From Magnolia sinica (Eukaryota > Streptophyta > Magnoliopsida > Magnoliales > Magnoliaceae), in contig NC_080582.1 of the NCBI RefSeq assembly GCF_029962835.1, positions 72,288,177 to 72,352,176 of the forward strand: a DNA stretch of 64,000 nucleotides, read 5' to 3'. Under the pieces are notes generated by a model that saw only the letters and a program-made list of their open reading frames with translations, was not told the DNA's origin and did no database searches. The translations under genes and the position numbers were made by a program. Below are positions 1-64,000 of this stretch, piece after piece (the first letter of the stretch is position 1; each line of letters opens with the position of its first letter).

Positions 1-1120
1 AACTTTTGTACCCTAGCTGATCCGCGGCTTGGGGTCTCTACACGTCTCCGACGTCGATTTGACCGAGAAAGAACCAGCAGGATCCGGAGGCCAAAAAGGA
101 TAGTCAGGACCCTCTGAGATGTAGAAGCCCCCTTGAAAGATAAAGTCTACATATTCTTGGGAAAGGAAGTCAAACACAGCTGAAGGAGGGAGAGGACTCA
201 CCCGACCCAAGAAGTCCTTAACTTTTTGCCTCTGAAGCCCTGCTGGTATTGATCTTGTAGCCTTGCCTTCAAGTGGACCTAGACCTGTCCAGTTGTCCTG
301 CCAAAGGCTACCGTCGCATTCCCCAATCTATCATTGAGTCTTGGCCTCTAGCAGTGGAAATAATCCTCGAATTCTTTTCCACAAAGTGGAAACTAATGCC
401 GACCGCTGAGTCTGCCCATCAATAGACAGATCTTGGCTATACTTGGCTTTCATAAAAGAGCCCCACAGGCTGCGGTCCTCTTTGAACTTTACTGCCCAGA
501 CCGTTTTAAGGTGGAGGGCCTGTATGACATCTGAGAGGTTTCTGATTCCCAGGCCCCCTTCAAGTTTTGGCGATGAAATATTCTTCAAACTTCTCCGGTG
601 GAGCTTCCTTCCCTTCGGCTGATCCCCAAAGGAAATTGGTGAAACGACTCTCTAAAGTGTTTAAGACCACAGAAGGGATATGCGAGGCTGCCGGCGAGTG
701 GAATGGGATGCTGCTTAACACATGTTGAACAAGCATGGCCCTACCCACCTGCGAGAGGCATCTCGCCTGCCACCCTCTGATGCGGTTATTCACCCTGTCA
801 ATTAACACCTGGAATGCTTCTTTTTTACTCCTCCCTATTGTAATTGGGACCCCAAGATATGTAAAACTCGCTGAGGTTCTGGCCATCCCCAACATACTCT
901 GGATGGAGGAGGCCCTGACTGATGGAAGGTAGTCAGAGTAGAGGAAACTGTTTTTTGAAAGTTCACTTTCTGCCCGGGCGCACGTTGAAAGGACTCAAAA
1001 AAAAGTTTTGTAGCTTGGATGGACTTCAAGCCCCCGTTAAGGAACAACAGCGTATCATCTGCAAAAAGGAGATGGGACACTGATAAGCAGCCCCGATGCA
1101 GCTAGTAGGGATGACAAGAA
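1..1120 (-). pseudogene. LINE ORF2, reverse transcriptase C-terminal half (fragment)
   Basis: Minus-strand reading shows the catalytic block SHLLFADDT near 1080-1050. It is followed by the thumb region with YLGVPI, by SRFTNFLWG and by the GGLGIR segment near 545, then by the connection region with FWPPDPAGSFSV near 60-110. These blocks occur in this order in plant L1 ORF2. Three reading frames are needed, so it carries at least two frameshifts. The zinc-knuckle and RNase H parts expected next would lie beyond position 1. The junction with the inserted LTR lies between about 1083 and 1125. Confidence 0.85.
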
Positions 1121-3409
1121 TGATAAGGGTCGAATATTGCATATCAAACCTCGATTATTGCCTGATTTTACGTACATGATAATGCTCAATGGAATATTTT
1201 AATCGTGTTTTTGTTGCAGGGTGTAATCAGGAGCGTTGATTGGAGAAGAGAACTAAAAGCATGAATTTGATGCTCCAAAGCCACCGAAGTAAGGGACAGA
1301 CCCTAGGGGACCAAGAGCAACAGATTTACACGCCAGGGATCCGAGGAAATCAAGCCGTTTATGTTAAAAAGGTCCAAAATTAGTCTAGAATGCAAGATCA
1401 CATTGTTCCCGCCATCCTATTGGCTCGAAAATTCATACATGGCCTGGGAGATATAAATTAACCGTACATGTCAAATTTCATCCGTTCGATCCCTGTGAAA
1501 ATGGCTCAATGGACAGATTAGCCCCTAAAACTCTGATTTTGGGCCCACCCGCTATCTGGATATGCTTCAATTTTGGTCTCAACCCTTTAAATTATATGAA
1601 AAACAGGTTGGACGGAGTAGATTTTTCGAATACATCTCAGTGGACCCATGCTTGAAGCACGTGTACACAGTGCACTTGGTCCTGCTGTGCACCAAATTTC
1701 ATAAAGTTGGTCAGCGCACGTTGACCGACTCAAATCTCTTTCCTGCACAAAGACACCAGCGGATGGACCGGGTTTTGATTATGGGCCCCAACCATCATGT
1801 ATTTTGATAATCTGGACCATCCAGTCGCTCAATAGGTGGGGCATAACCCTCACTTAGGTGTCCTTCTGTTCCCATTGTGCACACACGTGTAAATCACGAT
1901 CAAACGCAGGATGGACAGCAGAAGCAAAACATCAAAGGACTGCATCAAAAGCAATCCAAAAGCAGTCATTTCTGACCGAAATTTCGAGAGGAATCTGGTG
2001 GACAGAATGGATTTCTCAAAAGAAAATCAAAGTGGGCCCCACCGACTTCAACAGCGAACCCATCCTTACGCAGGCCCTGTTTTTCGCATCCGGAAAAACT
2101 GAGACTTCCAGGCCGTTCCACGATCAAGATTATGATCAATTCGTTGATCTGAACCGTTCAAAGTCTTCTTATGGGGCCGCCTTCCGTCACCAAGGAGTTT
2201 GAATGGCTCAGATCTCGAAATCAGCCACTCCATCGTCCCAAGATTCAGGCTAAATGCAAGTGAGTTGCATTTCCTTTCGCATGCAGATTCTTCTGCATAA
2301 AAGAGGCCACCGACTCCAGCCTCTTGGGACGCACTTCATTCCACCGCCCCTGGCATATATAAAATACAAGAGAGAAGAGAGGGGGGGGGGGGGGGAATTC
2401 AATTGGTAGGGATTGAAGGCTTGGGGCTGGACGTCTGCAGAAGAGAGTTTGTTTTAGAGATTTTTTTTATTTGTTTTATTTTCATATTTTCTTTCATATA
2501 ATTGTTGAGAATTAGCCTAATAATGGTTGGCTAAACCTCTTAGCTAGGGCTAAGAGGTGAAGCTTGTAGCATGATGGGAAGAACTTTGTGCTTATGATTT
2601 TTATTTACATGGAATTGAACTTGATATTTGTCTGAATATGGGAATGTTTTTAGTTTTTAATGGTCTATTGTGACTAAAATTACAATGGGTCTGTGATAGC
2701 TTTAAGCATGTTCCTTCCTTTTTATGTTTATGATGTCAAGAAGTCCTTTTGTCCACCATCGTCTCCTAGGCATGGTCGGATGATGGTATCTTTCATAACC
2801 TTCATACATTGATTGATTGGTTGGTAATTAGTTTAATTTTATTGTTTACTTTATTTCCTGGGCATGGTTTGGTGATGGAATCCATTCTAATTCATATACC
2901 TTTCATCTCTTTAAAACTATATTAAAGGAAGTTCGGTTAAATTTTCATGGTTACACCTTTCAACCGGATGAAGATGGACTCTGAGTTCAGTTGAGTTTTT
3001 GATGCAGGCATAAGATCTCCCTGATCTATATAAGTGGATCCTCTGAATCCCTAGTTTCCTTTCCCTGAATTCTATAATTTTAGTTTCCTATTTCACCATT
3101 ATTTCCTCAAATTACAGTCGATTTAGAATTCATCTTAGTCTAGTTCTAGTTCTACTTAGTTTCAGATTACGTACAAGTTTCAGTCCCTTGGGATTCGACC
3201 TCGGTCTCACCGAGTTTATTACTATATCACAACCCTATACTTGGGGAGTGAACAAAGAACTCGAAGCTACAAGATTCTTGATGAAGCCCTCGGGATCATT
3301 TGAAGAAGCCCCCAACCTCTTCATCAACTAACATCGAGAACCAGCAATTGCTCTAGCAGTGCTCCACTAGCTAAATCCAAGGATCAGAGAAGCTAAAATG
3401 CCCCCAACA
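1121..3409 (+). mobile_element. Probable solo LTR inserted in LINE ORF2
   Basis: The segment separating the two halves of the LINE reverse transcriptase begins TGATAAGGG and ends CCAACA, consistent with TG...CA LTR ends. It has a TATA-like stretch (CATATATAAAATAC, near 2350) followed by a G-run, and near 3190-3245 a phrase with GGGATTCGACCTCGGTC and ACTTGGGG that resembles the 3' part of Tat/Athila-type Ty3 LTRs. No gag or pol reading frame is present. The duplication is unclear: ACAAG occurs at 1114-1118 and 3407-3411 but does not fit the TG/CA ends. A degenerate fragment rather than a clean solo LTR is possible. Confidence 0.5.
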
Positions 3410-3410
3410 A

Positions 3411-5205
3411 GTTTTTAAGGAAGGACCATATCTACTCTGTCGTATGCCTTTTCCATGTCAAGCTTCACCGCAATATTGCCTCCTTGGACTTTTCTGTTTA
3501 TCTCCCTAAGCAACTCCTGGGTAAGGATAATATTTTTTGAAATCGATCGGCCTTGGACAAACGTCCCTTGCTTTAAGGAAATCAGACTAGGTAGTAGCTT
3601 GCTCAGCCTGCCTATAATAATCTTGGAGAAGATTTTTTAGACGCAGTTGTAGAGAATAATTGGCTGGAAATCTGTGAATCTCTTCGGGGCCATTGCTTTG
3701 GGGACCAGGCATATTAAGGAGGCCGTGATAGCCTTAGGCAGCGAGCCCCCTTCAAACATGAAAGTGGCAGCCCTATGGAGATCGTGGCCCATGATGTCCC
3801 AGCAGCTTGAGAAGAAAGCACCTGAGAAATCATTCGGACTTGCTGCACCATCTCTTAGGAGGGCATTGACCAGCTGCTGAACTTCGAGGAGAGATGGCGG
3901 GGCCAATAACTGGAAGTTGTCCACGAGTGAGACCAGTTCAGGGATGACCGAGAGCAGGTCCCCCTCAAGATCTACCACATTAGTTGAGAAAAGCCTATGG
4001 AAGAATCTGACAGCCTTACCCTTGATCTCTGCTTGAGTTTCCACAGTATGCCCCGAGTCCAGTGCAATGTACTTGATAATAGCTCTCCTGTTTTTCTCTG
4101 ACACTAAGGCATGGAAATATTCTGTGTTTCGGTCTCCTTCCTCCAGCCAATTGTTCCTGGCCTTTTGCTTCTAATAAATTTCTTCCATTAGTTCCAACCG
4201 GCAAATGTTTGATCTCACATTGTTAAGGTCTTGATGGGAGATAATACTAATCCCTCCAGAAACATCTTGCTGTTGTAGCTTCCCTTCAATATCTTTTAGA
4301 GACTTCTCTGCTCGCCTAACTAGCGAGAAAATGTTACCAAACACTTCCTTATTCCAGGTCCTTAAGTATCTTTTGACATTCTTAAGCTTGAGGAGAAGAT
4401 TTAGCATAGGCTGGGGATTGTCTTCTAATGTCCAGGCATCCTTCACAACTTGGAGGAACAATTCATGCTGGAACCACATTTGCTGGAATTAGAAAGGTTT
4501 TGGGGCGGAGAAAGGCTGCCGAGGAAAAACCATCAACAATGGTGCATGATCTAAATTTGAACGGGTGAGTTGCTCAACTTGGAAACTGGGAAAGAGGCTA
4601 TTCGAAGTAGTGTTGATTAACACTTTAACCAACATGGCCCACACCCTGGCAGGACCCAACTGATTATTATTAGTCCAGGTAAAGCTGTTACCAAGGAAGC
4701 CTGCATCTATCAACCTCACATTGTTAATAGCTTTGGTGAATTCAAGGGAGTTGCCACTATCATGGCTTGTACGACTTCTTTTTCTCCGATGCATCAACAA
4801 CTGCATTAAAGTCCCCACCTAGGGCCCAAGGTCCCTGCATGGACCTGGACAACGATGTCATGTCCTCCTAGAGGGACCTATGCTGGACCCTCGTGCAACT
4901 AGCGTAAATAAAAGACAGGGTAATAGGACTTTGGAGTGACTGAAAATTAACCGTGAGCGAGATGACCTGGCTAGTCTTGGAAAGAACTGAGATAGTTGGC
5001 AGATTTTTACAGAATATCCAAATCTTCCCTCCCTCATCTCCATTAGAAAAGGAGGAACGAAAACCTAGTTTAAGCCCAATCTCCACCCTCTTAGCCTCCC
5101 TGATCATAGGTTCAAGGATTGCCACGATCCACGGGTTGTGAACCATTCAGAGTCCTGATGGTAGGCTAATTTCCTACCCCTCGGGCATTCCAAACCAAGA
5201 CCCGT
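3411..5205 (-). pseudogene. LINE ORF2, endonuclease and reverse transcriptase N-terminal half
   Basis: Reading leftwards from about 5205, VWNARGVGN marks the start of an apurinic-type endonuclease domain. Further down are an AILEPM segment, an FTWTNNN block (4690-4660) and DHAPLLM (4545-4525). The linker with NKEVFGNIFS (near 4350) and LELMEEIY (4200-4175) follows. Next come the first reverse transcriptase blocks: a GAASPNDFSGAFFSSCWD region near 3830 (usual motif GPDGF), and LDMEKAYDRVD at about 3465-3435. The frame breaks several times and the ORF stops at the LTR junction. It nicked target DNA and primed reverse transcription when active; it is now dead. Confidence 0.85.
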
Positions 5206-5441
5206 CACGGGAAACTCCATACATGACGGCCCTTCTTTGTAACCTTCTCAATTTGGAGATCCACTCTCCCCTAGAGGAAGTGTCATGGGGGTTTATGTGG
5301 GCACATTTAGCTCCTCTCTTATTGGGGATGATCTTCTTGATATTCGTAATGTCCTCTCGGGGGGCTTCCTGCTCCCTGGTGCCCCTTTGTCCCTGGTTGG
5401 TCATCTAACTCTCCACTTCTATACCTTCTTGTTGCTGGAAC

Positions 5442-7337
5442 TCAGGCATAATAGACAATTTCTGGCCTCCTCTTTATTTGCCGAGTGCGAACTGCAGTCC
5501 CGATGCCTTCCCCTGATTTGAAGAAATATGGAGACAAGTCCACTTGTAGCCCCATTCCCCTATTGGAGGAATCCACCATAGGTGGAACTCGGGGGCAAGG
5601 GGATCTGGGGGGAGAGAGCCCTGCTAAATATTCTGATTTCTCAGGGGAATGTTCACCCCTGTTTGAACCTCTTAAGGAAGAGGATAGATGTAGGCATTTG
5701 ACAGATCTAGACCTGATGGACCTTTTACCCACAACAGCCCCTTGCACAGACACACTCACTATATGGCTCCGCAGTATAGATGAACTAACAAAATAGTTAA
5801 TTGGAAGAGACTTACTTATAGAGCCGAGAACGCGGCAAGGAGAGAATACCTTAATAGGTGATGTGTTGAAGTGGGATTGCAGAACTTCCCGCGATCTGCA
5901 GAATTGCTCACTCTCGGGTGAAGGGTTCTTCTTGGCATTGCTCTCCAACAGGACAACCCTGGACGAGTCCTTCCTACTCTTGTTGCAGCCACTGGAGTTC
6001 TGAGATATCTCCATAGAGTTTACTAGACCTCCATCGCCTTCCCGCACAACTTTATTGCTGACCTTTGGGCTGGAGGGCTTCTAAGTAGCTTCGGGTAATG
6101 AGGATCCAGTACCAGTGTCATCTGCCACAATCTGTCAAGCACTTCGACTGGGAGAGAGAGACCTATTCACTCTATTGTCATTGGGGAGGAGAGCTGTGGT
6201 CCCATGGCGGGGAGGGTCCACATCTGCATTTCGACAAACATCAAGATTGCATATCTTAGGTTCCTCTATTGCCCCTGGCAGGACGCCCTCTACACTATAG
6301 TCGTTCGTTGAGTAAATAGTTTTGAACCTTTCCTCTACCCATTGCTTCGTCCTACTTGTATTTCTCTAGATAGCGTTGGAGTTGTCAGATTCCCTTACTG
6401 CTAGCCCTTTCCACATATCGAACTCAATAACTGCCTGCACTAGGAAGACCTTTCCTTCAACTAGTAATTTGAGGACCCGCTACAGATGTACCCTCGGATG
6501 AAAGAGAACCTTGACATGGGTGAATCCTTGGAATAACCCAAATTTGCTAATGGAATCCACCTTCACCACCTTCCCAAAGAAATTTCCCAGATATAAAATG
6601 ATCGACTCTAGCCAAGCGTGGGACGGGATGCGAAACAATTAGATCCATGAACTTCCACCTACTTCCTCCTCTTCGGGTGACCATAGAGAAATTGAATTCA
6701 AACCCATCTTCTTCTATAGCTCCACATCTTTCACAAAAACAAAGTATTTTGTTTTGGTTTTGAGCTTGAAGAGGAACTGAGATGCCGATAGCCTGACCAC
6801 ATCTATACATGAGGATGCGAATTTAGAAACCCTGATTACCTCTATTAGTTGGAGGACTGATATATTAGGGTTTGAAGTAACTCCAATCAGCCCTAGTTTT
6901 ATTTCCTCTCTCTTCCTGGCCACTGCATCAGCGTCTACCACCGTGGTAAAATCTTCATTGGGAACTCCCTGATATCTACCAACCCTGCCCTTGGTGGCAA
7001 CCACTGCAGCATAAGAGGGTGCCAAGGACGAGGGAGGGATATCCTTCGTCATTATCAGAGGCTTAGCTGATGATGGAACCTTGGGATTTGCAAGCTTTAC
7101 CGATACTACTCTGCCATCGATCCTTCGCCCGTTAAGGATATCCATTGCAGCTTTCGCATCCTGCTCATATTGGAAGTGGACAAACGTGAAACCCCTCAGA
7201 GCGCTGGTCTCGGGATGAATTGGGATGAATACATCTAGCACCTTCCCATATCTACTGAAGATATCTAAAAGCTCTTGTAGAGTGCAATCGAAAGGAAGAT
7301 TCCCCACAAATAGGCTAAAATCTGATCTGCCCTTCAT
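5442..7337 (-). pseudogene. LINE ORF1 with N-terminal RRM domain
   Basis: An open frame of 207 codons starts with ATG at 7337; an in-frame stop lies upstream. Residues 8-85 form an RNA-recognition motif: RNP2 is LFVGNL and RNP1 is RGFTFVHF, with the usual spacing. After codon 207 the homology continues in another frame (RWKFMDLIVSHPVPRLARVD, 6660-6600), so a frameshift lies near 6720. A serine-rich open stretch follows to 5442. In L1-type elements ORF1 is the RNA-binding chaperone of the retrotransposition particle. The RRM distinguishes this from the DUF4283-type ORF1 of the LINE at 47951-54197. Confidence 0.8.
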
Positions 7338-7520
7338 GGGGTCATGAACGACTGATTCCCTCCTTCGCGATCTCCCTCTGATATTTTACCTGAATCCCTA
7401 AAACTCACTGCAGCTCCTCCTTTTAGATGGGGCTCTATCCTTGAATTGGGGCATCCCCATAGGGTTTGCAACCCCTCTCCTTTTCTCATGGAAACCCTAG
7501 CCCCTTTAATGCCCCTTTGC

Positions 7521-7706
7521 AGAAAAGAAAAAAAATTCTCATAATGAGAAGTTTCAAAAAAAAGAAAAAAGAAAAAAAATAGTTACAACTACGTGAGATA
7601 CGCCTCCATAGTTACTACCACATCTTCGGGGTTTTTTGCACTAATCCTCTCATTCTCACGTGCTTGTTTATTGATCCCCAGACGACATCACGTATCTCTT
7701 GTTAAA
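7521..7706. other. Short stretch without gene
   Basis: Purine-rich sequence (7525-7580) followed by ordinary sequence. It is the 5' flank of the LINE and the left flank of the SINE duplication. I see no coding or RNA signal in it. Confidence 0.5.
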
Positions 7707-7746
7707 CAAGCATTGCGATCACTTTCTAACAACATTGATATCACTT

Positions 7747-7887
7747 TTTTTTTTCTTTTTTCTTTTACACACGCACACACACCCCACACACTCACGCTAG
7801 TGGAATTTCACCACCTATGGGTACTCAAACCCTTTACCGGGTGTTAAAACTCCTGAGAGTCTACCACCTGAGCAAGAGTCTACTACT
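7747..7887 (-). mobile_element. tRNA-derived SINE with 40-bp target-site duplications
   Basis: On the minus strand the segment starts near 7887 with an A-box-like TTGCTCAGGTGGTAGACTC and continues to a B-box-like GGGTTTGAGTACCC. It ends in a GT-rich run and an A-rich tail, which is the plan of a tRNA-derived SINE. It is flanked by direct repeats at 7707-7746 and 7888-7927 that agree at 37 of 40 positions. The repeats are longer than usual for SINE insertion, but their placement directly after the A-tail and directly before the A-box side fits target-primed insertion. The family name is not known to me. Confidence 0.7.
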
Positions 7888-8010
7888 CAAGCATTGTGAT
7901 CACTTTTTAACAACATTGATGTCACTTGCTATGGCCTGAGTGCTTCGTAAGTATAGACCATGCACTACTTGTGTAAGATCCCTTTATGAATGAGTCATCT
8001 AGCCACCCAA

Positions 8011-8647
8011 ATGGCATGGGTTGGGTTAAAATTAATGTTAATGGTGCGGCATCCAGCAATCCAGGGCCATCTAGAGGGGGCGGCGTTTGCAAAAACTCTT
8101 CCGGCAGTTTGATTTTTGCCTTCTCTTCTGGATATGGAGAAGGATCTAATAATAGGGCGGAGCTGCGAGCTATTCACAACGCTATGGTCTTCAGCTTTCC
8201 TTTGGTCTCAATCAGGTTATACTGGAATCCGATTCCAAATTTGTTGTGGATGCCTGGATGGGCTCCTCCATTCCAGCTTGGAAGTGGAGGTATTGGCTAT
8301 CGAGGATTGAGGGTCTTAAGAAGAAGTGTAATTTTGTCATCTCCCTCATTCCTAGAGAAGGGAATGGGTCAATAGACGGGCTTGCTAGATTTGGTGTGGG
8401 CAATCAGATCAGTAGGTTGTCCACCCAGGCGAAGGATCTTCCTATTTATATTAGGGAATTGTACATGTTAGATAAGGTGGGTTTAGGCGCTATTATAGAG
8501 TCTCATATTGGCGCCTAGTCGGCTTTTCGGGGGAAGGTTTTGTATATGGATATGATAGGCGCCTTGAGTGTCTTTTTGTTGTCCAGGGCCGCCCGAATGT
8601 TGTAGATTCTCCTCCCGTTTCAATATAGTATCATATCCTTAAAAAAA
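8011..8647 (+). mobile_element. 5'-truncated LINE end carrying RNase H domain
   Basis: The insert encodes an RNase H-like domain: GWVKINVNGAASSNPGPS starts it, SNNRAELRA follows, then after a frameshift near 8200 come IPREGNGSIDGLARFG and a conserved VGLGAI tail, with a stop at 8516-8518. The 3' untranslated part has GATAGGC, a T-run and CCCGAATG, and an A8 tail at 8641-8648. AGCCACCCAA repeats at 8001-8010 and 8648-8657, a clear target-site duplication. Only the last 0.6 kb of the LINE was copied, as expected for incomplete target-primed reverse transcription. Confidence 0.8.
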
Positions 8648-8657
8648 AGCCACCCAA

Positions 8658-8900
8658 GTGTAGCTATCAGGCTTGTCTCCAGCGGTGATTTCTAGTGTCC
8701 AGGCCAGGGGGCCCGTCAGTTTATTTTCTTTGTCTTAGTTGTAGCTTGCTCCTATTTTTCTTTTCCTGCTTTATGATAGGCTTCACCTATGTCCTTTTTT
8801 CGTAGGGAAGCCCGAATGTCTCTTGTGTTGTATATGTTGTCTAATGGAATGAAATATAGGAGAATTTCTTACTTCCTTACAAAAAAAAAAAAAAAAAAAA
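8658..8900 (+). mobile_element. LINE 3' untranslated tail, host of the 8011-8647 insertion
   Basis: This stretch ends in a 20-base A-run (8881-8900) and carries the 3' tail motif shared by LINEs of this window: ATGATAGGC near 8774, a T-run, GCCCGAATG, then TAATGGAATGAAAT. No coding part is recognised. Since the duplication of the preceding LINE insert falls at its left end, the older tail was probably the target. Confidence 0.65.
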
Positions 8901-9914
8901 AGTTGTAGCCAAGCTACTTTGAAGAATAGGTAGATCACATAAGAGAGATTAAGATGTGATACAAATGAGGGACATTTCTTTCTATATAGATTTTAAAAAC
9001 TTTTAGCTATTATTCATGCCATGTGACAATCAACCAATAGCTAGGAACACTTTAGAAACCTTCTAAACTAGTTTACACTAATCTCACTACCGGACTTCGC
9101 TGCAGAACTCTAGAACATGTTATAGATCTTTACCGGCTTTACATTCTTCTATCATTCTCTAGAATTCTCTAGACACCTCTCTACACTCTATAAAGCTTCT
9201 AGTGTACAATGATGAGCTAATTTTGATAAATCGTTGGATTAGCCTTCTTGGAAACGTTTGATCCATGACAAAAACTTCTGACACACTCAACCAGAAGTGT
9301 TCATTTCTTAGATGGTTGGGATAGTCCAATCAGAGCATTTTTTTTTTTTTTTTTTGTGGCCCATCACTGGTTGGGTCCGCAGGATACCTAGTTCAAATCA
9401 TTGTACCTGTGCCACATTAATGGTGTACAATCAGGAGGAACTAAAATGTCCAGAGACACTGGATCGATTTCCCATGTTTATGCTATATGATGTTTATGAA
9501 TTGCAATTTCATTATGATAAGATGATCAGTGGATTTCTCGGGGAAAGAAAATCCACGTGGTTCCCAAGCACAATGTTTTACTGTATTAGATTTTTTCTGT
9601 TTGCAATTCATTGTCACTAAAAATCTATTAACCTTCCTTTTTTCAGATAAACTGGTATGTTCTACCAAGCAATTTTCTCAAGAACAACCAAAGTTCATTA
9701 CTGTTGCAGAATTCAGGAGAAAATCCAAATCTCCAGATAATATGTATTGCATTCATTTGCCAATCTACCTTTTGAAAAAAAACGGAAGAAGAAAAAACCC
9801 AATCTAACTAATTTGATTTTAGTTTCATCGATCCTTAACTTTTTATTTTTATTTTAATCTTCTTAATTAATACCTTAGATATTAGTACGCATGAAAAGAT
9901 CAGTTGAAATGTAC
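8901..9914. other. Non-coding stretch beside the WRKY exons
   Basis: AT-rich sequence with a T-run at 9340-9355. If the WRKY gene continues leftwards this is part of its third intron. I searched it on the minus strand for the HNH half of the WRKY zinc finger and did not find it. A lysine-rich minus-strand reading near 9560-9670 (KRKVNRF) superficially recalls the residues after the WRKY cysteines but has no histidine pair and no splice junction in the right place. Confidence 0.4.
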
Positions 9915-10031
9915 CTTCCTCTTGACGGGACAATTTGGAGTGGTAGAACATCTAAAATAAGCCCGCGGCCATGGATTATCTTTAGTGATCTTCTGTCCAT
10001 ACTTCCTCCATTGATAACCATCTTTCACTAT
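9915..10031 (-). CDS. WRKY exon 3, WRKYGQK and first zinc ligands
   Basis: A 39-codon exon read leftwards encodes [11 protein letters not shown] at residues 4-14 of the exon and the two cysteines of a C-X5-C zinc finger (CSTTPNC). The acceptor TTCAG lies just above 10031 and the donor GTAC follows 9915. The donor falls immediately before the expected valine, the sixth residue after the second cysteine, which is the V-type intron position of WRKY groups IIa and IIb. WRKY proteins bind W-box DNA in the nucleus. The exon is uninterrupted. The matching exon with the HNH zinc ligands is not found to its left, so the gene is either truncated or has an intron longer than 9.9 kb. Confidence 0.9.
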
Positions 10032-10180
10032 CTGAAGTCAAAAAAGGAAAAAAAGAAAAAGAAAAAGGGGAGGGGGGGTGTGTGTAAAAAGATGATTAGG
10101 AAACTAGTAAAAATACCAATTTAATGATGAAAATTAACCCCATTTCGAATAAAATGAACAAAATCTTCAAAGAAACTTAC
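10032..10180 (-). other. Intron 2 of the WRKY gene
   Basis: 149 bp between exon 2 (donor GTAAGT at 10180) and exon 3 (acceptor CAG ending at 10032). It splits the reading exactly between leucine and isoleucine codons, phase 0, and keeps the frame. It contains a polypyrimidine-type tract on the minus strand. Confidence 0.8.
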
Positions 10181-10429
10181 CAAGTTAGTGTCTGCCTCAT
10201 TGGTTCTTATAAAGACTTGCGACGATTTTGCTTTGAACGTATTTGTTACCCGTCTATTGAATGAATCTTGGCTAGAGAAATTCTCAGTCATGGTGTACAT
10301 CTCATTTGTCTTCTTCTTGTTCAACTGGTCTTGAAGAATATTGCAGTTATTGCTCATTAAATTAAGCATATGATTGAGCTCCTCGTTCTCTTTATATAAA
10401 CGCTGTAACTTGGCTTCAAGAGTTTGCAC
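10181..10429 (-). CDS. WRKY exon 2, leucine-zipper-like coiled coil
   Basis: 83 codons in phase 0, with acceptor TTTATTCAG above 10429 and donor GTAAGT below 10181. The first 35 residues form a heptad-patterned coiled coil (LEAKLQRLYKENEELNHM), matching the dimerisation zipper of group IIa WRKY proteins such as WRKY18/40/60. The exon closes with SQVFIRTNEADTNL, the conserved lead into the WRKY domain in that group. The basic middle part (KAKSSQ) could serve nuclear localisation. In that family such proteins act as homo- and heterodimeric regulators of defence and abscisic-acid responses; that function is inferred from the family. Confidence 0.85.
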
Positions 10430-11192
10430 CTGAATAAATTGAGATTGATCAAATGTAATTATGATTTGATTAACTAGAAATGAGTGTTCTCCCCAACAAT
10501 TTCAATTGGCATAGACTAAAAAGAAAAAAGAAAATACATAAATATAATCGTCATAAGTATAATATTACTTAAATTAGAGATTTAGTAGTGAAAAATCGAG
10601 AAAAATAATTGACATGGGTGCATCTAGCAATTTCAAGAAATTTTCATTAATCTAGTTAAAATTTTCTCTAAATGTTTGAAATGATACGATTGTTACACAA
10701 TTTCGGGCATTGTTTGTGTTGGAATTGCAAACCAAAACATTTACAGCAACTGCCTGACTGTTCATCTTCCAATGCATGGCAACACTTCCCATGATGCTGT
10801 TTTGAAAGATGAAATGCTTTTGAGTATTTTCTAGGAACATAAAGCGTTGGTAGCTCCTAGAAGGGGCATTTTTGTCTTTTCACCTTACATTCAAATGCCT
10901 ATAAATGGGCATCATGGCAAGCAAATCAGCAAGTGTGAGAAGTGCAGCAGCAGCAGCAAAACAGTTTAAGAAATATAAACTTCTGTTTGGTTTTCTTCTC
11001 TCTTTCTTCCTTCTGCACCATCAGATTTTTCGAGTAGTGATAAGGCTTTGTAAAGCAAAGAAAAATCTGTTATCTTGAATCAAAGAGAAAATCTGGCTTA
11101 TATAGCCAATAATTTGATTTTCTTTTTCTTCTTTAGTGAAATTTAATAACTCCATTTATAAAGATTAATATGGTTTTGGTGGGCTGGTAACA

Positions 11193-11665
11193 TTTTTTTT
11201 TTTTTTTAACAGAAGATTTCATTCCTTGTTTAAGTTGTACAAAACCTGGACAATTCGGGCATCCCCAGATTACACGACCCCGAGGAAGCCTATCATAATG
11301 CCTGAAAACAGCCTATACACGACTCAAACTCTTGAAGGCCTTCCTGACTTCCTTGACGGAGCCCAACTCCACTTTATCTAGGAAGATCAAGCCCTTGATC
11401 TGCGCCGGGAGGTTCAAGACTTGCCTAAAAAATGAAAAAGTCTGGCTCTCACTTCCCAGCCGAGCCAACCCATCCCTTCTCTGAAAACATGACCGACAGA
11501 AAACTGCCCTCTTTGCTTTAGCTTAACGATCCTGTTTATCCATTGCCTCCAACACTAGGCCGGATGAGTTTTCCCATTGAGCAGGTCCACCACTAGTATA
11601 GAATCTGTTTCCACCTCTACCTTGGACAGCCCTTGATTCAAGCGCAGAGACCAACCTAATATTAT
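11193..11665 (-). mobile_element. 5'-truncated LINE end in WRKY intron 1
   Basis: Minus-strand reading gives the last part of a LINE RNase H domain: VEVETDSILVVDLLNG near 11630, a REGMG-type block near 11485, and a conserved tail with FLDKVELGSV. The 3' untranslated tail carries ATGATAGGC and CCCGAATTG and ends in a 15-base A-tail (T-run 11193-11207 on the plus strand). In-frame stops make it non-functional. It lies antisense to nothing: LINE and WRKY gene share orientation. Confidence 0.75.
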
Positions 11666-11763
11666 GTTTTATGCTTTGTAGCAAATGGGTGCCTTTTTAG
11701 GTAAGATAATATTAAAAGTAGTAGTTAACATACGAAGAATATCACCAAGGGAAATCTCTTTCT

Positions 11764-12220
11764 TGGAAAGTTTTGGCGGACTACAACTAGGTTATGTCTA
11801 TTGTATATACGAGGCGTTGTTTTTTCTTTTTTTTGGAGAAAGGTGTGGATGTGCACCACTTATAACTTTGTTGATTCGCATAGAAAAAACTGTACAATCT
11901 AGAAGGTTGTGGGCCTCACCGAAGGACAACACAACCTATATATAATTTTGATTTACATCCAAACAAGGGGGCCCCACAAAAAGACAGCCACATCTGGAAA
12001 GTTTTGGCGGAGTACAACTAGGTTATGTCTATTGTATATAAGAGGCGTTGTTTTTTTTTGGAGAAAGGTGTGGATGTGCACCACTTATAACTTTGTTGAT
12101 TCGCATAGAAAAAACTGTACAATCTAGAAGGTTGTGGGCCTCACCGAAGGACAACACAACCTATATATAATTTTGATTTATATCCAAACAAGGGGGCCCC
12201 ACAAAAAGACAGCCACATCT
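11764..12220. repeat. 231-bp tandem direct duplication
   Basis: Two nearly identical copies lie head to tail, 11764-11994 and 11995-12220, both starting TGGAAAGTTTTGGCGGA and both containing GAAAGGTGTGGATGTGCACC and AGGGGGCCCCAC. They differ by a few substitutions and the length of one T-run, so the duplication is recent. No coding potential is evident. Confidence 0.9.
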
Positions 12221-12504
12221 GCCTAAAGGCCAAAAGCAGGAAAATATACAATTACTGACGGCCCTCCTCAACCATTAACAAAAAAGCAAAATACTCAGCC
12301 AATTACCAAGCACAACAAATAAGAGGCATGTCTTGTCATATCTTGGCATAGTCAGAGCTAGGCTTGCGTGGAGCCATAATGGCTGCTGGTGATTGAGAGG
12401 AAGAGAAAGAACGGCCGGATTCCAGTGTATCTCTGATACCATTTAAAGTGAAGAAATTTCACTGATGAATTTAATTGAAAGAGGAATGGTCCTCTTATAG
12501 AAAA

Positions 12505-12508
<4 letters not shown>

Positions 12509-12538
<30 letters not shown>
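12509..12538. repeat. (CT)15 microsatellite
   Basis: Fifteen uninterrupted CT units inside WRKY intron 1. A shorter TCTA array follows at 12697-12714. Confidence 0.95.
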
Positions 12539-12541
<3 letters not shown>

Positions 12542-12904
12542 AATATTGTTAGAAGTTTCATCTATCTATCTCTGTCTTTCTTTTTACCTGTCTAATCTAT
12601 CTATCTGTAGGAAAATTAAGATTAGTAGCAACAAAACCAATTAAGATAATTTCATATTAATCAAATTAGAACTGTATCATTCCTTCCCTACCTCAATCTA
12701 TCTATCTATCTATCTTCAGCTACTAAGCTATTTACGATGACTTCTATTAATGAAATTGGAACTATGTCCTTCCATTGTTATCTTGCAGCTTCTCTCTTAA
12801 GTATTTGGGCAAAGTATAGAGAAAAACATAAGTGTCTAGAGGTACCAAGATCAAGAAAATGGCAAAAATAATGAAAAAAGAAAGAAAGAGAAAAACCCAC
12901 ATAC

Positions 12905-13018
12905 CTTATCAACATCCAAGGCATTTTCTTCAGTGCACATGATTCCTTTTTCTGTTTCTCTTCGATTGCACTCGGGATGAGAAGAAGAAGACCAGCCAAT
13001 AGCCAAGGTTAATGGCAT
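12905..13018 (-). CDS. Probable first exon of the WRKY gene
   Basis: From the ATG at 13018 a 38-codon frame runs to a good donor (AAG then GTATGT at 12904). It ends in phase 0, so it joins in frame to exon 2 (ALDVDK then VQTLEAK). It contains four serines in a row and a short acidic end. The position after a TATA-like element supports it as the start. The sequence itself is not strongly like known WRKY N-termini, so another first exon inside the 2.5 kb intron is possible. A competing ATG at 12999 reads into a stop-free but membrane-like frame and does not join to exon 2 in frame. Confidence 0.5.
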
Positions 13019-13137
13019 TTATCTGATATTTTATATATCTTCTTTGCTAATAGAAGCAAAGCCTCTCTCTCTATAACTCAAAGAGGGAAGAAAGTTGGAG
13101 GGTGTTCAAACGGCTGATGTTGAAAACAAGGCTCATG

Positions 13138-13152
13138 GTCTTTAAATAGAAA
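13138..13152 (-). promoter_or_regulatory. TATA-like element upstream of WRKY exon 1
   Basis: The minus strand reads CTATTTAAAG at 13149-13140, about 120 bp upstream of the ATG at 13018. That spacing would give a transcription start near 13110 and a 5' untranslated region of about 90 bp. Pure inference from position and composition. Confidence 0.4.
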
Positions 13153-13504
13153 TGATGTATGCAGATACGATAAAACGCCTACGTAAGATCAAACGCGTCA
13201 GCTTGCAAACGCAAGCAACCTTTCGCGTTCCTCCCTGTTACTTTTCCTAACTGCTTCCGTGATCCTCGCACATAGATCCAGTAAGCGATTCGTGGGAAAC
13301 GTGCCAGGAGCGTGTTATGATCTGTTCCCATCTCATCAGGATCGTGGCTTAGGGCTAGTTTGGGCACTGGGATTAGAAGGGAATAGGTGGGATGGAACTG
13401 CATCTGGTCCCGTGCCAATTCCACTCCATGTTTGGGGAGGATGGAAAAGCTGTCGATGGAATTGCATTGGGTCCCATGCCAATTTCACTCCATGTTAGCA
13501 AGTT
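13150..13504. other. Upstream flank of the WRKY gene
   Basis: The stretch 13340-13500 contains two copies of a TCCCRTGCCAATT(C/T)CACTCCATG phrase, about 60 bp apart, and a GGCTAGTTTGGGCACTGG start, which suggests a short DNA-transposon remnant. No gene is seen. It would include the upstream promoter region of the WRKY gene. Confidence 0.35.
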
Positions 13505-13765
13505 GTGTAGGTCCCACTATGATGTGTAGGTTAGATCCACACCGTCCACCCATTTTTTGAGATTATTTTAGAGGATGGGCCAAAAAATCAGGTTAATCTA
13601 AAACTCAAGTGGACCCCACCATAGAAAGCAACGGGGATTGAATACTTACCGTTGAAAACTTCAATGGGGCTATATAAGTTTTGGATCTACCTCATTTTTA
13701 GGCCCATGCCATAAAATGAGGTTCCAAAACAAATGAACGATCTAGATATAACACATGTGTTATTC
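13505..13765. repeat. GGGCCC-ended foldback element, degraded copy
   Basis: Carries the family landmarks in order: AGGTCCCACTATGATG, a CACACCGTCCACCCATTTT segment, CAAGTGGACCCCACC, TTGAATACTTACCGTTGAAA, and GTTTTGGATCTACCTCATTTT. These blocks recur in the same order in the better-preserved copies at 14931-15469 and 16774-17209. The right end is missing. Confidence 0.6.
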
Positions 13766-14104
13766 TCAATAACTTCGAATGATGGTTAGTATATCCATTC
13801 AACATACCAACGGATTACCAACAAAGCATGAAATTATTCTTATCCCATCCCAACAGGGTAATTATGCATTTATGTTGATTTAGACCGTTTATTATTTTTG
13901 TCTAGCCATCATCTGGGTGGCCCAACTGATCATGGGGCATGTATGCATTGGTGAATTGCCTTGATCTAAATTTTCCAGATGGAGTACTGGGTCTGAGGAT
14001 GGCTTTGGCCTGGATTTTGAACTGTTTGGGCTTGGTTTGAGTGCTGGCTCTGTTCAAAATTTTGATGTTGTTACATTTGAGCTGAGCCCAATGACAACCC
14101 TACC

Positions 14105-14430
14105 TCCTACAACTTGTGTAAAAACTTAATAAGGGCCATGCAATGTCCTTGTTCTATCCACTCCGTCTATCAGTTTTACCAGCTTGTTTTATCATAAAAA
14201 TCATCAATGATGTAGGTTTTAAACTTGAATAGGCCACATCAAAGGAGATGAAAATAACCACCATTGAAACTTTTTTGGGCCTGCTATGATATTTATATGC
14301 CATTTAAAAGGTGATTCCCACATTGATGAAGAAAACACAGATATCAATATCGCCCAAACCATAAGCGGATTCCACTGTTAGTATGTAATTTCCATGGTTT
14401 CTTGTGATGTGGCCGACTTGAGTTCTCGGT
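14105..14430. repeat. GGGCCC-type foldback element, degraded copy
   Basis: Family blocks are recognisable but diverged: CCACTCCGTCTATCAG, AACTTGAATAGGCCACATCA, CACCATTGAAACTTTTTTGG and ATGCCATTTAAAAGGTG. No intact terminal repeat remains. The flank between 13765 and 14105 holds nothing I recognise. Confidence 0.4.
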
Positions 14431-14494
14431 CAAACTGACTGAATTTTGAAATCTCAGATCTGAATTCATGTCCAGCCATTAGCCATTAGTTATT

Positions 14495-14527
<33 letters not shown>

Positions 14528-14930
14528 CAAAGTGGAATTATGTATATAACATAGGCTCCCTCTAACAAGATGGCAGGAAATCGGCGTCCTATCTCACACG
14601 CACGTGTCATTTGGCATGTGTGCAGCGAAGCATCTCGTCAGTCTCTCCACTCGCGCGACTCACCATCTCTTGTTCTTGTTTTTCACCGTGTTAATCGGGG
14701 CAAGCACGACGACTTTGGTCCTCCACCTCTGGTCAACGTCCTTGGCAGCACTGTCATATGAGAATCTGTCCGTGCTACGCGCGCAAGTGCACACGTGGCA
14801 TATGTTCACCTCAATCCAGGCCGTTAAAAAAGTAGTCGCTACCATAAATGAAAGGCTGATCTAACTTATCCATCAGTGAGAGGTCAGGATATCATCCAAA
14901 CAATCTCAATTTAGACCTATGCTCCATATG

Positions 14931-15469
14931 GGGAGCAGATTAGGTGTTACTCGGGTAACACCTTAGTAGGTGCTACCCTTACTGTTGGGCCCACCTTGAT
15001 GATGTGTTGTATATCTACGCCGTTCATCCATTTCTATAGCCCATTTTAGAAATGGTCGTAGAAATTAAGCAGATCCAAATCTCAGATGGACCACACCACA
15101 GGAAACAGTGGTGATTGAACGCCCACCATTAAAAAATTCCCAGGCCCAACGTAAACAGATCTGTAATGTTTATTTTCCATCTAAACCGTTGATAAGGTTA
15201 AAAAAGACCAGGATAAACGAAAAGACAAAGATAAACTTGATCCGAATTTTTTGTGGCCTGTAAAAAGCTTTTAATGTTTATTTACAACGTTTTACAATGG
15301 TGTGGTCGATGAGAGATTTGAATATAATTAATTTTTGGAATAAGGTCCTAAACTATGCTGAAAGAGTGGATGGACAGTGTAGATTTAAAACACATAAAAT
15401 AATGTGGGCCCCACATGGTAAGGATAACACCCACTTATGTGTTTCTCGGGTAACACCTAATCTGCTCCC
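14931..15469. mobile_element. Foldback MITE with 24-bp terminal inverted repeats
   Basis: The element begins GGGAGCAGATTAGGTGTTAC and ends with the inverse complement, giving inverted repeats of about 24 bp. Just inside lie TGGGCCCACCTTGATG on the left and AATGTGGGCCCCACATGG on the right. The body has blocks shared with other copies (GATGGACCACACCACAGG, GTGATTGAACGCCCACCATT). At 539 bp with no ORF it fits a non-autonomous DNA element. No convincing target-site duplication was found, so the superfamily is open. Confidence 0.75.
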
Positions 15470-15770
15470 GGGGGATCTTGAGGCGCATAGACCTCAGGTA
15501 CTACCCACCAATTTCATTCGCCCCAAAAGAAATCTTAATTGGGAAAGTAAACATTAGATTGCACGGATGAACCCGAACATATCAAAATACCCTTACTATT
15601 TCTAGGTGCTTACCATAACTGACCGGAATATTTTGGATAAAATACCAGCATCCATATGAAAATTAAAAAAGCACCGTACGGACTGATCTATAGATCTAAT
15701 TATATTCTGCGCTATCTAAACAAAGTCTGCTATTTAGACAAGAGCTCTGGTGCGTTGACGTCACCAAGTT

Positions 15771-16193
15771 CTGTGGGTCCCATTATGAGGTATGTGTTAT
15801 ATGCAAACCGTCGGTCCATTTGAAGAGTTCGACTTAAGGCTTGAGTAGAAAAATAAAATAGATCCAAAGAGGAGGTGTGCCACTCTATGGAAAGCATTGG
15901 GGGATTGAACATTTACCATTAAAACCCATCTGGGGTCACAGGAGTTTTGGATCAATATGATATTTGATTTTACTCTTAGTATAAGTCTATTTGACATTAT
16001 TAAAACACTGGATAGACAACAAACATTATGTAGCCCAATAAATGTTTAACGGTGAAAATCATTGTCCCACTACTATTAGTGGTGTGGTCCACTTAAGCTT
16101 TGGATATCACTTATTTTTGTGATAATGCTCTAAAATGATTTACTCAAATGTATGAACGGTGTGGATATAATAAATATATCATTTTGGGGCTCC
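15771..16193. mobile_element. GGGCCC-type foldback MITE
   Basis: Left end CTGTGGGTCCCATTATGAGG and right end with GAACGGTGTGGATATAAT followed by GGGGCTCC form a diverged inverted pair. Internal blocks GGATTGAACATTTACCATT, GGAGTTTTGGATCAATATG and GTGGTCCACTTAAGC match the family. No ORF. Confidence 0.65.
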
Positions 16194-16584
16194 TGTAACT
16201 TTGATCTCCTTTCAACCGTTCGTACAACTCGAAGATCGAGGAGCGTAGCGCTCGTCTTCGTACAACACGTACCTACAGCAATCAGGTCAATCCGCTTTCA
16301 TTCCCGAAACAGGCAGTTAACCAACGCGCGTTAGGGAATTCCCCTGTAGTATGCGGGAGCATTGATTAAACGTAGCCTACAGTGTCTGAATCCAGTCCTG
16401 AGATTGTGGGATTTGATTGTTTGTGTATCACATGGACCTCATTTGACTGGAACTCTTCGGTTGGATGTGAGGAATTAGCTGTAATTTTCAAAGCGTTGTC
16501 ACCTTTTTCATGAAAGGCTTTATCATGGCATTAAAGTGGAGAAGATGTGTTCACATAGATCCATTGCTTTCTTTCCCGGCAACC

Positions 16585-16667
16585 CACGTGCAGAGCATCC
16601 TATCTGTGCGAATAGTGGGCCGCAGAATCACGTGGGGAATGGTGGGCCGCACAGTAAGGATCACGTG
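16585..16667. promoter_or_regulatory. Three clustered CACGTG G-boxes
   Basis: Perfect CACGTG palindromes lie at 16585-16590, 16629-16634 and 16662-16667. The last two sit in an imperfect repeat of about 33 bp (GTGGGCCGCA followed by TCACGTGGGG). In plant promoters such G-boxes bind bZIP and bHLH factors. No gene start is visible on either side, so the cluster may simply belong to a repeat. Two further CACGTG sites lie at 14601 and 14792. Confidence 0.4.
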
Positions 16668-16773
16668 GGGCGAATAAGGGACTACTCAACTCGTTCCGTG
16701 GCCACACCTGTACACTGAGTGAGAGGGACGCGGATTTCCGGCCAAAGCCTTCCGTAGGAAGTTCCTGCGCAAG

Positions 16774-17209
16774 GATGCAGGGTGGGTCCCACTGCAATTT
16801 ATGTGAGAAATCGATTCCGTCCATTCGTTTTTAGAGATTCTTTTAGGACGTAAGACAAAAAATGAGGTATATCAAAAAATCAAGTGGGCCACATGAGAGA
16901 AAATAGTGGGAATTTAGTGAGCACCATTGAAGTATTCTTATAGTTATAAAAGTTTTGTATCAGGATATATTTGGTGTTTTCACTTCATCCCATTGGGAAT
17001 GACATTATAAACGGTTTGGATATCATATAAACATAGAGCGCAGGAAGGTTTCAATGGTAGGAATTTCTTTCCCCAATTTTCCCTCCCGTGTGACCCACTT
17101 GAGTTTTGCATCCACCTAATTTTTTTTTTTTACATCTTAAAATAAGTTCACAAAACGGATGGACGGAATGGATTTCTCACATACATTGCAGTGGGCCCCA
17201 CCCAGCATC
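16774..17209. mobile_element. Foldback MITE with 54-bp terminal inverted repeats
   Basis: The left end (GATGCAGGGTGGGTCCCACT) and the right end, read in reverse (GATGCTGGGTGGGGCCCACT), match over about 54 bp with few mismatches, through GTGAGAAATC and TCCGTCCAT. The interior carries AAGTGGGCCACATGAG, ATTATAAACGGTTTGGATAT and GTGACCCACTTGAGTTTTG. Length 436 bp, no ORF. This is the best preserved copy of the family here. Confidence 0.8.
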
Positions 17210-18174
17210 TTTCCGCGTGTCCGAGTGAGATCATCGGTTGGCCATTGATTTTGAGGGTGTAGCCCAACTGATGAAGTGGCCATCTTGGTTTTAGACTCTG
17301 GTAATCTTTATGGTGCGGCCTACTTCTGAATAGTTCTTCAATAAAAATAACACGGTGATGGGATGTATTGTGACAAATATGGCCGTGATATTTCTGGGAA
17401 GTTTTTATATATTCAACGACATGATGGCAATACTGTTGTAGGATTTTCTAAAATTTAGCATTTTCTAGTATTTTTTTGTTGTGTATTTAAATCAAAACTT
17501 ATTTAAAAATTAAAAATGACATTTATCCCTATATGATTAAAAATTAAAAATTATTTATTAATTTATAATAAATACTTTTATTATTTTATTTTTGTCTAGT
17601 TTTCCATTTAATATCATGAGAAAAATGTAAAATTTTAAAAACTTCTGGAGAAATTCTCAGGCTGAGAAATTGTGGAGAACAAGATTTAGCAAAGTGCTGA
17701 AAAGAAGGCAGCTAAAGTTCACACAATTTTTATATCATTGATAATGCTAATGGTCTTAGATATTTTTGTCATCTAGTTAGTTACACAAACTTTATTTGTT
17801 AGAAGGTAAAAGTATCATTAAAAATGTAACCGCTTGCTAGGGGATATGGTTTGGATTTTAGTGCACAAGGTACATGAATGGTCTATATTGAACATGATTG
17901 CCTTCATTCTGTTTAATACATTTAGCACACATTGATCTCTCCTCTTTATGTGTAACCTTTTCAGAACATTTAATTAAAATGACATGTGATAGAGACTTTA
18001 TAGGGCTCACCTTGATAATTGTGCCACACCCACTTCATGTATTTATTGTGTTAGCTTATATTAAAACCATAGCAAAAAAATTTACATAGACCTAAGAATT
18101 GTGTGAGCCAAAACAAGGGAAATGGTAAGGACAGTTGCCCACAGTTTCCCTTTATAGAAATGTGTGGTATGTGT
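17210..18174. other. AT-rich stretch without gene
   Basis: Very AT-rich between 17450 and 17650. A short open plus-strand frame at 17898-18089 has no recognisable domain. I see nothing functional in it. Confidence 0.4.
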
Positions 18175-18808
18175 ATTGCCTACATCACCCTGTCATAGGA
18201 AGCTCCTGTGGTCAGAAGCTGGGTGGGGCCACCATGATGTTTGTGAAAAATCCACCTCGTCTATCCATTTTACCAATTTGTGTTAGGACACGGGCTTAAA
18301 ATATCCATTTTACCAATTTGTGTTAGGACACGGGCTTAAAATGAGGTAAATCCAAAACTCATGTGAGCCACATGATGGGAAAAAAGTGGGTAAGGATATG
18401 CTTACCAGTGAACCTCTTTAGGGTCCACTGTGATGTTTACATATTGTTCATAATGTCATTAGTACTATGATGAACTCAAAACCCAAAAATATTAGTATGA
18501 TCCAAAACTTTTATGGCCCTATGATTTTATTTTTTTTGGAAGAGGGAGAAATATTATTGATGTGATACATGGATTGAAGCTCCGTGAATTTTTTACGGCC
18601 CCATGAATGTTTCAACAATGGACATTCAATCCTTACTGTTTCTTGTCATGTAGCCTTGTTATTTTTTTTGATTTGCCTCTTTTTTTGGTCATGTCTTAAT
18701 ATAATATGGAAAAATGTACGGACGTGGTGGATTTGTCACAAACATCACAATGGGCCCCACATAACTTCTAATCCTAAGAACTTCCTAGGATAGGGTGTGG
18801 TAGGCAAT
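18175..18808. mobile_element. Foldback MITE with long inverted repeats and internal duplication
   Basis: Left ATTGCCTAC...CACCCTGTCATAGGAAG and the reversed right end (ATTGCCTACCACACCCTATC) form inverted repeats of about 90 bp reaching through GATGTTTGTG and CCACCTCGTC. Inside, a 40-bp segment starting TATCCATTTTACCAATTTG is duplicated in tandem (18262-18301, 18302-18341). Family blocks are present. No ORF. The flank to 19087 holds CT and CA runs near 18835-18860 but no gene. Confidence 0.8.
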
Positions 18809-19099
18809 TGGAATAAAGCCCTTACCTCTTCCCTTCTCTCTCTCTCCACACACACACATGACTTTGAATTTCTCTTCTTTTTCTATCCCCTTCTCACTCC
18901 ACATCTCACACCGTGCCATAACCCTAGTGTATATAGTGGTATACCAACAATAAACAAAATAGGCATGCATAGTGTCATCAAGCCTGTCTGCACAAGTGCA
19001 ACAATGATGGGGTGATCCGGACTATTTGTCCAATGGGACAATCCTAACCTGTTGATCAGCTGCCTACATGTAAATGGTTAAGGATACGTAATGACAGTC

Positions 19100-19269
19100 T
19101 TTTTCTTCTTTTTTTTTGTAAAAAAAGGCCGGAAGACCCATTTATTCATAAAAGAGAACTGTATACAATTCGGGAGGGCCCAAACAAAAAGGAGCGGGCC
19201 ACTCCTATCATATTAGCAGAATCCCCATAAGAAACGGAAATGAAAAGGAAACGACAGAGCTTTTTTTTT
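19100..19269 (-). mobile_element. 170-bp LINE 3' tail insertion with 12-bp duplication
   Basis: Minus-strand reading gives ATGATAGGAGTGGCC, a T-run, CCCTCCCGAATTGTATACAG and an A-tail, the shared LINE 3' tail of this window. GTAATGACAGTC flanks it at 19088-19099 and 19270-19281. It is a very short, 5'-truncated target-primed insertion. Confidence 0.8.
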
Positions 19270-19281
19270 GTAATGACAGTC

Positions 19282-19848
19282 CTTAATACAGTAAAACAAG
19301 GGTAAAAAATTGAGGCATGGTCCATCCATGGTAGAATCCACTTGCATAGACTTGATGGCCAGATCTGACAATAAATAGGTTTGTACATGAATTTGGACTG
19401 TTAGAGTATGTCTAAGTCCAAAAATTCCAAGTTACCTAATGGGTTGAGTCTACGACCTCTCAAATTCAACCTGATACTTCCTCTTCTAGATTTGGATTTT
19501 AAATGGGTAGACTCGACCAAGACCAATTGATCGAATTCTAGAACCCACCTAAAACCAACTGAGAGCCTTTACAAAATTACATTGTATCTAGACTTTGATT
19601 AATAATACTGCTTGTGGATGATTTTTACTACATAATCTATTATTAGATTAGCTTATCAAAGACAATTTATACCTTTGATTTATTTTAAAATTCTTCTCAA
19701 CTCAGCTTATTTGAAAAATGTGTTTTTTTTTTTTGTTTTGTTTTGTGAAAACACAACCATTTCTTAGACCTAACAAAAACTTGATCCAGACCCAACCCAA
19801 TTGACAAATTAGTCGACTCTGTAACATCTCAAAACAAGACCCAAGTCT
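19282..19848. other. Stretch without recognised feature
   Basis: AT-rich unique-looking sequence with a T-run at 19724-19732, ending at the truncated 5' end of the next LINE. No gene seen. Confidence 0.4.
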
Positions 19849-19850
19849 TA

Positions 19851-22340
19851 AAGCCTGGACTTTGGTGGCGGACCCCCACCCTATGCACAATATCAAGTTC
19901 AAGTTGATGGCTGTCAAGGACAAGCTGAAGGGATAGAACAAGACGGTTTTTGGAAACATTTTCAGCGCCGTTCAGCAAGCCGTGAAATCCCTGACAGAGC
20001 TGGAAGAGAAAATCCAGCAAGATGTGAACAATGGGATAGACGAGAGCTCTATCCAGAGTGATCTGCTCGAGGCCAGAGGGAAGCTGTCCCTGTTGGAGCT
20101 TATGGAAGAAACTTATTGGAAGCAGAAAGCCAGGAATAATTGTCTCGATGAGGGCGACATGAACATGAGTTTCTTCCACGCGTCTGCTATGGAGAAGGCC
20201 AGGAGAACAGTCATTTCTTCCATCTGCCTGGAGTCAGGGCAGACCGTAGTGTCGTACGAGGATATCAAGACCGGTGTGGTCAGATTTTTCCATTTGCTCT
20301 TTCTTAGCAGGGGTGGTAGATCAGGGCGAGGAAATCATGCAGGTCATTCCGCCCTTGGTTTCTGAAGAGGATAATGGGCAGCTAATGAGCCCACCGTCGA
20401 TCCAGGAAGTGCATCAGGCGTATGTCCATCCCTAAAGATGGTGCTGCTGGCCCGGACGGCTTTTCTGGGGCATTCTTCTCTGGTTGTTGGGACATTGTGT
20501 GCCAGGACCTGCTAAGAGTGGCCATATTCTTCTTTGAGGGTGGCTCACTGCCATGGGCCTTCACGTCTTCACTCATTGTCCTCGTCCCTAAGAAGGTAGC
20601 GCTGAAGGATTTCTCCGACTTTAGGCCTATTAGCCTATGCAACGTAATATACAAGATTTTTGCCAAAATCGTTACAACCTGGTTGAATAAGTTGTTGCCC
20701 TTGTTAATTTACCCAGAGCAAGGGGCTTTTTTCCAAGGTTGCTCAATATCCGAGAATATTGTGCTATCCCAAGAGCTGCTGAGGGAGGTGAATAGAAAAG
20801 TAAGGGGTGAGAACATCGTTTTGAACCTGGACATGGAGAAAGCCTATGATAGAGTGGATTGACTCTTTCTGAAAAGTGTTTTATGGCGTTTTGGCTTCTC
20901 GGACCCGTGGATTAAGTTAGTGAAGCGATGTTGGAGAAACTGTTGGCTCTCGGTGCTAGTTAATAGGGAGATTGAAGGCTTCTTCAAGTCCACCCGTGGG
21001 CTACACCAAGGGGACCCGCTGTCACTGAGCCTGTTCATTCTAGCCTCTGAGGTGATTGGGAGAGGGCTCAGAAAGCTGGTGGAGGTCGGATCCTGTCTTC
21101 CCTTCAAAGGGCAACGTGGCAATTTAGTAGTGTCACACCTTCTGTTTGCGGATGATACGTTATGCTTCCTAAATGGGGGTCTCCGTTCTATCCGAGCAAC
21201 CAAGCATTTCCTTCAGCTCTATCAGTAAACCTGGGACCAGAAAGTGAACTTCCACAAGAGTGTCTTCATGTGTGTGGAAAACATGGGGGCATCCAGGACT
21301 GCTTCACTCCAAAGGGAATTGGGGATGCCTAGATGTATGGAGAGCATCACGCATCTAGGAGTTCTGATTTCAGCCGGTATAAGGAAGAAAGACTCCTTTC
21401 AGAAGCTTCTTGATAGGTTGGAAGCTCGCATCAAAGGCTGGAAAGCACGGTTTTTATCGATGGTGGGGAGAGTCATGCTTATGAACGACGTATTGGCTAG
21501 CATCCCAGTCCACACGTTGGTAGCTATGCATGTCCCAGATGGAGTCTTAAAGGCGTTGGAAAGCCGTTTTACTAATTTCCTATGGGGCTGGATGGATGGT
21601 AGGAAAAAACTCCATTGAAGGAGTTGGCGGCATATTTCTTTGCCTAAGAGTGAAGGGGGGCTGGGGATCAGGCGCCTTAAGGATGTCATGACTGCGTTTC
21701 AGCTGAAGATGGCCTGGACCGTGTCGAGCAGAGTGGATAAGGGGTTGTGGAGCTCATTCATATAGATTAGGTACCGCCATGACCTCCAGGGAGAGGGGCA
21801 GCCCCTCCTTTCATCGGCTGTGTCCCTATTGTGGAAAAGTGTCAGACCCCTTCTCCCTTCCATCAAAGCTACGACCCAGTGGCAAATTGGTGATGGTAAG
21901 GTGAGCCTGTGGAATGCCAACTGGTCTGGCCTAGGCCTGCTATAAGATAGAGCGATGATCTCGATTCCTCTAACCCTTCATAATCTCAAAGTTCAGGATT
22001 TCCTGGGTAACATGGGCCCGCTTCCTCCCTCGGCGGTGTTTTCCTTCCTCTCGCAGTAGGACATTAACGCCATTTTCCAGGGGGGTTTCTGTCTGATTGA
22101 CGGCCAGGATACCCCGTTCTGGCCGCTAAACCCTTCGGGCAGGTTCTCAGTTTCGTCGGCGTGGGAAATTGGTCATGATCGTAGCCACTGCACGAGCTGG
22201 GGAGAGAAAATCTGGGATGCAAAGATCCCTCCCAAGGTTTCTGTCCTTGTGTGGCGCATCATCAGAGGGGCACTACCGATTAATGGGGCCATTCAGACCC
22301 GCGTAATACAGCTAGCATCGTGCTGCAACTGCTGTAGCAA
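19851..22340 (+). pseudogene. LINE ORF2, reverse transcriptase and connection region
   Basis: Order of blocks: linker with NKTVFGNIFSAV and LELMEETYWKQKA; GAAGPDGFSGAFFSGCWD near 20445; FRPISLCNVIYKIFAK near 20630; LDMEKAYDRVD near 20830, then a TGA in place of tryptophan; STRGLHQGDPLSLSLF near 20990; SHLLFADDT, the catalytic aspartates, near 21140; THLGVLIS near 21350; SRFTNFLWG near 21565; EGGLGIRRL near 21655; FWPLNPSGRFSV near 22120. Cys residues near 22320 belong to the zf-RVT region. At least six stops or frameshifts. It is closely related to the LINE at 1-7520. Confidence 0.85.
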
Positions 22341-23275
22341 CTCCCAGCAACAAAGACCCCATGGTGGAGACGTCAGAGCATCTTTTCTTACATAGTGCTC
22401 AGGCGAAAGAGGCCTGGTCCTATTTCACCCGACTTTATGGCATTTGTCTAAACCACAATCGCTCGGTAGAGGAGAGGCTGAACCATTGGTGGGGACAACG
22501 TCCTGCGCACGGGCCTGCTGCACCATTCAAAAACCTCATCCCTTATTTCATTCTCTGGGAGTTATGGAAGGATAGAAACGCTTCCAGATTCAACGGGTCC
22601 TTGGTCAGTATGGGATTGCTGATTTCACGCATCTCCTGGTGGTTGCAGGCCATCGTATTTAGGTTGGGTGCTCATACTTCCCGAGCGGGCAGCCACAGCG
22701 GGTTCTTGGAGTCTTTGGGTATTGCAGGGCAGCCCCAACAGGAAAAGTATTCACAGGTGGTGCGCTAGAGAAAGCCTCTGATGGGTTGGGTGAAACTCAA
22801 TGTCGATGGGTCGTCTAGAGGGAACCCGTGAGTGGCTAGGGGGGGCTTATCTGTAAGGGCGACAAGGGCGAGCTCTGTTTTGGTTTTTATGTAGGTTACG
22901 GCCTCGCCCCAAATACAGGGGCAGAGTTTCATGCAGTACATGATGGGCTTATTCATTGCCTCCAACAGGGCCTAAAAGACATCATAGTTGAGTCCGACTC
23001 GCTTCTGGTGATACAACTATTGTTGGGTAACTCTCTCCCGGGCTAGAAATGGAAGTATTGGATCGATAGAATCCGGAACCTTAGTAGTACTTGCAATGTA
23101 ATTTTTTTTGATATTTGTAGAGAAGGTAATGGGCCAGTGGATGGGATGGCCAAGTGGGGTAGTGAAAATCAAGGTTGTGCCCTGATCTCTTCCCATGTTA
23201 ACCTCCCTCAAGTGGTGAGGGGCCAACTTTTCCTTGACAGAGTGGGATTAGGGGTGGTCAGAAGGAGGTTCAGGA
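22341..23275 (+). pseudogene. LINE ORF2, zinc-knuckle remainder and RNase H domain
   Basis: ETSEHLFLHS near 22370 completes the C-C-H-type zf-RVT element, followed by WELWKDRNASRFNG. After a stop near 22768 an RNase H fold follows: GWVKLNVDGSSRGNP, GAEFHAVHDG, a VESDSLLV strand and EGNGPVDGMAKWG, ending at FLDRVGLGVVRR and a stop near 23275. RNase H removes RNA from the RNA-DNA hybrid; here it is broken by several stops. Confidence 0.8.
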
Positions 23276-25024
23276 GGTAGTTTCTTGCCTTATGATAGAC
23301 TCCTTCGTTTTTTCTAGGGGTAGTCCAAAGCTTAGGTGTCTTATTGGTAGAACTGTATGTAAGCCCCGTATTCTAGACCGTACCATTCCATAAGCTTCCG
23401 CAGTCTTTCCGGTCAAATTTCGGCAACCTTCGACCCTTATCCGGTATTTGCGCGCAACCCTGATTCTCGTGCCGTCAACCCTAGTCGACTCAACCTAGGG
23501 CTTGTACCTTAGCGACCGTGTCGTCGCCGCGGTTCCGATGCCGCGACTCGCGCGTTGATGCGATGCTCTGGTCGGGAGTTGTGGGCCAGCGTTCGGTGCG
23601 AGGAAACGCCGCACGTGCGAATTTTGAGGGAATCTCTACGAGGTGTCACATCAATCCCATCAATCCCATCATGTCAAGTACACATCACCTTTCACCCTTT
23701 CCCAAGCAAACCCCAAAGTCAAAAAGTTCTTACACCACCCATACCCTCTCTTACAACTTTTACCAAAAAAGTCAAAAAGTCTCTTACACCCATCCTTCTC
23801 TCCCATCCATCACTCCATCACCCATCACTCTCTCTCTCTCTCTCTCCCTTACAAGTCTCTCTCAATTTCAAACTCTCCCATAAGCAAAAATCCATACGTA
23901 TGAGTCCTCCCATGGTGAGAAAATGCATGTGTGGCCCACCTTTCCATCCTCAGATCTCTCATCTCAACCATCCATTTCTCATCTTCCTCCATCAAAGAGA
24001 AGCACAAGGAGCTAAGGAAGCCAAGGGAGCAAGAAAATCAAGTGGTGGGTGTTTTGATAGGGTAGATTTTGATGTTTTTAAGATGGGCCAAGTGAGGCCA
24101 ACGATCAATGGTTTGAATCTCACTTTGGACCCTAAGATATGGCCAATGGCCCACTTGGATTATCATGATCATTCCATGATGGGGCCATTCTCCATGGACC
24201 CCATCATGATGTTTACTTTCTTGCATATTTAGGGTTATCTAGACCATCTAATTTAGTGGAGAAGGGATCTCCACCGTTGGATTTAATTTTAATGGGCCCA
24301 CATGTAATGGGACCCACTTGATGTATGATTTAGTGCAAGGGAGGGCCCATAGTGTCGGGGTCCCTCCATCACGCGGGTCTCACTCTCTATCTCTCTCCCT
24401 TTTATTTTATTTATTTTATTTTTTTGTGATAATGAGATTGTGTGGCCCACTTGAATGGACCCCATCACAAGGTATGTATTTCCATCCAAATCACCTACAA
24501 CTGGGGCCCACTTTGCATGTATTGAACCACACCATCCATCAGTGGTGGCCCACATGAGGAGGCCCACCTTGCTCAGCAGACAATCCAGCGTCCAGGGACG
24601 CTGGACGTTTTTTTTGAAAACACAAATGGCTTGGTTCCAAGCCAATGAGAGTGGTCCACTTGTGTAGGCTCCATCTTGATGCATGTCTTCAATCCACGCC
24701 GCCCATTCCGTTCCCAACCTTCTTTTAGGCGTTGACCCAAAAGATGGTGTCAACCCGAGGTCTTGGCGGGCCATACCATACCAAATGGCGGTTTTCACCA
24801 TTGAAACCTCCCCTGATTTCCTATACGCCAAAATATGTCCGATATTGGACTTGTTTTGCTCGTGCTGAGCCATGGAATGCCATTGGACGGTGTGGATTGT
24901 CAAAATATGGACCCCACCTGCAAAATCCTCAGAAAAACAAAAATAAAAAAATAAAATTAAAAGATAACACAGCAGCTGCTGCTGCTGTGTCAGACGCAGC
25001 AGGTAGAGCCACCACGGCTGTAGC

Positions 25025-25294
25025 CGTGGGCCCCACCTTGATGTTTATATGTCATCTAACCCGTTCATAGTGTGGGCCACCCCCTGACGTGGGCCCACCC
25101 CAAAAATCAGCCTGATCCAAGACTCAGGCGGCCCACACCGTAGGAATCAGTGGGATTGAACCTCTACCTTTGAAACCCTTTTTGGGCCCACAGAAGTTTT
25201 AGATCAGAGTGAAATTTGTTTTCACCCTTCATCTAGGCCCACGTGGCCTTATCAACGGGTTGGATGGCATAGAAACATTGTGGTGGGCCCCACA
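25025..25294. repeat. GGGCCC-type foldback element inside the solo LTR
   Basis: Begins GTGGGCCCCACCTTGATG and ends GTGGTGGGCCCCAC, with inner blocks GGGATTGAACCTCTACC and ATCAACGGGTTGGATGGCAT in the family order. A perfect palindrome CCACGGCT-GT-AGCCGTGG sits at its left edge (near 25012-25029). Short copy, no ORF. Confidence 0.65.
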
Positions 25295-25406
25295 TGGAGC
25301 CCACATTGATGTATGTGTTCTATGGCCACCGTCCAGGCGGACGGTGGGGCCAGCAGTGATGTAAGTGTTTTATCCCCACCGTCCAGGGACAGTGGGCCTG
25401 TTGCAT

Positions 25407-25512
25407 GCGTGTGTGGTGTGTGCGTGTGTGTATGTACATTTATATATATATATATATACATAATATTATATTATGTGTAATATTGTATATATATATATAT
25501 TTATATATAATT
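25407..25512. repeat. GT and AT microsatellites
   Basis: A GTGTGTG-rich run (25407-25436) is followed by two AT runs (25440-25459 and about 25485-25510). Interrupted but clearly simple sequence. Confidence 0.9.
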
Positions 25513-25521
25513 TGCTGGTGT

Positions 25522-26080
25522 GTGAGGCCCACCTCAATTTTCTTGTGGCCTGTGATTGAGGCCCACCTTGATATATATGTAAGGCCCACCTCAGTTTGCT
25601 TGTGGCCTGTGATTGAGGCCCACCTTGATATATATGTAAGGCCCACCTCAGTTTGCTTGTGGCCTGTGATGGAGGCCCACCTTGGTATATATGTAAGGCC
25701 CATGGGTCGAGGCCCATTTAATGTATTAGAAGCCCATGGGTCGAGGCCCATTTGATGTGTTATGGGCCCATGGGTCGAGGCCCATTTGATGTGTTAGGGG
25801 CCCATGGGTTAAGGCCCATTAAGATGTATTAGGACCTATGGGTTGAGGCCCATTTGATGTACATATGGGGCCCAATTGGCGAGGCCCATTTGATACACAT
25901 AAGGCCCATGTGAGTAGGTCCACTTGATGCATTCTAAGGCCCACGGGCTATGGCCCATTGCAATGCACATAAGGCCCATTGGTGTGGCCCATTGATGTGG
26001 CTCACTTGATGAACATGAGGCCCATATGATATGGCCCATTTGATGTATTGAAGGCCCAATGAGATATACCTAAGGTTCAT
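25522..26080. repeat. GGCCCA-rich tandem arrays in the LTR
   Basis: Three units with a 57-bp period start at 25552, 25609 and 25666 (GTGATTGAGGCCCACC type). From about 25700 to 26060 shorter units of about 30-40 bp follow, built from GGCCCATTTGATGT and GGGCCCATGGGT. GGCCCA occurs dozens of times here. Its reverse TGGGCC is the core of plant site II elements bound by TCP factors (known from other promoters); whether that matters for LTR transcription is not shown. Confidence 0.85.
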
Positions 26081-27592
26081 TGCAATGTGCAGTCCCAACA
26101 TGGGTTATGTAATGATGTTTATGTCGGGCTATACCTTGAGAGCAATGGCGGTTTGATGTCCCCATTGCAAGTATAGTGTTGGTTAAATGTCCGCATTATG
26201 ACTTTTCCTAGGGCCCATTGTTAGGCTCGTACGTGTTATGTGTAGGCCGTCTAGGCCCATCTTTGTTATGCACATCATCCATCCTATATAACATGTTTAG
26301 TTCCATGATTCATGATCATATGCATCATACGTATGCTTGATATGAGAAATGACTGATCATAGCATATGCCTTCGGGCAGATTGTTTAGGGGCTCCCGTAC
26401 AGGGGGTGTTGCCCTACATAAGCGCATGATACACGCAGGATTGCTGCATGACTGAATAGTGTGATTCATGCATTCGCATTGTGTGATATGGTTACTGTAC
26501 GCCCTAGTGACATCAGGGCCGTAGCCTCCACAGACGTATCGTGGTTGGCAGGATTGGATACCGGAAATACTGTTCTACATGGGGTGCGATAGATATCCCT
26601 GGGTGAAAGTCCCTAAACCCTTATGGTACCAGGAGGTTGCTCCAACGTCTAGACCAAGTGGGTGCATGAGCGCTGAGTGCCGATTATCAGACGGTTGCGC
26701 TTTCCACTGTGTCGTGGTCGGTTGGAAGGGGGTGCGGCCTTACCCGCTCGAGAGTAGGGGGCAATGCTAGGCTGAGTCTGGCCAGCCCGAGGAATGGGTC
26801 CGCTATTGACGAGCCGAGCCCGATATTGGCAGGCAGATAGTGAGGTCTTTTCCACTCACCTTATTGTGCGCGATGGGGCGGTAATCTGGCTTGGAGTGTA
26901 CTAGACCCCGGTGATATTCCAGATTTTGAGCTATATTGATATGTGGACTTAGATGAGGATTTGTATGCTAGAGTTGCATTTCGCATTGCATGGCCTTGGT
27001 ATGGCCGACATCATTCATGCTTTGCATCGCATGGCCTTGGTACGGCTATGGTATTCTTAGCCTTCGTCAGCATGTTCCGCATTACTCTGATACTGCATAA
27101 CTACATTACCACCTTGAGCATATACTTTCACCACCCTCTAAGCTTTCTATAAGCTTATGCACGACTGTTGCGTGCAGGTGACGTTGGATCGCAGCAACGC
27201 TAAGGCTTAGGCGCATGGCAGATCATTTTTGGAGTTTTGTTCATCTTCATTGTATTTCCCTTATGCTCATTGTACTTGTAAAGTTTTTTATCATGGTGGA
27301 AATGTGATGGAGTTTTTGGTTGTTGTTTGTGGGTTATGCCTTTGGTTATGCTTATTACGAATCAAACTGATGTTGAAAATCCTCCTTGTAGCATCCCAGG
27401 ATCGAAACCTGGCGAATGGGCATTGGGAGCCGAGAATGAGGTACTACGGAGGCTGTCGGCGCCGGATTCGGCGATTGAGAATTTTGTGAGCCTGGTTTTC
27501 GAGTTTGGGGCGTGACATTGTATACCCCTCTTTTTGATTTGAATGAAATCAGAGTTATACAAAAAAACAAAGAAAAAAAAAGAGTTAAGTCT

Positions 27593-28331
27593 ATATCCTC
27601 TAATGCAAACAATTACACAAATAGGCTGGCTTGTCTTTCACGTGCATCTAACTCAGTCATTAATAAGTTATATTTCTCTTGAGAGAATTTTAAAACTTGT
27701 GAAGGAGGAAATCCTAAGCTCTTTGGACTTCACAGATCAAAAAATTTAAGTGGCATTAAGAGTTCTAGTATTTTAGAGTGATCCATTCCCATATGGCTGC
27801 GTGGAATGGACCAAAGCACTTGATAATTTCACAAATGACTATTATAATGGTACTTGTAGTTAATTCATGAACAACCAAAATGCTCTAGATGTATTTAAAA
27901 TCTTTAATTTTAGAGTAAAAACTCAAATTTATAGTACTTGTCCTTAACTTTGTGAACAACCAAATGCTCTTGATGTATTTAAAATATTTAATGATAGAGT
28001 AAAAACTCAACTTGATAGGAAGATTAAGGTTGTTAGATTGACTATTTGAGCAGAACTATGGTAAACATGATGAATGTGGTTAGAATCCATGGCCACTCAT
28101 AAGATATTTTCGTAAGATTGCAGTATAGTTGCTTAATACCTTATGACTGGGACACTAGTGTATTTTTTAAAAGGGGTGTTTGATTTTTAGTAAATACAAG
28201 TGAATGTAAAAGCTTAATAATGAATATTAACCCATGCTTGGAAAATAGAAAAATGGAGGAGGAATTGTACCTCCATTTTTTGGATGCATGTAGTGGATGA
28301 AGTTATGCGGTGGATGCGGTGCATAATTTTT
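27593..28331. other. Stretch without gene, with a diverged tandem repeat
   Basis: Two copies of about 60 bp (GAACAACCAAATGCTC then GATGTATTTAAAAT then AGAGTAAAAACTCAA) lie near 27870-27935 and 27953-28015. Otherwise AT-rich sequence ending at the copia LTR. No coding or RNA signal. Confidence 0.5.
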
Positions 28332-28754
28332 TGTTGGGTTTTGGTCTGCGGAATCACACAGAGATGAATCTAGGATAGTAATCCAAGAGCATCAAGCAAA
28401 CACAAGAGAATACAAAGATTTATCGTGGAAAACGCTTTCGGGAAAAAATCACAGCACAAAGCGACAAATCTTCACTACGAAATTAAGCAGAAATTACAAA
28501 GAGGAAGGACATACCAGACTTGAGCAATCCTCAAATCTCTCCATTGCTCCACCCTTTTAAAAACCATAAAACTCTTTTAGAAAGCCTTAGAATCCCTCCC
28601 AATCCCGTTTACACCTATATATATAGTTGTAGAAAGAATCCCAAATAAAATCGGAAAGAATCTTAAACAAAATCAGAAATAAATACTGCACTTTTGCAGT
28701 TTTGTGAAAAAATCTGCATAAAATCTGATTAGATTTAAGACATTAAATACAACA
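28332..28754 (-). repeat. Copia 3' LTR
   Basis: Plus strand runs TGTTGGGTTTTGGTCTGCGG to ATACAACA. It aligns along its length with the right LTR, with substitutions and small indels; it lacks the CA microsatellite of the right copy. The divergence is clearly larger than that between the two LTRs of the LARD nested inside, so the copia element is the older of the two. Confidence 0.9.
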
Positions 28755-29053
28755 ATCTCTACCATGTCTTCAATCTTCAAATATGTGTCTTCTTGTCCTC
28801 TTCTCTTATCTTTGTCTCTCATCATAACTTCATCAATGCTTTTCGTGCACACTTCGTCCTCCTATTACGCCATCGCCAAGTACAAAAAAGTTGCACAGAA
28901 CTTGAACTTCTCTGTAGGAATAACCTTGGTGAGCATGTCTGTTGGATTCATGCTGGTGTGAATCTTCTCCAGAGTTACGCCTCCTTCAAGCACCTGTTGG
29001 ATAAAATGGTGATGAACATCAATGTGTTTAGTACAAGAGTGATAAACAAAATT

Positions 29054-30600
29054 TTAATCCAAATTGATAGTGCTCTCTCTATCATAATTAACCGGCACGG
29101 CCTTCTGCTGAAGTCCCAACTGATTTATCATGCCTCTTAACCAAACACCTTCCTTAAACGCTTTCATCACTGCCATATATTCTGCTTCGGTCGTGGAAAG
29201 TGCCACCATGGACTGAAGCTTCGACATCCAACTAATTACTCCACCCACTAGTACAAATGAATATTCTGAAGTTGACTTTCTAGAATCCATAATACCTACG
29301 TAGTCTGAATCCACATATCCTACCAACTTTGCCCATGTCTTCTCAAAAGTTAAGACGTAGTCTTTTGTACTTCGAATGTATTGAAGTAGCCATTTCACCG
29401 CTTCCCAATGTTGCTTGCTCGGGTTTAACATGTATCTGCTCATAACACCGACTACCTGTGAAATATCTAGTTTCGTACAAACTATGACATATATTAAACT
29501 GTCAACCGCATTCGAATAAGGTAATGAGACATAACCTGCTTTTCCTAATTTGATTTAGGATATTGTTCTGAGGAAAGTTTAAAGTGAGCCGCGTGAGGAA
29601 CGCTCGCTGACTTTGCCTAGTCCATCTCATACTTGATCAACACATTTTCAAGGTATTCTACCTATGATAACTAAAGCCTGCTCATCTTCCTATCTCTATG
29701 AATATATATGCCGAGAACCCTCTTTGCAGCCCCCAGATCTTTCATCTCGAATGTCCTTGATAAATGAGTTTTCAGTATATTGATTTCAGACATATCATGA
29801 CAGGCAATCAACATATCATCAACACACAAACTAGGATGATGAATTTGTCATCACTCAGTGTCTTGTAATAGACACAGTGATCATATTCACTATGAGTAAA
29901 TTTCTGACTCAACATGAAAGAATCAATTTTTTTTATATCACTGCCTAGGCGACTGTTTCAGGTCGTACAACAATCTTATTAACCTACAAACCTTTTTCTC
30001 TGCCCTTTTAACTTCGTAACCCTTTGGTTGCTTCATGTAGATCTGTTTTTCCAACTCTCCATGTAGGAAAGTAGTCTTGACATCCACCTGTTCTAGCTCG
30101 AGATCGTATCGGGCAACCAGTGCCAACACGAATCTGATGGACACTTGCTTAACCACTGGCACGAATATTTCTATGAAGTCAATTCCTTCTCTCTGAGCAT
30201 GTCCCTTCGCTACTAGCCTTGCTTTGTATCTATCCTGTTTCCTTTTAAATAACCACTTGCATCCGATCACTTTTCGGCCCCAGTGGAAGCTCTACCAGTT
30301 CCCATGTATGATTTTTGTACAACGAGTCCATCTCATCATCCATAACTGCCTTCCATTTTTCTACCTCAGGCTTATTAAGAGCCTCCTGAATAGTAGACGG
30401 GTCCCACTCATCTGTAATGAGGGTATATGCGATATTAGAGTCGTCCCTATATCTTGCCGGTAACTTGCGATCACGCGGTGGGTTTCTTCTCACAGGTAGC
30501 TGCTCCACCTGATCCTATACCTCTGTCTGTGCATCTGTCTTTGCCTGAGTATCATATGTGTTAATCTGGACGTCTACGATCGACCTTTCTGGTTCCACTT
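29054..30600 (-). pseudogene. Copia reverse transcriptase and RNase H remnants
   Basis: From the right: a linker with DEWDPSTIQEALNKPEVEKW (near 30400) leads into the reverse transcriptase. GCKWLFKRKQDRYKARLVAK (30260-30205) and LEQVDVKTTFLHGELE (near 30090-30040) are the first blocks of copia RT. The middle with the YVDD-type block (29450-29930) is broken by stops. The RNase H domain is well kept at 29440-29060: VGYVDSDYVG, STSEYSFVL and LSTTEAEYMAV. Normal roles are cDNA synthesis and removal of template RNA. Confidence 0.85.
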
Positions 30601-31777
30601 ACTCTTGATAATTTTTGTGGAATAAGGAGCTTTCATGGAACCTGACGTCATGGCTAGTGATGACTTTGCGTGTGATCTTGTCAAATAACTTGTAAACTTT
30701 CACACTAATACCATAGCTAACAAATATGTACCTTTTGACTCTAAGGTCTAACTTATCTTTCTCAACTGACAGTACATGAGAGTAAGCCTCACAACCAAAT
30801 ATGCGAAAATCGGAGTAGTCCATCGTATTACCACTCCATACTTCCTCTGGGATTTTACATTCAATTGCCATAGATGGGGATTGGTTCATTAAGTAGCAAG
30901 CGCTGTTAACAGTCCCAGTCCATTAGTTCTTGCCCAACACAACATTACTTAACATACATCGGGCCATTTCCAAAAGAGTCCGATTCATCTGCTCAGCTAC
31001 ACCGTTTTGTTTAGGCGTGTGGCGCACTGTGTTGTGCCTAATGATCCCGTTATCTTTGCAATATTCATTAAAATCAATGAAAGTGAATTCTCCACCATTG
31101 TCAATCATTAAAAGCTTTATTTTTCGCCTTGACTGTTTTTCTACCATTGTCTTTCATTGTTTAAATATGGTGAAAACTTCGAATTTACGTTTCATGAAGT
31201 AAACCTAAACTTTCCTGGAGTAGTTATCAATGAATGAAACAAACCATGACGACCCCCCAATGGAAACCTTTGGCGATCACCCCCATACGTTAGAGTGTAC
31301 ATAATCAAGCACTCCCTTACATACATGTTTTTCAGATTTAAAAGATAATCTATATTGTTTACCATATATACAATGATCGCATATATCTAAATCAAAACTC
31401 TTAAAAGATGAAATTAAACAATGATAGGATAGTACCTTCATGCCCTGCTCGCTCATGTAGCCCAGACGAGCATGCCACATATGTACAGATGTGGAATTTG
31501 CAATAGCTACTGCCGCTCCACCTGTAGAAGTATTCTTCATTAACCTGTAAAGGTTCCCGTGCCTTTGTGCTCTCATAATCACGAGTGCCCCTTTTGAAAC
31601 TTTAAGGACATCATCAATACCAGTGAACTTGTACCCTATAGCCTTGAGTGCACTAAGAGAAATCAGACTTTTCTTCATAGCAGGAACGTGCCCGACATCA
31701 GTCAAGGTACACTCCATCCCACCAAACATCTTGATGCTCACTGTATTAATAGCTACAACATTATAGACATTGTCATT
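30601..31777 (-). pseudogene. Copia integrase and GAG-pre-integrase remnants
   Basis: VHMWHARLGYMSEQGMKVLS near 31480-31420 and ICDHCIYGKQ near 31375 form the HHCC-type zinc region of the GAG-pre-integrase segment. Integrase catalytic residues are seen at IDNGGEF (second Asp, near 31105) and TPKQNGVAEQMN (Glu, near 31010-30975). The C-terminal part with GCEAYSHVL and VRFHESSLF ends near 30610. Frames are broken between 31150 and 31277, where the first catalytic Asp should lie. The LARD inserted at 31778 splits this from the protease. Confidence 0.8.
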
Positions 31778-34700
31778 TATAACGCCCTGAAAATCGGGGG
31801 TCGTGCATATACTCGACTCCCGAGTTCCCGGGGTCATTTATAGCCAATTTTCATTAATATGCGATCTAGTCTAAATGCGCAGCCTGAAATCTCCTGGAAC
31901 ATGAAGTACATATATATATATACATGTCCAAAATAATACATGGGTCACATAAGATGCTACCCAACTAAATCACAAAGAATAGTGAGTCCAAAAAGGAATA
32001 AAACTGAGCCTCCCTGCTCAGCGATCCAATTCCGCCTCTCAAGCTGGCGGAGAACCGTCCATCAACTGGAAGTAGGACAGCTCGTCCTCCAGTCTGTATC
32101 ACCTGCATCTATGAACGGGTCTGGTTGGTGTTTTAAAACACCGTCCCAGAGTGGGAGTGAGTGATCAACTCAGTGGGTGCTATTAGTCTTAAGTTATCAT
32201 AGGCATCAATTATAATATGACCTCAATAAAAAGTAGTAAAGCATAAATATCTAACTAATCTTATTAATGTGCATGCATGCAGGATGATATGATGCATGCC
32301 CTCACCACAACACTCCCTCGAGCGACACCATCTAACGATCGCAAATGACAACATTCCCTCAGTGCGACCTCGACTGCCGAGTCGCCACCCTAACTAGTGC
32401 GATGCAATGCAACCGTGCTAGCCGAGTTATTAGTTAGGTCCATTCATCTAGCAGATTTGAAAATCTGATACACCCCACGTATTAATGCCCTAAACTGGGT
32501 GTGAGGCCAAGACCCCCCAATGCGTGAGGCCGAGACCCCGCTGTCCGTGGTCCCGTCGGGTTCCTCATCCCCGACTTCAAGCACATGAGGAGTGCCGAGA
32601 GAAAGGGATCGCTCGCGGTCACTACGGGGAGGCATGGTACCCCAGCATAGGTCGACAATTCGGACATAGTGTCCCATTCCACCATGCCCGGCTCACGAGG
32701 CTGTGGACCAATTTTAAGCGGGTTATTGATGGGCTACCACGGTTGTAGAGTATTTCAGGTTCCATACATGTGTAAGCAAACAGGGTTAACAATCAAGGTT
32801 GGTCAGACAGTAGACTAAACCGCACGAGTCAGGCGAGCATGCGATGAACGACATCGGGTACAAGGGACCCATGTAGTCGAACTACTGCCGCCCGTACACA
32901 CTCGCCCAAATCCTTGGGTTTAGCCTCAAGGCGGTTCTACCAACGGAACTACCTTCGTTCTCCTCATGTTCCCAACCAACAAAGGGTCCAATGTTAATTC
33001 ATAACATACCAACCACCAATATTACCAACTAGCATAATAATATCGTGTTTGCATACATCACAACATACAGTTCAATTATTCCTAACAAGCATGCTACAAC
33101 AACATGAATAAGGTGCATGTGAGTGGTGTAGGTTAGGGAGGAAGTTAACACTTCCTACACCTCAAGGGATCAAATACACAAGAGTAGTGAATCATGCACA
33201 CCATGAAGCAGCACATATGAGAAAAAGAAATCAAATAAACATGAGCATGTAATCATTCATACACTAGATTATGTCAGGCAAGATTTAACATCGAGGAGAA
33301 CTAAACATGCCATTCCATACAATCCCAACAACATACCATTCCTAGGTTCCTCTAGATTCTTCTATACAACATATCAAGCAAACAAAATCATTAAACTCCT
33401 ACTAAAATTGGTGCTAGGCCACCTAAGGATAATAGTCCGCACCTATGGATCGTTGAAGACTTAGAAAATGACCTAGAAGCGCCGAACTCGGTGTCGATTG
33501 GCCAGAATCTTAAAGCAATGTACTTGCATGTTAGGGTTACATGCATTTCCTAGCTCAACCCCAAAGATTACCAAAAAGGATGGGTGCTTACCTCTCCATT
33601 CGGATGAAAGTGGCTTATAGTTGTGGATATAGGAGGGGGAAGGTATTTCTCTAAAGTTCCAAGCTTCCTTGGGCCCCACCTCCTACCACACACTCATTTC
33701 CTTCCTTCTTCCTCTCTCTTTCTCCTCCTTTCTCCTCTTTCTCTTCTCCCTTTTCTCTCTTCTCTCTTTCCTTCTCTAGGGCAAAATCGTATGGGGAGAG
33801 GGGTGCCCAAAAGAAGCCCCTTTTATAATGCCATATTTGGTGCAAATGGCCCCAAGTGTTGGGTTTTTACTATACTAGACCTGTGAGAGGGTCTTTCTAA
33901 GCTCTAGGGCCCACTATAGGGTGTACAAGTCGATATACACCGTAGGATGGTTAGCTTTAATGATGGTCTTTGTATGGATACGATTGGCCCGCCATTTGGA
34001 TGCGCCGATCAACAGATACGATTAGAAGTTTGTTCAACGGTCACCGATAGTCGATCGGGGCCGCGGCTATACGGATATGAGTAGAGAAATATTCTTACTC
34101 CACGGGTAAAGTTTGGTCGTAAACCGACTGTCCGAAATCTTCAACTTTGCATAAGAATGGATGACCCAATTCACTTAAGTTTCAATTCATTCTTTTAGGG
34201 TATTTGCACTTCTCATGCACCCGTCCTTTAGCTCAAGTTGAGCGGTTTTAGACAGCACCCAGGTTCGACTCCCGCGATGGGCATCAAGCCCGGTAAGATG
34301 AACATTATTCTATAGTTTTGGAACTAGTGGCCCACCAACGAGCGGTCTAGAGTTTGTTTGGAGAATTGGGGCAGTTCTAGTGGCTCTCTGGCCATGAAAC
34401 TTATAGGATAGGTGCTCCATGTCCCGATGAAGGGCCATGCAAAATTTGGGGACGATCGGATATGGGGTTTGGTCGCACGGGTCCGATTCGTGATCAACGG
34501 TCATCGTGCCATGATCGGGACCCAGATTTTGTGGGCGAGCGTAGACAAATACATTAGACCTTTATCGTAAATTTGGAAGAAATCCAATGACTGACATGCC
34601 TGAAATCCTAGTTTTATTTACCAGTGTCAGATTCCAATTCTGGCATTGGTGGGTTGTATTTGGCAAGTGCCGTTGGGACGGCCTAAATAGTTTATTTCTG

Positions 34701-35002
34701 GGTGTTCACTAGGTCCATAGTCTACGATGGACTACAAGCCCAGTGAGATCTATCTTTTTCTAAATTTTTAGATTTTTCTTACCTTCCTCGGCTGGTGCAC
34801 AGCCTACACAAGCTGTCGCTGAGTACAAACCGATCATCTGACTTGATGGCCTGCACACGGTCTGATCGTGACCAGACTAGACCACTCGTGTATAAGCTAA
34901 CATTGAGTGCTAATTACGGTCAGTAAGTGATAATATAAGTTAATTAAAAAAAAATTCAAGGATTTTTGAAAATTCAAAATAGTGAAAATTCAGGATGTTA
35001 CA
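31778..35002 (-). repeat. LARD 3' LTR (3.2 kb)
   Basis: Aligns almost base for base with 39370-42669. Two small blocks present in the right copy are missing here: about 45 bp near 31905 with an AT run, and about 40 bp near 32090 containing CCTCCTCGAAGCTCGCC. The polypurine tract AAGGGGGG (minus strand, 35009-35016) directly adjoins it. A CT-rich tract lies at 33690-33775. Open frames inside are low-complexity and not considered genes. Confidence 0.9.
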
Positions 35003-37084
35003 ATATACCCCCCTTAAAAATAATTTCGTCCCCGAAATTGCCTAAAGGTATTAGTAAAGGTTTCATTATTTCATTTGCCTAGGTTTGTTGATTTCAAGTT
35101 TATATGTGTGGTAGGGTGTATACTATCTATGCTAGGCTGGCTCATTTTAGTCTACCCCCCTTAAAACCCTTTTTTTTTTTTACCCTGATGGTTTGCTAAA
35201 ATTTATTTATTTATCTGACGGTTTTTCTCTATCTAGAGTAAAAATATTTATTTTCAATGTTAAACCAATACGGAGAGACGGTTGTAGTGGGCTTTAATCC
35301 GATACGTCGATCATCTACCTGACCAGGGTAGAAGACTCATCGTATCCCTTTTTCGTCCTGGTGGATCCTGGTCTTCTGCTCGGTCAAAGCAGTGAGTCCA
35401 TTGGTAGTCGCCCAGGATTGAGAATTGAGTCAAGTCGCGAATGCTTCACAGGTGTATATTTCCGTAATTCCGTAGTCCAATCAATATAAATGTTTAGGGA
35501 ACGACCATTATTGGAAAGTTTAAATCTCCTATTTATAAAGTTGTCCTTTGAGTCTTGGTCTGAGAGAGTTCTCATTTTAATTCTTGTCTAACTTAGTGAT
35601 TTAAATCTCCCACGGTGCTTATAGTCAAATGATTATCTTAAAAAGATTTCTAATAGTATAAAATCATATATATATATTATCATTTCAATCTCATGTCTAG
35701 TGGGTTAGGAGCAAACTGCACTTCAGTTTCCTAAACTTCGAGAGGGAAGGAAGAATCGAAAGTTCTAAGATATTTCAAAGGTTTGAAGTGCTAATAACGC
35801 TAAGAAGGATGCAGAAAAGGAAAGACGAAGAATGTCGTCTTGTCAATGTAGTACGAACCTTAATTCTTTAACAGAATAGGAAAACTTGACATATTTTTCC
35901 ATAGTCCGCCTTTAATACGAACTTTCAGAGCCTTAGACTGTGAAACCTAATCCTACTCAAGGGTCTTAATTCGATTGCGTTGAAAACTACTTAAAATAGA
36001 AAAACATATATAAAAATTAGTCTAATCATAGGACGATTCATAGTATTATTAGAAATAACATTTTTATCTTTCACTGCATATTTGGTTTCTACTGCAGACT
36101 TGTTTAAATTCAATCCATTATAACCTATTTTGCGTTTGCAACAAAACCTATTAATAGATTCAACTTGTTGTTTAGTTTCTGCTTCTAGAACTGTTTCCAA
36201 CACCCGTAGCCTATCCTGGAACTTGCTTATCAGCTCTTATTTTAGCAGAGTCTTCACCAGTCAACCATCTGTCTTCATGACTGATCTGTTTCCTAGCCAC
36301 TTCCACACCCAACATTGGTACCAAAATCTAGCATTGAATATCCATGGCTATAAAGTATCTTTAATTGTGGACAACACAATATTCAGATGGGGATGTGTAT
36401 ATGGAATCACAGTTTATTTATTTTCATTACCTATCTGTGATGAAGCACATTAGATGAATGGATTGGGTGGCAGATAAAGACCATGGTAGGCCCCGTATAT
36501 AACTAACAGTGGATGTTCCTTCTCAACTATTCCATGAGATGGCCCATTTGAGTTTCAGATGATCATATTCTAGTTCAATGGTTGCCTTTGGAAGAAAGAA
36601 AAGAAGAAGAAAGGATTGAAGTAATGGGTTGTTGATGATGGGTTTGAGGATGGGAGAGTGAGAGTGAAGGTGATGGAGTGGGAGTAGAGGAAAATGGGTT
36701 TAGGAGATAGGTTTGGGAAAGGATTTGAGAATGGGATTGAGAAATGTGGGTTGGATATGAATTTGAAATGGGGTTTGAAGTTTGGGTTTTAAGATGGGTG
36801 TTGGGAATGTATTTTGAATTGGGTTTAACAATGGGTTTGGAGAAGATGAAGAGGAATGGGTAGAGGCCGGATTCTCTTGGATGGGTCTCTTGAAAATGGG
36901 TTTGAGGTCGGTTTTCATGAATGAGTTTAGAAAAGAAAGTTGAGAATGGGATGGAAATAAATGTTGGGAGTGGGTTTTGGGAGAGGAAAGATGAAGAGAA
37001 TGAAGGAGTATTGAAGGTGAGGAGGTTTGGAGAGAGGGTGTAGAAAATGAGGGTGGTTTGGAGAGAGTTAATGGAGTCAATCAA
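35003..37084 (-). other. LARD internal region, left part
   Basis: After the polypurine tract this is AT-rich, non-coding sequence. From 36595 to 37084 the plus strand is a purine-rich run built on variations of GGGTTTGAGAATGGG. Open frames seen there on the minus strand are Ser/Pro/Thr-rich artefacts of that composition. No pol domain found. Confidence 0.6.
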
Positions 37085-37114
37085 GACTCAACTCCTGCTA
37101 CAGCTCCAACAGGG

Positions 37115-37515
37115 CAAAAAATGCAACTTATCTGATGGAATACCTAGCCCAAGCTATTGAAGGGTCAAATCACACCATCCAGGTCGATGTTTTGGATCCT
37201 AGAGGCAACTTGAATCCCATTGATTATGTGGACTAAATTGCATCCTTAGCAGCTTTCTTTATGTGGAAAGTTTTGGAGAATGGAAAGAAATTAAAGTCTG
37301 TGGCTGCAAAACTCAAAGGGTGTGCTCGTTTGGTGGCAACAACACCAATTGACCTATGAAAGGAAGGGAATAGAAAAGATTAATAATTAGGCTAAAATGA
37401 AGTTGAAAATGGACAGTAAATTGTTGCCTCTTAATTATTATCAAACCTTGTATAAAAATTTTCAATTGCAACAATCTAATGATCAATGTATGCTAAAGTA
37501 TATAAAATCAATTTT
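37115..37515 (+). pseudogene. Ty3/gypsy gag remnant inside the LARD
   Basis: The plus strand reads AAFFMWKVLENGKKLKSVAA and then, after a one-base shift, WWQQHQLTYERKG, a tryptophan pair typical of retrotransposon gag, followed by EKINN, KMKLKM and LPLNYYQTLYKNFQ. These are the blocks of the plant gag family around the AWWQQ motif. Stops at several places show decay. It points opposite to the LARD, so it is either a captured fragment or an old insertion. Confidence 0.6.
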
Positions 37516-39355
37516 TATAAATCGTTGGGTTTCGTAAATGAGCTTATGGGAGTGAATGAGTGGATAGTTTTGAATGGGTTCTGTTGAAGGGGTTTTGGGA
37601 GTTTGTTTTAGGAATGAGTTTTGAAAGTGAGATTGGAATGGGGGTTGGAAAATGAAGTTGAGGATGGTCTTGGAATGGGGAGGAATGGGTTAAATGTGGA
37701 TGGTTAAGGTTGGGTTTTGTGAATGAGGGATTTAGGTGGAAATGGATATTGGGTGTTAGAGGGGATTTTTGGAAATGAGAGAGTGGAGATGGGTTAGGGA
37801 GATGGAAGTGAAAATGGGAGAAGGATGGCTTTTTTTTTTTTTTTTTTTTTTAAAGGAAGATGGACTTTAAAGATGTGGTTTGGGGGAAATGGGTTAAGTG
37901 TGGATTTGAAGAAATGAACTTGAAGATGGGTTGAAAGTATGAGATTTGAGATGGGTTTTATGAGAAATGGAGTTAGAGAATGGGAGTTGAGATGTGAGTT
38001 TGAAGAAATGGCTAAGAAGGGTTTTGAGATGGGTTTTGGGAAATGAAATTTTGAAATGGGGAAGAAAAGAGTGAAAGGAGTGGGGTTTTGGTGAATGAGT
38101 ATTGAAAGAAATATGGGTGGTGAGAGAGGATGGAAAATGTGCAAGAGATAAAGGTGGGTTTGATGTTGAATGGGTGGAACAAGAAGGAATGAGTTTTGTG
38201 AAAGAGAAGAAAATGGTTTGGAGGAATGGGTTTTGGGAATGGAGTTTGGAGATGAGGGAGGGGAGAGGGTTTTTTTTTCCAAGTGTTAGGGAGCAATGGA
38301 GAGGAAGGAAATGGAAGGAAATAAAGTGGTTCGAGTCCTATTTGCAAGGAGAAGGGACCCCACTCGTGTGCATGTACTAAAGAGGACCTATCTTGTAACG
38401 TTTCTTATATATTTGGTAACCAAATTATTTTTAAAATTTTTATAATGTTTCATCATTAAGTTTAAAATCATACCACAAAATTTCATATCATTTGAAGTTT
38501 TAGATAAATTACTAAAATTCTAGGAACAACAGTCGTTCGAAATTAATAATTTTTGAATAGTTGGTAAAATATCCCAATTTTATCTATATTATAATTTTTA
38601 TTTTATTATTTTATTATTTTTATATAAAACTAGACTCATCAAACTTAAATCTGGCTTTTGAATCACCTAAATCGGAGTTGTAACAAAGGAGATATGAATT
38701 TTTGAAGTTGACCTATTTTTGCAGAAAATTCCAGCGTTGGCATGCCGGTTGGGCGTGGCCACGCCGGGCCCCTAGAGATTTGGGCATGGGGACGCCCGGT
38801 GGGCGTGGGCACACCGATGTCCTGCTTGGGACTCCTAGTTTTTCGATTTTTCAGGCGCCAGTAAGGCCCCCGGGAAAGTACCATATATGATTTTGGGGTA
38901 GGAGAAACTCATCTACGCAATGAACTTATTGGTTTCATGAGATTCCTCATGTTTAGGGGTAAAAATCTAATTTATTCTCATTTCTACTATTTTCAGTAAA
39001 TTTTCATTTACCCTTAGATTTCTATCCCCAATTGAGTCGGAACCATCGAATTTGGTCTGGTATTTACTCATTTGGTATAGGACAAGGGTTTCGACCCTCT
39101 AATCACTAAATTTCTGGCTCGTTCCTATCATGAGCCAATATACTATAAGATGCTCAGGCCCAATTTTTAGCGATGCTATATTCTTTCGCTCCCTGATCCG
39201 AACTCGTTGGAAGTCTTACCTTCCATCTAAGGATTCGTCGATTCAGGTGTCTGGGGTAGTTCCTATCGTTTCAGTATCGCTATTGGGTCCCTTCTTAAGT
39301 CAGCGGATGCGTTAGTGAGTTTATAACCCATGGCCCAATTAATTCCAAACCATTT
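37516..39355. other. LARD internal region, right part
   Basis: 37560-38290 repeats the purine-rich GGGTTTTGGGAATGGG-type low-complexity sequence with a T-run at 37831-37850. 38400-38640 is AT-rich. At 38735-38820 a GGGCGTGGCCACGCC / GGGCGTGGGCACACC repeat occurs. No pol gene is visible on either strand. Confidence 0.55.
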
Positions 39356-39366
39356 CTTTGATACCA
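39356..39366 (-). other. LARD primer-binding site
   Basis: Minus strand TGGTATCAAAG, one mismatch from the usual complement of initiator-methionine tRNA, three bases from the 5' LTR (39370-42669). It gives the orientation of the element. Confidence 0.85.
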
Positions 39367-39369
39367 TCT

Positions 39370-42300
39370 TATAATGCCCTGGAAATCGGGGGTCGTGTAT
39401 ATACTCGACTCCCGAGTTCTCGGGGTCACTTATAGCCAATTTTCATTAATATGCGATCTAGTCTAAATGCGCTGCCTGGAATCCCTGGAACATGAAGTAC
39501 ATCCACACAAGTCCACTGAAATAAAAGAGACTAAATACAAATATATATATATATACATATACATGTCCAAAAGAATACATGGGTCACATAAGATGCTACC
39601 CAACTAAATCACAAAGAATAGTGAGTCCAAAAAGGAATAAAACTGAGCCTCCCTGCTCAGCGATCCAATTCCGCCTCTCAAGCTGGCGGAGAACCGTCCA
39701 TCAACTGGAAGTAGGACAACTCGTCCTCCTCCTCGAAGCTCGCCTCACCAGGCTCCTCAAGCCTTGAGTCACCTGCATCTATGAACGGGTCTGGTTGGTG
39801 TTTTAAAACACCGTCCCAGAGTGGGAGTGAGTGATCAACTCAGTGGGTGCTATTAGTCTTAAGTTATCACAGGCATCAATTATAATATGACCTCAATGAA
39901 AAGCAGTCAAGCATAAATATCTAACTAATCTTATTAATGCGCATGCATGCAGGATGATATGATGCATGCCCTCACCACAACGCTCCCTCGAGCGACACCA
40001 TCTAATGATCGCAAATGATAACACTCCCTCAGTGCGACCTCGACTGCCGAGTCGCCACCCTAACTAGTGCGATGCAATGCAACCGTGCTAGCCGAGTTAT
40101 TAGTTAGGTCCATTCATCCAGCAGATTTGGAAATCTGGTACACCCCACGTATTAATGCCCTAAACTGGGTGTGAGGCCAAGACTTCCCAATGCGTGAGGC
40201 CGAGACCCCGTGGTCCGTGATCCCATCGGGTTCCTCATCCTCGACTTCAAGCACATGAGGAGTGCCGAGAGAAAGGGATCGCTCGCAGTTACTACGGGGA
40301 AGCGCGGTACCCCAGCATAGGCCGACAGCTTGGACACAGTGTCCCATTCCACCATGCCTGGCTCACGAGGCTGTGGACCAATTTTAAGCGGGTTATTGAT
40401 GGGCTACCACGGTTGTAGGGTATTTCAGGTTTCATACATGTGTGAGCAAACAGACTTAACAATCAAGGTTGTTCAGACAGTAGGCTAAACCGCACGAGTC
40501 AGGCGAGCATGCGATGAACGACATCGGGTACAAGGGACCCATGTAGTCGAACTACTGCCGCCCGTACACACTCCCCTAAATCCTTGGGTTTAGCCTCAAG
40601 GCGGTTCTACCAACGGAACCACCTTCGTTCTCCTCATGTTCCCGACCAACAAAGGGTCCAATGTTAATTCATAACATACCAACCACCAATATTACCAACT
40701 AGCATAATAATATCATGTTTGCATACATCACAACATACAGTTCAATTATTCCTAACAAGCATGCTACAACAACATGAACAAGGTGCATGTGAGTGGTGTA
40801 GGTTAGGGAGGAAGTTAATCATTTCCTACACCTCAAGGGATCAAATACATAAGAGTAGTGAATCATGCACACCATGAAGCAGCACATATGAGAAAAAGAA
40901 ATCAAATAAACATGAGCATGTAATCATTCATACACTAGATTATGAGAGGCAAGATTTAACATCAAGGAGAACTAAACATGTCATTCCATACAATCCCAAC
41001 AACATACCATTCCTAGGTTCCTTTAGATTCTTCTATACAACATATCAAGCAAACAAAATCATTAAACTCCTACTAAAATTGGTGCTAGGCTACCTAAGGA
41101 TAATAGTCTGCACCTATGGATCGTTGAAGACTTGGAAAACGACCTAGAAGCGCCGAACTCGGTGTCGATCGGCCGGAATCTTAAAGCAATGTACTTGCAT
41201 GTTAGGGTTACATGCATTTCCTAACTCAACCCCAAAGATTACCAAAAAGGATGGGTGCTTACCTCTCCATTCGGATGAAAGTGGCTTATAGTTGTGGATA
41301 TAGGAGGGGGAATGTATTTCTCTAAGGTTTCAAGCTTCCTTGGGCCCCACCTCCTACCACACACTCATTTCCTTCCTTCTTCCTCTCTCTTTCTCCTCCT
41401 TTCTCCTCTTTCTCTTCTCCCTTTTCTCTCTTCTCTCTTTCCTTCTCTAGGGTAAAATCGTATGGGGAGAGGGGTGCCCAAAAGAAGCCCCTTTTATAAT
41501 GCCATATTTGGTGCAAATGGCCCCAAGTGTTGGGTTTTTACTATACTAGACCTATGGGGGGTCTTTCTAAGCTCTAGGGCCCACTATAGGGTGTACAAGT
41601 CGATATACACCGTAGGATAGTTAGCCTTAATGATGATTTTCGTATGGATACGATTGGCCCGCCATTTGGATGCGCCGATTAACAGATACGATTAGAAGTT
41701 TGTTCAACGGTCACCGATAGTCGATCAGGGTCGCGGCTATATGGATATGAGCAGAGAAATATTCTTACTCCACGGGTAAAGTTTGGTCATAAACCAACGG
41801 TCCGAAATTCTCAACTTTGCATAAGAGTGGACGACCCAATTCACTTAAATTTCAATTCATTCTTTTAGGATATTTGTACTTCTCATGCACTCATCCTTTA
41901 GCTCAAGTTGAGCGGTTCTGGACAGCACCCAGGTTCGACTCCCGTGATGGGCGTCAAGCCCAGTAAGATGAACATTATTCTATTGTTTTGGAACTAGTGG
42001 CCCACCAACGAGCGGTCTAGAGTTTGTTTGGAGAATCGGGGTAGTTCTAATGGCCCTCTGGCCATGAAACTTATAGGATAGGTGTTCCATGGCCCGATGA
42101 AGGGCCATGCAAATTTTGGGGACGATCGAATATGGGGTTTGGTCGCACGGGTCCGATTCGTGATCAACGGTCACCGTGCCATGATCGGGACCCAGATTTT
42201 GTGGGCGGGCGTAGACAAATGCATTAGACCTTTACCGTAAATTTGGAAGAAATCCAATGGCTGACATGCCTGAAATCCTAGTTTTATTTACCAGTGCCAG

Positions 42301-42669
42301 ATTCCAATTTTGGCATTGGTGGGTTGCATTTGGCAAGTGTCGTTGGACGGCTTAAATAGTTTATTTCTGAGTGTCCACTGGTCCATAGTCCGCGATGGAC
42401 TACAAGCCCAGTGAAATCTATCTTTTCTCAAATTTTTAGATTTTTCTGACCTTCCTCGGCTACTGCATAGCCTACACAAGCTGTCGCTGAGTATAAATCG
42501 ATCATCTGACTTGATGGCCTGCACACGGTCTGATCGTGACCAGACTAGACCACTCGTATATAAGCTAACATTGAGTGCTAATTACGATCAGTAAGTGATA
42601 ATATAAGTTAATTAAAAAAATTTGAAGGATTTTTGAAAATTCAAAATAGTGAAAATTCAGGATGTTACA
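39370..42669 (-). repeat. LARD 5' LTR (3.3 kb)
   Basis: The more complete LTR copy. High identity to the left copy over more than 3 kb implies recent insertion. A CT-rich tract lies at 41360-41445. Its outer end meets the TCATT duplication at 42670-42674, after which copia protease coding sequence resumes. Confidence 0.9.
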
Positions 42670-43249
42670 TCATTGCCCATAAAGACCTATCTACCATCGC
42701 ATTCCTGTAAATGTCGAACGAACTCCGATAAGGAATGTGATATGATGCTCTTGTGTCAAGGATCCCCTCATCTTTAAGATTGTCATGCAAGTGTCCGGCC
42801 ATAGACACAGACAGAACATCATCTCCGCTTGTTTCTTCATCAGATGTGACAACATTGGCCTCCCTGGAAGAAGCCTCTGAGTTTTCTTTCTTTGCTTTAG
42901 GATTTGTGCAATCATTCTTTATGTGTCCATTCATCCCACAGTTCCAGCACTTTAATTTTCCTTTACCCTTGCCCTTAGATTTAGATCTAGGTCTTGAAGA
43001 TCTTGTACCTCGTTCAGTATTTCAACAACATACATGCTTGTTCTTCATCTTTGATCACTTCCTCCATATCTAGCAGTTTGTAAACCAATTTATTAAAGTT
43101 GCTGATGTGGGCATCCAAATCTCCACCCTTTGCCATCTTAAAGGTGTACCACTATAGCTTCAAGTGCAGACGATTTTCAGAGTATTTTTTCACATAGATA
43201 TCATTTAACTTCGCCCATAAACTAGCCGCAATTTTCTCCCTCAAAACAT
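42670..43249 (-). pseudogene. Copia gag C-terminal part and protease
   Basis: Reading leftwards from 43249: LREKIAASLWAKLNDIYVKK continues gag directly from the piece at 59518-59766. A basic stretch of repeated Lys-Gly pairs leads to a zinc knuckle CWNCGMNGHIKNDC (C-X2-C-X4-H-X4-C, near 42945-42905). The protease active-site region reads ILDTRASYHI near 42760, where DSGASXH is usual, so the catalytic Gly is replaced. Frame breaks occur near 43150 and 42935. Gag packages the RNA; the protease matures the polyprotein. Confidence 0.85.
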
Positions 43250-43600
43250 GACCACCAAAATTATGATTTTGCAACGGATTTTGCGACGGAGTTCGTTCAT
43301 TGCAAAAATCACTTGGTTTAACAACGGATTTAATCTGTCGCTTATGGAAAAAGTCCTTCACTAATCCTCTCGAAAATGTAATTCAAAAGTTGCGAAATTT
43401 CACGATGGACCAAAATCCGTCGCTAAAATTTGATTTACGACGGATTTACGACGGATTGCAGTTCGTCGTAAATTGGCAACGGACTAAATCCGTCGCAAAT
43501 TTTGATTTTGGGACGGAATATCAGTTGCAAATTCCTGCCCAAAATAGCAATTCGCAACGATTTTTAGTTGCTTTTGCGATGGTTCATGGTCCATTATAAA
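43250..43600. repeat. Left terminal and subterminal repeats of the CACTA-like element
   Basis: Multiple copies of CAACGGATT, CGACGGATT and ATCCGTCGC in both orientations between 43269 and 43570. Such clusters are transposase-binding regions in En/Spm-type elements (family knowledge). An open frame crossing them (43300-43599) is an artefact of the repeats. Confidence 0.75.
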
Positions 43601-44980
43601 AGGACTTTTGCCTTAAACATTTATTTATTTTTTCATTTTTTTAGAATATGGTGGAAAATTATGTTTTTTTTAGTCTAAGAATTATTTTTTAATAGAATTT
43701 CAATGGTTTAATTGTACATATTTGTATCTAAGATTATTTTTTAACAATTGATTGAATGCAAATTTTTTATTATTTTCTTTTTATATCAAGTGAGTTGAAA
43801 TTATTATTATTTTTAAATTTAAAACTAATATTTAAATGATTTGTAATATCACATCAAAAAGAATATTGAGAAGTTTAAAAAATTTAACAATGTTTAAGAA
43901 AAATTGAGATTTTGAAAAAAAATTGTGATTTAATAAAAATCTATTTTGTGGGAAAAAAAAGAATATTGAATAAAGTTGATAATTTTGAAAAAATGAATTT
44001 GATTTCGAGAAAAAAATAATATCCTGAAAAAGAAAATTAAAAAGATTAAAAAAACATGAAAATTTTGACAACATTGAAAAATGAAAATATTTTGAAAAAG
44101 AAAATGAGAGTTTGTATTTTGAAAAATAAAATAAAATTGAGAAGTTTGATAAAAATTGACAAGTTCGGAAAAAAATGCTTTAAAAAGATGGAGAAGTTCG
44201 AAAGAATTGAAAATTTTAAAATTAAACGATATTAAAAAATAGAGACTAAGAAAAAAACAAACATTTTGAAATGAAAAATAAAGAATTTGAAAAAATTTGT
44301 GATTTTGAAAAATAATTAAAAATGTTCAAAATTTGATATTAAAAGAAAAAGTTATTTATAAAAACACTGAGATTTTGAAAAAAAAAAAAAATCATTTTAA
44401 AAAAGAAAATTGAAAAGTTGAAAACAAAATGATGCTTTTGAAGAAAAAAAATCGGCATTTTGAAATTTTTGAGGAAAAAAAATAAGATTTGAGAAATTTT
44501 TTGAGATTTTGAAAATAAAAATTTAGAATTTGTATTTTAAATTATTTTTTGAAATATTTTATAATAAAAATGATATTTTGTTAAAATTTTTAAGAGTAAA
44601 AAAAATATACGTTTTGAAAAAATGTTATTTTTAAATGAAAATTGAAATTTATCTGTGAAAAAAATATTTTTTACTAAATTATTAGGCACATCCACTTATT
44701 GAACCTTTAACCGTTTTTGGACAATTTAATCAGTCCGGATTGAAGAGTAAATAACTTCAGATGTTTAAATCAAATTTCACTCAAATTGTTGATCAATCTT
44801 GTATGCCCAATATCTTTCTCATATGTAGCTTGATCGGGGCGAGTAACTAGTCAAATTAAGCATATTGATCAGTAAAATAGAGTGAATGGACCAGACATGT
44901 AAAATGGGCAAAATATTCTGGTCAAAATTGTGACCCAACTTATTGACCTCATGAGAACCTAAGAATTGATGTTAGTAAGT
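43601..44980. other. AT-rich, A-run-rich filler without gene
   Basis: Mostly short words such as GAAAATTTTGAAAAA repeated irregularly between 43850 and 44660. No coding potential. It lies directly inside the left terminal repeats of the CACTA-like element. Confidence 0.6.
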
Positions 44981-45262
44981 TTTGTGGGCCCATCATGATG
45001 TATGTCGAACATCAACACCGTGCATTTGATGTGTCCCCTTTAGGTTATGAGATATCTCAAAAATCATCCGTATACGAAACTCAGGTAGGCCATACCATAT
45101 AAAACCATGTGAAGACATCCTAAAAAATATAAAAGCACTTGGTGGGGCCCACATAATTTTGGATGCGCTGAAACTTGGTCTGACCCCTCATCCAAGTGGG
45201 ACACACATAATGAGTGGGTTAGATATGTGAATCACATTTAGGCAGGCCTAATATATGATTAT
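44981..45262. repeat. GGGCCC-type foldback element copy
   Basis: Begins TTTGTGGGCCCATCATGATG, contains GGTGGGGCCCACATAATTTT in the middle and ends near TGGGTTAGATATGTGAATC. Family blocks are in order but the inverted ends are weak. Confidence 0.6.
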
Positions 45263-45329
45263 GAATGTTTTAAGGAAACCCCTCTCTACTACATTTAGGT
45301 GAGTTACTCATTACCCTTACTAGAGTAAA

Positions 45330-45705
45330 CTCTATGGGGTCCACCATTATTTATTTATTTTATCCACTTTGTTCATCCATGTTAACAGATAATTTGAGGT
45401 CTAAAGAATGAAAAGGAAGCATATCCAAAGCTCAAGTGGACCACACCACAGAAAATAGTGTGATTGAACCTCTACAATTAAAAAATTCTTAGAGGCCCTA
45501 GAAGTTTTGGATCAAGCTTGATGTTTGTGTTTTCTCTTCATTCATATCTTTTTGATATTATGAACAGGTTGGATGGCAAATAAACATTACTATGGGCCTA
45601 AGGAAGGTATCAACGGTGGAAATCATTATTCCACACTGTTTCATGTGGCATGGTCCACTTGAGTTTTGGATTTACCGAAAATTTGAGATCAACCCACACC
45701 GTTCA
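45330..45705. repeat. GGGCCC-type foldback element copy
   Basis: CTATGGGGTCCACCATTATT at the left, AAGTGGACCACACCACAG and GATTGAACCTCTACAATT inside, GGTTGGATGGCAAATAAACA, then TGGTCCACTTGAGTTTTGG and CACACCGTTCATCC at the right. It runs directly into another partial copy. Confidence 0.65.
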
Positions 45706-45948
45706 TCCATTTTTCGAGATCATTTTAGAGAATTATTAAAAAAATGAATCATATCCAAAGATTAAATGGACCACACTACAAATAAGGGGAATGAATTGGC
45801 TACTCCCCCTGACACTAGCCAATGGCTAGTGGTTGATGCTCTATGGGCCCCACCATGATGTATATGTTTCATCCATGCCGTCCATCTAATTTTAAAGATC
45901 ATCTTATAGCATGAGACCAAAAATGAGGTATATCCCAATCTGAAGTGA
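45706..45948. repeat. GGGCCC-type foldback element, partial copy
   Basis: GGACCACACTACAAATAAGG then CTATGGGCCCCACCATGATG, GCCGTCCATCTAATTTT and AAAAATGAGGTATATC. It looks like the broken end of one copy joined to the start of another, with an inverted pair CTAGCCA/TGGCTAG between them. Confidence 0.55.
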
Positions 45949-45954
45949 AGAGGA

Positions 45955-46530
45955 ATCGCCATAATTGACCGTGAAATGAATGTAAATGACTGTGAAGTGA
46001 AGGGAATTGACCGTGAAATGCATGGAATTGACTATGAAGTGAACGGAATTGATGGTGAAATGCATGGAATTGACTATGAAGTGAACGGAATTGATGGTGA
46101 AATGCATTGAATTGACCATGAAGTAAAGGGAATTGACCGTGAAATGCATGGAATTGACCATGAAGTGAAGGGGAATCACTGGAATTGACTGTGAAATGCA
46201 TGGAATTGACCGTGAAGTGAAGCAAATTGACCGTGAAATGCATGGAAATGACTGTGAAGTGAAGGGAATTGACCGTGAAATGAATTGACTTGACCGTGAA
46301 GTGAAGGGGAATCGCTGAAATTGACTGTGAAATGAAGGGAATTGACCGTGAAGTGATTGAAATTGATTGCGATGTGAATGAAATTGACTGGAAAGTTAGT
46401 GAAATTCATTGCGAACTAATTGAAATTAAGCGCAAAGTGAATGAAATTGAGCGTGAAGTGAATGAAATGAATGAAATTGACCGCGAACTGATTGAAATTG
46501 ATCACGAAGTGAATGAAATGGATTTTCAAC
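45955..46530. repeat. 21-bp (7-codon) minisatellite open on both strands
   Basis: About 25 degenerate tandem copies of GAATTGACCGTGAARTGMA-type units, mostly 21 bp, arranged as alternating half-types (GAAATGCATGG and GAAGTGAAGGG), giving a 42-bp higher period. Because 21 is a multiple of three, long frames stay open: minus-strand HFTVNSM/HFTVNSL heptads (45904-46409) and plus-strand EIDREVN heptads (46332-46541). No start context, promoter or homology supports a real protein. Confidence 0.85.
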
Positions 46531-47934
46531 CATCAACCTGATGGAATCTTGGAAAATAACGAAGTTGGTTGGCTAAAATAGCTTCTCCTACCCCAAAATC
46601 ATATATGGTACATCAAGTAACTAATTATGGTTTAGAAGATATTCTTGTTAAAAGAATAAAGAAAGAAATGAAAAAAAAGAGAGATTTTTTTATATGATTA
46701 TATATACATATTTATATAAATATGTATTACAGAAAAATGTAGGTAGAATAAAGTTCTCCATGTAAAAAAGAAAAAGAAAAAGTGTATAGATTACCGCAAC
46801 ACTATTGTTATGGCTACGGTTATAATCCGTAGCCATAGGGAACCCCCCAGCTTTTAGAAATCAAAAAGCTGAAGAAGCAGGGGCATTTTCGACCTGAGAA
46901 ATGGGGCCGTACAGCTGGGGCTTAATTGTGGAAGCTAAAAAGCAAGCGGGCTTAAAAAGGTTCGTGGGCCATACATTGGTTGGAAATTTCTCATTGTAAA
47001 ATGCACTCAGACGTGAATGCGTGTGTGCGTTCACCATAGCTTTTAAATGGCTTAGGGGTTATCATATCATTGATCTAAACCGTCCATTCATTCATACAAC
47101 CGGGAGAAAGCCATGGTGTAAATATCATGCCAATGGGGATGATCCCCAGTGTCTGATCAATGGGATGATAGTTTTGGAAATTTCCCAAATGCCTCTACAC
47201 ATCTGTTGTATTTGAGATTATAACTGTAACATAAGGCACATCATAGGCCAAACCTGATACTTTAAAGGTGCATAGTTAGAAATTGTGTTTTCTTGGACAA
47301 TCTTTTGGGAGCAATTGCTAAAATGCATTAATGGTTTCATTTTCAATACATCATCAAAATTGTTTTCTTGAATGATTAAGAACTTTGACCTTTTGCAAGC
47401 CCATCTTCCTCAGTGAGATGAAGAGGATTTCTAGATGCTCTTTTAACAATTTCATTCAGTTAAAATTTGTATACTAACTAATTGATTAGGAGTTATGTAC
47501 TTTCTTTGATTGCTATGTGCTGTGGCCAGACAGGCCAGGTAGTATTTTAATTCAAAGTCACTGAGACATTTGGTGATGCATTAAAAACTCTGTCCCCAAT
47601 GTTCAAAAGGAGACATCCAGCAGAGGGCTAACCATGGCAGCCCCTCTCAGTCACTCTCAGGTATGAGTTCTCATTCCGCATGTCTTTATTGCTTTGGTAC
47701 ATTTGTAAACATGTGCCTATGGTAGCTATTTTTATTTTTTATTTTTAAAAGGAAAGGTGGAATCATTCCACCTGAATTTTATTTAGGTGAAACTGGAATA
47801 TACAGCCATTCCACCTGAATTCCACCTGAATTTTATAAGCAGCCTGCCTTTTGCTTTTAAGTTACCCACCTTCGTTCAATTCCAATACTCTCCCTACTTT
47901 TAGCACAATAGATGCTTCATCATAGCTTTGCCCC
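46531..47934. other. CACTA-like interior before the LINE, no clear gene
   Basis: Contains a perfect 11-bp inverted repeat TATGGCTACGG/CCGTAGCCATA (46809-46819, 46827-46837) just after ACACTATTG, which recalls the end of another CACTA-like element. A CAACCATGGCAG region near 47620-47660 ends in CTCTCAG then GTATGAG and could be a small exon with donor, but no family is recognised. Otherwise AT-rich. Confidence 0.35.
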
Positions 47935-47950
47935 AACTATTTGGTTCGGC

Positions 47951-49619
47951 AACCCAGATCTGCACCTAACACTCGACAGCAGGATAGCCGGATCTCCAAT
48001 CCAACAGAGCAATCTACCAGGGATAGCAGAGGCAGCGAACAGATCTTCCTCGACGGACCACCTAACCGAACTTATGCAAACGTCCTCCATCCTCCCAATC
48101 CACCGGCCACCTCCAAATCCATCGTCGTCCCAAAATGGATATCGGACAAAGGAAAGGCGAGCATGAACTACGCCATTGTGGGGGAAGTGCCTAGCCCCAT
48201 CGATGCCACAAACGATCTCTATGCGGCTCTGTAATCTTCCTCATTTCGCAATAATCTGATTCTCATTTTCCGAATCTCAGAATCTGCCTACATCTTCAGA
48301 TTCGATTCAAGGGAAGAAGTCCTTGTTTTCTTAAAAGATCGATCCCTGCACCTCAAAATGGCGCTTACAAATACCCGAACATGCAGTCCATCCATGTCTA
48401 CCCCGGGCAAGGGAACGTGGATTAGAATGTCCATCCATGTCTACCCCGGGCAAGGGAACGTGGATTAGAATTGAGGGCATCCCCATTCATGCGTGGAGTG
48501 AGCACAGCATCCGCCACATTGCTGAAGAAATGGGATCGGTTATTGAACTGGACCGGCAATCGATCGATGGCCCGAACCGTTGGTTCGCTAGGGCCAAGAT
48601 CAACCCCCACCAGGACATCCCTTGCCTCAAGAAATCCACTCTCTTGGTGGAGGGAAGAGCTTATTACATCACCGTTTCCATTGAAACCTGCTCCCATTTT
48701 GGAGCACAGATGAGGAACGGTGCAGCCCCAAATTCCTCTGTGAGAGAAGGAACGAAACAATGGGTCGCCAGAACGTTTATGAGCAATCAGCAGGACGAAA
48801 CAGAGAAAGGCAGGACCCAAACTCAGCCCGAAGAAAGGGAGCAACCACGGCAACAAGGGAACCTTCCACCTGTTTGTCAAAATGCCAATCAGAGCAATAT
48901 CAACATTGATGAACTTCTGCTCACTGGGAGCAACTCTAATCCGGACACCCGAATTACAGCTGCCAATGCTTTCCCTCCTCTGCTCAACCATCAAACTCTC
49001 GATCTACCGCCCCCAACAGTGAACACTTCATCAGTCGTGCAGCACAGGACCAGCTACCAAGGCACATCAGCGGCCCCTCAAATCAGCAGCTCATCTGTAA
49101 GTACTGATCTCATGTTTTGTTGATACTAACATACAGATCCCAGCTCATTGCATAAACCAGGCAACCCAACACTGCCCTTCCACTCCAGCCCCTTGGATCC
49201 ACCCTCAGCCGGTTAATCTAGAAGCTTGGGAGAAGTGGCTATCTGGAGTGAAAGAAATGTTCAAGGATAGCCCGGTGAGGCCACCGACGACCTTCTCCCC
49301 GATCTCACACAGAATTGGCACAGAGTCGACCAGAATTGCTGATGGACCTGATGGAGGGACTATTGCAAGACAGGAGGGAAGCCCAAATAATGCAGCAGCG
49401 AATGAACAGACCACGGTCCTTTCGGGAAAGCTTCAACAAGACCAGGCTAATGAGGAGCTGAACCTTTGGGTGGATTTACAAGCCAAATGCAGCGACAAGT
49501 TTCCGTCCAGCTCAGGATCCAGCAGCGGACCTCAGGTACAAGATTACGATTCCAGCAAGAGAAAGAAAAGGACAAATCTCCCGAAACTAACCCACTTCAG
49601 CAGGAAAGCCAGAGGCTGA
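47951..49619 (+). pseudogene. LINE ORF1, DUF4283-type nucleic-acid-binding protein
   Basis: The N-terminal piece (to 48234) has the PPNRTYANVL segment common before DUF4283. After a stop the DUF4283-like core reads GTWIRIEGIPIHAWSEHSIR and RWFARAKINPHQDIPCLKK (48455-48640). A glutamine-rich, disordered middle follows and the last part ends in a lysine/arginine-rich tail (SSKRKKRTNLPK) at 49619, 42 bp before ORF2. A 43-bp direct duplication at about 48386-48471 (CCATCCATGTCTACCCCGGG twice) disturbs the core start. Frameshifts occur near 48235 and 49123. Confidence 0.7.
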
Positions 49620-49661
49620 AGAACAAGTACAAACGGGCTGTGCATAAAGGATGGGTTACTG

Positions 49662-50525
49662 ATGATTAGCATCTTATCCTGGAATGTGAGGGGGGTAGGC
49701 AATACCCATACTACCCGTTACCTGAAAAGATTGATCAGAAAACACAAAATAGAAATCCTTCTGCTGCAGGAGCCAATGCTCAGGGACTCCAGGAAAGCAG
49801 CTGTAGCTATGAAGTTGGGGTTCACCAATCAGATCTCTGCTGACACAGTTGAGAATAAAATTTGGATTCTGGGGAGGAGTCACATTCACTTCCAGGCAGT
49901 TTGGTCCACCAGACAATGCATCACTTTTGAAGCAAAATCGGGAAAATCCCCCTTTTTAGCAACCATCACCAATGTCTATGCTAGCTGCTCCAGGAACCTT
50001 AGAAATCTTCTTTGGGAAGAGCTTAGAGGGACTTTCAGAGACACAAGGGGCCCTTGGCTGGTTTGTGGTGACTTCAACGCCACAACCTCTCCCGATGAGC
50101 GTCTTGGGGGCCAGCTGCAGATCACTGGTTCTATTACCGACTTTCAGCAAGTGCTCAACGATACCGGTCTGATCGATGCTGGGTATTCAGGATCCCCATT
50201 CACATGGTGCAACAATAGAACGGGAAGAAGTCGAAGATGGGCCAGAATGGACAGAATGCTTACCAACGCTGACTGGATATCAATGTTCCCTCGATTCAAG
50301 GTCGACCACCTTACAACAGCTTACTTAGATCATTCCCCAATTCTCCTCAGCATCCAAGATGAGTCCTCTAACTTCCCCCGATCATTCAAATTCCAAAGTA
50401 TGTGGTCTGTCCACAACGATTTCATGCGGCTGGTAAAAGATAGTTGGAACAATGAGATAGTCGTCACTCCTATGTATAAGCTCCATATCAAGCTGAAAAT
50501 CCTGAAATCAAGACTGAAAATCTGA
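49662..50525 (+). pseudogene. LINE ORF2, endonuclease domain
   Basis: A clean 287-codon frame starts MISILSWNVRGVGNTHTTRY. Metal and catalytic positions of the exonuclease-endonuclease-phosphatase fold are visible: WNVRG, LLLQEP (Glu), VCGDFNA (Asp, Asn) and the closing DHSPI (Asp, His). It is followed by the linker to the reverse transcriptase, where the frame shifts at about 50522. The domain itself looks intact, so its loss of function is due to separation from the reverse transcriptase. Confidence 0.85.
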
Positions 50526-53200
50526 ACAACGAGGTCTTCGGCAATGTGAACAGAAACGTCCAGGAGGCTGAGCACAGGTTAACATGGCGGAGCTTCTACA
50601 CCTTAATTCTCAATCGGATGCTGACCTCGCCAATCTCAACCTTGCTCAGGCCAAGCTGAAGAAGGTCTACTTACAAGAGGAAATCTTCTGGAAGCAAAAG
50701 TCGAGAATCACATGGCTGGAAGAAGGAGACAAAAACACAAAATTTTTCCACAAATCAGTCATTGACAATCATAGGAGATCGTCGATCAACCATCTCAAGA
50801 AGCCAACAGGTGAAACCATCGAAGACACCGTAGCCATTGGAGAAGAAGCTTCCAACTACTTCCAAACGCTCTTTTCTTCTGAAAGCAGCAATTCTTCGAC
50901 CCAAATCCTCAGCTGTATCCCAACATTGTTGGATGACCGCATGAATGATTGGCTCTCTCGGCAGCCGACTTTGGAAGAAGTCAAGGCCGCTGCCCTGTCC
51001 ATCCCAGTTGACAGCGCTCCCGGGCCTGATGGTTTTGGAGGGGCCTTTTACTCTTCGTGCTGGGACGTGATTGGCAACGACATTCTCGATGTGGCCAAAG
51101 ATTTCCTCCATGGAGGTCCGATTCCTAAAGCTTTCCAATGCACCCTGCTTTGCCTCATCCCGAAGAAGAAAAACCCAGAATATATCACAGATTTCGGACC
51201 GATCAGCTTATGCAACTGCATCATGAAGATTTTCTCGAAGATGCTAGCTTGGATTCTTCCCATGCTAATATCCAAAGAGCAAGGAGCTTTTGTAAAGGGA
51301 AGATCGATAGCTGAAAACATCTCAATAGCTAGGGAGATGGCCCATGAGATAGATCGAAAAGTGTATGGAGGCAATCTCATTATCGACTGGATATGGAAAA
51401 AGCTTATGATCGCTTGGAATGGGACTTCATTTCGCAACTGCTTCTGAAATTCGGATTCAGCCCCCGCTGCATTGCTCAATTCCAACGTTGCTGGAAAGAC
51501 GTCTGGTTCTCGACTCTCATCAATGGTAGGAGTTTTGGATTTTTTAAGTCCAGCAGGGGCCTTAGGCAGGGGGACCCGCTCTCTCCATCCATCTTCATCC
51601 TTGCAGCAGAAGCTTTTAGCAGAGGCATCACAAATCTCTTTTCCTCAGGAAGCTGTCAACCTTACCACCTTCCCCAATCTTGTCCTACAATCACACACCT
51701 TTTTTTCGCTGATGATGCTATTCTATATCTTAATGGCAGGCTTCCTAACATGAGAACTCTCCTCAGATTCATTCGAGAATACGAAAGTGCATCAGGCCAG
51801 AAGGTCAATGCGGCCAAAACCTCTTTCATTGCCCCTAAGAAGATGTCTCGCAGCAAAGCCCAACGATTATGCAACCTGATGGGTTTTAACTAGGCTTCCT
51901 TCCCATCAGTTTACCTGGGCGTTCCCCTATCCAAAGGAAAAATCACGTCTTCTCTTCTGCAGCATGTCGTCCAGAAGATCACCAATAAGATCGAAGGCTG
52001 GAAAGCAAAACTTCTCAATCCTGCAGCTCGAGTGGTGCTCATCAAGCATGTTCTATCAAGTGTCCCCATTCACCTCCAGTCAGCAACCAATATTCCAAAG
52101 GCTGTATGTAAATCGCTAAACAGAGCCTTTGCCAACTTCTTTTGGGGCAATTCAGAGGCAGGTACAAGAGGCATTGGGTCAGCTGGGAGAAGCTCAGTAC
52201 TCCCCTCCATGAAGGGGGGCTGGGTATCAGGAAAGTTGAGGAAGTTATGAGAGCCCTTAGAATAAAGATGGCCTGGAACTTGCTGAAAGGCACGTCTCTC
52301 TGGGCTACATTCTTCTCAGCCCGATATCTGTGGAAATTCCTTGCTACCAATGGGCGGGTGGACTCCGCCACGTCTCCGATTTGGAAAGAGCTTAAAAAGG
52401 TATTACCGTTCACCCTTGTTCATTCTAGATGGCTTCTTGGAGCAGGGAATGTCAGTTTTTGGTTCCACAACTGGTCGGGCAATGGGATTTTGGCTGCAGC
52501 TGCGGTGTCAACCATTCCAAATCACCTACTCAATGCCTCAGTCAGCGACTTCAATCCCATTTCAGGTTCTTGGAATTTTTCTGACATTCAGGATATTATT
52601 TCCCCTGCTGCGATGCAGACTATTCTGGCTTCTGAGGTTGCCTTTTCTGACCGCCCTGACAAGTTGATCTGGGACCTATCTTCATCTGGAGACTTCTCCC
52701 TTAAATCAACATGGAATGGCATCAGAAGGCAACAACCCCCGATTCCATGGATGTCATGGATCCGGAATAAACACCTTCCACCCAAATTAGCTACTTTTGT
52801 GTGGAAAACGATTCACAAGGCGGTCCCCACTGATGCAGCGCTGCAGAGATTCGGTATCCCTATTGTATCTAAGTGTGAATGTTGCAGGCTTCCTCTCCCG
52901 GCAGGCTCCGCTCCTACGAGAATGGCTCACATCGGGTAGACCCCTATTCAGACACTCCCTACTGCCCCCCTTGCAATGGACAGCAACTGTTCAGGCACCC
53001 TGCTTTCCAGCAACCAGCAGCAAGTTTGGGACGTTGTCGGACAACAGGGCACGGTGGAGTCCCTCGATCACCTCTTCTCTCATGGTCATATTGCTTCGAG
53101 GGTATGGGGTTTTTTCAGCAGGCTTTTCAACATTCCTCTAATCCAAGGCCAATCAATTCTTCAACGTATCAATCTTTGGATTGCTGCAGCCAGTTAAAAA
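50526..53200 (+). pseudogene. LINE ORF2, reverse transcriptase and zinc-knuckle region
   Basis: Blocks in order: NNEVFGNV linker, EIFWKQKSRITWLEEGDKNT, SAPGPDGFGGAFYSSCWDV near 51015, FGPISLCNCIMKIFSK, MEKAYDRLEWDF near 51393 after a frameshift, SSRGLRQGDPLSPSIF near 51550, HLFFADDAILYLNG near 51700, VYLGVPLS near 51912, GGLGIRKVEE near 52215, then LIWDLSSSGDFSLKSTWNG and LATFVWK, and a CECC zinc region near 52875. A TAG at 51891 and shifts near 50522, 50583, 51390, 52165 and 52937 break it. Confidence 0.85.
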
Positions 53201-53439
53201 TCTTGCTCTGCCATCCTAACTGGCATCCTTCCCTGCATTCTCATTTGGGAGCTGTGGTTAAGCAGGAACGCAACAACGTTCGAAGGTCACATCATGTCTG
53301 AAAAAGCTGTCATCACCAGGGTCTCTCGCTGGGTATGAGAGATTGGCTCCACCATCCCATTCTCAGACAGGCATTCCATGGCTGAGAACGCCATCCTCAG
53401 CACCCTGCAGATTTCTAACCCATCTCTTTCTCAGCCCCG

Positions 53440-53967
53440 TTCCCCGATCATTGTTCGATGGTCCAAACCCCCAAAGGACTAGCTGAAGCTCAATATTGAC
53501 GGTTCGTCAAGAAGCAATCCAGGGGAGAGCGGAGGGGAGGGGTATGTCGGGACAGTTCTGGAAAGCTTATTTTCGCTTTTCATAGATACTATGGAAGGAC
53601 ATCTAACTCGGCTGCAGAAGCCCAAGCAATGCTTGATGGTTTGGTCGTTTGCTCCAACATGGGGCTCCCCAACATCATTGTTGAATCAGATTCCAAAGTT
53701 ACAGTCGAAGCAGCGGAGGATCTCACTTCTTCCATTCCCTGGAAGGTTTGGTATATTATAGGTGCAATCAGACAAAAAAGATGGAGCCTCAATTTGCAAT
53801 TTTCTCATATCTTTCGCGAGGGGAATTCCGTGGCGGATGCTCTAGCCCATTTGGCAAGTGACAGCTGCCCGAATCGGATCTACACAAGCCGCTCGTCCCT
53901 TCCGAGGCTTGTTAGAGGTCAGCTTGTGCTGGACAACACGGGCTTAGGCGCCGTTAGACCCTCGTGA
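53440..53967 (+). pseudogene. LINE ORF2, RNase H domain
   Basis: LKLNIDGSSRSNPGESGG carries the first catalytic Asp. After frameshifts near 53550-53630 it continues with NIIVESDSKVTVEAAED (second Asp), FREGNSVADALAHLASD (third Asp, His nearby) and the tail VRGQLVLDNTGLGAVRPS, ending at 53967. Same family as the RNase H pieces at 8011, 22768 and 60497. Confidence 0.85.
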
Positions 53968-54065
53968 TTCTTTTCCTCTCTTCCTTCTGTGGGTCCGAGT
54001 TGCTTAGCGTTGTTCTGCGTCCCATGAGGGGACCTTTTGCCTTCTTTTCAGATTGCTTGACTGCG

Positions 54066-54150
54066 TTTACACGATAGGTGTGGTCCTCTTCCTTTTTGTA
54101 GGGACCCACCCGAATGGCTGTACATGTTGTTGATTAATGGAATACAAGCT
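54066..54150 (+). other. Shared LINE 3' tail motif
   Basis: ACACGATAGGTGTGGTCC, a T-run, GTAGGGACCCACCCGAATGG, CTGTACATGTTG and TTAATGGAATACAA in sequence. The same core is found near 8546, 8774, 23291, 61679 (plus) and 11285, 19195, 60595 (minus). Confidence 0.7.
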
Positions 54151-54213
54151 TTTTTTTTTAAATTTTTAAAAATTTTTTTTTTTTATATATAAAAAAAAAC
54201 TATTTGGTTCGGC

Positions 54214-54794
54214 TTTATGATTTCTTAATGTTAAAAAAAAAAAAAAACTATTTGGTTCGGCTTTATGATTTCTTAATGCCTTTATATCAACCATCACACA
54301 CAACACCAGTATGAAATAAACTCTCAATCATACATATTGTGGCAGGGCAATATCTGGCGTGTTCATGCGATGAATGGGAAATGGTTATAAATACACAAAT
54401 CAGATGATTCATGTATCCAAACAGCCAAATTGTCTTGTTAGTAGAAAACAGTTGAAAACATTTTTCATTTCTGCATGAATTCCGTGTATCCAAACACACT
54501 GCTATGCTCACATGTACATCTATACAAGCTTCTGCTTTCTTATCCTATTGTTCTGTGTTTTGTTATCAATATTTTATTCCTGTTTATCAATAGGTACTCT
54601 CATTTTACATAGAGTTATCTCATGAAGAGTAGAGATGAAGTTTTACACCTAATGTTGGGCACATGGGCATGGAGAGCAATAATCTCATGCTTTGTGACAA
54701 TATAACTTCATCATTTATTGTGTTTCAAGCCCAATTTTGAGTTTGTGTTATTTAAAATGATGGCTGTTTCTTTTTTTCTTTAAATTTTGGACAG
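54214..54794. other. CACTA-like interior between LINE and gene fragments
   Basis: A second copy of the LINE target segment (ACTATTTGGTTCGGC) lies at about 54249-54263. The rest is AT-rich and has intron-like composition leading into the acceptor at 54794. No exon recognised. Confidence 0.4.
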
Positions 54795-55605
54795 GAATTT
54801 TGTCTAGTGATGTTGCAGCTTTTGGAGTTGGGGCTATTCAGGTGACAATCACAACTCTTTTGCCACATCTGAAAAATTCTCTTCTCCACTCATGAATATT
54901 CTTATTCCGTGCATGTTACTGATGTCTGGTCATAATAATGCAAGGTGATACATATTTTTGTTTAGGTCGTTGAGGCATATTTTTGTTTAGGTTGTTGTTA
55001 CTGTAATTACTACTTGGTAAAACTGGTAGACGTATTCTTCTTATTGTGAGTTTTTGGAAGGATGGTTGATTCTACTTCCTGGTTGTTGTTATAGGTCTCC
55101 TCTTTTGGAATGACACCCTCTCTTCTCTTTGTTGCAGTTGCATTTTACTTAGAGGTTAGTTTGACAAACCATTCCTTCCAAAAAAAAAAATAGTTAGTAA
55201 GTCCATTATTTTCACGTATTCCAGTATGTGCTTGCTTACTACATAAATTGTGCCCAATAGCTCTTGGCCCATCTTGAAGAGGACTTCATTTTCTCTTGCA
55301 ATTTTCTTTTTCTTTTTTCAAAGATTTATCTTCTTTTATGATATCATCAGATTTTGTTTTTCTTTTTTGCTAAAGTGTTATAATAATGTGGATGCATAGG
55401 ATTTTATATATGAAGCTGCTCATGTCCACAGTCTACTCAGCGTAGTTTCACCAGTGGGAATTCTGGTATGTCTTCGATGTTGACTCTTCATGGTCTCATT
55501 CATATGTTCCATTTCTTGTAGAGCATTGTCTGATTGATTCCTTAGTTTCAGGCATTTATAGTTTCATACTCTCTTGGAATGGGAGCCCTTCCATGGGTTA
55601 TAAGG
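54795..55605 (+). pseudogene. ERD6-like sugar transporter, five-exon fragment
   Basis: Exon-like blocks lie at 54795-54841, 54991-55050, 55095-55154, 55400-55465 and 55552-55605. Each starts after an AG acceptor and three end at a GT donor. In order they read SSDVAAFGVGAIQ, TVITTW with TGRR (two frames), VSSFGMTPSLLFVAVAFYLE, DFIYEAAHVHSLLSVVSPVG and VSYSLGMGALPWVI. This order and the introns match the second half of ERD6-like monosaccharide transporters (major facilitator superfamily), where AFSLGMGAIPW-type sequence precedes the last helices. Exon 2 has a small frame-shifting deletion and lacks its GT donor. The start, end and remaining helices are absent. It was probably copied from a host gene with introns. 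Confidence 0.7.
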
Positions 55606-55855
55606 AATTTTTTTCCCTTTTCTCTTTGATCTTTTAAATGAAAAGTTAAATTACTCTTTAAATGTGCCCTGATTCTATTGATTTGTAATGCCTTGCCATT
55701 TAGTCTTCTATTCAAATTCGTGAATGTTTTTTCCTTTGAAGGGAAATGTTTGAATAGATAGAATAGCAGTTCCCATCGATTTTTGTATCTTGTAGCTTCA
55801 GTGATTGGCTTATCTTTTGCAGCACCAATAGAGAGTTATTTATTTATATTCTTAG

Positions 55856-56421
55856 GTGGGAAGCGCCTTATTCCCGTGGGTCTAGGAGATGATGATCAAT
55901 GCATTGAGGATGACTTTACTGCATGGCGTGCAATGCTTTCATCTTTAGGATTGCTGTTTGTCAGAACTTTTGAATAGGCCACTCTTTTGTGTTTGTTTAA
56001 ATTAAAGGGTTTGACTTATATCAACCATGCTTTTCTATTTTAGGCGAGAGCTCCTATGGCCCGAGTTGGATCAATTGCTTCGGGATAAAGATGATGCATC
56101 GGATGCTTCAACCCCTTACACTGCTGCCATACCTAAATACCGAATCATATTTTATGACCCTGAGGTTGCAACACTACAGGAAAAGAATTGGATTAATGTG
56201 AATGGCCATGATGTTCATGACATTCAGCATCCATGCAGGTAGTGAAGAATATTATATACGTGTGTGCGTGCGCGTGCGTGCGTGCGTGCTTCTCAAAGCT
56301 TACTCATTCTATGGTTCTCTCTATTAAGAGCTAATGTGGCTGTGAGGAGGGAGTCTCACACTCCAGCTTCTGATCATTCTTGCATTCATCTGGAATTTGA
56401 CATATCTGGGACAGGACTTGT
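55856..56421 (+). pseudogene. NADPH-cytochrome P450 reductase, three-exon fragment
   Basis: Exons at 55856-55926, 56045-56238 and 56329-56421 encode [44 protein letters not shown] and [20 protein letters not shown] with FDISGTG. These are the junction between the FMN domain and the FAD/connecting domain of plant P450 reductase, the ER flavoprotein passing electrons from NADPH to P450s. The usual splice site after ...TAW is spoiled by one extra base on each side (TGG-C-GTGC and TTTTAG-G-CGAG), so the first two exons no longer join in frame. The FMN core and the whole NADPH domain are missing. It is a fragment, not a working gene. Confidence 0.85.
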
Positions 56422-57284
56422 GTAAGTTTCCTTTGGATATTATTTGATGCAACTTCAGAGCCACACTGATGATTACAGCTTTTTCTTTCGAATTATAGGA
56501 TTTCTTATTGCTCTTGATAAGTTGTGACAATAGTTTTGCTTACTATAAATGTTAATATTTCTTGAACAGTTTCTCTTGTTTACAATTATAAGTTCTGATT
56601 TATAATTGGTATTCAAAAACTGTCAAGAAAATGTGGATGTAGTGTACTTGTTATGTTTTTTGTCTACCTGGATGATTTCTCAGTTTGGGAGCTGTAATTG
56701 AGTGTGGGTGTATTGTGCTTGCTATGTTTTTCTGTCTAGCCAATTGAAACTATTGTTTATTGTCCAGATTTCATTAACCATTTAATTGTGGATCTATTAG
56801 CCTTTGCATGCACATTGACGTATAGCATCTCTGAGTGCTCAGGTTTTTCTGTGTTTGATTTTATGTGAAGAAGGGAGAAAAGAAGAGTTTTTCTGGTAGA
56901 TGGGAGTTTGGTTTTCCAAGTAAATTTTAGTTGTTGATGAGGTGTGGTTTGGGATGTTTGACTTGAAATTGGGAACATAACTGTTTTGGGTTTCTTTTCA
57001 AGTTCTGCTTCACAGGGAAAGGAAATGGCTTTCTTAAAGATTAGATAAAATTGTCCTTTGCCAGATTTTAGGCTTCTTACTTGCACTCTTCAGTGATTTT
57101 TTTTGGAAGGATTTATTTTGACGTTTCAGTTGGTTAATGGGTTATAAGATGACTTTGCCTCGTGGAAAGAAAGCTGTTTTCTTTTTTGCCTGATGATCTT
57201 GAGTTATGAGTCCCTTGATTGGCACCACTAACTGGTTTCCTTAACTGCAACTTCCCTCCCCACAAGAAACAAGACAAAGGATGG
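56422..57284. other. Intron-like stretch after the reductase fragment
   Basis: Starts with the donor GTAAGT at 56422. T-rich sequence typical of plant introns. The next expected reductase exon (YETGDHVGVY) was looked for and not found before 57600. Confidence 0.5.
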
Positions 57285-57352
57285 ATTATCTCATCATCAT
57301 CTAAGTCTTATCCCAACTAATCGGGGTCGGCTAAAGGTTGGACTCTACAACC
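57285..57352 (+). repeat. Fragment of a widespread plant SINE-like repeat
   Basis: TCATCATCATCTAAGTCTTA, then TCCCAACTAATCGGGGTCGG and CTAAAGGTTGG. This phrase is familiar from short interspersed repeats in many plants. Only the end part is present, without a tail or duplication. Confidence 0.5.
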
Positions 57353-57599
57353 TTTATTTGTATATTTTACCTTGAGTTATTTTCATTGGAGATAGTGGTG
57401 GAACAAATGATAAAAAACCACTATGAATGTAGGGTTGGAGAATTAAGAACACACAAGATTAGAAGGAACCAAAAGAATTCTCTTTAGCGACGAAGGTGGA
57501 ACTAATTTCAACCATGAGACCACACACCTTCAGGAAAACTCTTTCTAACACACGGCAGCAAAAATAGGAAAAAGTTACATTTTCAACCCATACCTGCAG

Positions 57600-57868
57600 G
57601 CCATGCATATTCTAAGGCAGTTACAGAGGGAAAGCTTCCTTCGAATCCTTGGGAACAACAGAAGATGGATTTGAAGAATAATTGGCCCAAGGACAAATGC
57701 TACGACTCTTTCAAGACATGGTCAGGAAGACTCGAGAGGCAGCTCTCAAACTTACGTGGAAAGCATCAGGAAACAGAACCAGAGGTCAACAGTACACAGA
57801 CTGCTGAAATTGAGGTTTTACCAGTAGATTGCTACTATGATGCCTTAGGTGAATTGGATAATCTCAGG
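57600..57868 (+). pseudogene. SLAH2/SLAH3-type S-type anion channel, single-exon fragment
   Basis: After an acceptor CCTGCAG the 269-bp exon stays open and ends AGG-GTACGT. It reads KLPSNPWEQQKMDLKNNWPK, DSFKTWSGRLERQLSNLRGK and EVLPVDCYYDALGELDNLR. This is the cytosolic N-terminal stretch just before the first membrane helix of SLAH2/SLAH3-like plasma-membrane anion channels, which normally read VDRYFDALEGPELDTLR; two residues of that motif are lost. No channel helix follows. The exon is in line with the two preceding fragments on the same strand. Confidence 0.7.
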
Positions 57869-58569
57869 GTACGTGGACTTTTTTTTTTTTTGCTGCTGCT
57901 GTTGTGCTCTATTTGCTTCGTTCAGCTGACAGGATATCATCTTTATAATTATAAATGCTGTTTCAAAGCAAGTGTGGAGTGCTACTAATTTGGAGAGATC
58001 TGACATAAATAAAGTCTTTTGTGGGTATGAGACCATAATCAAGTTTTCTCAAATCTGCACTTGATTGGGAAAGATCTTAATGGCATTAGTGCTAACATGG
58101 AATGCATATGCAAGTCTGGGCCATTAATTAGGTGATGCCGATAGTGAACATCACCTCGTCAATAAATCAGAATGGTCAACGCATCAAGTGGGCCACCTGT
58201 GCATGAGAAAAATGGATGGTTAGAAAATTGTATGGGTCATAGTTTTCCAATTCATCCAATAGGGTCACTCCACTAAAAAGTTGGGCGTCTAAAAAATAAG
58301 CTAAGCTAATTGGTTTGTAATTGTCTATTTAGTTCATTTGATATTTAAGGGTGTATGTAATTGTACAAAAATGCCATCACATGACGGCTTTATTTGCTAT
58401 ATTTGGTTGTCTTGATTACGGACCTGTTGCTGCAATCCTTCTCAGGGTACCGGGCACGCGAGAAATCATTCGTCTTTGGATATGGAAGGGTTGGCTCTCC
58501 ATCATGTCTTTGGATGTGGAGGGGATGGCAATCCATCAGCTTCGAGGGGCAAGAACTCATTCATCAACT

Positions 58570-58617
<48 letters not shown>

Positions 58618-59239
58618 TTCATATGTTAGTTTGGGTTGGCTTATTTCTTGTTGTAATTTGGTTCTGAGTTCGTGTGAACACATTGATTCACTTGATTGGA
58701 ATCAACCTATGCAATGGACTATTACATAGCGCTTGTAATCAACCTATGTAATAGTTCATCACATAGCGCTTTTGGAAGTTTTGATTCATTTATTTGCTAG
58801 AGCCCATCATGAATTGCTTATGATTCTAAAGAATCACTTTTGTGGCAATTGTAGAAATAGAATCATGATACACGAGGAAAGCTTGTTCTCACAACTTACA
58901 ATAGAATCATGATACATGAGAGTTGAGGCTCTCTGTCCCATTGTTATTAATGAATGAAATGAAAGTAATTACTTCTACCCATTATTAATCAATGAAAGTA
59001 ATTCCGTCTCCCTTGGTATGTACTTACGATGGGAGTCATGATACATGAGAATGTCTATCCCATGTTTATTTATCAACGAAAGTAGTTATCCCTTGGAAGG
59101 TAATTGTACCTTGCACATAATGATTATGAAAATTGCCTAACCTCACTCCCATGTTTGATGTTGTTGCTATCCAATCATGTGAATTATTTTTTGAATGACT
59201 ATCAGGTGTAAGATTAAAAAAAAAATAATAAAAAAAATC
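57869..59239. other. CACTA-like interior, right part
   Basis: Mostly unrecognised. 58447-58571 is an exon-like block after a CTTCTCAG acceptor reading HARNHSSLDMEGLALHHVFG and ending SFIN with a stop; no family recognised. A (TC)21 run follows at 58573-58614. At 58705-58775 a 36-bp tandem pair (AATCAACCTATG...CATAGCGCTT) occurs. GAATCATGATACA recurs at about 58859, 58909 and 59034. Confidence 0.4.
58573..58614. repeat. (TC)n microsatellite
   Basis: Twenty-one uninterrupted TC units. Confidence 0.95.
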
Positions 59240-59517
59240 TGACGATATTTTAGCAACGGACCAAATCTGTCACTAATTTCTAAACAAGTTGATAATGGAC
59301 GACGGATTTGAGGTTCATTGCTCTCCTCATATTAGCGAAGGACCTTATCCGTCGCTAATATTTTTAATGACGAATAATTCAAGCGGTTTTTTCTGAATTT
59401 CAGCGACGGAAAAATGACCCAGTAAACAGCGACAGACCAAGCGACGAACAAAATCTGTCGTTTATTTGGTTTTATGACGGATTAGGTCCGTCGCAAATTC
59501 GTGATTTTGGCGTAGTA
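59240..59517. repeat. Right terminal and subterminal repeats of the CACTA-like element
   Basis: At least eight copies of CGACGGA-type words in both orientations (for example GACGGATTTG near 59298, TCCGTCGCTAA near 59349, TCCGTCGCAAATT near 59488), closing with GATTTTGGCGTAGTA. The inverse complement of this end matches the left terminus in layout. Copia gag resumes at 59518. Confidence 0.8.
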
Positions 59518-59766
59518 ATTGTAGAGAACCTCATTCGTGAGACATAAACGAATGAAAGCTAAAGCATTTATGTCAAGAGTATTCCAGTCTTCGTCATTTA
59601 TAGTTGATTTTCGCTCCTCGAGAGTCTTAACTTCGCTATGCTTAGTTAATAGACTAATCATCTTAATCTTCCATAACTCAAATATATTTTTGCCCGAGTA
59701 CTTCTTTATATCAAACTTGGCTTTTCCCATTGATAATAATCCCGCAGATCTAAATCTATGCCCCAA
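59518..59766 (-). pseudogene. Copia gag N-terminal part
   Basis: The likely start is MGKAKFDIKKYSGKN (second Met of the frame, near 59730), as in copia gag. NIFELWKIKMISLL, DEDWNTLDINALAFIRLCL and TNEVLYN follow. The coding sequence then meets the CACTA-like end and continues at 43249. Confidence 0.8.
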
Positions 59767-59772
59767 TGATTA

Positions 59773-59783
59773 CTCTGATACCA
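59773..59783 (-). other. Copia primer-binding site
   Basis: Minus strand TGGTATCAGAG, the perfect complement type for initiator-methionine tRNA, two bases from the 5' LTR at 59786. Confidence 0.9.
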
Positions 59784-59785
59784 CT

Positions 59786-60068
59786 TGTTGGGTTTTGGAC
59801 TGCGGAATCACATAGAGATGGATCTAGGATAGCAATCCAAGAGCACCAAGAAAACACAAGCGAACATAAAGATTTAATGTGGAAAACTCTTTCGGGAAAA
59901 AACCACGGCACAAAGCGACAGATCTTCACTATGAATTATAAAGAGGAAGGACTTACCAGACTTGAGCAATCCTCAAATCTCTACCTTGCTCTACCCTTTT
60001 AGAAACCCTAGAACCCTTTTAGAAAGCCTTAGAATCCCCTAGAATGCCTCACAATCCCATTTACACGC

Positions 60069-60108
<40 letters not shown>

Positions 60109-60218
60109 GTATACATAGTTGTAGAAAGAATCCCAAATAAAATCGGAAAGAATCCTAAACAAAATCGGAAATAAATCCTAAACAAAATCTGATTAGATTT
60201 AAGACATCAAATACAACA
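59786..60218 (-). repeat. Copia 5' LTR
   Basis: Plus strand runs TGTTGGGTTTTGGACTGCGG to ATACAACA. It aligns with 28332-28754 and contains an AC microsatellite (about 60073-60101) not present there. TTTTT follows at 60219-60223. Confidence 0.9.
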
Positions 60219-60496
60219 TTTTTGGCCTAATCATGCAAGTCATGCATGGAGTTTTTTAGAAGATAAAAGGTTAAAATAACGCTGGTTTCTTTGATGTATA
60301 TGATTTATTACAGTCAGTGTAGTATAAAACAAGTTGCAAATAGAAAAAGAAGATAATATTCTTAGACGAATGGTCGAAGTCGTGATATTTTTACCGAACT
60401 TCTTCGTTGGTTCAAGTATCTTCTCTGGTCCACATGTATATAGGAGGACTTTACCAACCTGGAGATCTTTAGGGCATCAGGGTAATCTGTGCCTAG

Positions 60497-61105
60497 TTTT
60501 TTTTTTTTTGGTGAAACTGAGATTCCATTGATATGAACAACCAAGATACAAAACGAGCAGAGATTCGGGTGCACCCGGGCAGACAAAAGGGAGCCCGGAC
60601 CACCTATCATGTGGCTATACAATGGAAGGGAAAATACATGAAAAGGGTTATGATTTCTTAAGCGCACCTATGCCCACTTTGTCAAGAAAACAAAGGCCGC
60701 TAATCAGCCTAGGGAGAGCGGCCTTCGTGATCGCCTAAAAAAAAATCCTGATTGGCCGCTCCTAAACGAGTGAGGCCATCAGCCGGCCCATTGATTTCTC
60801 GGGGAATACGCGAAATGAGAAAATTTCCTTTTTTTTAAAATTATTATTTAAGAATTTGGATTCTCGATATCCAGTAATCCCATTTCCAATGGAGGTAGGA
60901 CAGTCCCTTGAACGCTTCCACCACAAAAGAAGAGTCCGATTCTATAAGCACGTCATGCAGCCCCTGTGCTATGTAGAATTGCATCGCATCATAAAGGGCC
61001 TGGAGCTCTGCCCTGTTATTTGAGGTGTGGCCGTAGCCTTTGAAGAAAGAAAAAATCAGATCTCCATTGGCATTTCTGCATATACCACCACCCCCAGACG
61101 GACCG
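60497..61105 (-). mobile_element. 5'-truncated LINE end with RNase H, 17-bp duplication
   Basis: GGGTAATCTGTGCCTAG flanks it at 60480-60496 and 61106-61122. Minus-strand reading gives GPSGGGGICRNANGDLIFSF, NNRAELQALYDAM, LIESDSSFVVEAFKG and WKWDYWISRI, an RNase H domain without its last part in frame. The tail motif ATGATAGGTGGTCCGG and ACCCGAATC is near 60600-60565, and the A-tail is at 60497-60509 (T-run on plus). Confidence 0.85.
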
Positions 61106-61122
61106 GGGTAATCTGTGCCTAG

Positions 61123-61790
61123 GTCTAAGGCTTTGCATTTAGTAGGATGAATGGTCTGCTATTGTATGAGGTCAAGAGATACTCTATCTTCCATTAGAGG
61201 AAGCCCCTATTCTTTGACCAGGGAGCTTCTATCCTTCAGTCGATTGTGGACCTCCTTTCCAACTCTAGTAAGACCCCTTGGAACAATTTCTACCACAAAA
61301 GGAGGGTCGAATTCATCCAGGGAATCGCCTCGGTCTCCATCAAATACATTCGTAGGGTAGTGAATAGAGTGGCTGATGGGCTTGCTCGTTTGGGTAGTTC
61401 TGATCAGTTAAACAGGGACTACACATAGACTGCTGACCTCCCTCTCCTGATCTGAGGAGAGCTAGTTCTCTACCGTTTGGGCCTTGGCAGAATTTCGGAG
61501 TCCTAGCTCTCCTCTGCCAAGGCCGAGCTGGTCTCCCTCCTCCATTGTTGAGGTTCAGCCAAGCGCTGCTCCCCTAGTAGCTGCCCCTATTTGGGGCTTC
61601 CGAGTGTGTTTTTTTTTTGGTCAGTGGTTGTCAAGTTAGTAGTTCTCAGTAGCCTTCCCTGTTTAAGGCTTTGTCTACATGATAGGTGTGGTCCGGGTGT
61701 TTTTGTTGGCCCCACCTGAATGGCTGTAAAATTTCCCTAATATTAATACAAAGAAGAAGATTTCCAAAAAAAAGGAGACCATTGCTGTAG
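61123..61790 (+). mobile_element. LINE 3' end (RNase H terminus and untranslated tail)
   Basis: RRVEFIQGIASVSIKYIRRV then VNRVADGLARLGSSDQL (61300-61410) is the last helix region of a LINE RNase H. The 3' untranslated part carries strong inverted repeats (61442-61524) and then ATGATAGGTGTGGTCC, a T-run, CCCCACCTGAATGGCTGTAA and an A-rich end near 61770. The part left of 61123 may continue before 60480, since the minus-strand LINE inserted exactly there. Confidence 0.7.
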
Positions 61791-62728
61791 AGCCCAAAAT
61801 AGAAAATATCAAAATAATTCATTTGCATGACTCGATCAAACCATCTCTTGTATTTAAATTGAATTATTGTTCTCTTCTGAAGGAGATGGAGGAATTGGAC
61901 AACCTAATATTGACTGGTTGCTATATTCATCTTATTCCAATCAATGTACGGTTAGAGATCGGATTGTAGCCAAATTAGCCTAGGTTTTGGCCTTGATCCA
62001 TGACTTCTCCTGATTTAAAACCAAGACCACAAGTAGGTTTGCTTGGGTATCGGTCTGATCATCAGACGTTTAAGATCTCTTCTGATGCTGCAAAGTTGCC
62101 AAACATCTTTAGGAAGATGTCCCAGTATGAGAGAATGAAGGAGAAAGACATTGTAGAAAGATGGTATAACCAGAGGCTTGGCGAATACCTTTCCTTTGCG
62201 GGGTATTTATAGGCTTTCAAGAGGTAAAAGCCTCATTTATTCAGCTTAACAATTGAATGCCACGAGGCAGCTTAGCGACCAATCATCGTAGATGATAGAA
62301 TCTTTACCGCAGTTGTATTTTCGCCTTCTTAATGAAGCATGGCATTTTGTTGAACGAAGTGGTGGTCTAAGCCACGTGTAAGATGATGACTTAGTGTCTT
62401 AACGATGAAACTTAAGAAGATGTAAAATCGTAATTAATGAAAGATCGTGTATCTTTGAAGTAAGATCGACAGAAGGATTGTCTTAGATACAAATACAATC
62501 TCTTGCCAATATACGTCATATGATGGCAACGCATGACTATGTCCTATTAGATCTATGGTAGAAAGCCACTGACTAAATCATTACGTAAGATAAAGATAAA
62601 AAGAAAGACTACTTTCACTTAAAAGATGTTGCCTCAAAAGGGTAACCCAAGAGTCAGAAGAGTAAAACTGTAAATGACCATCAAGGCTGGGATATCATAG
62701 ATCCATAAAATAAAACATTCAAAAGTAT
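61791..62728. other. Stretch without recognised gene
   Basis: A plus-strand frame at 62000-62212 (70 codons, basic, start MTSPDLKPRPQVG) matches nothing I know. The remainder is AT-rich. The part 62220-62700 could be LTR or intergenic sequence of the remnant to the right, but no boundary is seen. Confidence 0.35.
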
Positions 62729-63975
62729 TTAAAACTTAAAGTTTTTGAGGCCTTTATAGCTTTTGGTCGAAATGTTCATTTGATTGCTTGCAACCTTCTT
62801 GGACATTTGCAGCTGCTCGATCTCCCACTTTGCCGAAATAATCTGGCTCAAGGAGTCAGCAATTTCAGTGAGTGAAGACTGGCAGGCTTCAAAGGCAGCT
62901 TTCAGGTCCTCTGCTTGCTTCTTTCCAATTGCCTCTAATGCCTTCACTTCTCTTATTGCTTCCGCCAGTTGTTTCTTTAGCTCTTCTACCTGTAGTTGGG
63001 CCAAGTCTTCCTTGGCTTTGGTCATCTCTCTCTCAACAGTTAATTCCTGAGCCTACAGCTTTTGGGCATCTTAATTTTGAACGGTTGCAGCGATATTTAA
63101 AAGCAGATGTTGATGAGGCCATAAAGAAACATTAGTATGACCAATCTCCTATTAGGCTAGTTTGTAATCGCTAGTTGTCATCAATACTCGCTTCAACAAG
63201 TTAAGATTAGCAGGGAGGATGTTGCCTAAGGACTCTGGCCGAATGACTTGAGTGGCCAAAGATTCTAGCCGATTGTCGACTATGAAACCAGGTAGATCAT
63301 AAGTTAGTAAAGTTTCATTCGCTCTTTTCAAGTAGTCAAGATCCAACTTCTGGTCAATGTCAGGTTGAGGAGATGGAATAGTGTCGACCATCATGGGATC
63401 TGATCCAAGAAGTATATAACACATCCAAATTGACCAAGATTGTATAGGAGCCTGACCCATCTTCACTATAGAAGGATTGATTGATTCTCTGACCCTCGGG
63501 GAGTCGACTGTAGTAGGAGGCGGATCGATAGAAAGTTGGTCGATAATGATCATTTGAGGAGGGTGAGAAGAAGTTGACATTGACACGTTCAAAGAAATCA
63601 TAGGTATACGATTGCTGGTGGATGCTTGGATCTTTCGGTGGAATCAACTGGAATCATTAGATCTTCGATCATATGATCTAGCTTCTTTGGACAACAGTAG
63701 GATCTCCAATCTCGACCACATAATTGCTATCTTCTTTTTCTTTGTGAGGAGGATATGATTATGGAACATGGGAAAGATTGGATGAAGGCGCGACAAATGA
63801 AGCTTCCGAGTGATGTCATCGAATGAGCGGAGCAGGGTTGATATCTTCTTCTCCTTCGAGAGGACGATTGGTACTTGTCGAATTTTCTATTTCGACCTCT
63901 ACCTTTATGGGACTTGTGGTCCTTCTCGGTCTTCTGTTGAATCTTCTTCGTTGGCCACTTCCCTTTCTAGAGCCG
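62729..63975 (-). pseudogene. Unrecognised coiled-coil coding remnant, probably retroelement-associated
   Basis: At 63025-62729 a minus-strand frame is a regular coiled coil rich in Glu/Lys/Leu (VEELKKQLAEAIREVKALEA). At 63601-63152 a second frame reads RANETLLTYDLPGFIVDNRL with Pro-rich start, and at 63970-63830 an Arg-rich stretch (RKGSGQRRRFNRRPRRTTSP) occurs. Such a basic region, spacer and coiled coil recall plant retroelement or plant-mobile-domain proteins, but I cannot name the family. The pieces lie in different frames with stops between them. Confidence 0.35.
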
Positions 63976-64000
63976 GAATCCTTACTGTGGTGTGCAGTGT

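Follow-up and report, generated by a model that had tools for sequence, protein, structure and literature searches.

How do pieces of several unrelated genes come to lie in a row inside a single transposable element? The question is raised by a 64,000-nucleotide stretch of the Magnolia sinica genome (the window, to which all positions below refer unless a locus is named), in which an insertion of 16.27 kb (43251-59517; this copy is called W) interrupts the gag of a copia retrotransposon and carries fragments of a sugar transporter, of NADPH-cytochrome P450 reductase (CPR) and of an SLAH2/3 anion channel. A preliminary description of the window had stated that multi-gene cargo is known for some plant CACTA elements, as is indeed reported in the available parts of the papers on Pack-CACTA (PMC8903248) and Tgm-Express1 (PMC1947982). 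For the Pack-CACTA elements of Arabidopsis and maize, the available part of PMC8903248 proposes an origin by fusion of neighbouring insertions. The phenomenon is therefore already known, and W is a new, well-resolved case of it. Our literature searches found no paper on CACTA gene fragments with cytochrome P450 reductase, none on Pack-TYPE elements in magnoliids and no transposon paper for CACTA gene fragments in Liriodendron. The order of capture in a CACTA element can be reconstructed here because one genome provides the source genes, the empty site, the sister copies and a copy whose right arm differs, and models of fusion and of gap repair could be distinguished at this locus.

The insertion and its ends

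That the cargo lies in one insertion bounded by split copia gag had been proposed beforehand and is upheld by two observations. The gag frame is preserved when 43247 is joined to 59518, and a related copia at another locus (L043) is uninterrupted at the same place and represents the empty site. Positions 2273-2821 of L043 correspond to 60058-59518 of the window and 2820-2995 to 43249-43074, the two flank matches overlapping by 2 bases. The target-site duplication of CACTA (En/Spm) elements follows a 3-bp rule. The outer duplications found here are imperfect, with two of three bases equal in W (ATG/ATT) and in its sister copies A (ATT/ATC) and C (AAG/AAA); a duplication of 5 nt is given for the element set treated in the available part of PMC8903248.

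The proposed En/Spm-type termini held for the motif clusters at both ends and for the right end, CTACGCCAAAAT, but not for the left end, which is a degenerate GACCACCAAAATTATG. The motifs GACGGA, CGACGG and AACGGA occur 14 times in the left 300 bp of W and 10 times in the right 300 bp, against a background of 0.38 per kb between the ends and 0.44 per kb in window 1-43250, and such repeated subterminal motifs are present at both ends of W, A and C. An exact CTACGCCAAAAT is found once in the window, at the right end of W; with up to two mismatches there are 8 matches where 5.1 are expected, a number reached by 15 of 100 shuffles. Copy C starts with CACTA at both ends, copy A has CACTA on the left and CGCTA on the right, and the right end of W is TACTA. 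The end pairs of C and A are CACTACGCCAAAAT...ATTTTGGTGTAGTG and CACTATGCCAAAAT...ATTTTGGCATAGCG, respectively.

Table 1. Features of the insertion and its borders, in window positions
Feature	Position	Strand	Evidence
Left target-site duplication ATG	43248..43250	.	gag frame across joined flanks; empty site in L043
Left arm: degenerate TIR GACCACCAAAATTATG, subterminal ACGGA repeats (43273-43512), AT-rich stretch, dispersed repeat	43251..45930	+	similarity to A and C; motif density
21-bp tandem repeat array within the element	45963..46520	.	repeat analysis of the sequence
Non-coding core block, common to C, D and partly E	47518..47922	+	93% to C, 95% to D, 94.7% to E over 47518-47834
Nested L1-type LINE: DUF4283, endonuclease, RT, zf-RVT	47951..54197	+	domain matches; 16-bp target duplication
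ERD6-like (presumed subfamily) sugar transporter fragment, five exons (last cut) and introns, frameshifted	54539..55603	+	PF00083; parent gene; shared 4-bp deletion
CPR fragment, three exons and introns	55836..56837	+	plant CPR match; parent gene at C10:82.65 Mb
Linker in common with copy A	56838..57430	+	sequence comparison with A, C and D
SLAH2/3 N-terminal exon and start of intron	57458..57945 (end approximate, perhaps 58252)	+	SLAH3 match; source-like locus L045
Right arm with TIR 59504-59517 (TACTACGCCAAAAT inverted)	58310..59517	+	58310-59171 matches other loci; parts of terminal 345 bp match A, C, D
Right target-site duplication ATT	59518..59520	.	gag frame across joined flanks; empty site in L043

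Helitrons are recognised by TC...CTRR ends and the lack of a target duplication, and Pack-MULEs by long TIRs and a 9-bp target duplication. As far as the available accounts of them go, both resemble W in carrying intron-containing fragments of several genes, but the outer ends of the W family are CACTA TIRs with an imperfect target duplication of 2-3 bp. Copies A and C start with CACTA and finish in its inverse, and the empty site has no 9-bp duplication. Pfam searches found no transposase among 100 open segments of W (at least 38 aa, the LINE left out), nor among 144 open segments of C and A (at least 42 aa in C, mostly at least 46 in A). Weak Pfam matches in W to Zn_ribbon_19, TAP35_44, NPV_P10 and PPP1R21_C (E 0.0018-0.0078) were taken as chance. 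We conclude that the insertion is very probably a CACTA (En/Spm) element with captured host DNA. W is non-autonomous and of the Pack-CACTA kind: its family has CACTA ends, it contains host coding DNA with source genes at other loci (a source-like locus for SLAH), and its termini are shared by more than one copy, A and C being complete.

Captured gene fragments and their source genes

The preliminary description recognised three gene fragments on a single strand with their introns kept, and took them to have been captured as DNA and not by retroposition. Matches in Pfam and PDB and the introns of the source genes bear this out. The identities assigned to the fragments stand, while the extents had to be revised, as the captured DNA is larger (Table 1). 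The transporter fragment, which we take to be ERD6-like, matches PF00083 (E 1.6e-6 in Pfam; E 0.12 in PDB), and its intron-containing source gene (L033/L042) at C6:104.62 Mb continues to the end of the Sugar_tr profile. The exons of the CPR fragment match plant CPR with E 2.2e-55, and NCBIfam gave nothing for them. The CPR source gene is full, from N-terminal to C-terminal exons, matches at about 92% including introns, and sets both fragment boundaries. C9:5.53 Mb, at 73-76% overall, was rejected as the CPR parent and is a paralogue. The SLAH fragment matches SLAH3 in PDB (E 6.8e-9) and has no Pfam match; a source-like locus at C3:130.06 Mb (L045), of which 2 kb were seen, has the exon and the start of the intron. 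Beyond about 57945, sequence that is also present at other dispersed sites continues to about 58252.

Retroposition of the cargo was rejected because its introns match those of the source genes. Among the matches inspected, the same three fragments were not found contiguous outside an element with such termini. That three degraded genes are neighbours by chance at a host locus, or were brought together by an assembly join, is almost certainly wrong: the adjacency itself is what speaks for it, whereas the source genes are found at other loci, an empty copia site is present in the genome, and the order of transporter and CPR recurs in two other full elements with dissimilar flanks, one on C18 and one on C10, 54 Mb away.

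Sister copies and interior

These two elements are copy C (C18:23066724-23079116) and copy A (C10:18497105-18484402). Both are complete, with CACTA ends, the common left arm (about 84% to A over 43255-45947 and to C over 43303-45926) and the transporter and CPR core. Compared over 1 kb, the flanks of W, A and C have no similarity to one another. A search for copies with the same termini and the same cargo had been suggested; the remaining cargo of these copies differs. In copy C the CPR core reaches only window 56170, the first third of the CPR piece, and the cargo includes an aldose-1-epimerase fragment (two PF01263 matches, E 1.1e-9 and, 0.6 bits below the cut-off, 5.6e-6), for which NCBIfam gave nothing and, for one exon, neither did PDB. 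Copy D, of which 10 kb were examined, contains the right subterminal repeats and neither TIR within that stretch; it carries a SHAQKYF-MYB fragment (TIGR01557, E 2e-20 on two manually joined exons), which by Pfam alone gives E 0.0057, below the cut-off.

The block at 47518-47922 has no match in copy A, and the linker at 56838-57430 has none in copies C or D. A hairpin at 46788-46860 (GGCTACGG...CCGTAGCC) was considered as the end of a second CACTA element nested around the cargo and was set aside, no partner end being found by eye or by search. The LINE inside W, which does not figure in the preliminary description, is 6.25 kb long, is flanked by the duplication at 47935-47950 and 54198-54213, and is absent from the equivalent position in copies C and D.

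Origin of the cargo

In introns, K2P divergence is 0.067-0.091 between copies and parents, except for 0.054 for the CPR piece of copy C (135 sites), and 0.038-0.050 between copies. Exon 2 of the transporter has a deletion of 4 bp in each of the four copies examined (W, A, C and D), and the parent lacks it. The lower divergence among copies and the common deletion suggest a single origin of the core. The CPR piece of C differs by 0.049 from the parent (340 sites), by 0.053 from W and by 0.052 from A; because C is equally near the CPR parent, a single capture of CPR would rest on W, A and the common transporter deletion. The terminal regions are more divergent (left 0.07-0.25, right 0.22-0.38) than the core (0.04-0.08). 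This excess is not explained by simple descent; arms may have been exchanged, or repeats may decay faster.

The right side of W sets it apart. Nothing in A, C or D matches region 57431-59171, while 58310-59171 matches C11:17.82, C2:96.15, C4:1.03 and C3:38.74 Mb at 90-94% (scoring covered 40 of 1792 candidates); both of the two loci examined continue into subterminal ACGGA repeats. Parts of the terminal 345 bp of W are also common to A, C and D, and the terminus at 59172-59410, with K2P of 0.192 and 0.183 to the C11 and C2 arms and 0.193 to A, is not clearly closer to C11 and C2. Since W has the SLAH piece and a right arm found at other loci but not in the sisters, W looks like a hybrid, judged from these comparisons, of the left arm and core of its sisters with a different right side.

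We infer that the core was assembled once: the left arm and the genomic pieces of transporter and CPR would have been joined and then dispersed by transposition, with a transposase presumably acting in trans on the TIRs. Two neighbouring CACTA elements flanking SLAH-derived DNA may then have been mobilised together, and the resulting hybrid would have inserted into copia gag; the LINE would also have inserted into the element. This fusion is our preferred route, to which we give close to an even chance. It predicts internal remnants of TIRs or subterminal repeats. A scan of W, A, C and D found no TIR match in the interior, and copy C was the only one with an internal cluster of more than two motifs (5 motifs).

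The absence of internal TIR remnants counts for gap repair with template switching. After excision of a CACTA element, synthesis in the gap would have jumped to host-gene templates at short stretches of homology, adding fragments stepwise, and this alternative is a real contender at somewhat less than even probability. The source genes keep their copies, and short shared motifs are found at junctions (a TTTA run at the left edge of CPR, CTTATCC at that of the transporter), but gap repair alone leaves unexplained why the W right arm at 58310-59171 matches repeat-ending arms and not A, C or D. It is rather unlikely that the fragments were brought by a Helitron or another gene-carrying repeat inserted in the CACTA element before its spread. 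CPR pieces do occur in other repeats (41 of 46 CPR matches are 48-91 bp long, some paired from one place and one in copy E), as do SLAH pieces (36 of 40 scored matches cover window 57775-58100), and the single dispersed SLAH site examined (L044) has a phototropin exon adjoining. Yet the SLAH piece of W begins at 57458 and the dispersed one only at 57775, what adjoins the fragment edges differs between W, A, C and D, and no second pair of element ends was noticed around the core.

Besides the preferred fusion, we considered a broader and doubtful reading, in which the CACTA lineage is a directional cassette collector with a constant left arm and transporter and an exchangeable right side. Sense-oriented host fragments would be added or replaced with each new right arm (SLAH in W, epimerase in C, MYB in D), and one lineage would keep yielding new exon combinations through arm exchange.

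Relation to known elements

Arabidopsis Pack-CACTA elements are generally smaller than W, which measures 10.0 kb without the LINE. In the available part of PMC8903248, Pack-CACTA elements resemble W in being non-autonomous, in having CACTA-type TIRs and pieces from more than one unrelated gene locus, and in comprising related elements with differing internal DNA; compared with that account, what the W locus adds is a joint view of source genes, an empty site and a right arm that differs. Tgm-Express1, as presented in the available part of PMC1947982, is likewise a CACTA element, holding both exons and introns from five unrelated genes. It differs in being 5.7 kb long and in lying in an intron of an expressed gene with proven chimeric transcripts, whereas W lies in a retrotransposon gag and is known here from sequence.

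Coding state of the cargo

By analogy with the spliced chimeric transcripts of soybean Tgm-Express1 (available part of PMC1947982), 54539-58252 could give rise to a putative chimeric transcript, or to small RNAs acting on the parent genes. The five fragments found across W, C and D all lie in sense orientation, and several splice sites are retained. We nevertheless regard a functional cargo as very unlikely. The common 4-bp deletion shifts the frame of transporter exon 2, W has a further 4-bp loss, its donor of CPR exon 1 has an inferred change from GT to GC, and exon divergence between copies (0.050-0.073) is not below that of introns. No protein function is expected, because exons diverge like introns and the frameshift is common to four copies, and the captured pieces are most probably non-coding passengers. 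No stop occurs in the CPR exons of W. Between W and A, CPR codons have 14 nonsynonymous changes at 271 sites and 7 synonymous changes at 80 (0.052 versus 0.088); with counts this small, weak constraint is neither demonstrated nor excluded. Cargo of this kind calls for caution in annotation, as its spliced-looking fragments could be mistaken for genes.

Insertion and element termini

The genome covered was 1.84 Gb, with the window at 72288177-72352176 of contig C10 and a gene content typical of plants. A single minus-strand copia gag makes up both flanks of the insertion, its frame stays intact when 43247 is joined to 59518 (...CLTNEVLYN/VLREKIAASLWAKL...), and a related copia at C1:20.53 Mb (L043) is unbroken across the insertion point, its two flank matches overlapping by 2 bases. 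The gap between the gag pieces is therefore one insertion, 16,267 bp long, which confirms the one reported at 43250-59517. The observation and main interpretation of the preliminary description, a CACTA-like transposon with three host gene fragments, hold with corrected limits. Gene cargo was rightly recognised there and a nested L1-type LINE, between the element's left part and the transporter fragment, was missed. In sister copies C and D the blocks flanking the LINE are present, the LINE is absent and ~320 bp of other sequence takes its place; copy A, in which the block to the left is missing, is uninformative on its timing. With the LINE subtracted, the element measures ~10.0 kb.

Features of the window copy (W) and its sister copies; coordinates without prefix are window positions
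Feature	Position	Extent or content	Ends or closest match
L1-type LINE	47951-54197	DUF4283, endonuclease, RT, zf-RVT	target duplication AACTATTTGGTTCGGC
ERD6-like sugar transporter fragment	54539-55603	five exons, last cut, introns kept	
NADPH-cytochrome P450 reductase (CPR) fragment	55836-56837	introns included	~92% to gene at C10:82.65 Mb
SLAH2/3 anion channel fragment	57458-57945	exon and intron start	87.6% to C3:130.06 Mb (L045)
Copy A	C10:18497105-18484402, minus strand	12,704 bp	start CACTATGCCAAAAT, end ATTTTGGCATAGCG
Copy C	C18:23066724-23079116	12,393 bp	start CACTACGCCAAAAT, end ATTTTGGTGTAGTG
Aldose-1-epimerase in copy C	L016:1778-2014 and 2425-2625	two adjoining exons	PF01263
Copy D	C53 (L041)	10 kb fetched, left end outside it; transporter present, CPR absent	
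Copy E	C3:65.64 Mb (L038)	shortened transporter part and CPR start	

The first 300 bp of W hold 14 motifs of the GACGGA/CGACGG/AACGGA type and the final 300 bp hold 10; the density in between is 0.38 per kb. On the inverted strand the right end reads TACTACGCCAAAAT; given a degenerate left end, the window by itself is insufficient proof of CACTA. Proof comes from C and A, complete sister elements with matching left arm and right end, which bear out the proposed En/Spm-type relationship. The W left arm (~2.7 kb) is common to A and C at ~84%, and its right end is found in C (59172-59516 at 78%) and in A (59173-59343 at 79%, 59469-59515 at 87%). No similarity was found among the flanks of these three copies (1 kb per side). 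Their target duplications match at two bases and differ at the third (ATG/ATT, ATT/ATC and AAG/AAA in W, A and C), which is compatible with age or a 2-bp duplication.

In W, A and C the termini (left arm and right end) have for the most part diverged further than the transporter and CPR core; W is closer to A than to C in all four left-arm blocks, whereas the core is star-like, a pattern that may reflect arm exchange or faster decay. At 46788-46860, a short hairpin (TATGGCTACGG...CCGTAGCCATAG) behind CACTATTG resembles the subterminal repeat of another CACTA family; a search for its partner end found none.

Capture and probable spread of the core

The transporter fragment was correctly reported, although it is wider than the 54795-55605 originally assigned. 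Its exons and introns correspond at 88-90% to those of a gene at C6:104.62 Mb (L033, L042). That gene also has an upstream exon and an unbroken exon 2, and its last exon extends to the final position of the Pfam Sugar_tr profile (452/452, E 1.9e-8). Each of the four copies examined (W, A, C and D) is missing an identical 4 bp of exon 2 that the parent retains, and C and D have two additional 2-bp losses in common. The CPR match, found also in A, starts within a TTTA run and ends within an intron; its parent locus carries exons spanning the N-terminal region through to the C-terminal VW, as judged against a paralogue at C9:5.53 Mb.

Across CPR and transporter introns, K2P distances are 0.038-0.050 between copies and 0.067-0.091 between copy and parent, except for 0.054 in the short CPR piece of C (135 sites), which over all its sites is at least as close to the parent (0.049) as to W (0.053) or A (0.052). 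These distances and the common 4-bp deletion suggest that the core was assembled once and then spread. Exons diverge between copies by 0.050-0.073, equal to or above the introns, the opposite of what protein function would predict. Between the CPR codons of W and A there are 14 nonsynonymous and 7 synonymous changes, counts too small to settle the matter by themselves, and the inferred CPR exon 1 donor in W has changed from GT to GC. Transcripts or small RNAs from the cargo would be possible consequences of the capture.

In the genome, 41 of 46 CPR matches are pieces of 48-91 bp (L020-L028 among the loci). Several loci join ~55910 directly to ~56343, and the pieces at L025 and L028 run deeper into the parent intron than the fragment in the element does, a pattern suggestive of separate captures of this CPR region.

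Other cargo in sister copies

Copy C departs from the common sequence inside CPR exon 2 (window 56170); of its two epimerase exons, one scores E 1.1e-9 and the other, at E 5.6e-6, falls just short of the cut-off. At window position 55642, copy D gives way to a MYB fragment of the SHAQKYF type (TIGR01557, E 2e-20, two joined exons), by eye PHR1-like. All five gene fragments run in the element's left-to-right sense (chance 1 in 16).

Capture of several gene pieces by a CACTA element, as in W, is already known: Tgm-Express1 has five (PMC1947982), and PMC8903248 describes maize Pack-CACTA with pieces from several loci. W is thus no new kind of system. The transporter, CPR and SLAH combination was not found in the literature searched, an absence to be expected for any one element; W owes its value to the completeness with which the case can be resolved.

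Origin of the right side

Copy A has no match to 57431-59171. Within W, the SLAH DNA is flanked on the left by the part common to A (to 57430) and on the right by an arm found at other loci: A, C and D give no match to 58310-59171, and at least four other places match it full length at 90-94%, with at least one more matching in part (40 of 1,792 candidates scored). The two of these right-arm matches that were fetched (L046 and L047, in stretches ending short of a TIR) both continue into element-like subterminal repeats. This arrangement is as predicted by fusion of neighbouring insertions, two CACTA elements moved as one unit, a model described in PMC8903248 and PMC13317346, and SLAH-bearing W may have arisen in this way. 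Against fusion, W, A, C and D contain no internal TIR matches, and the last 240 bp compared of W are not clearly closer to the L046 and L047 arms (0.192 and 0.183) than to A (0.193). Gap repair, in which template-switching synthesis after excision of a CACTA element would have added the host gene pieces, comes only slightly behind, and fusion is slightly preferred. Copy C has an internal cluster of five subterminal-type motifs (element positions 3728-3982; L015:5451-5705), possibly the remnant of an inner element end.

The SLAH fragment differs from L045 (2 kb fetched) by K2P 0.085-0.092. The stretch 57775-58113 is dispersed, matching in 36 of 40 scored candidates in one search (57 in all) and 30 of 40 in a second (1,792 in all), and W is at least as close to L044, one of these places (0.065, 246 sites), as to L045. 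The donor may therefore have been either the candidate gene at L045 or another repeat. At L044 (C2:52628901-52630400), the sole dispersed place fetched, the SLAH piece adjoins a phototropin LOV exon (E 5.5e-7), perhaps marking a second gene-fragment-bearing repeat family.

Other features of the window

Direct repeats at 28331-28754 and 59785-60218 (86-96%) are candidate LTRs of the copia that is split by all the sequence between them. Another pair, 31774-35002 and 39365-42669 (~3.2 kb, 93-98% identity, 7.6 kb apart), takes in part of the copia GAG-pre-integrase region and represents a long-LTR insertion or a tandem duplication. The 3 kb at 36001-39000 combine strong GC skew (0.34-0.57) with minus-strand reading frames rich in serine and proline.
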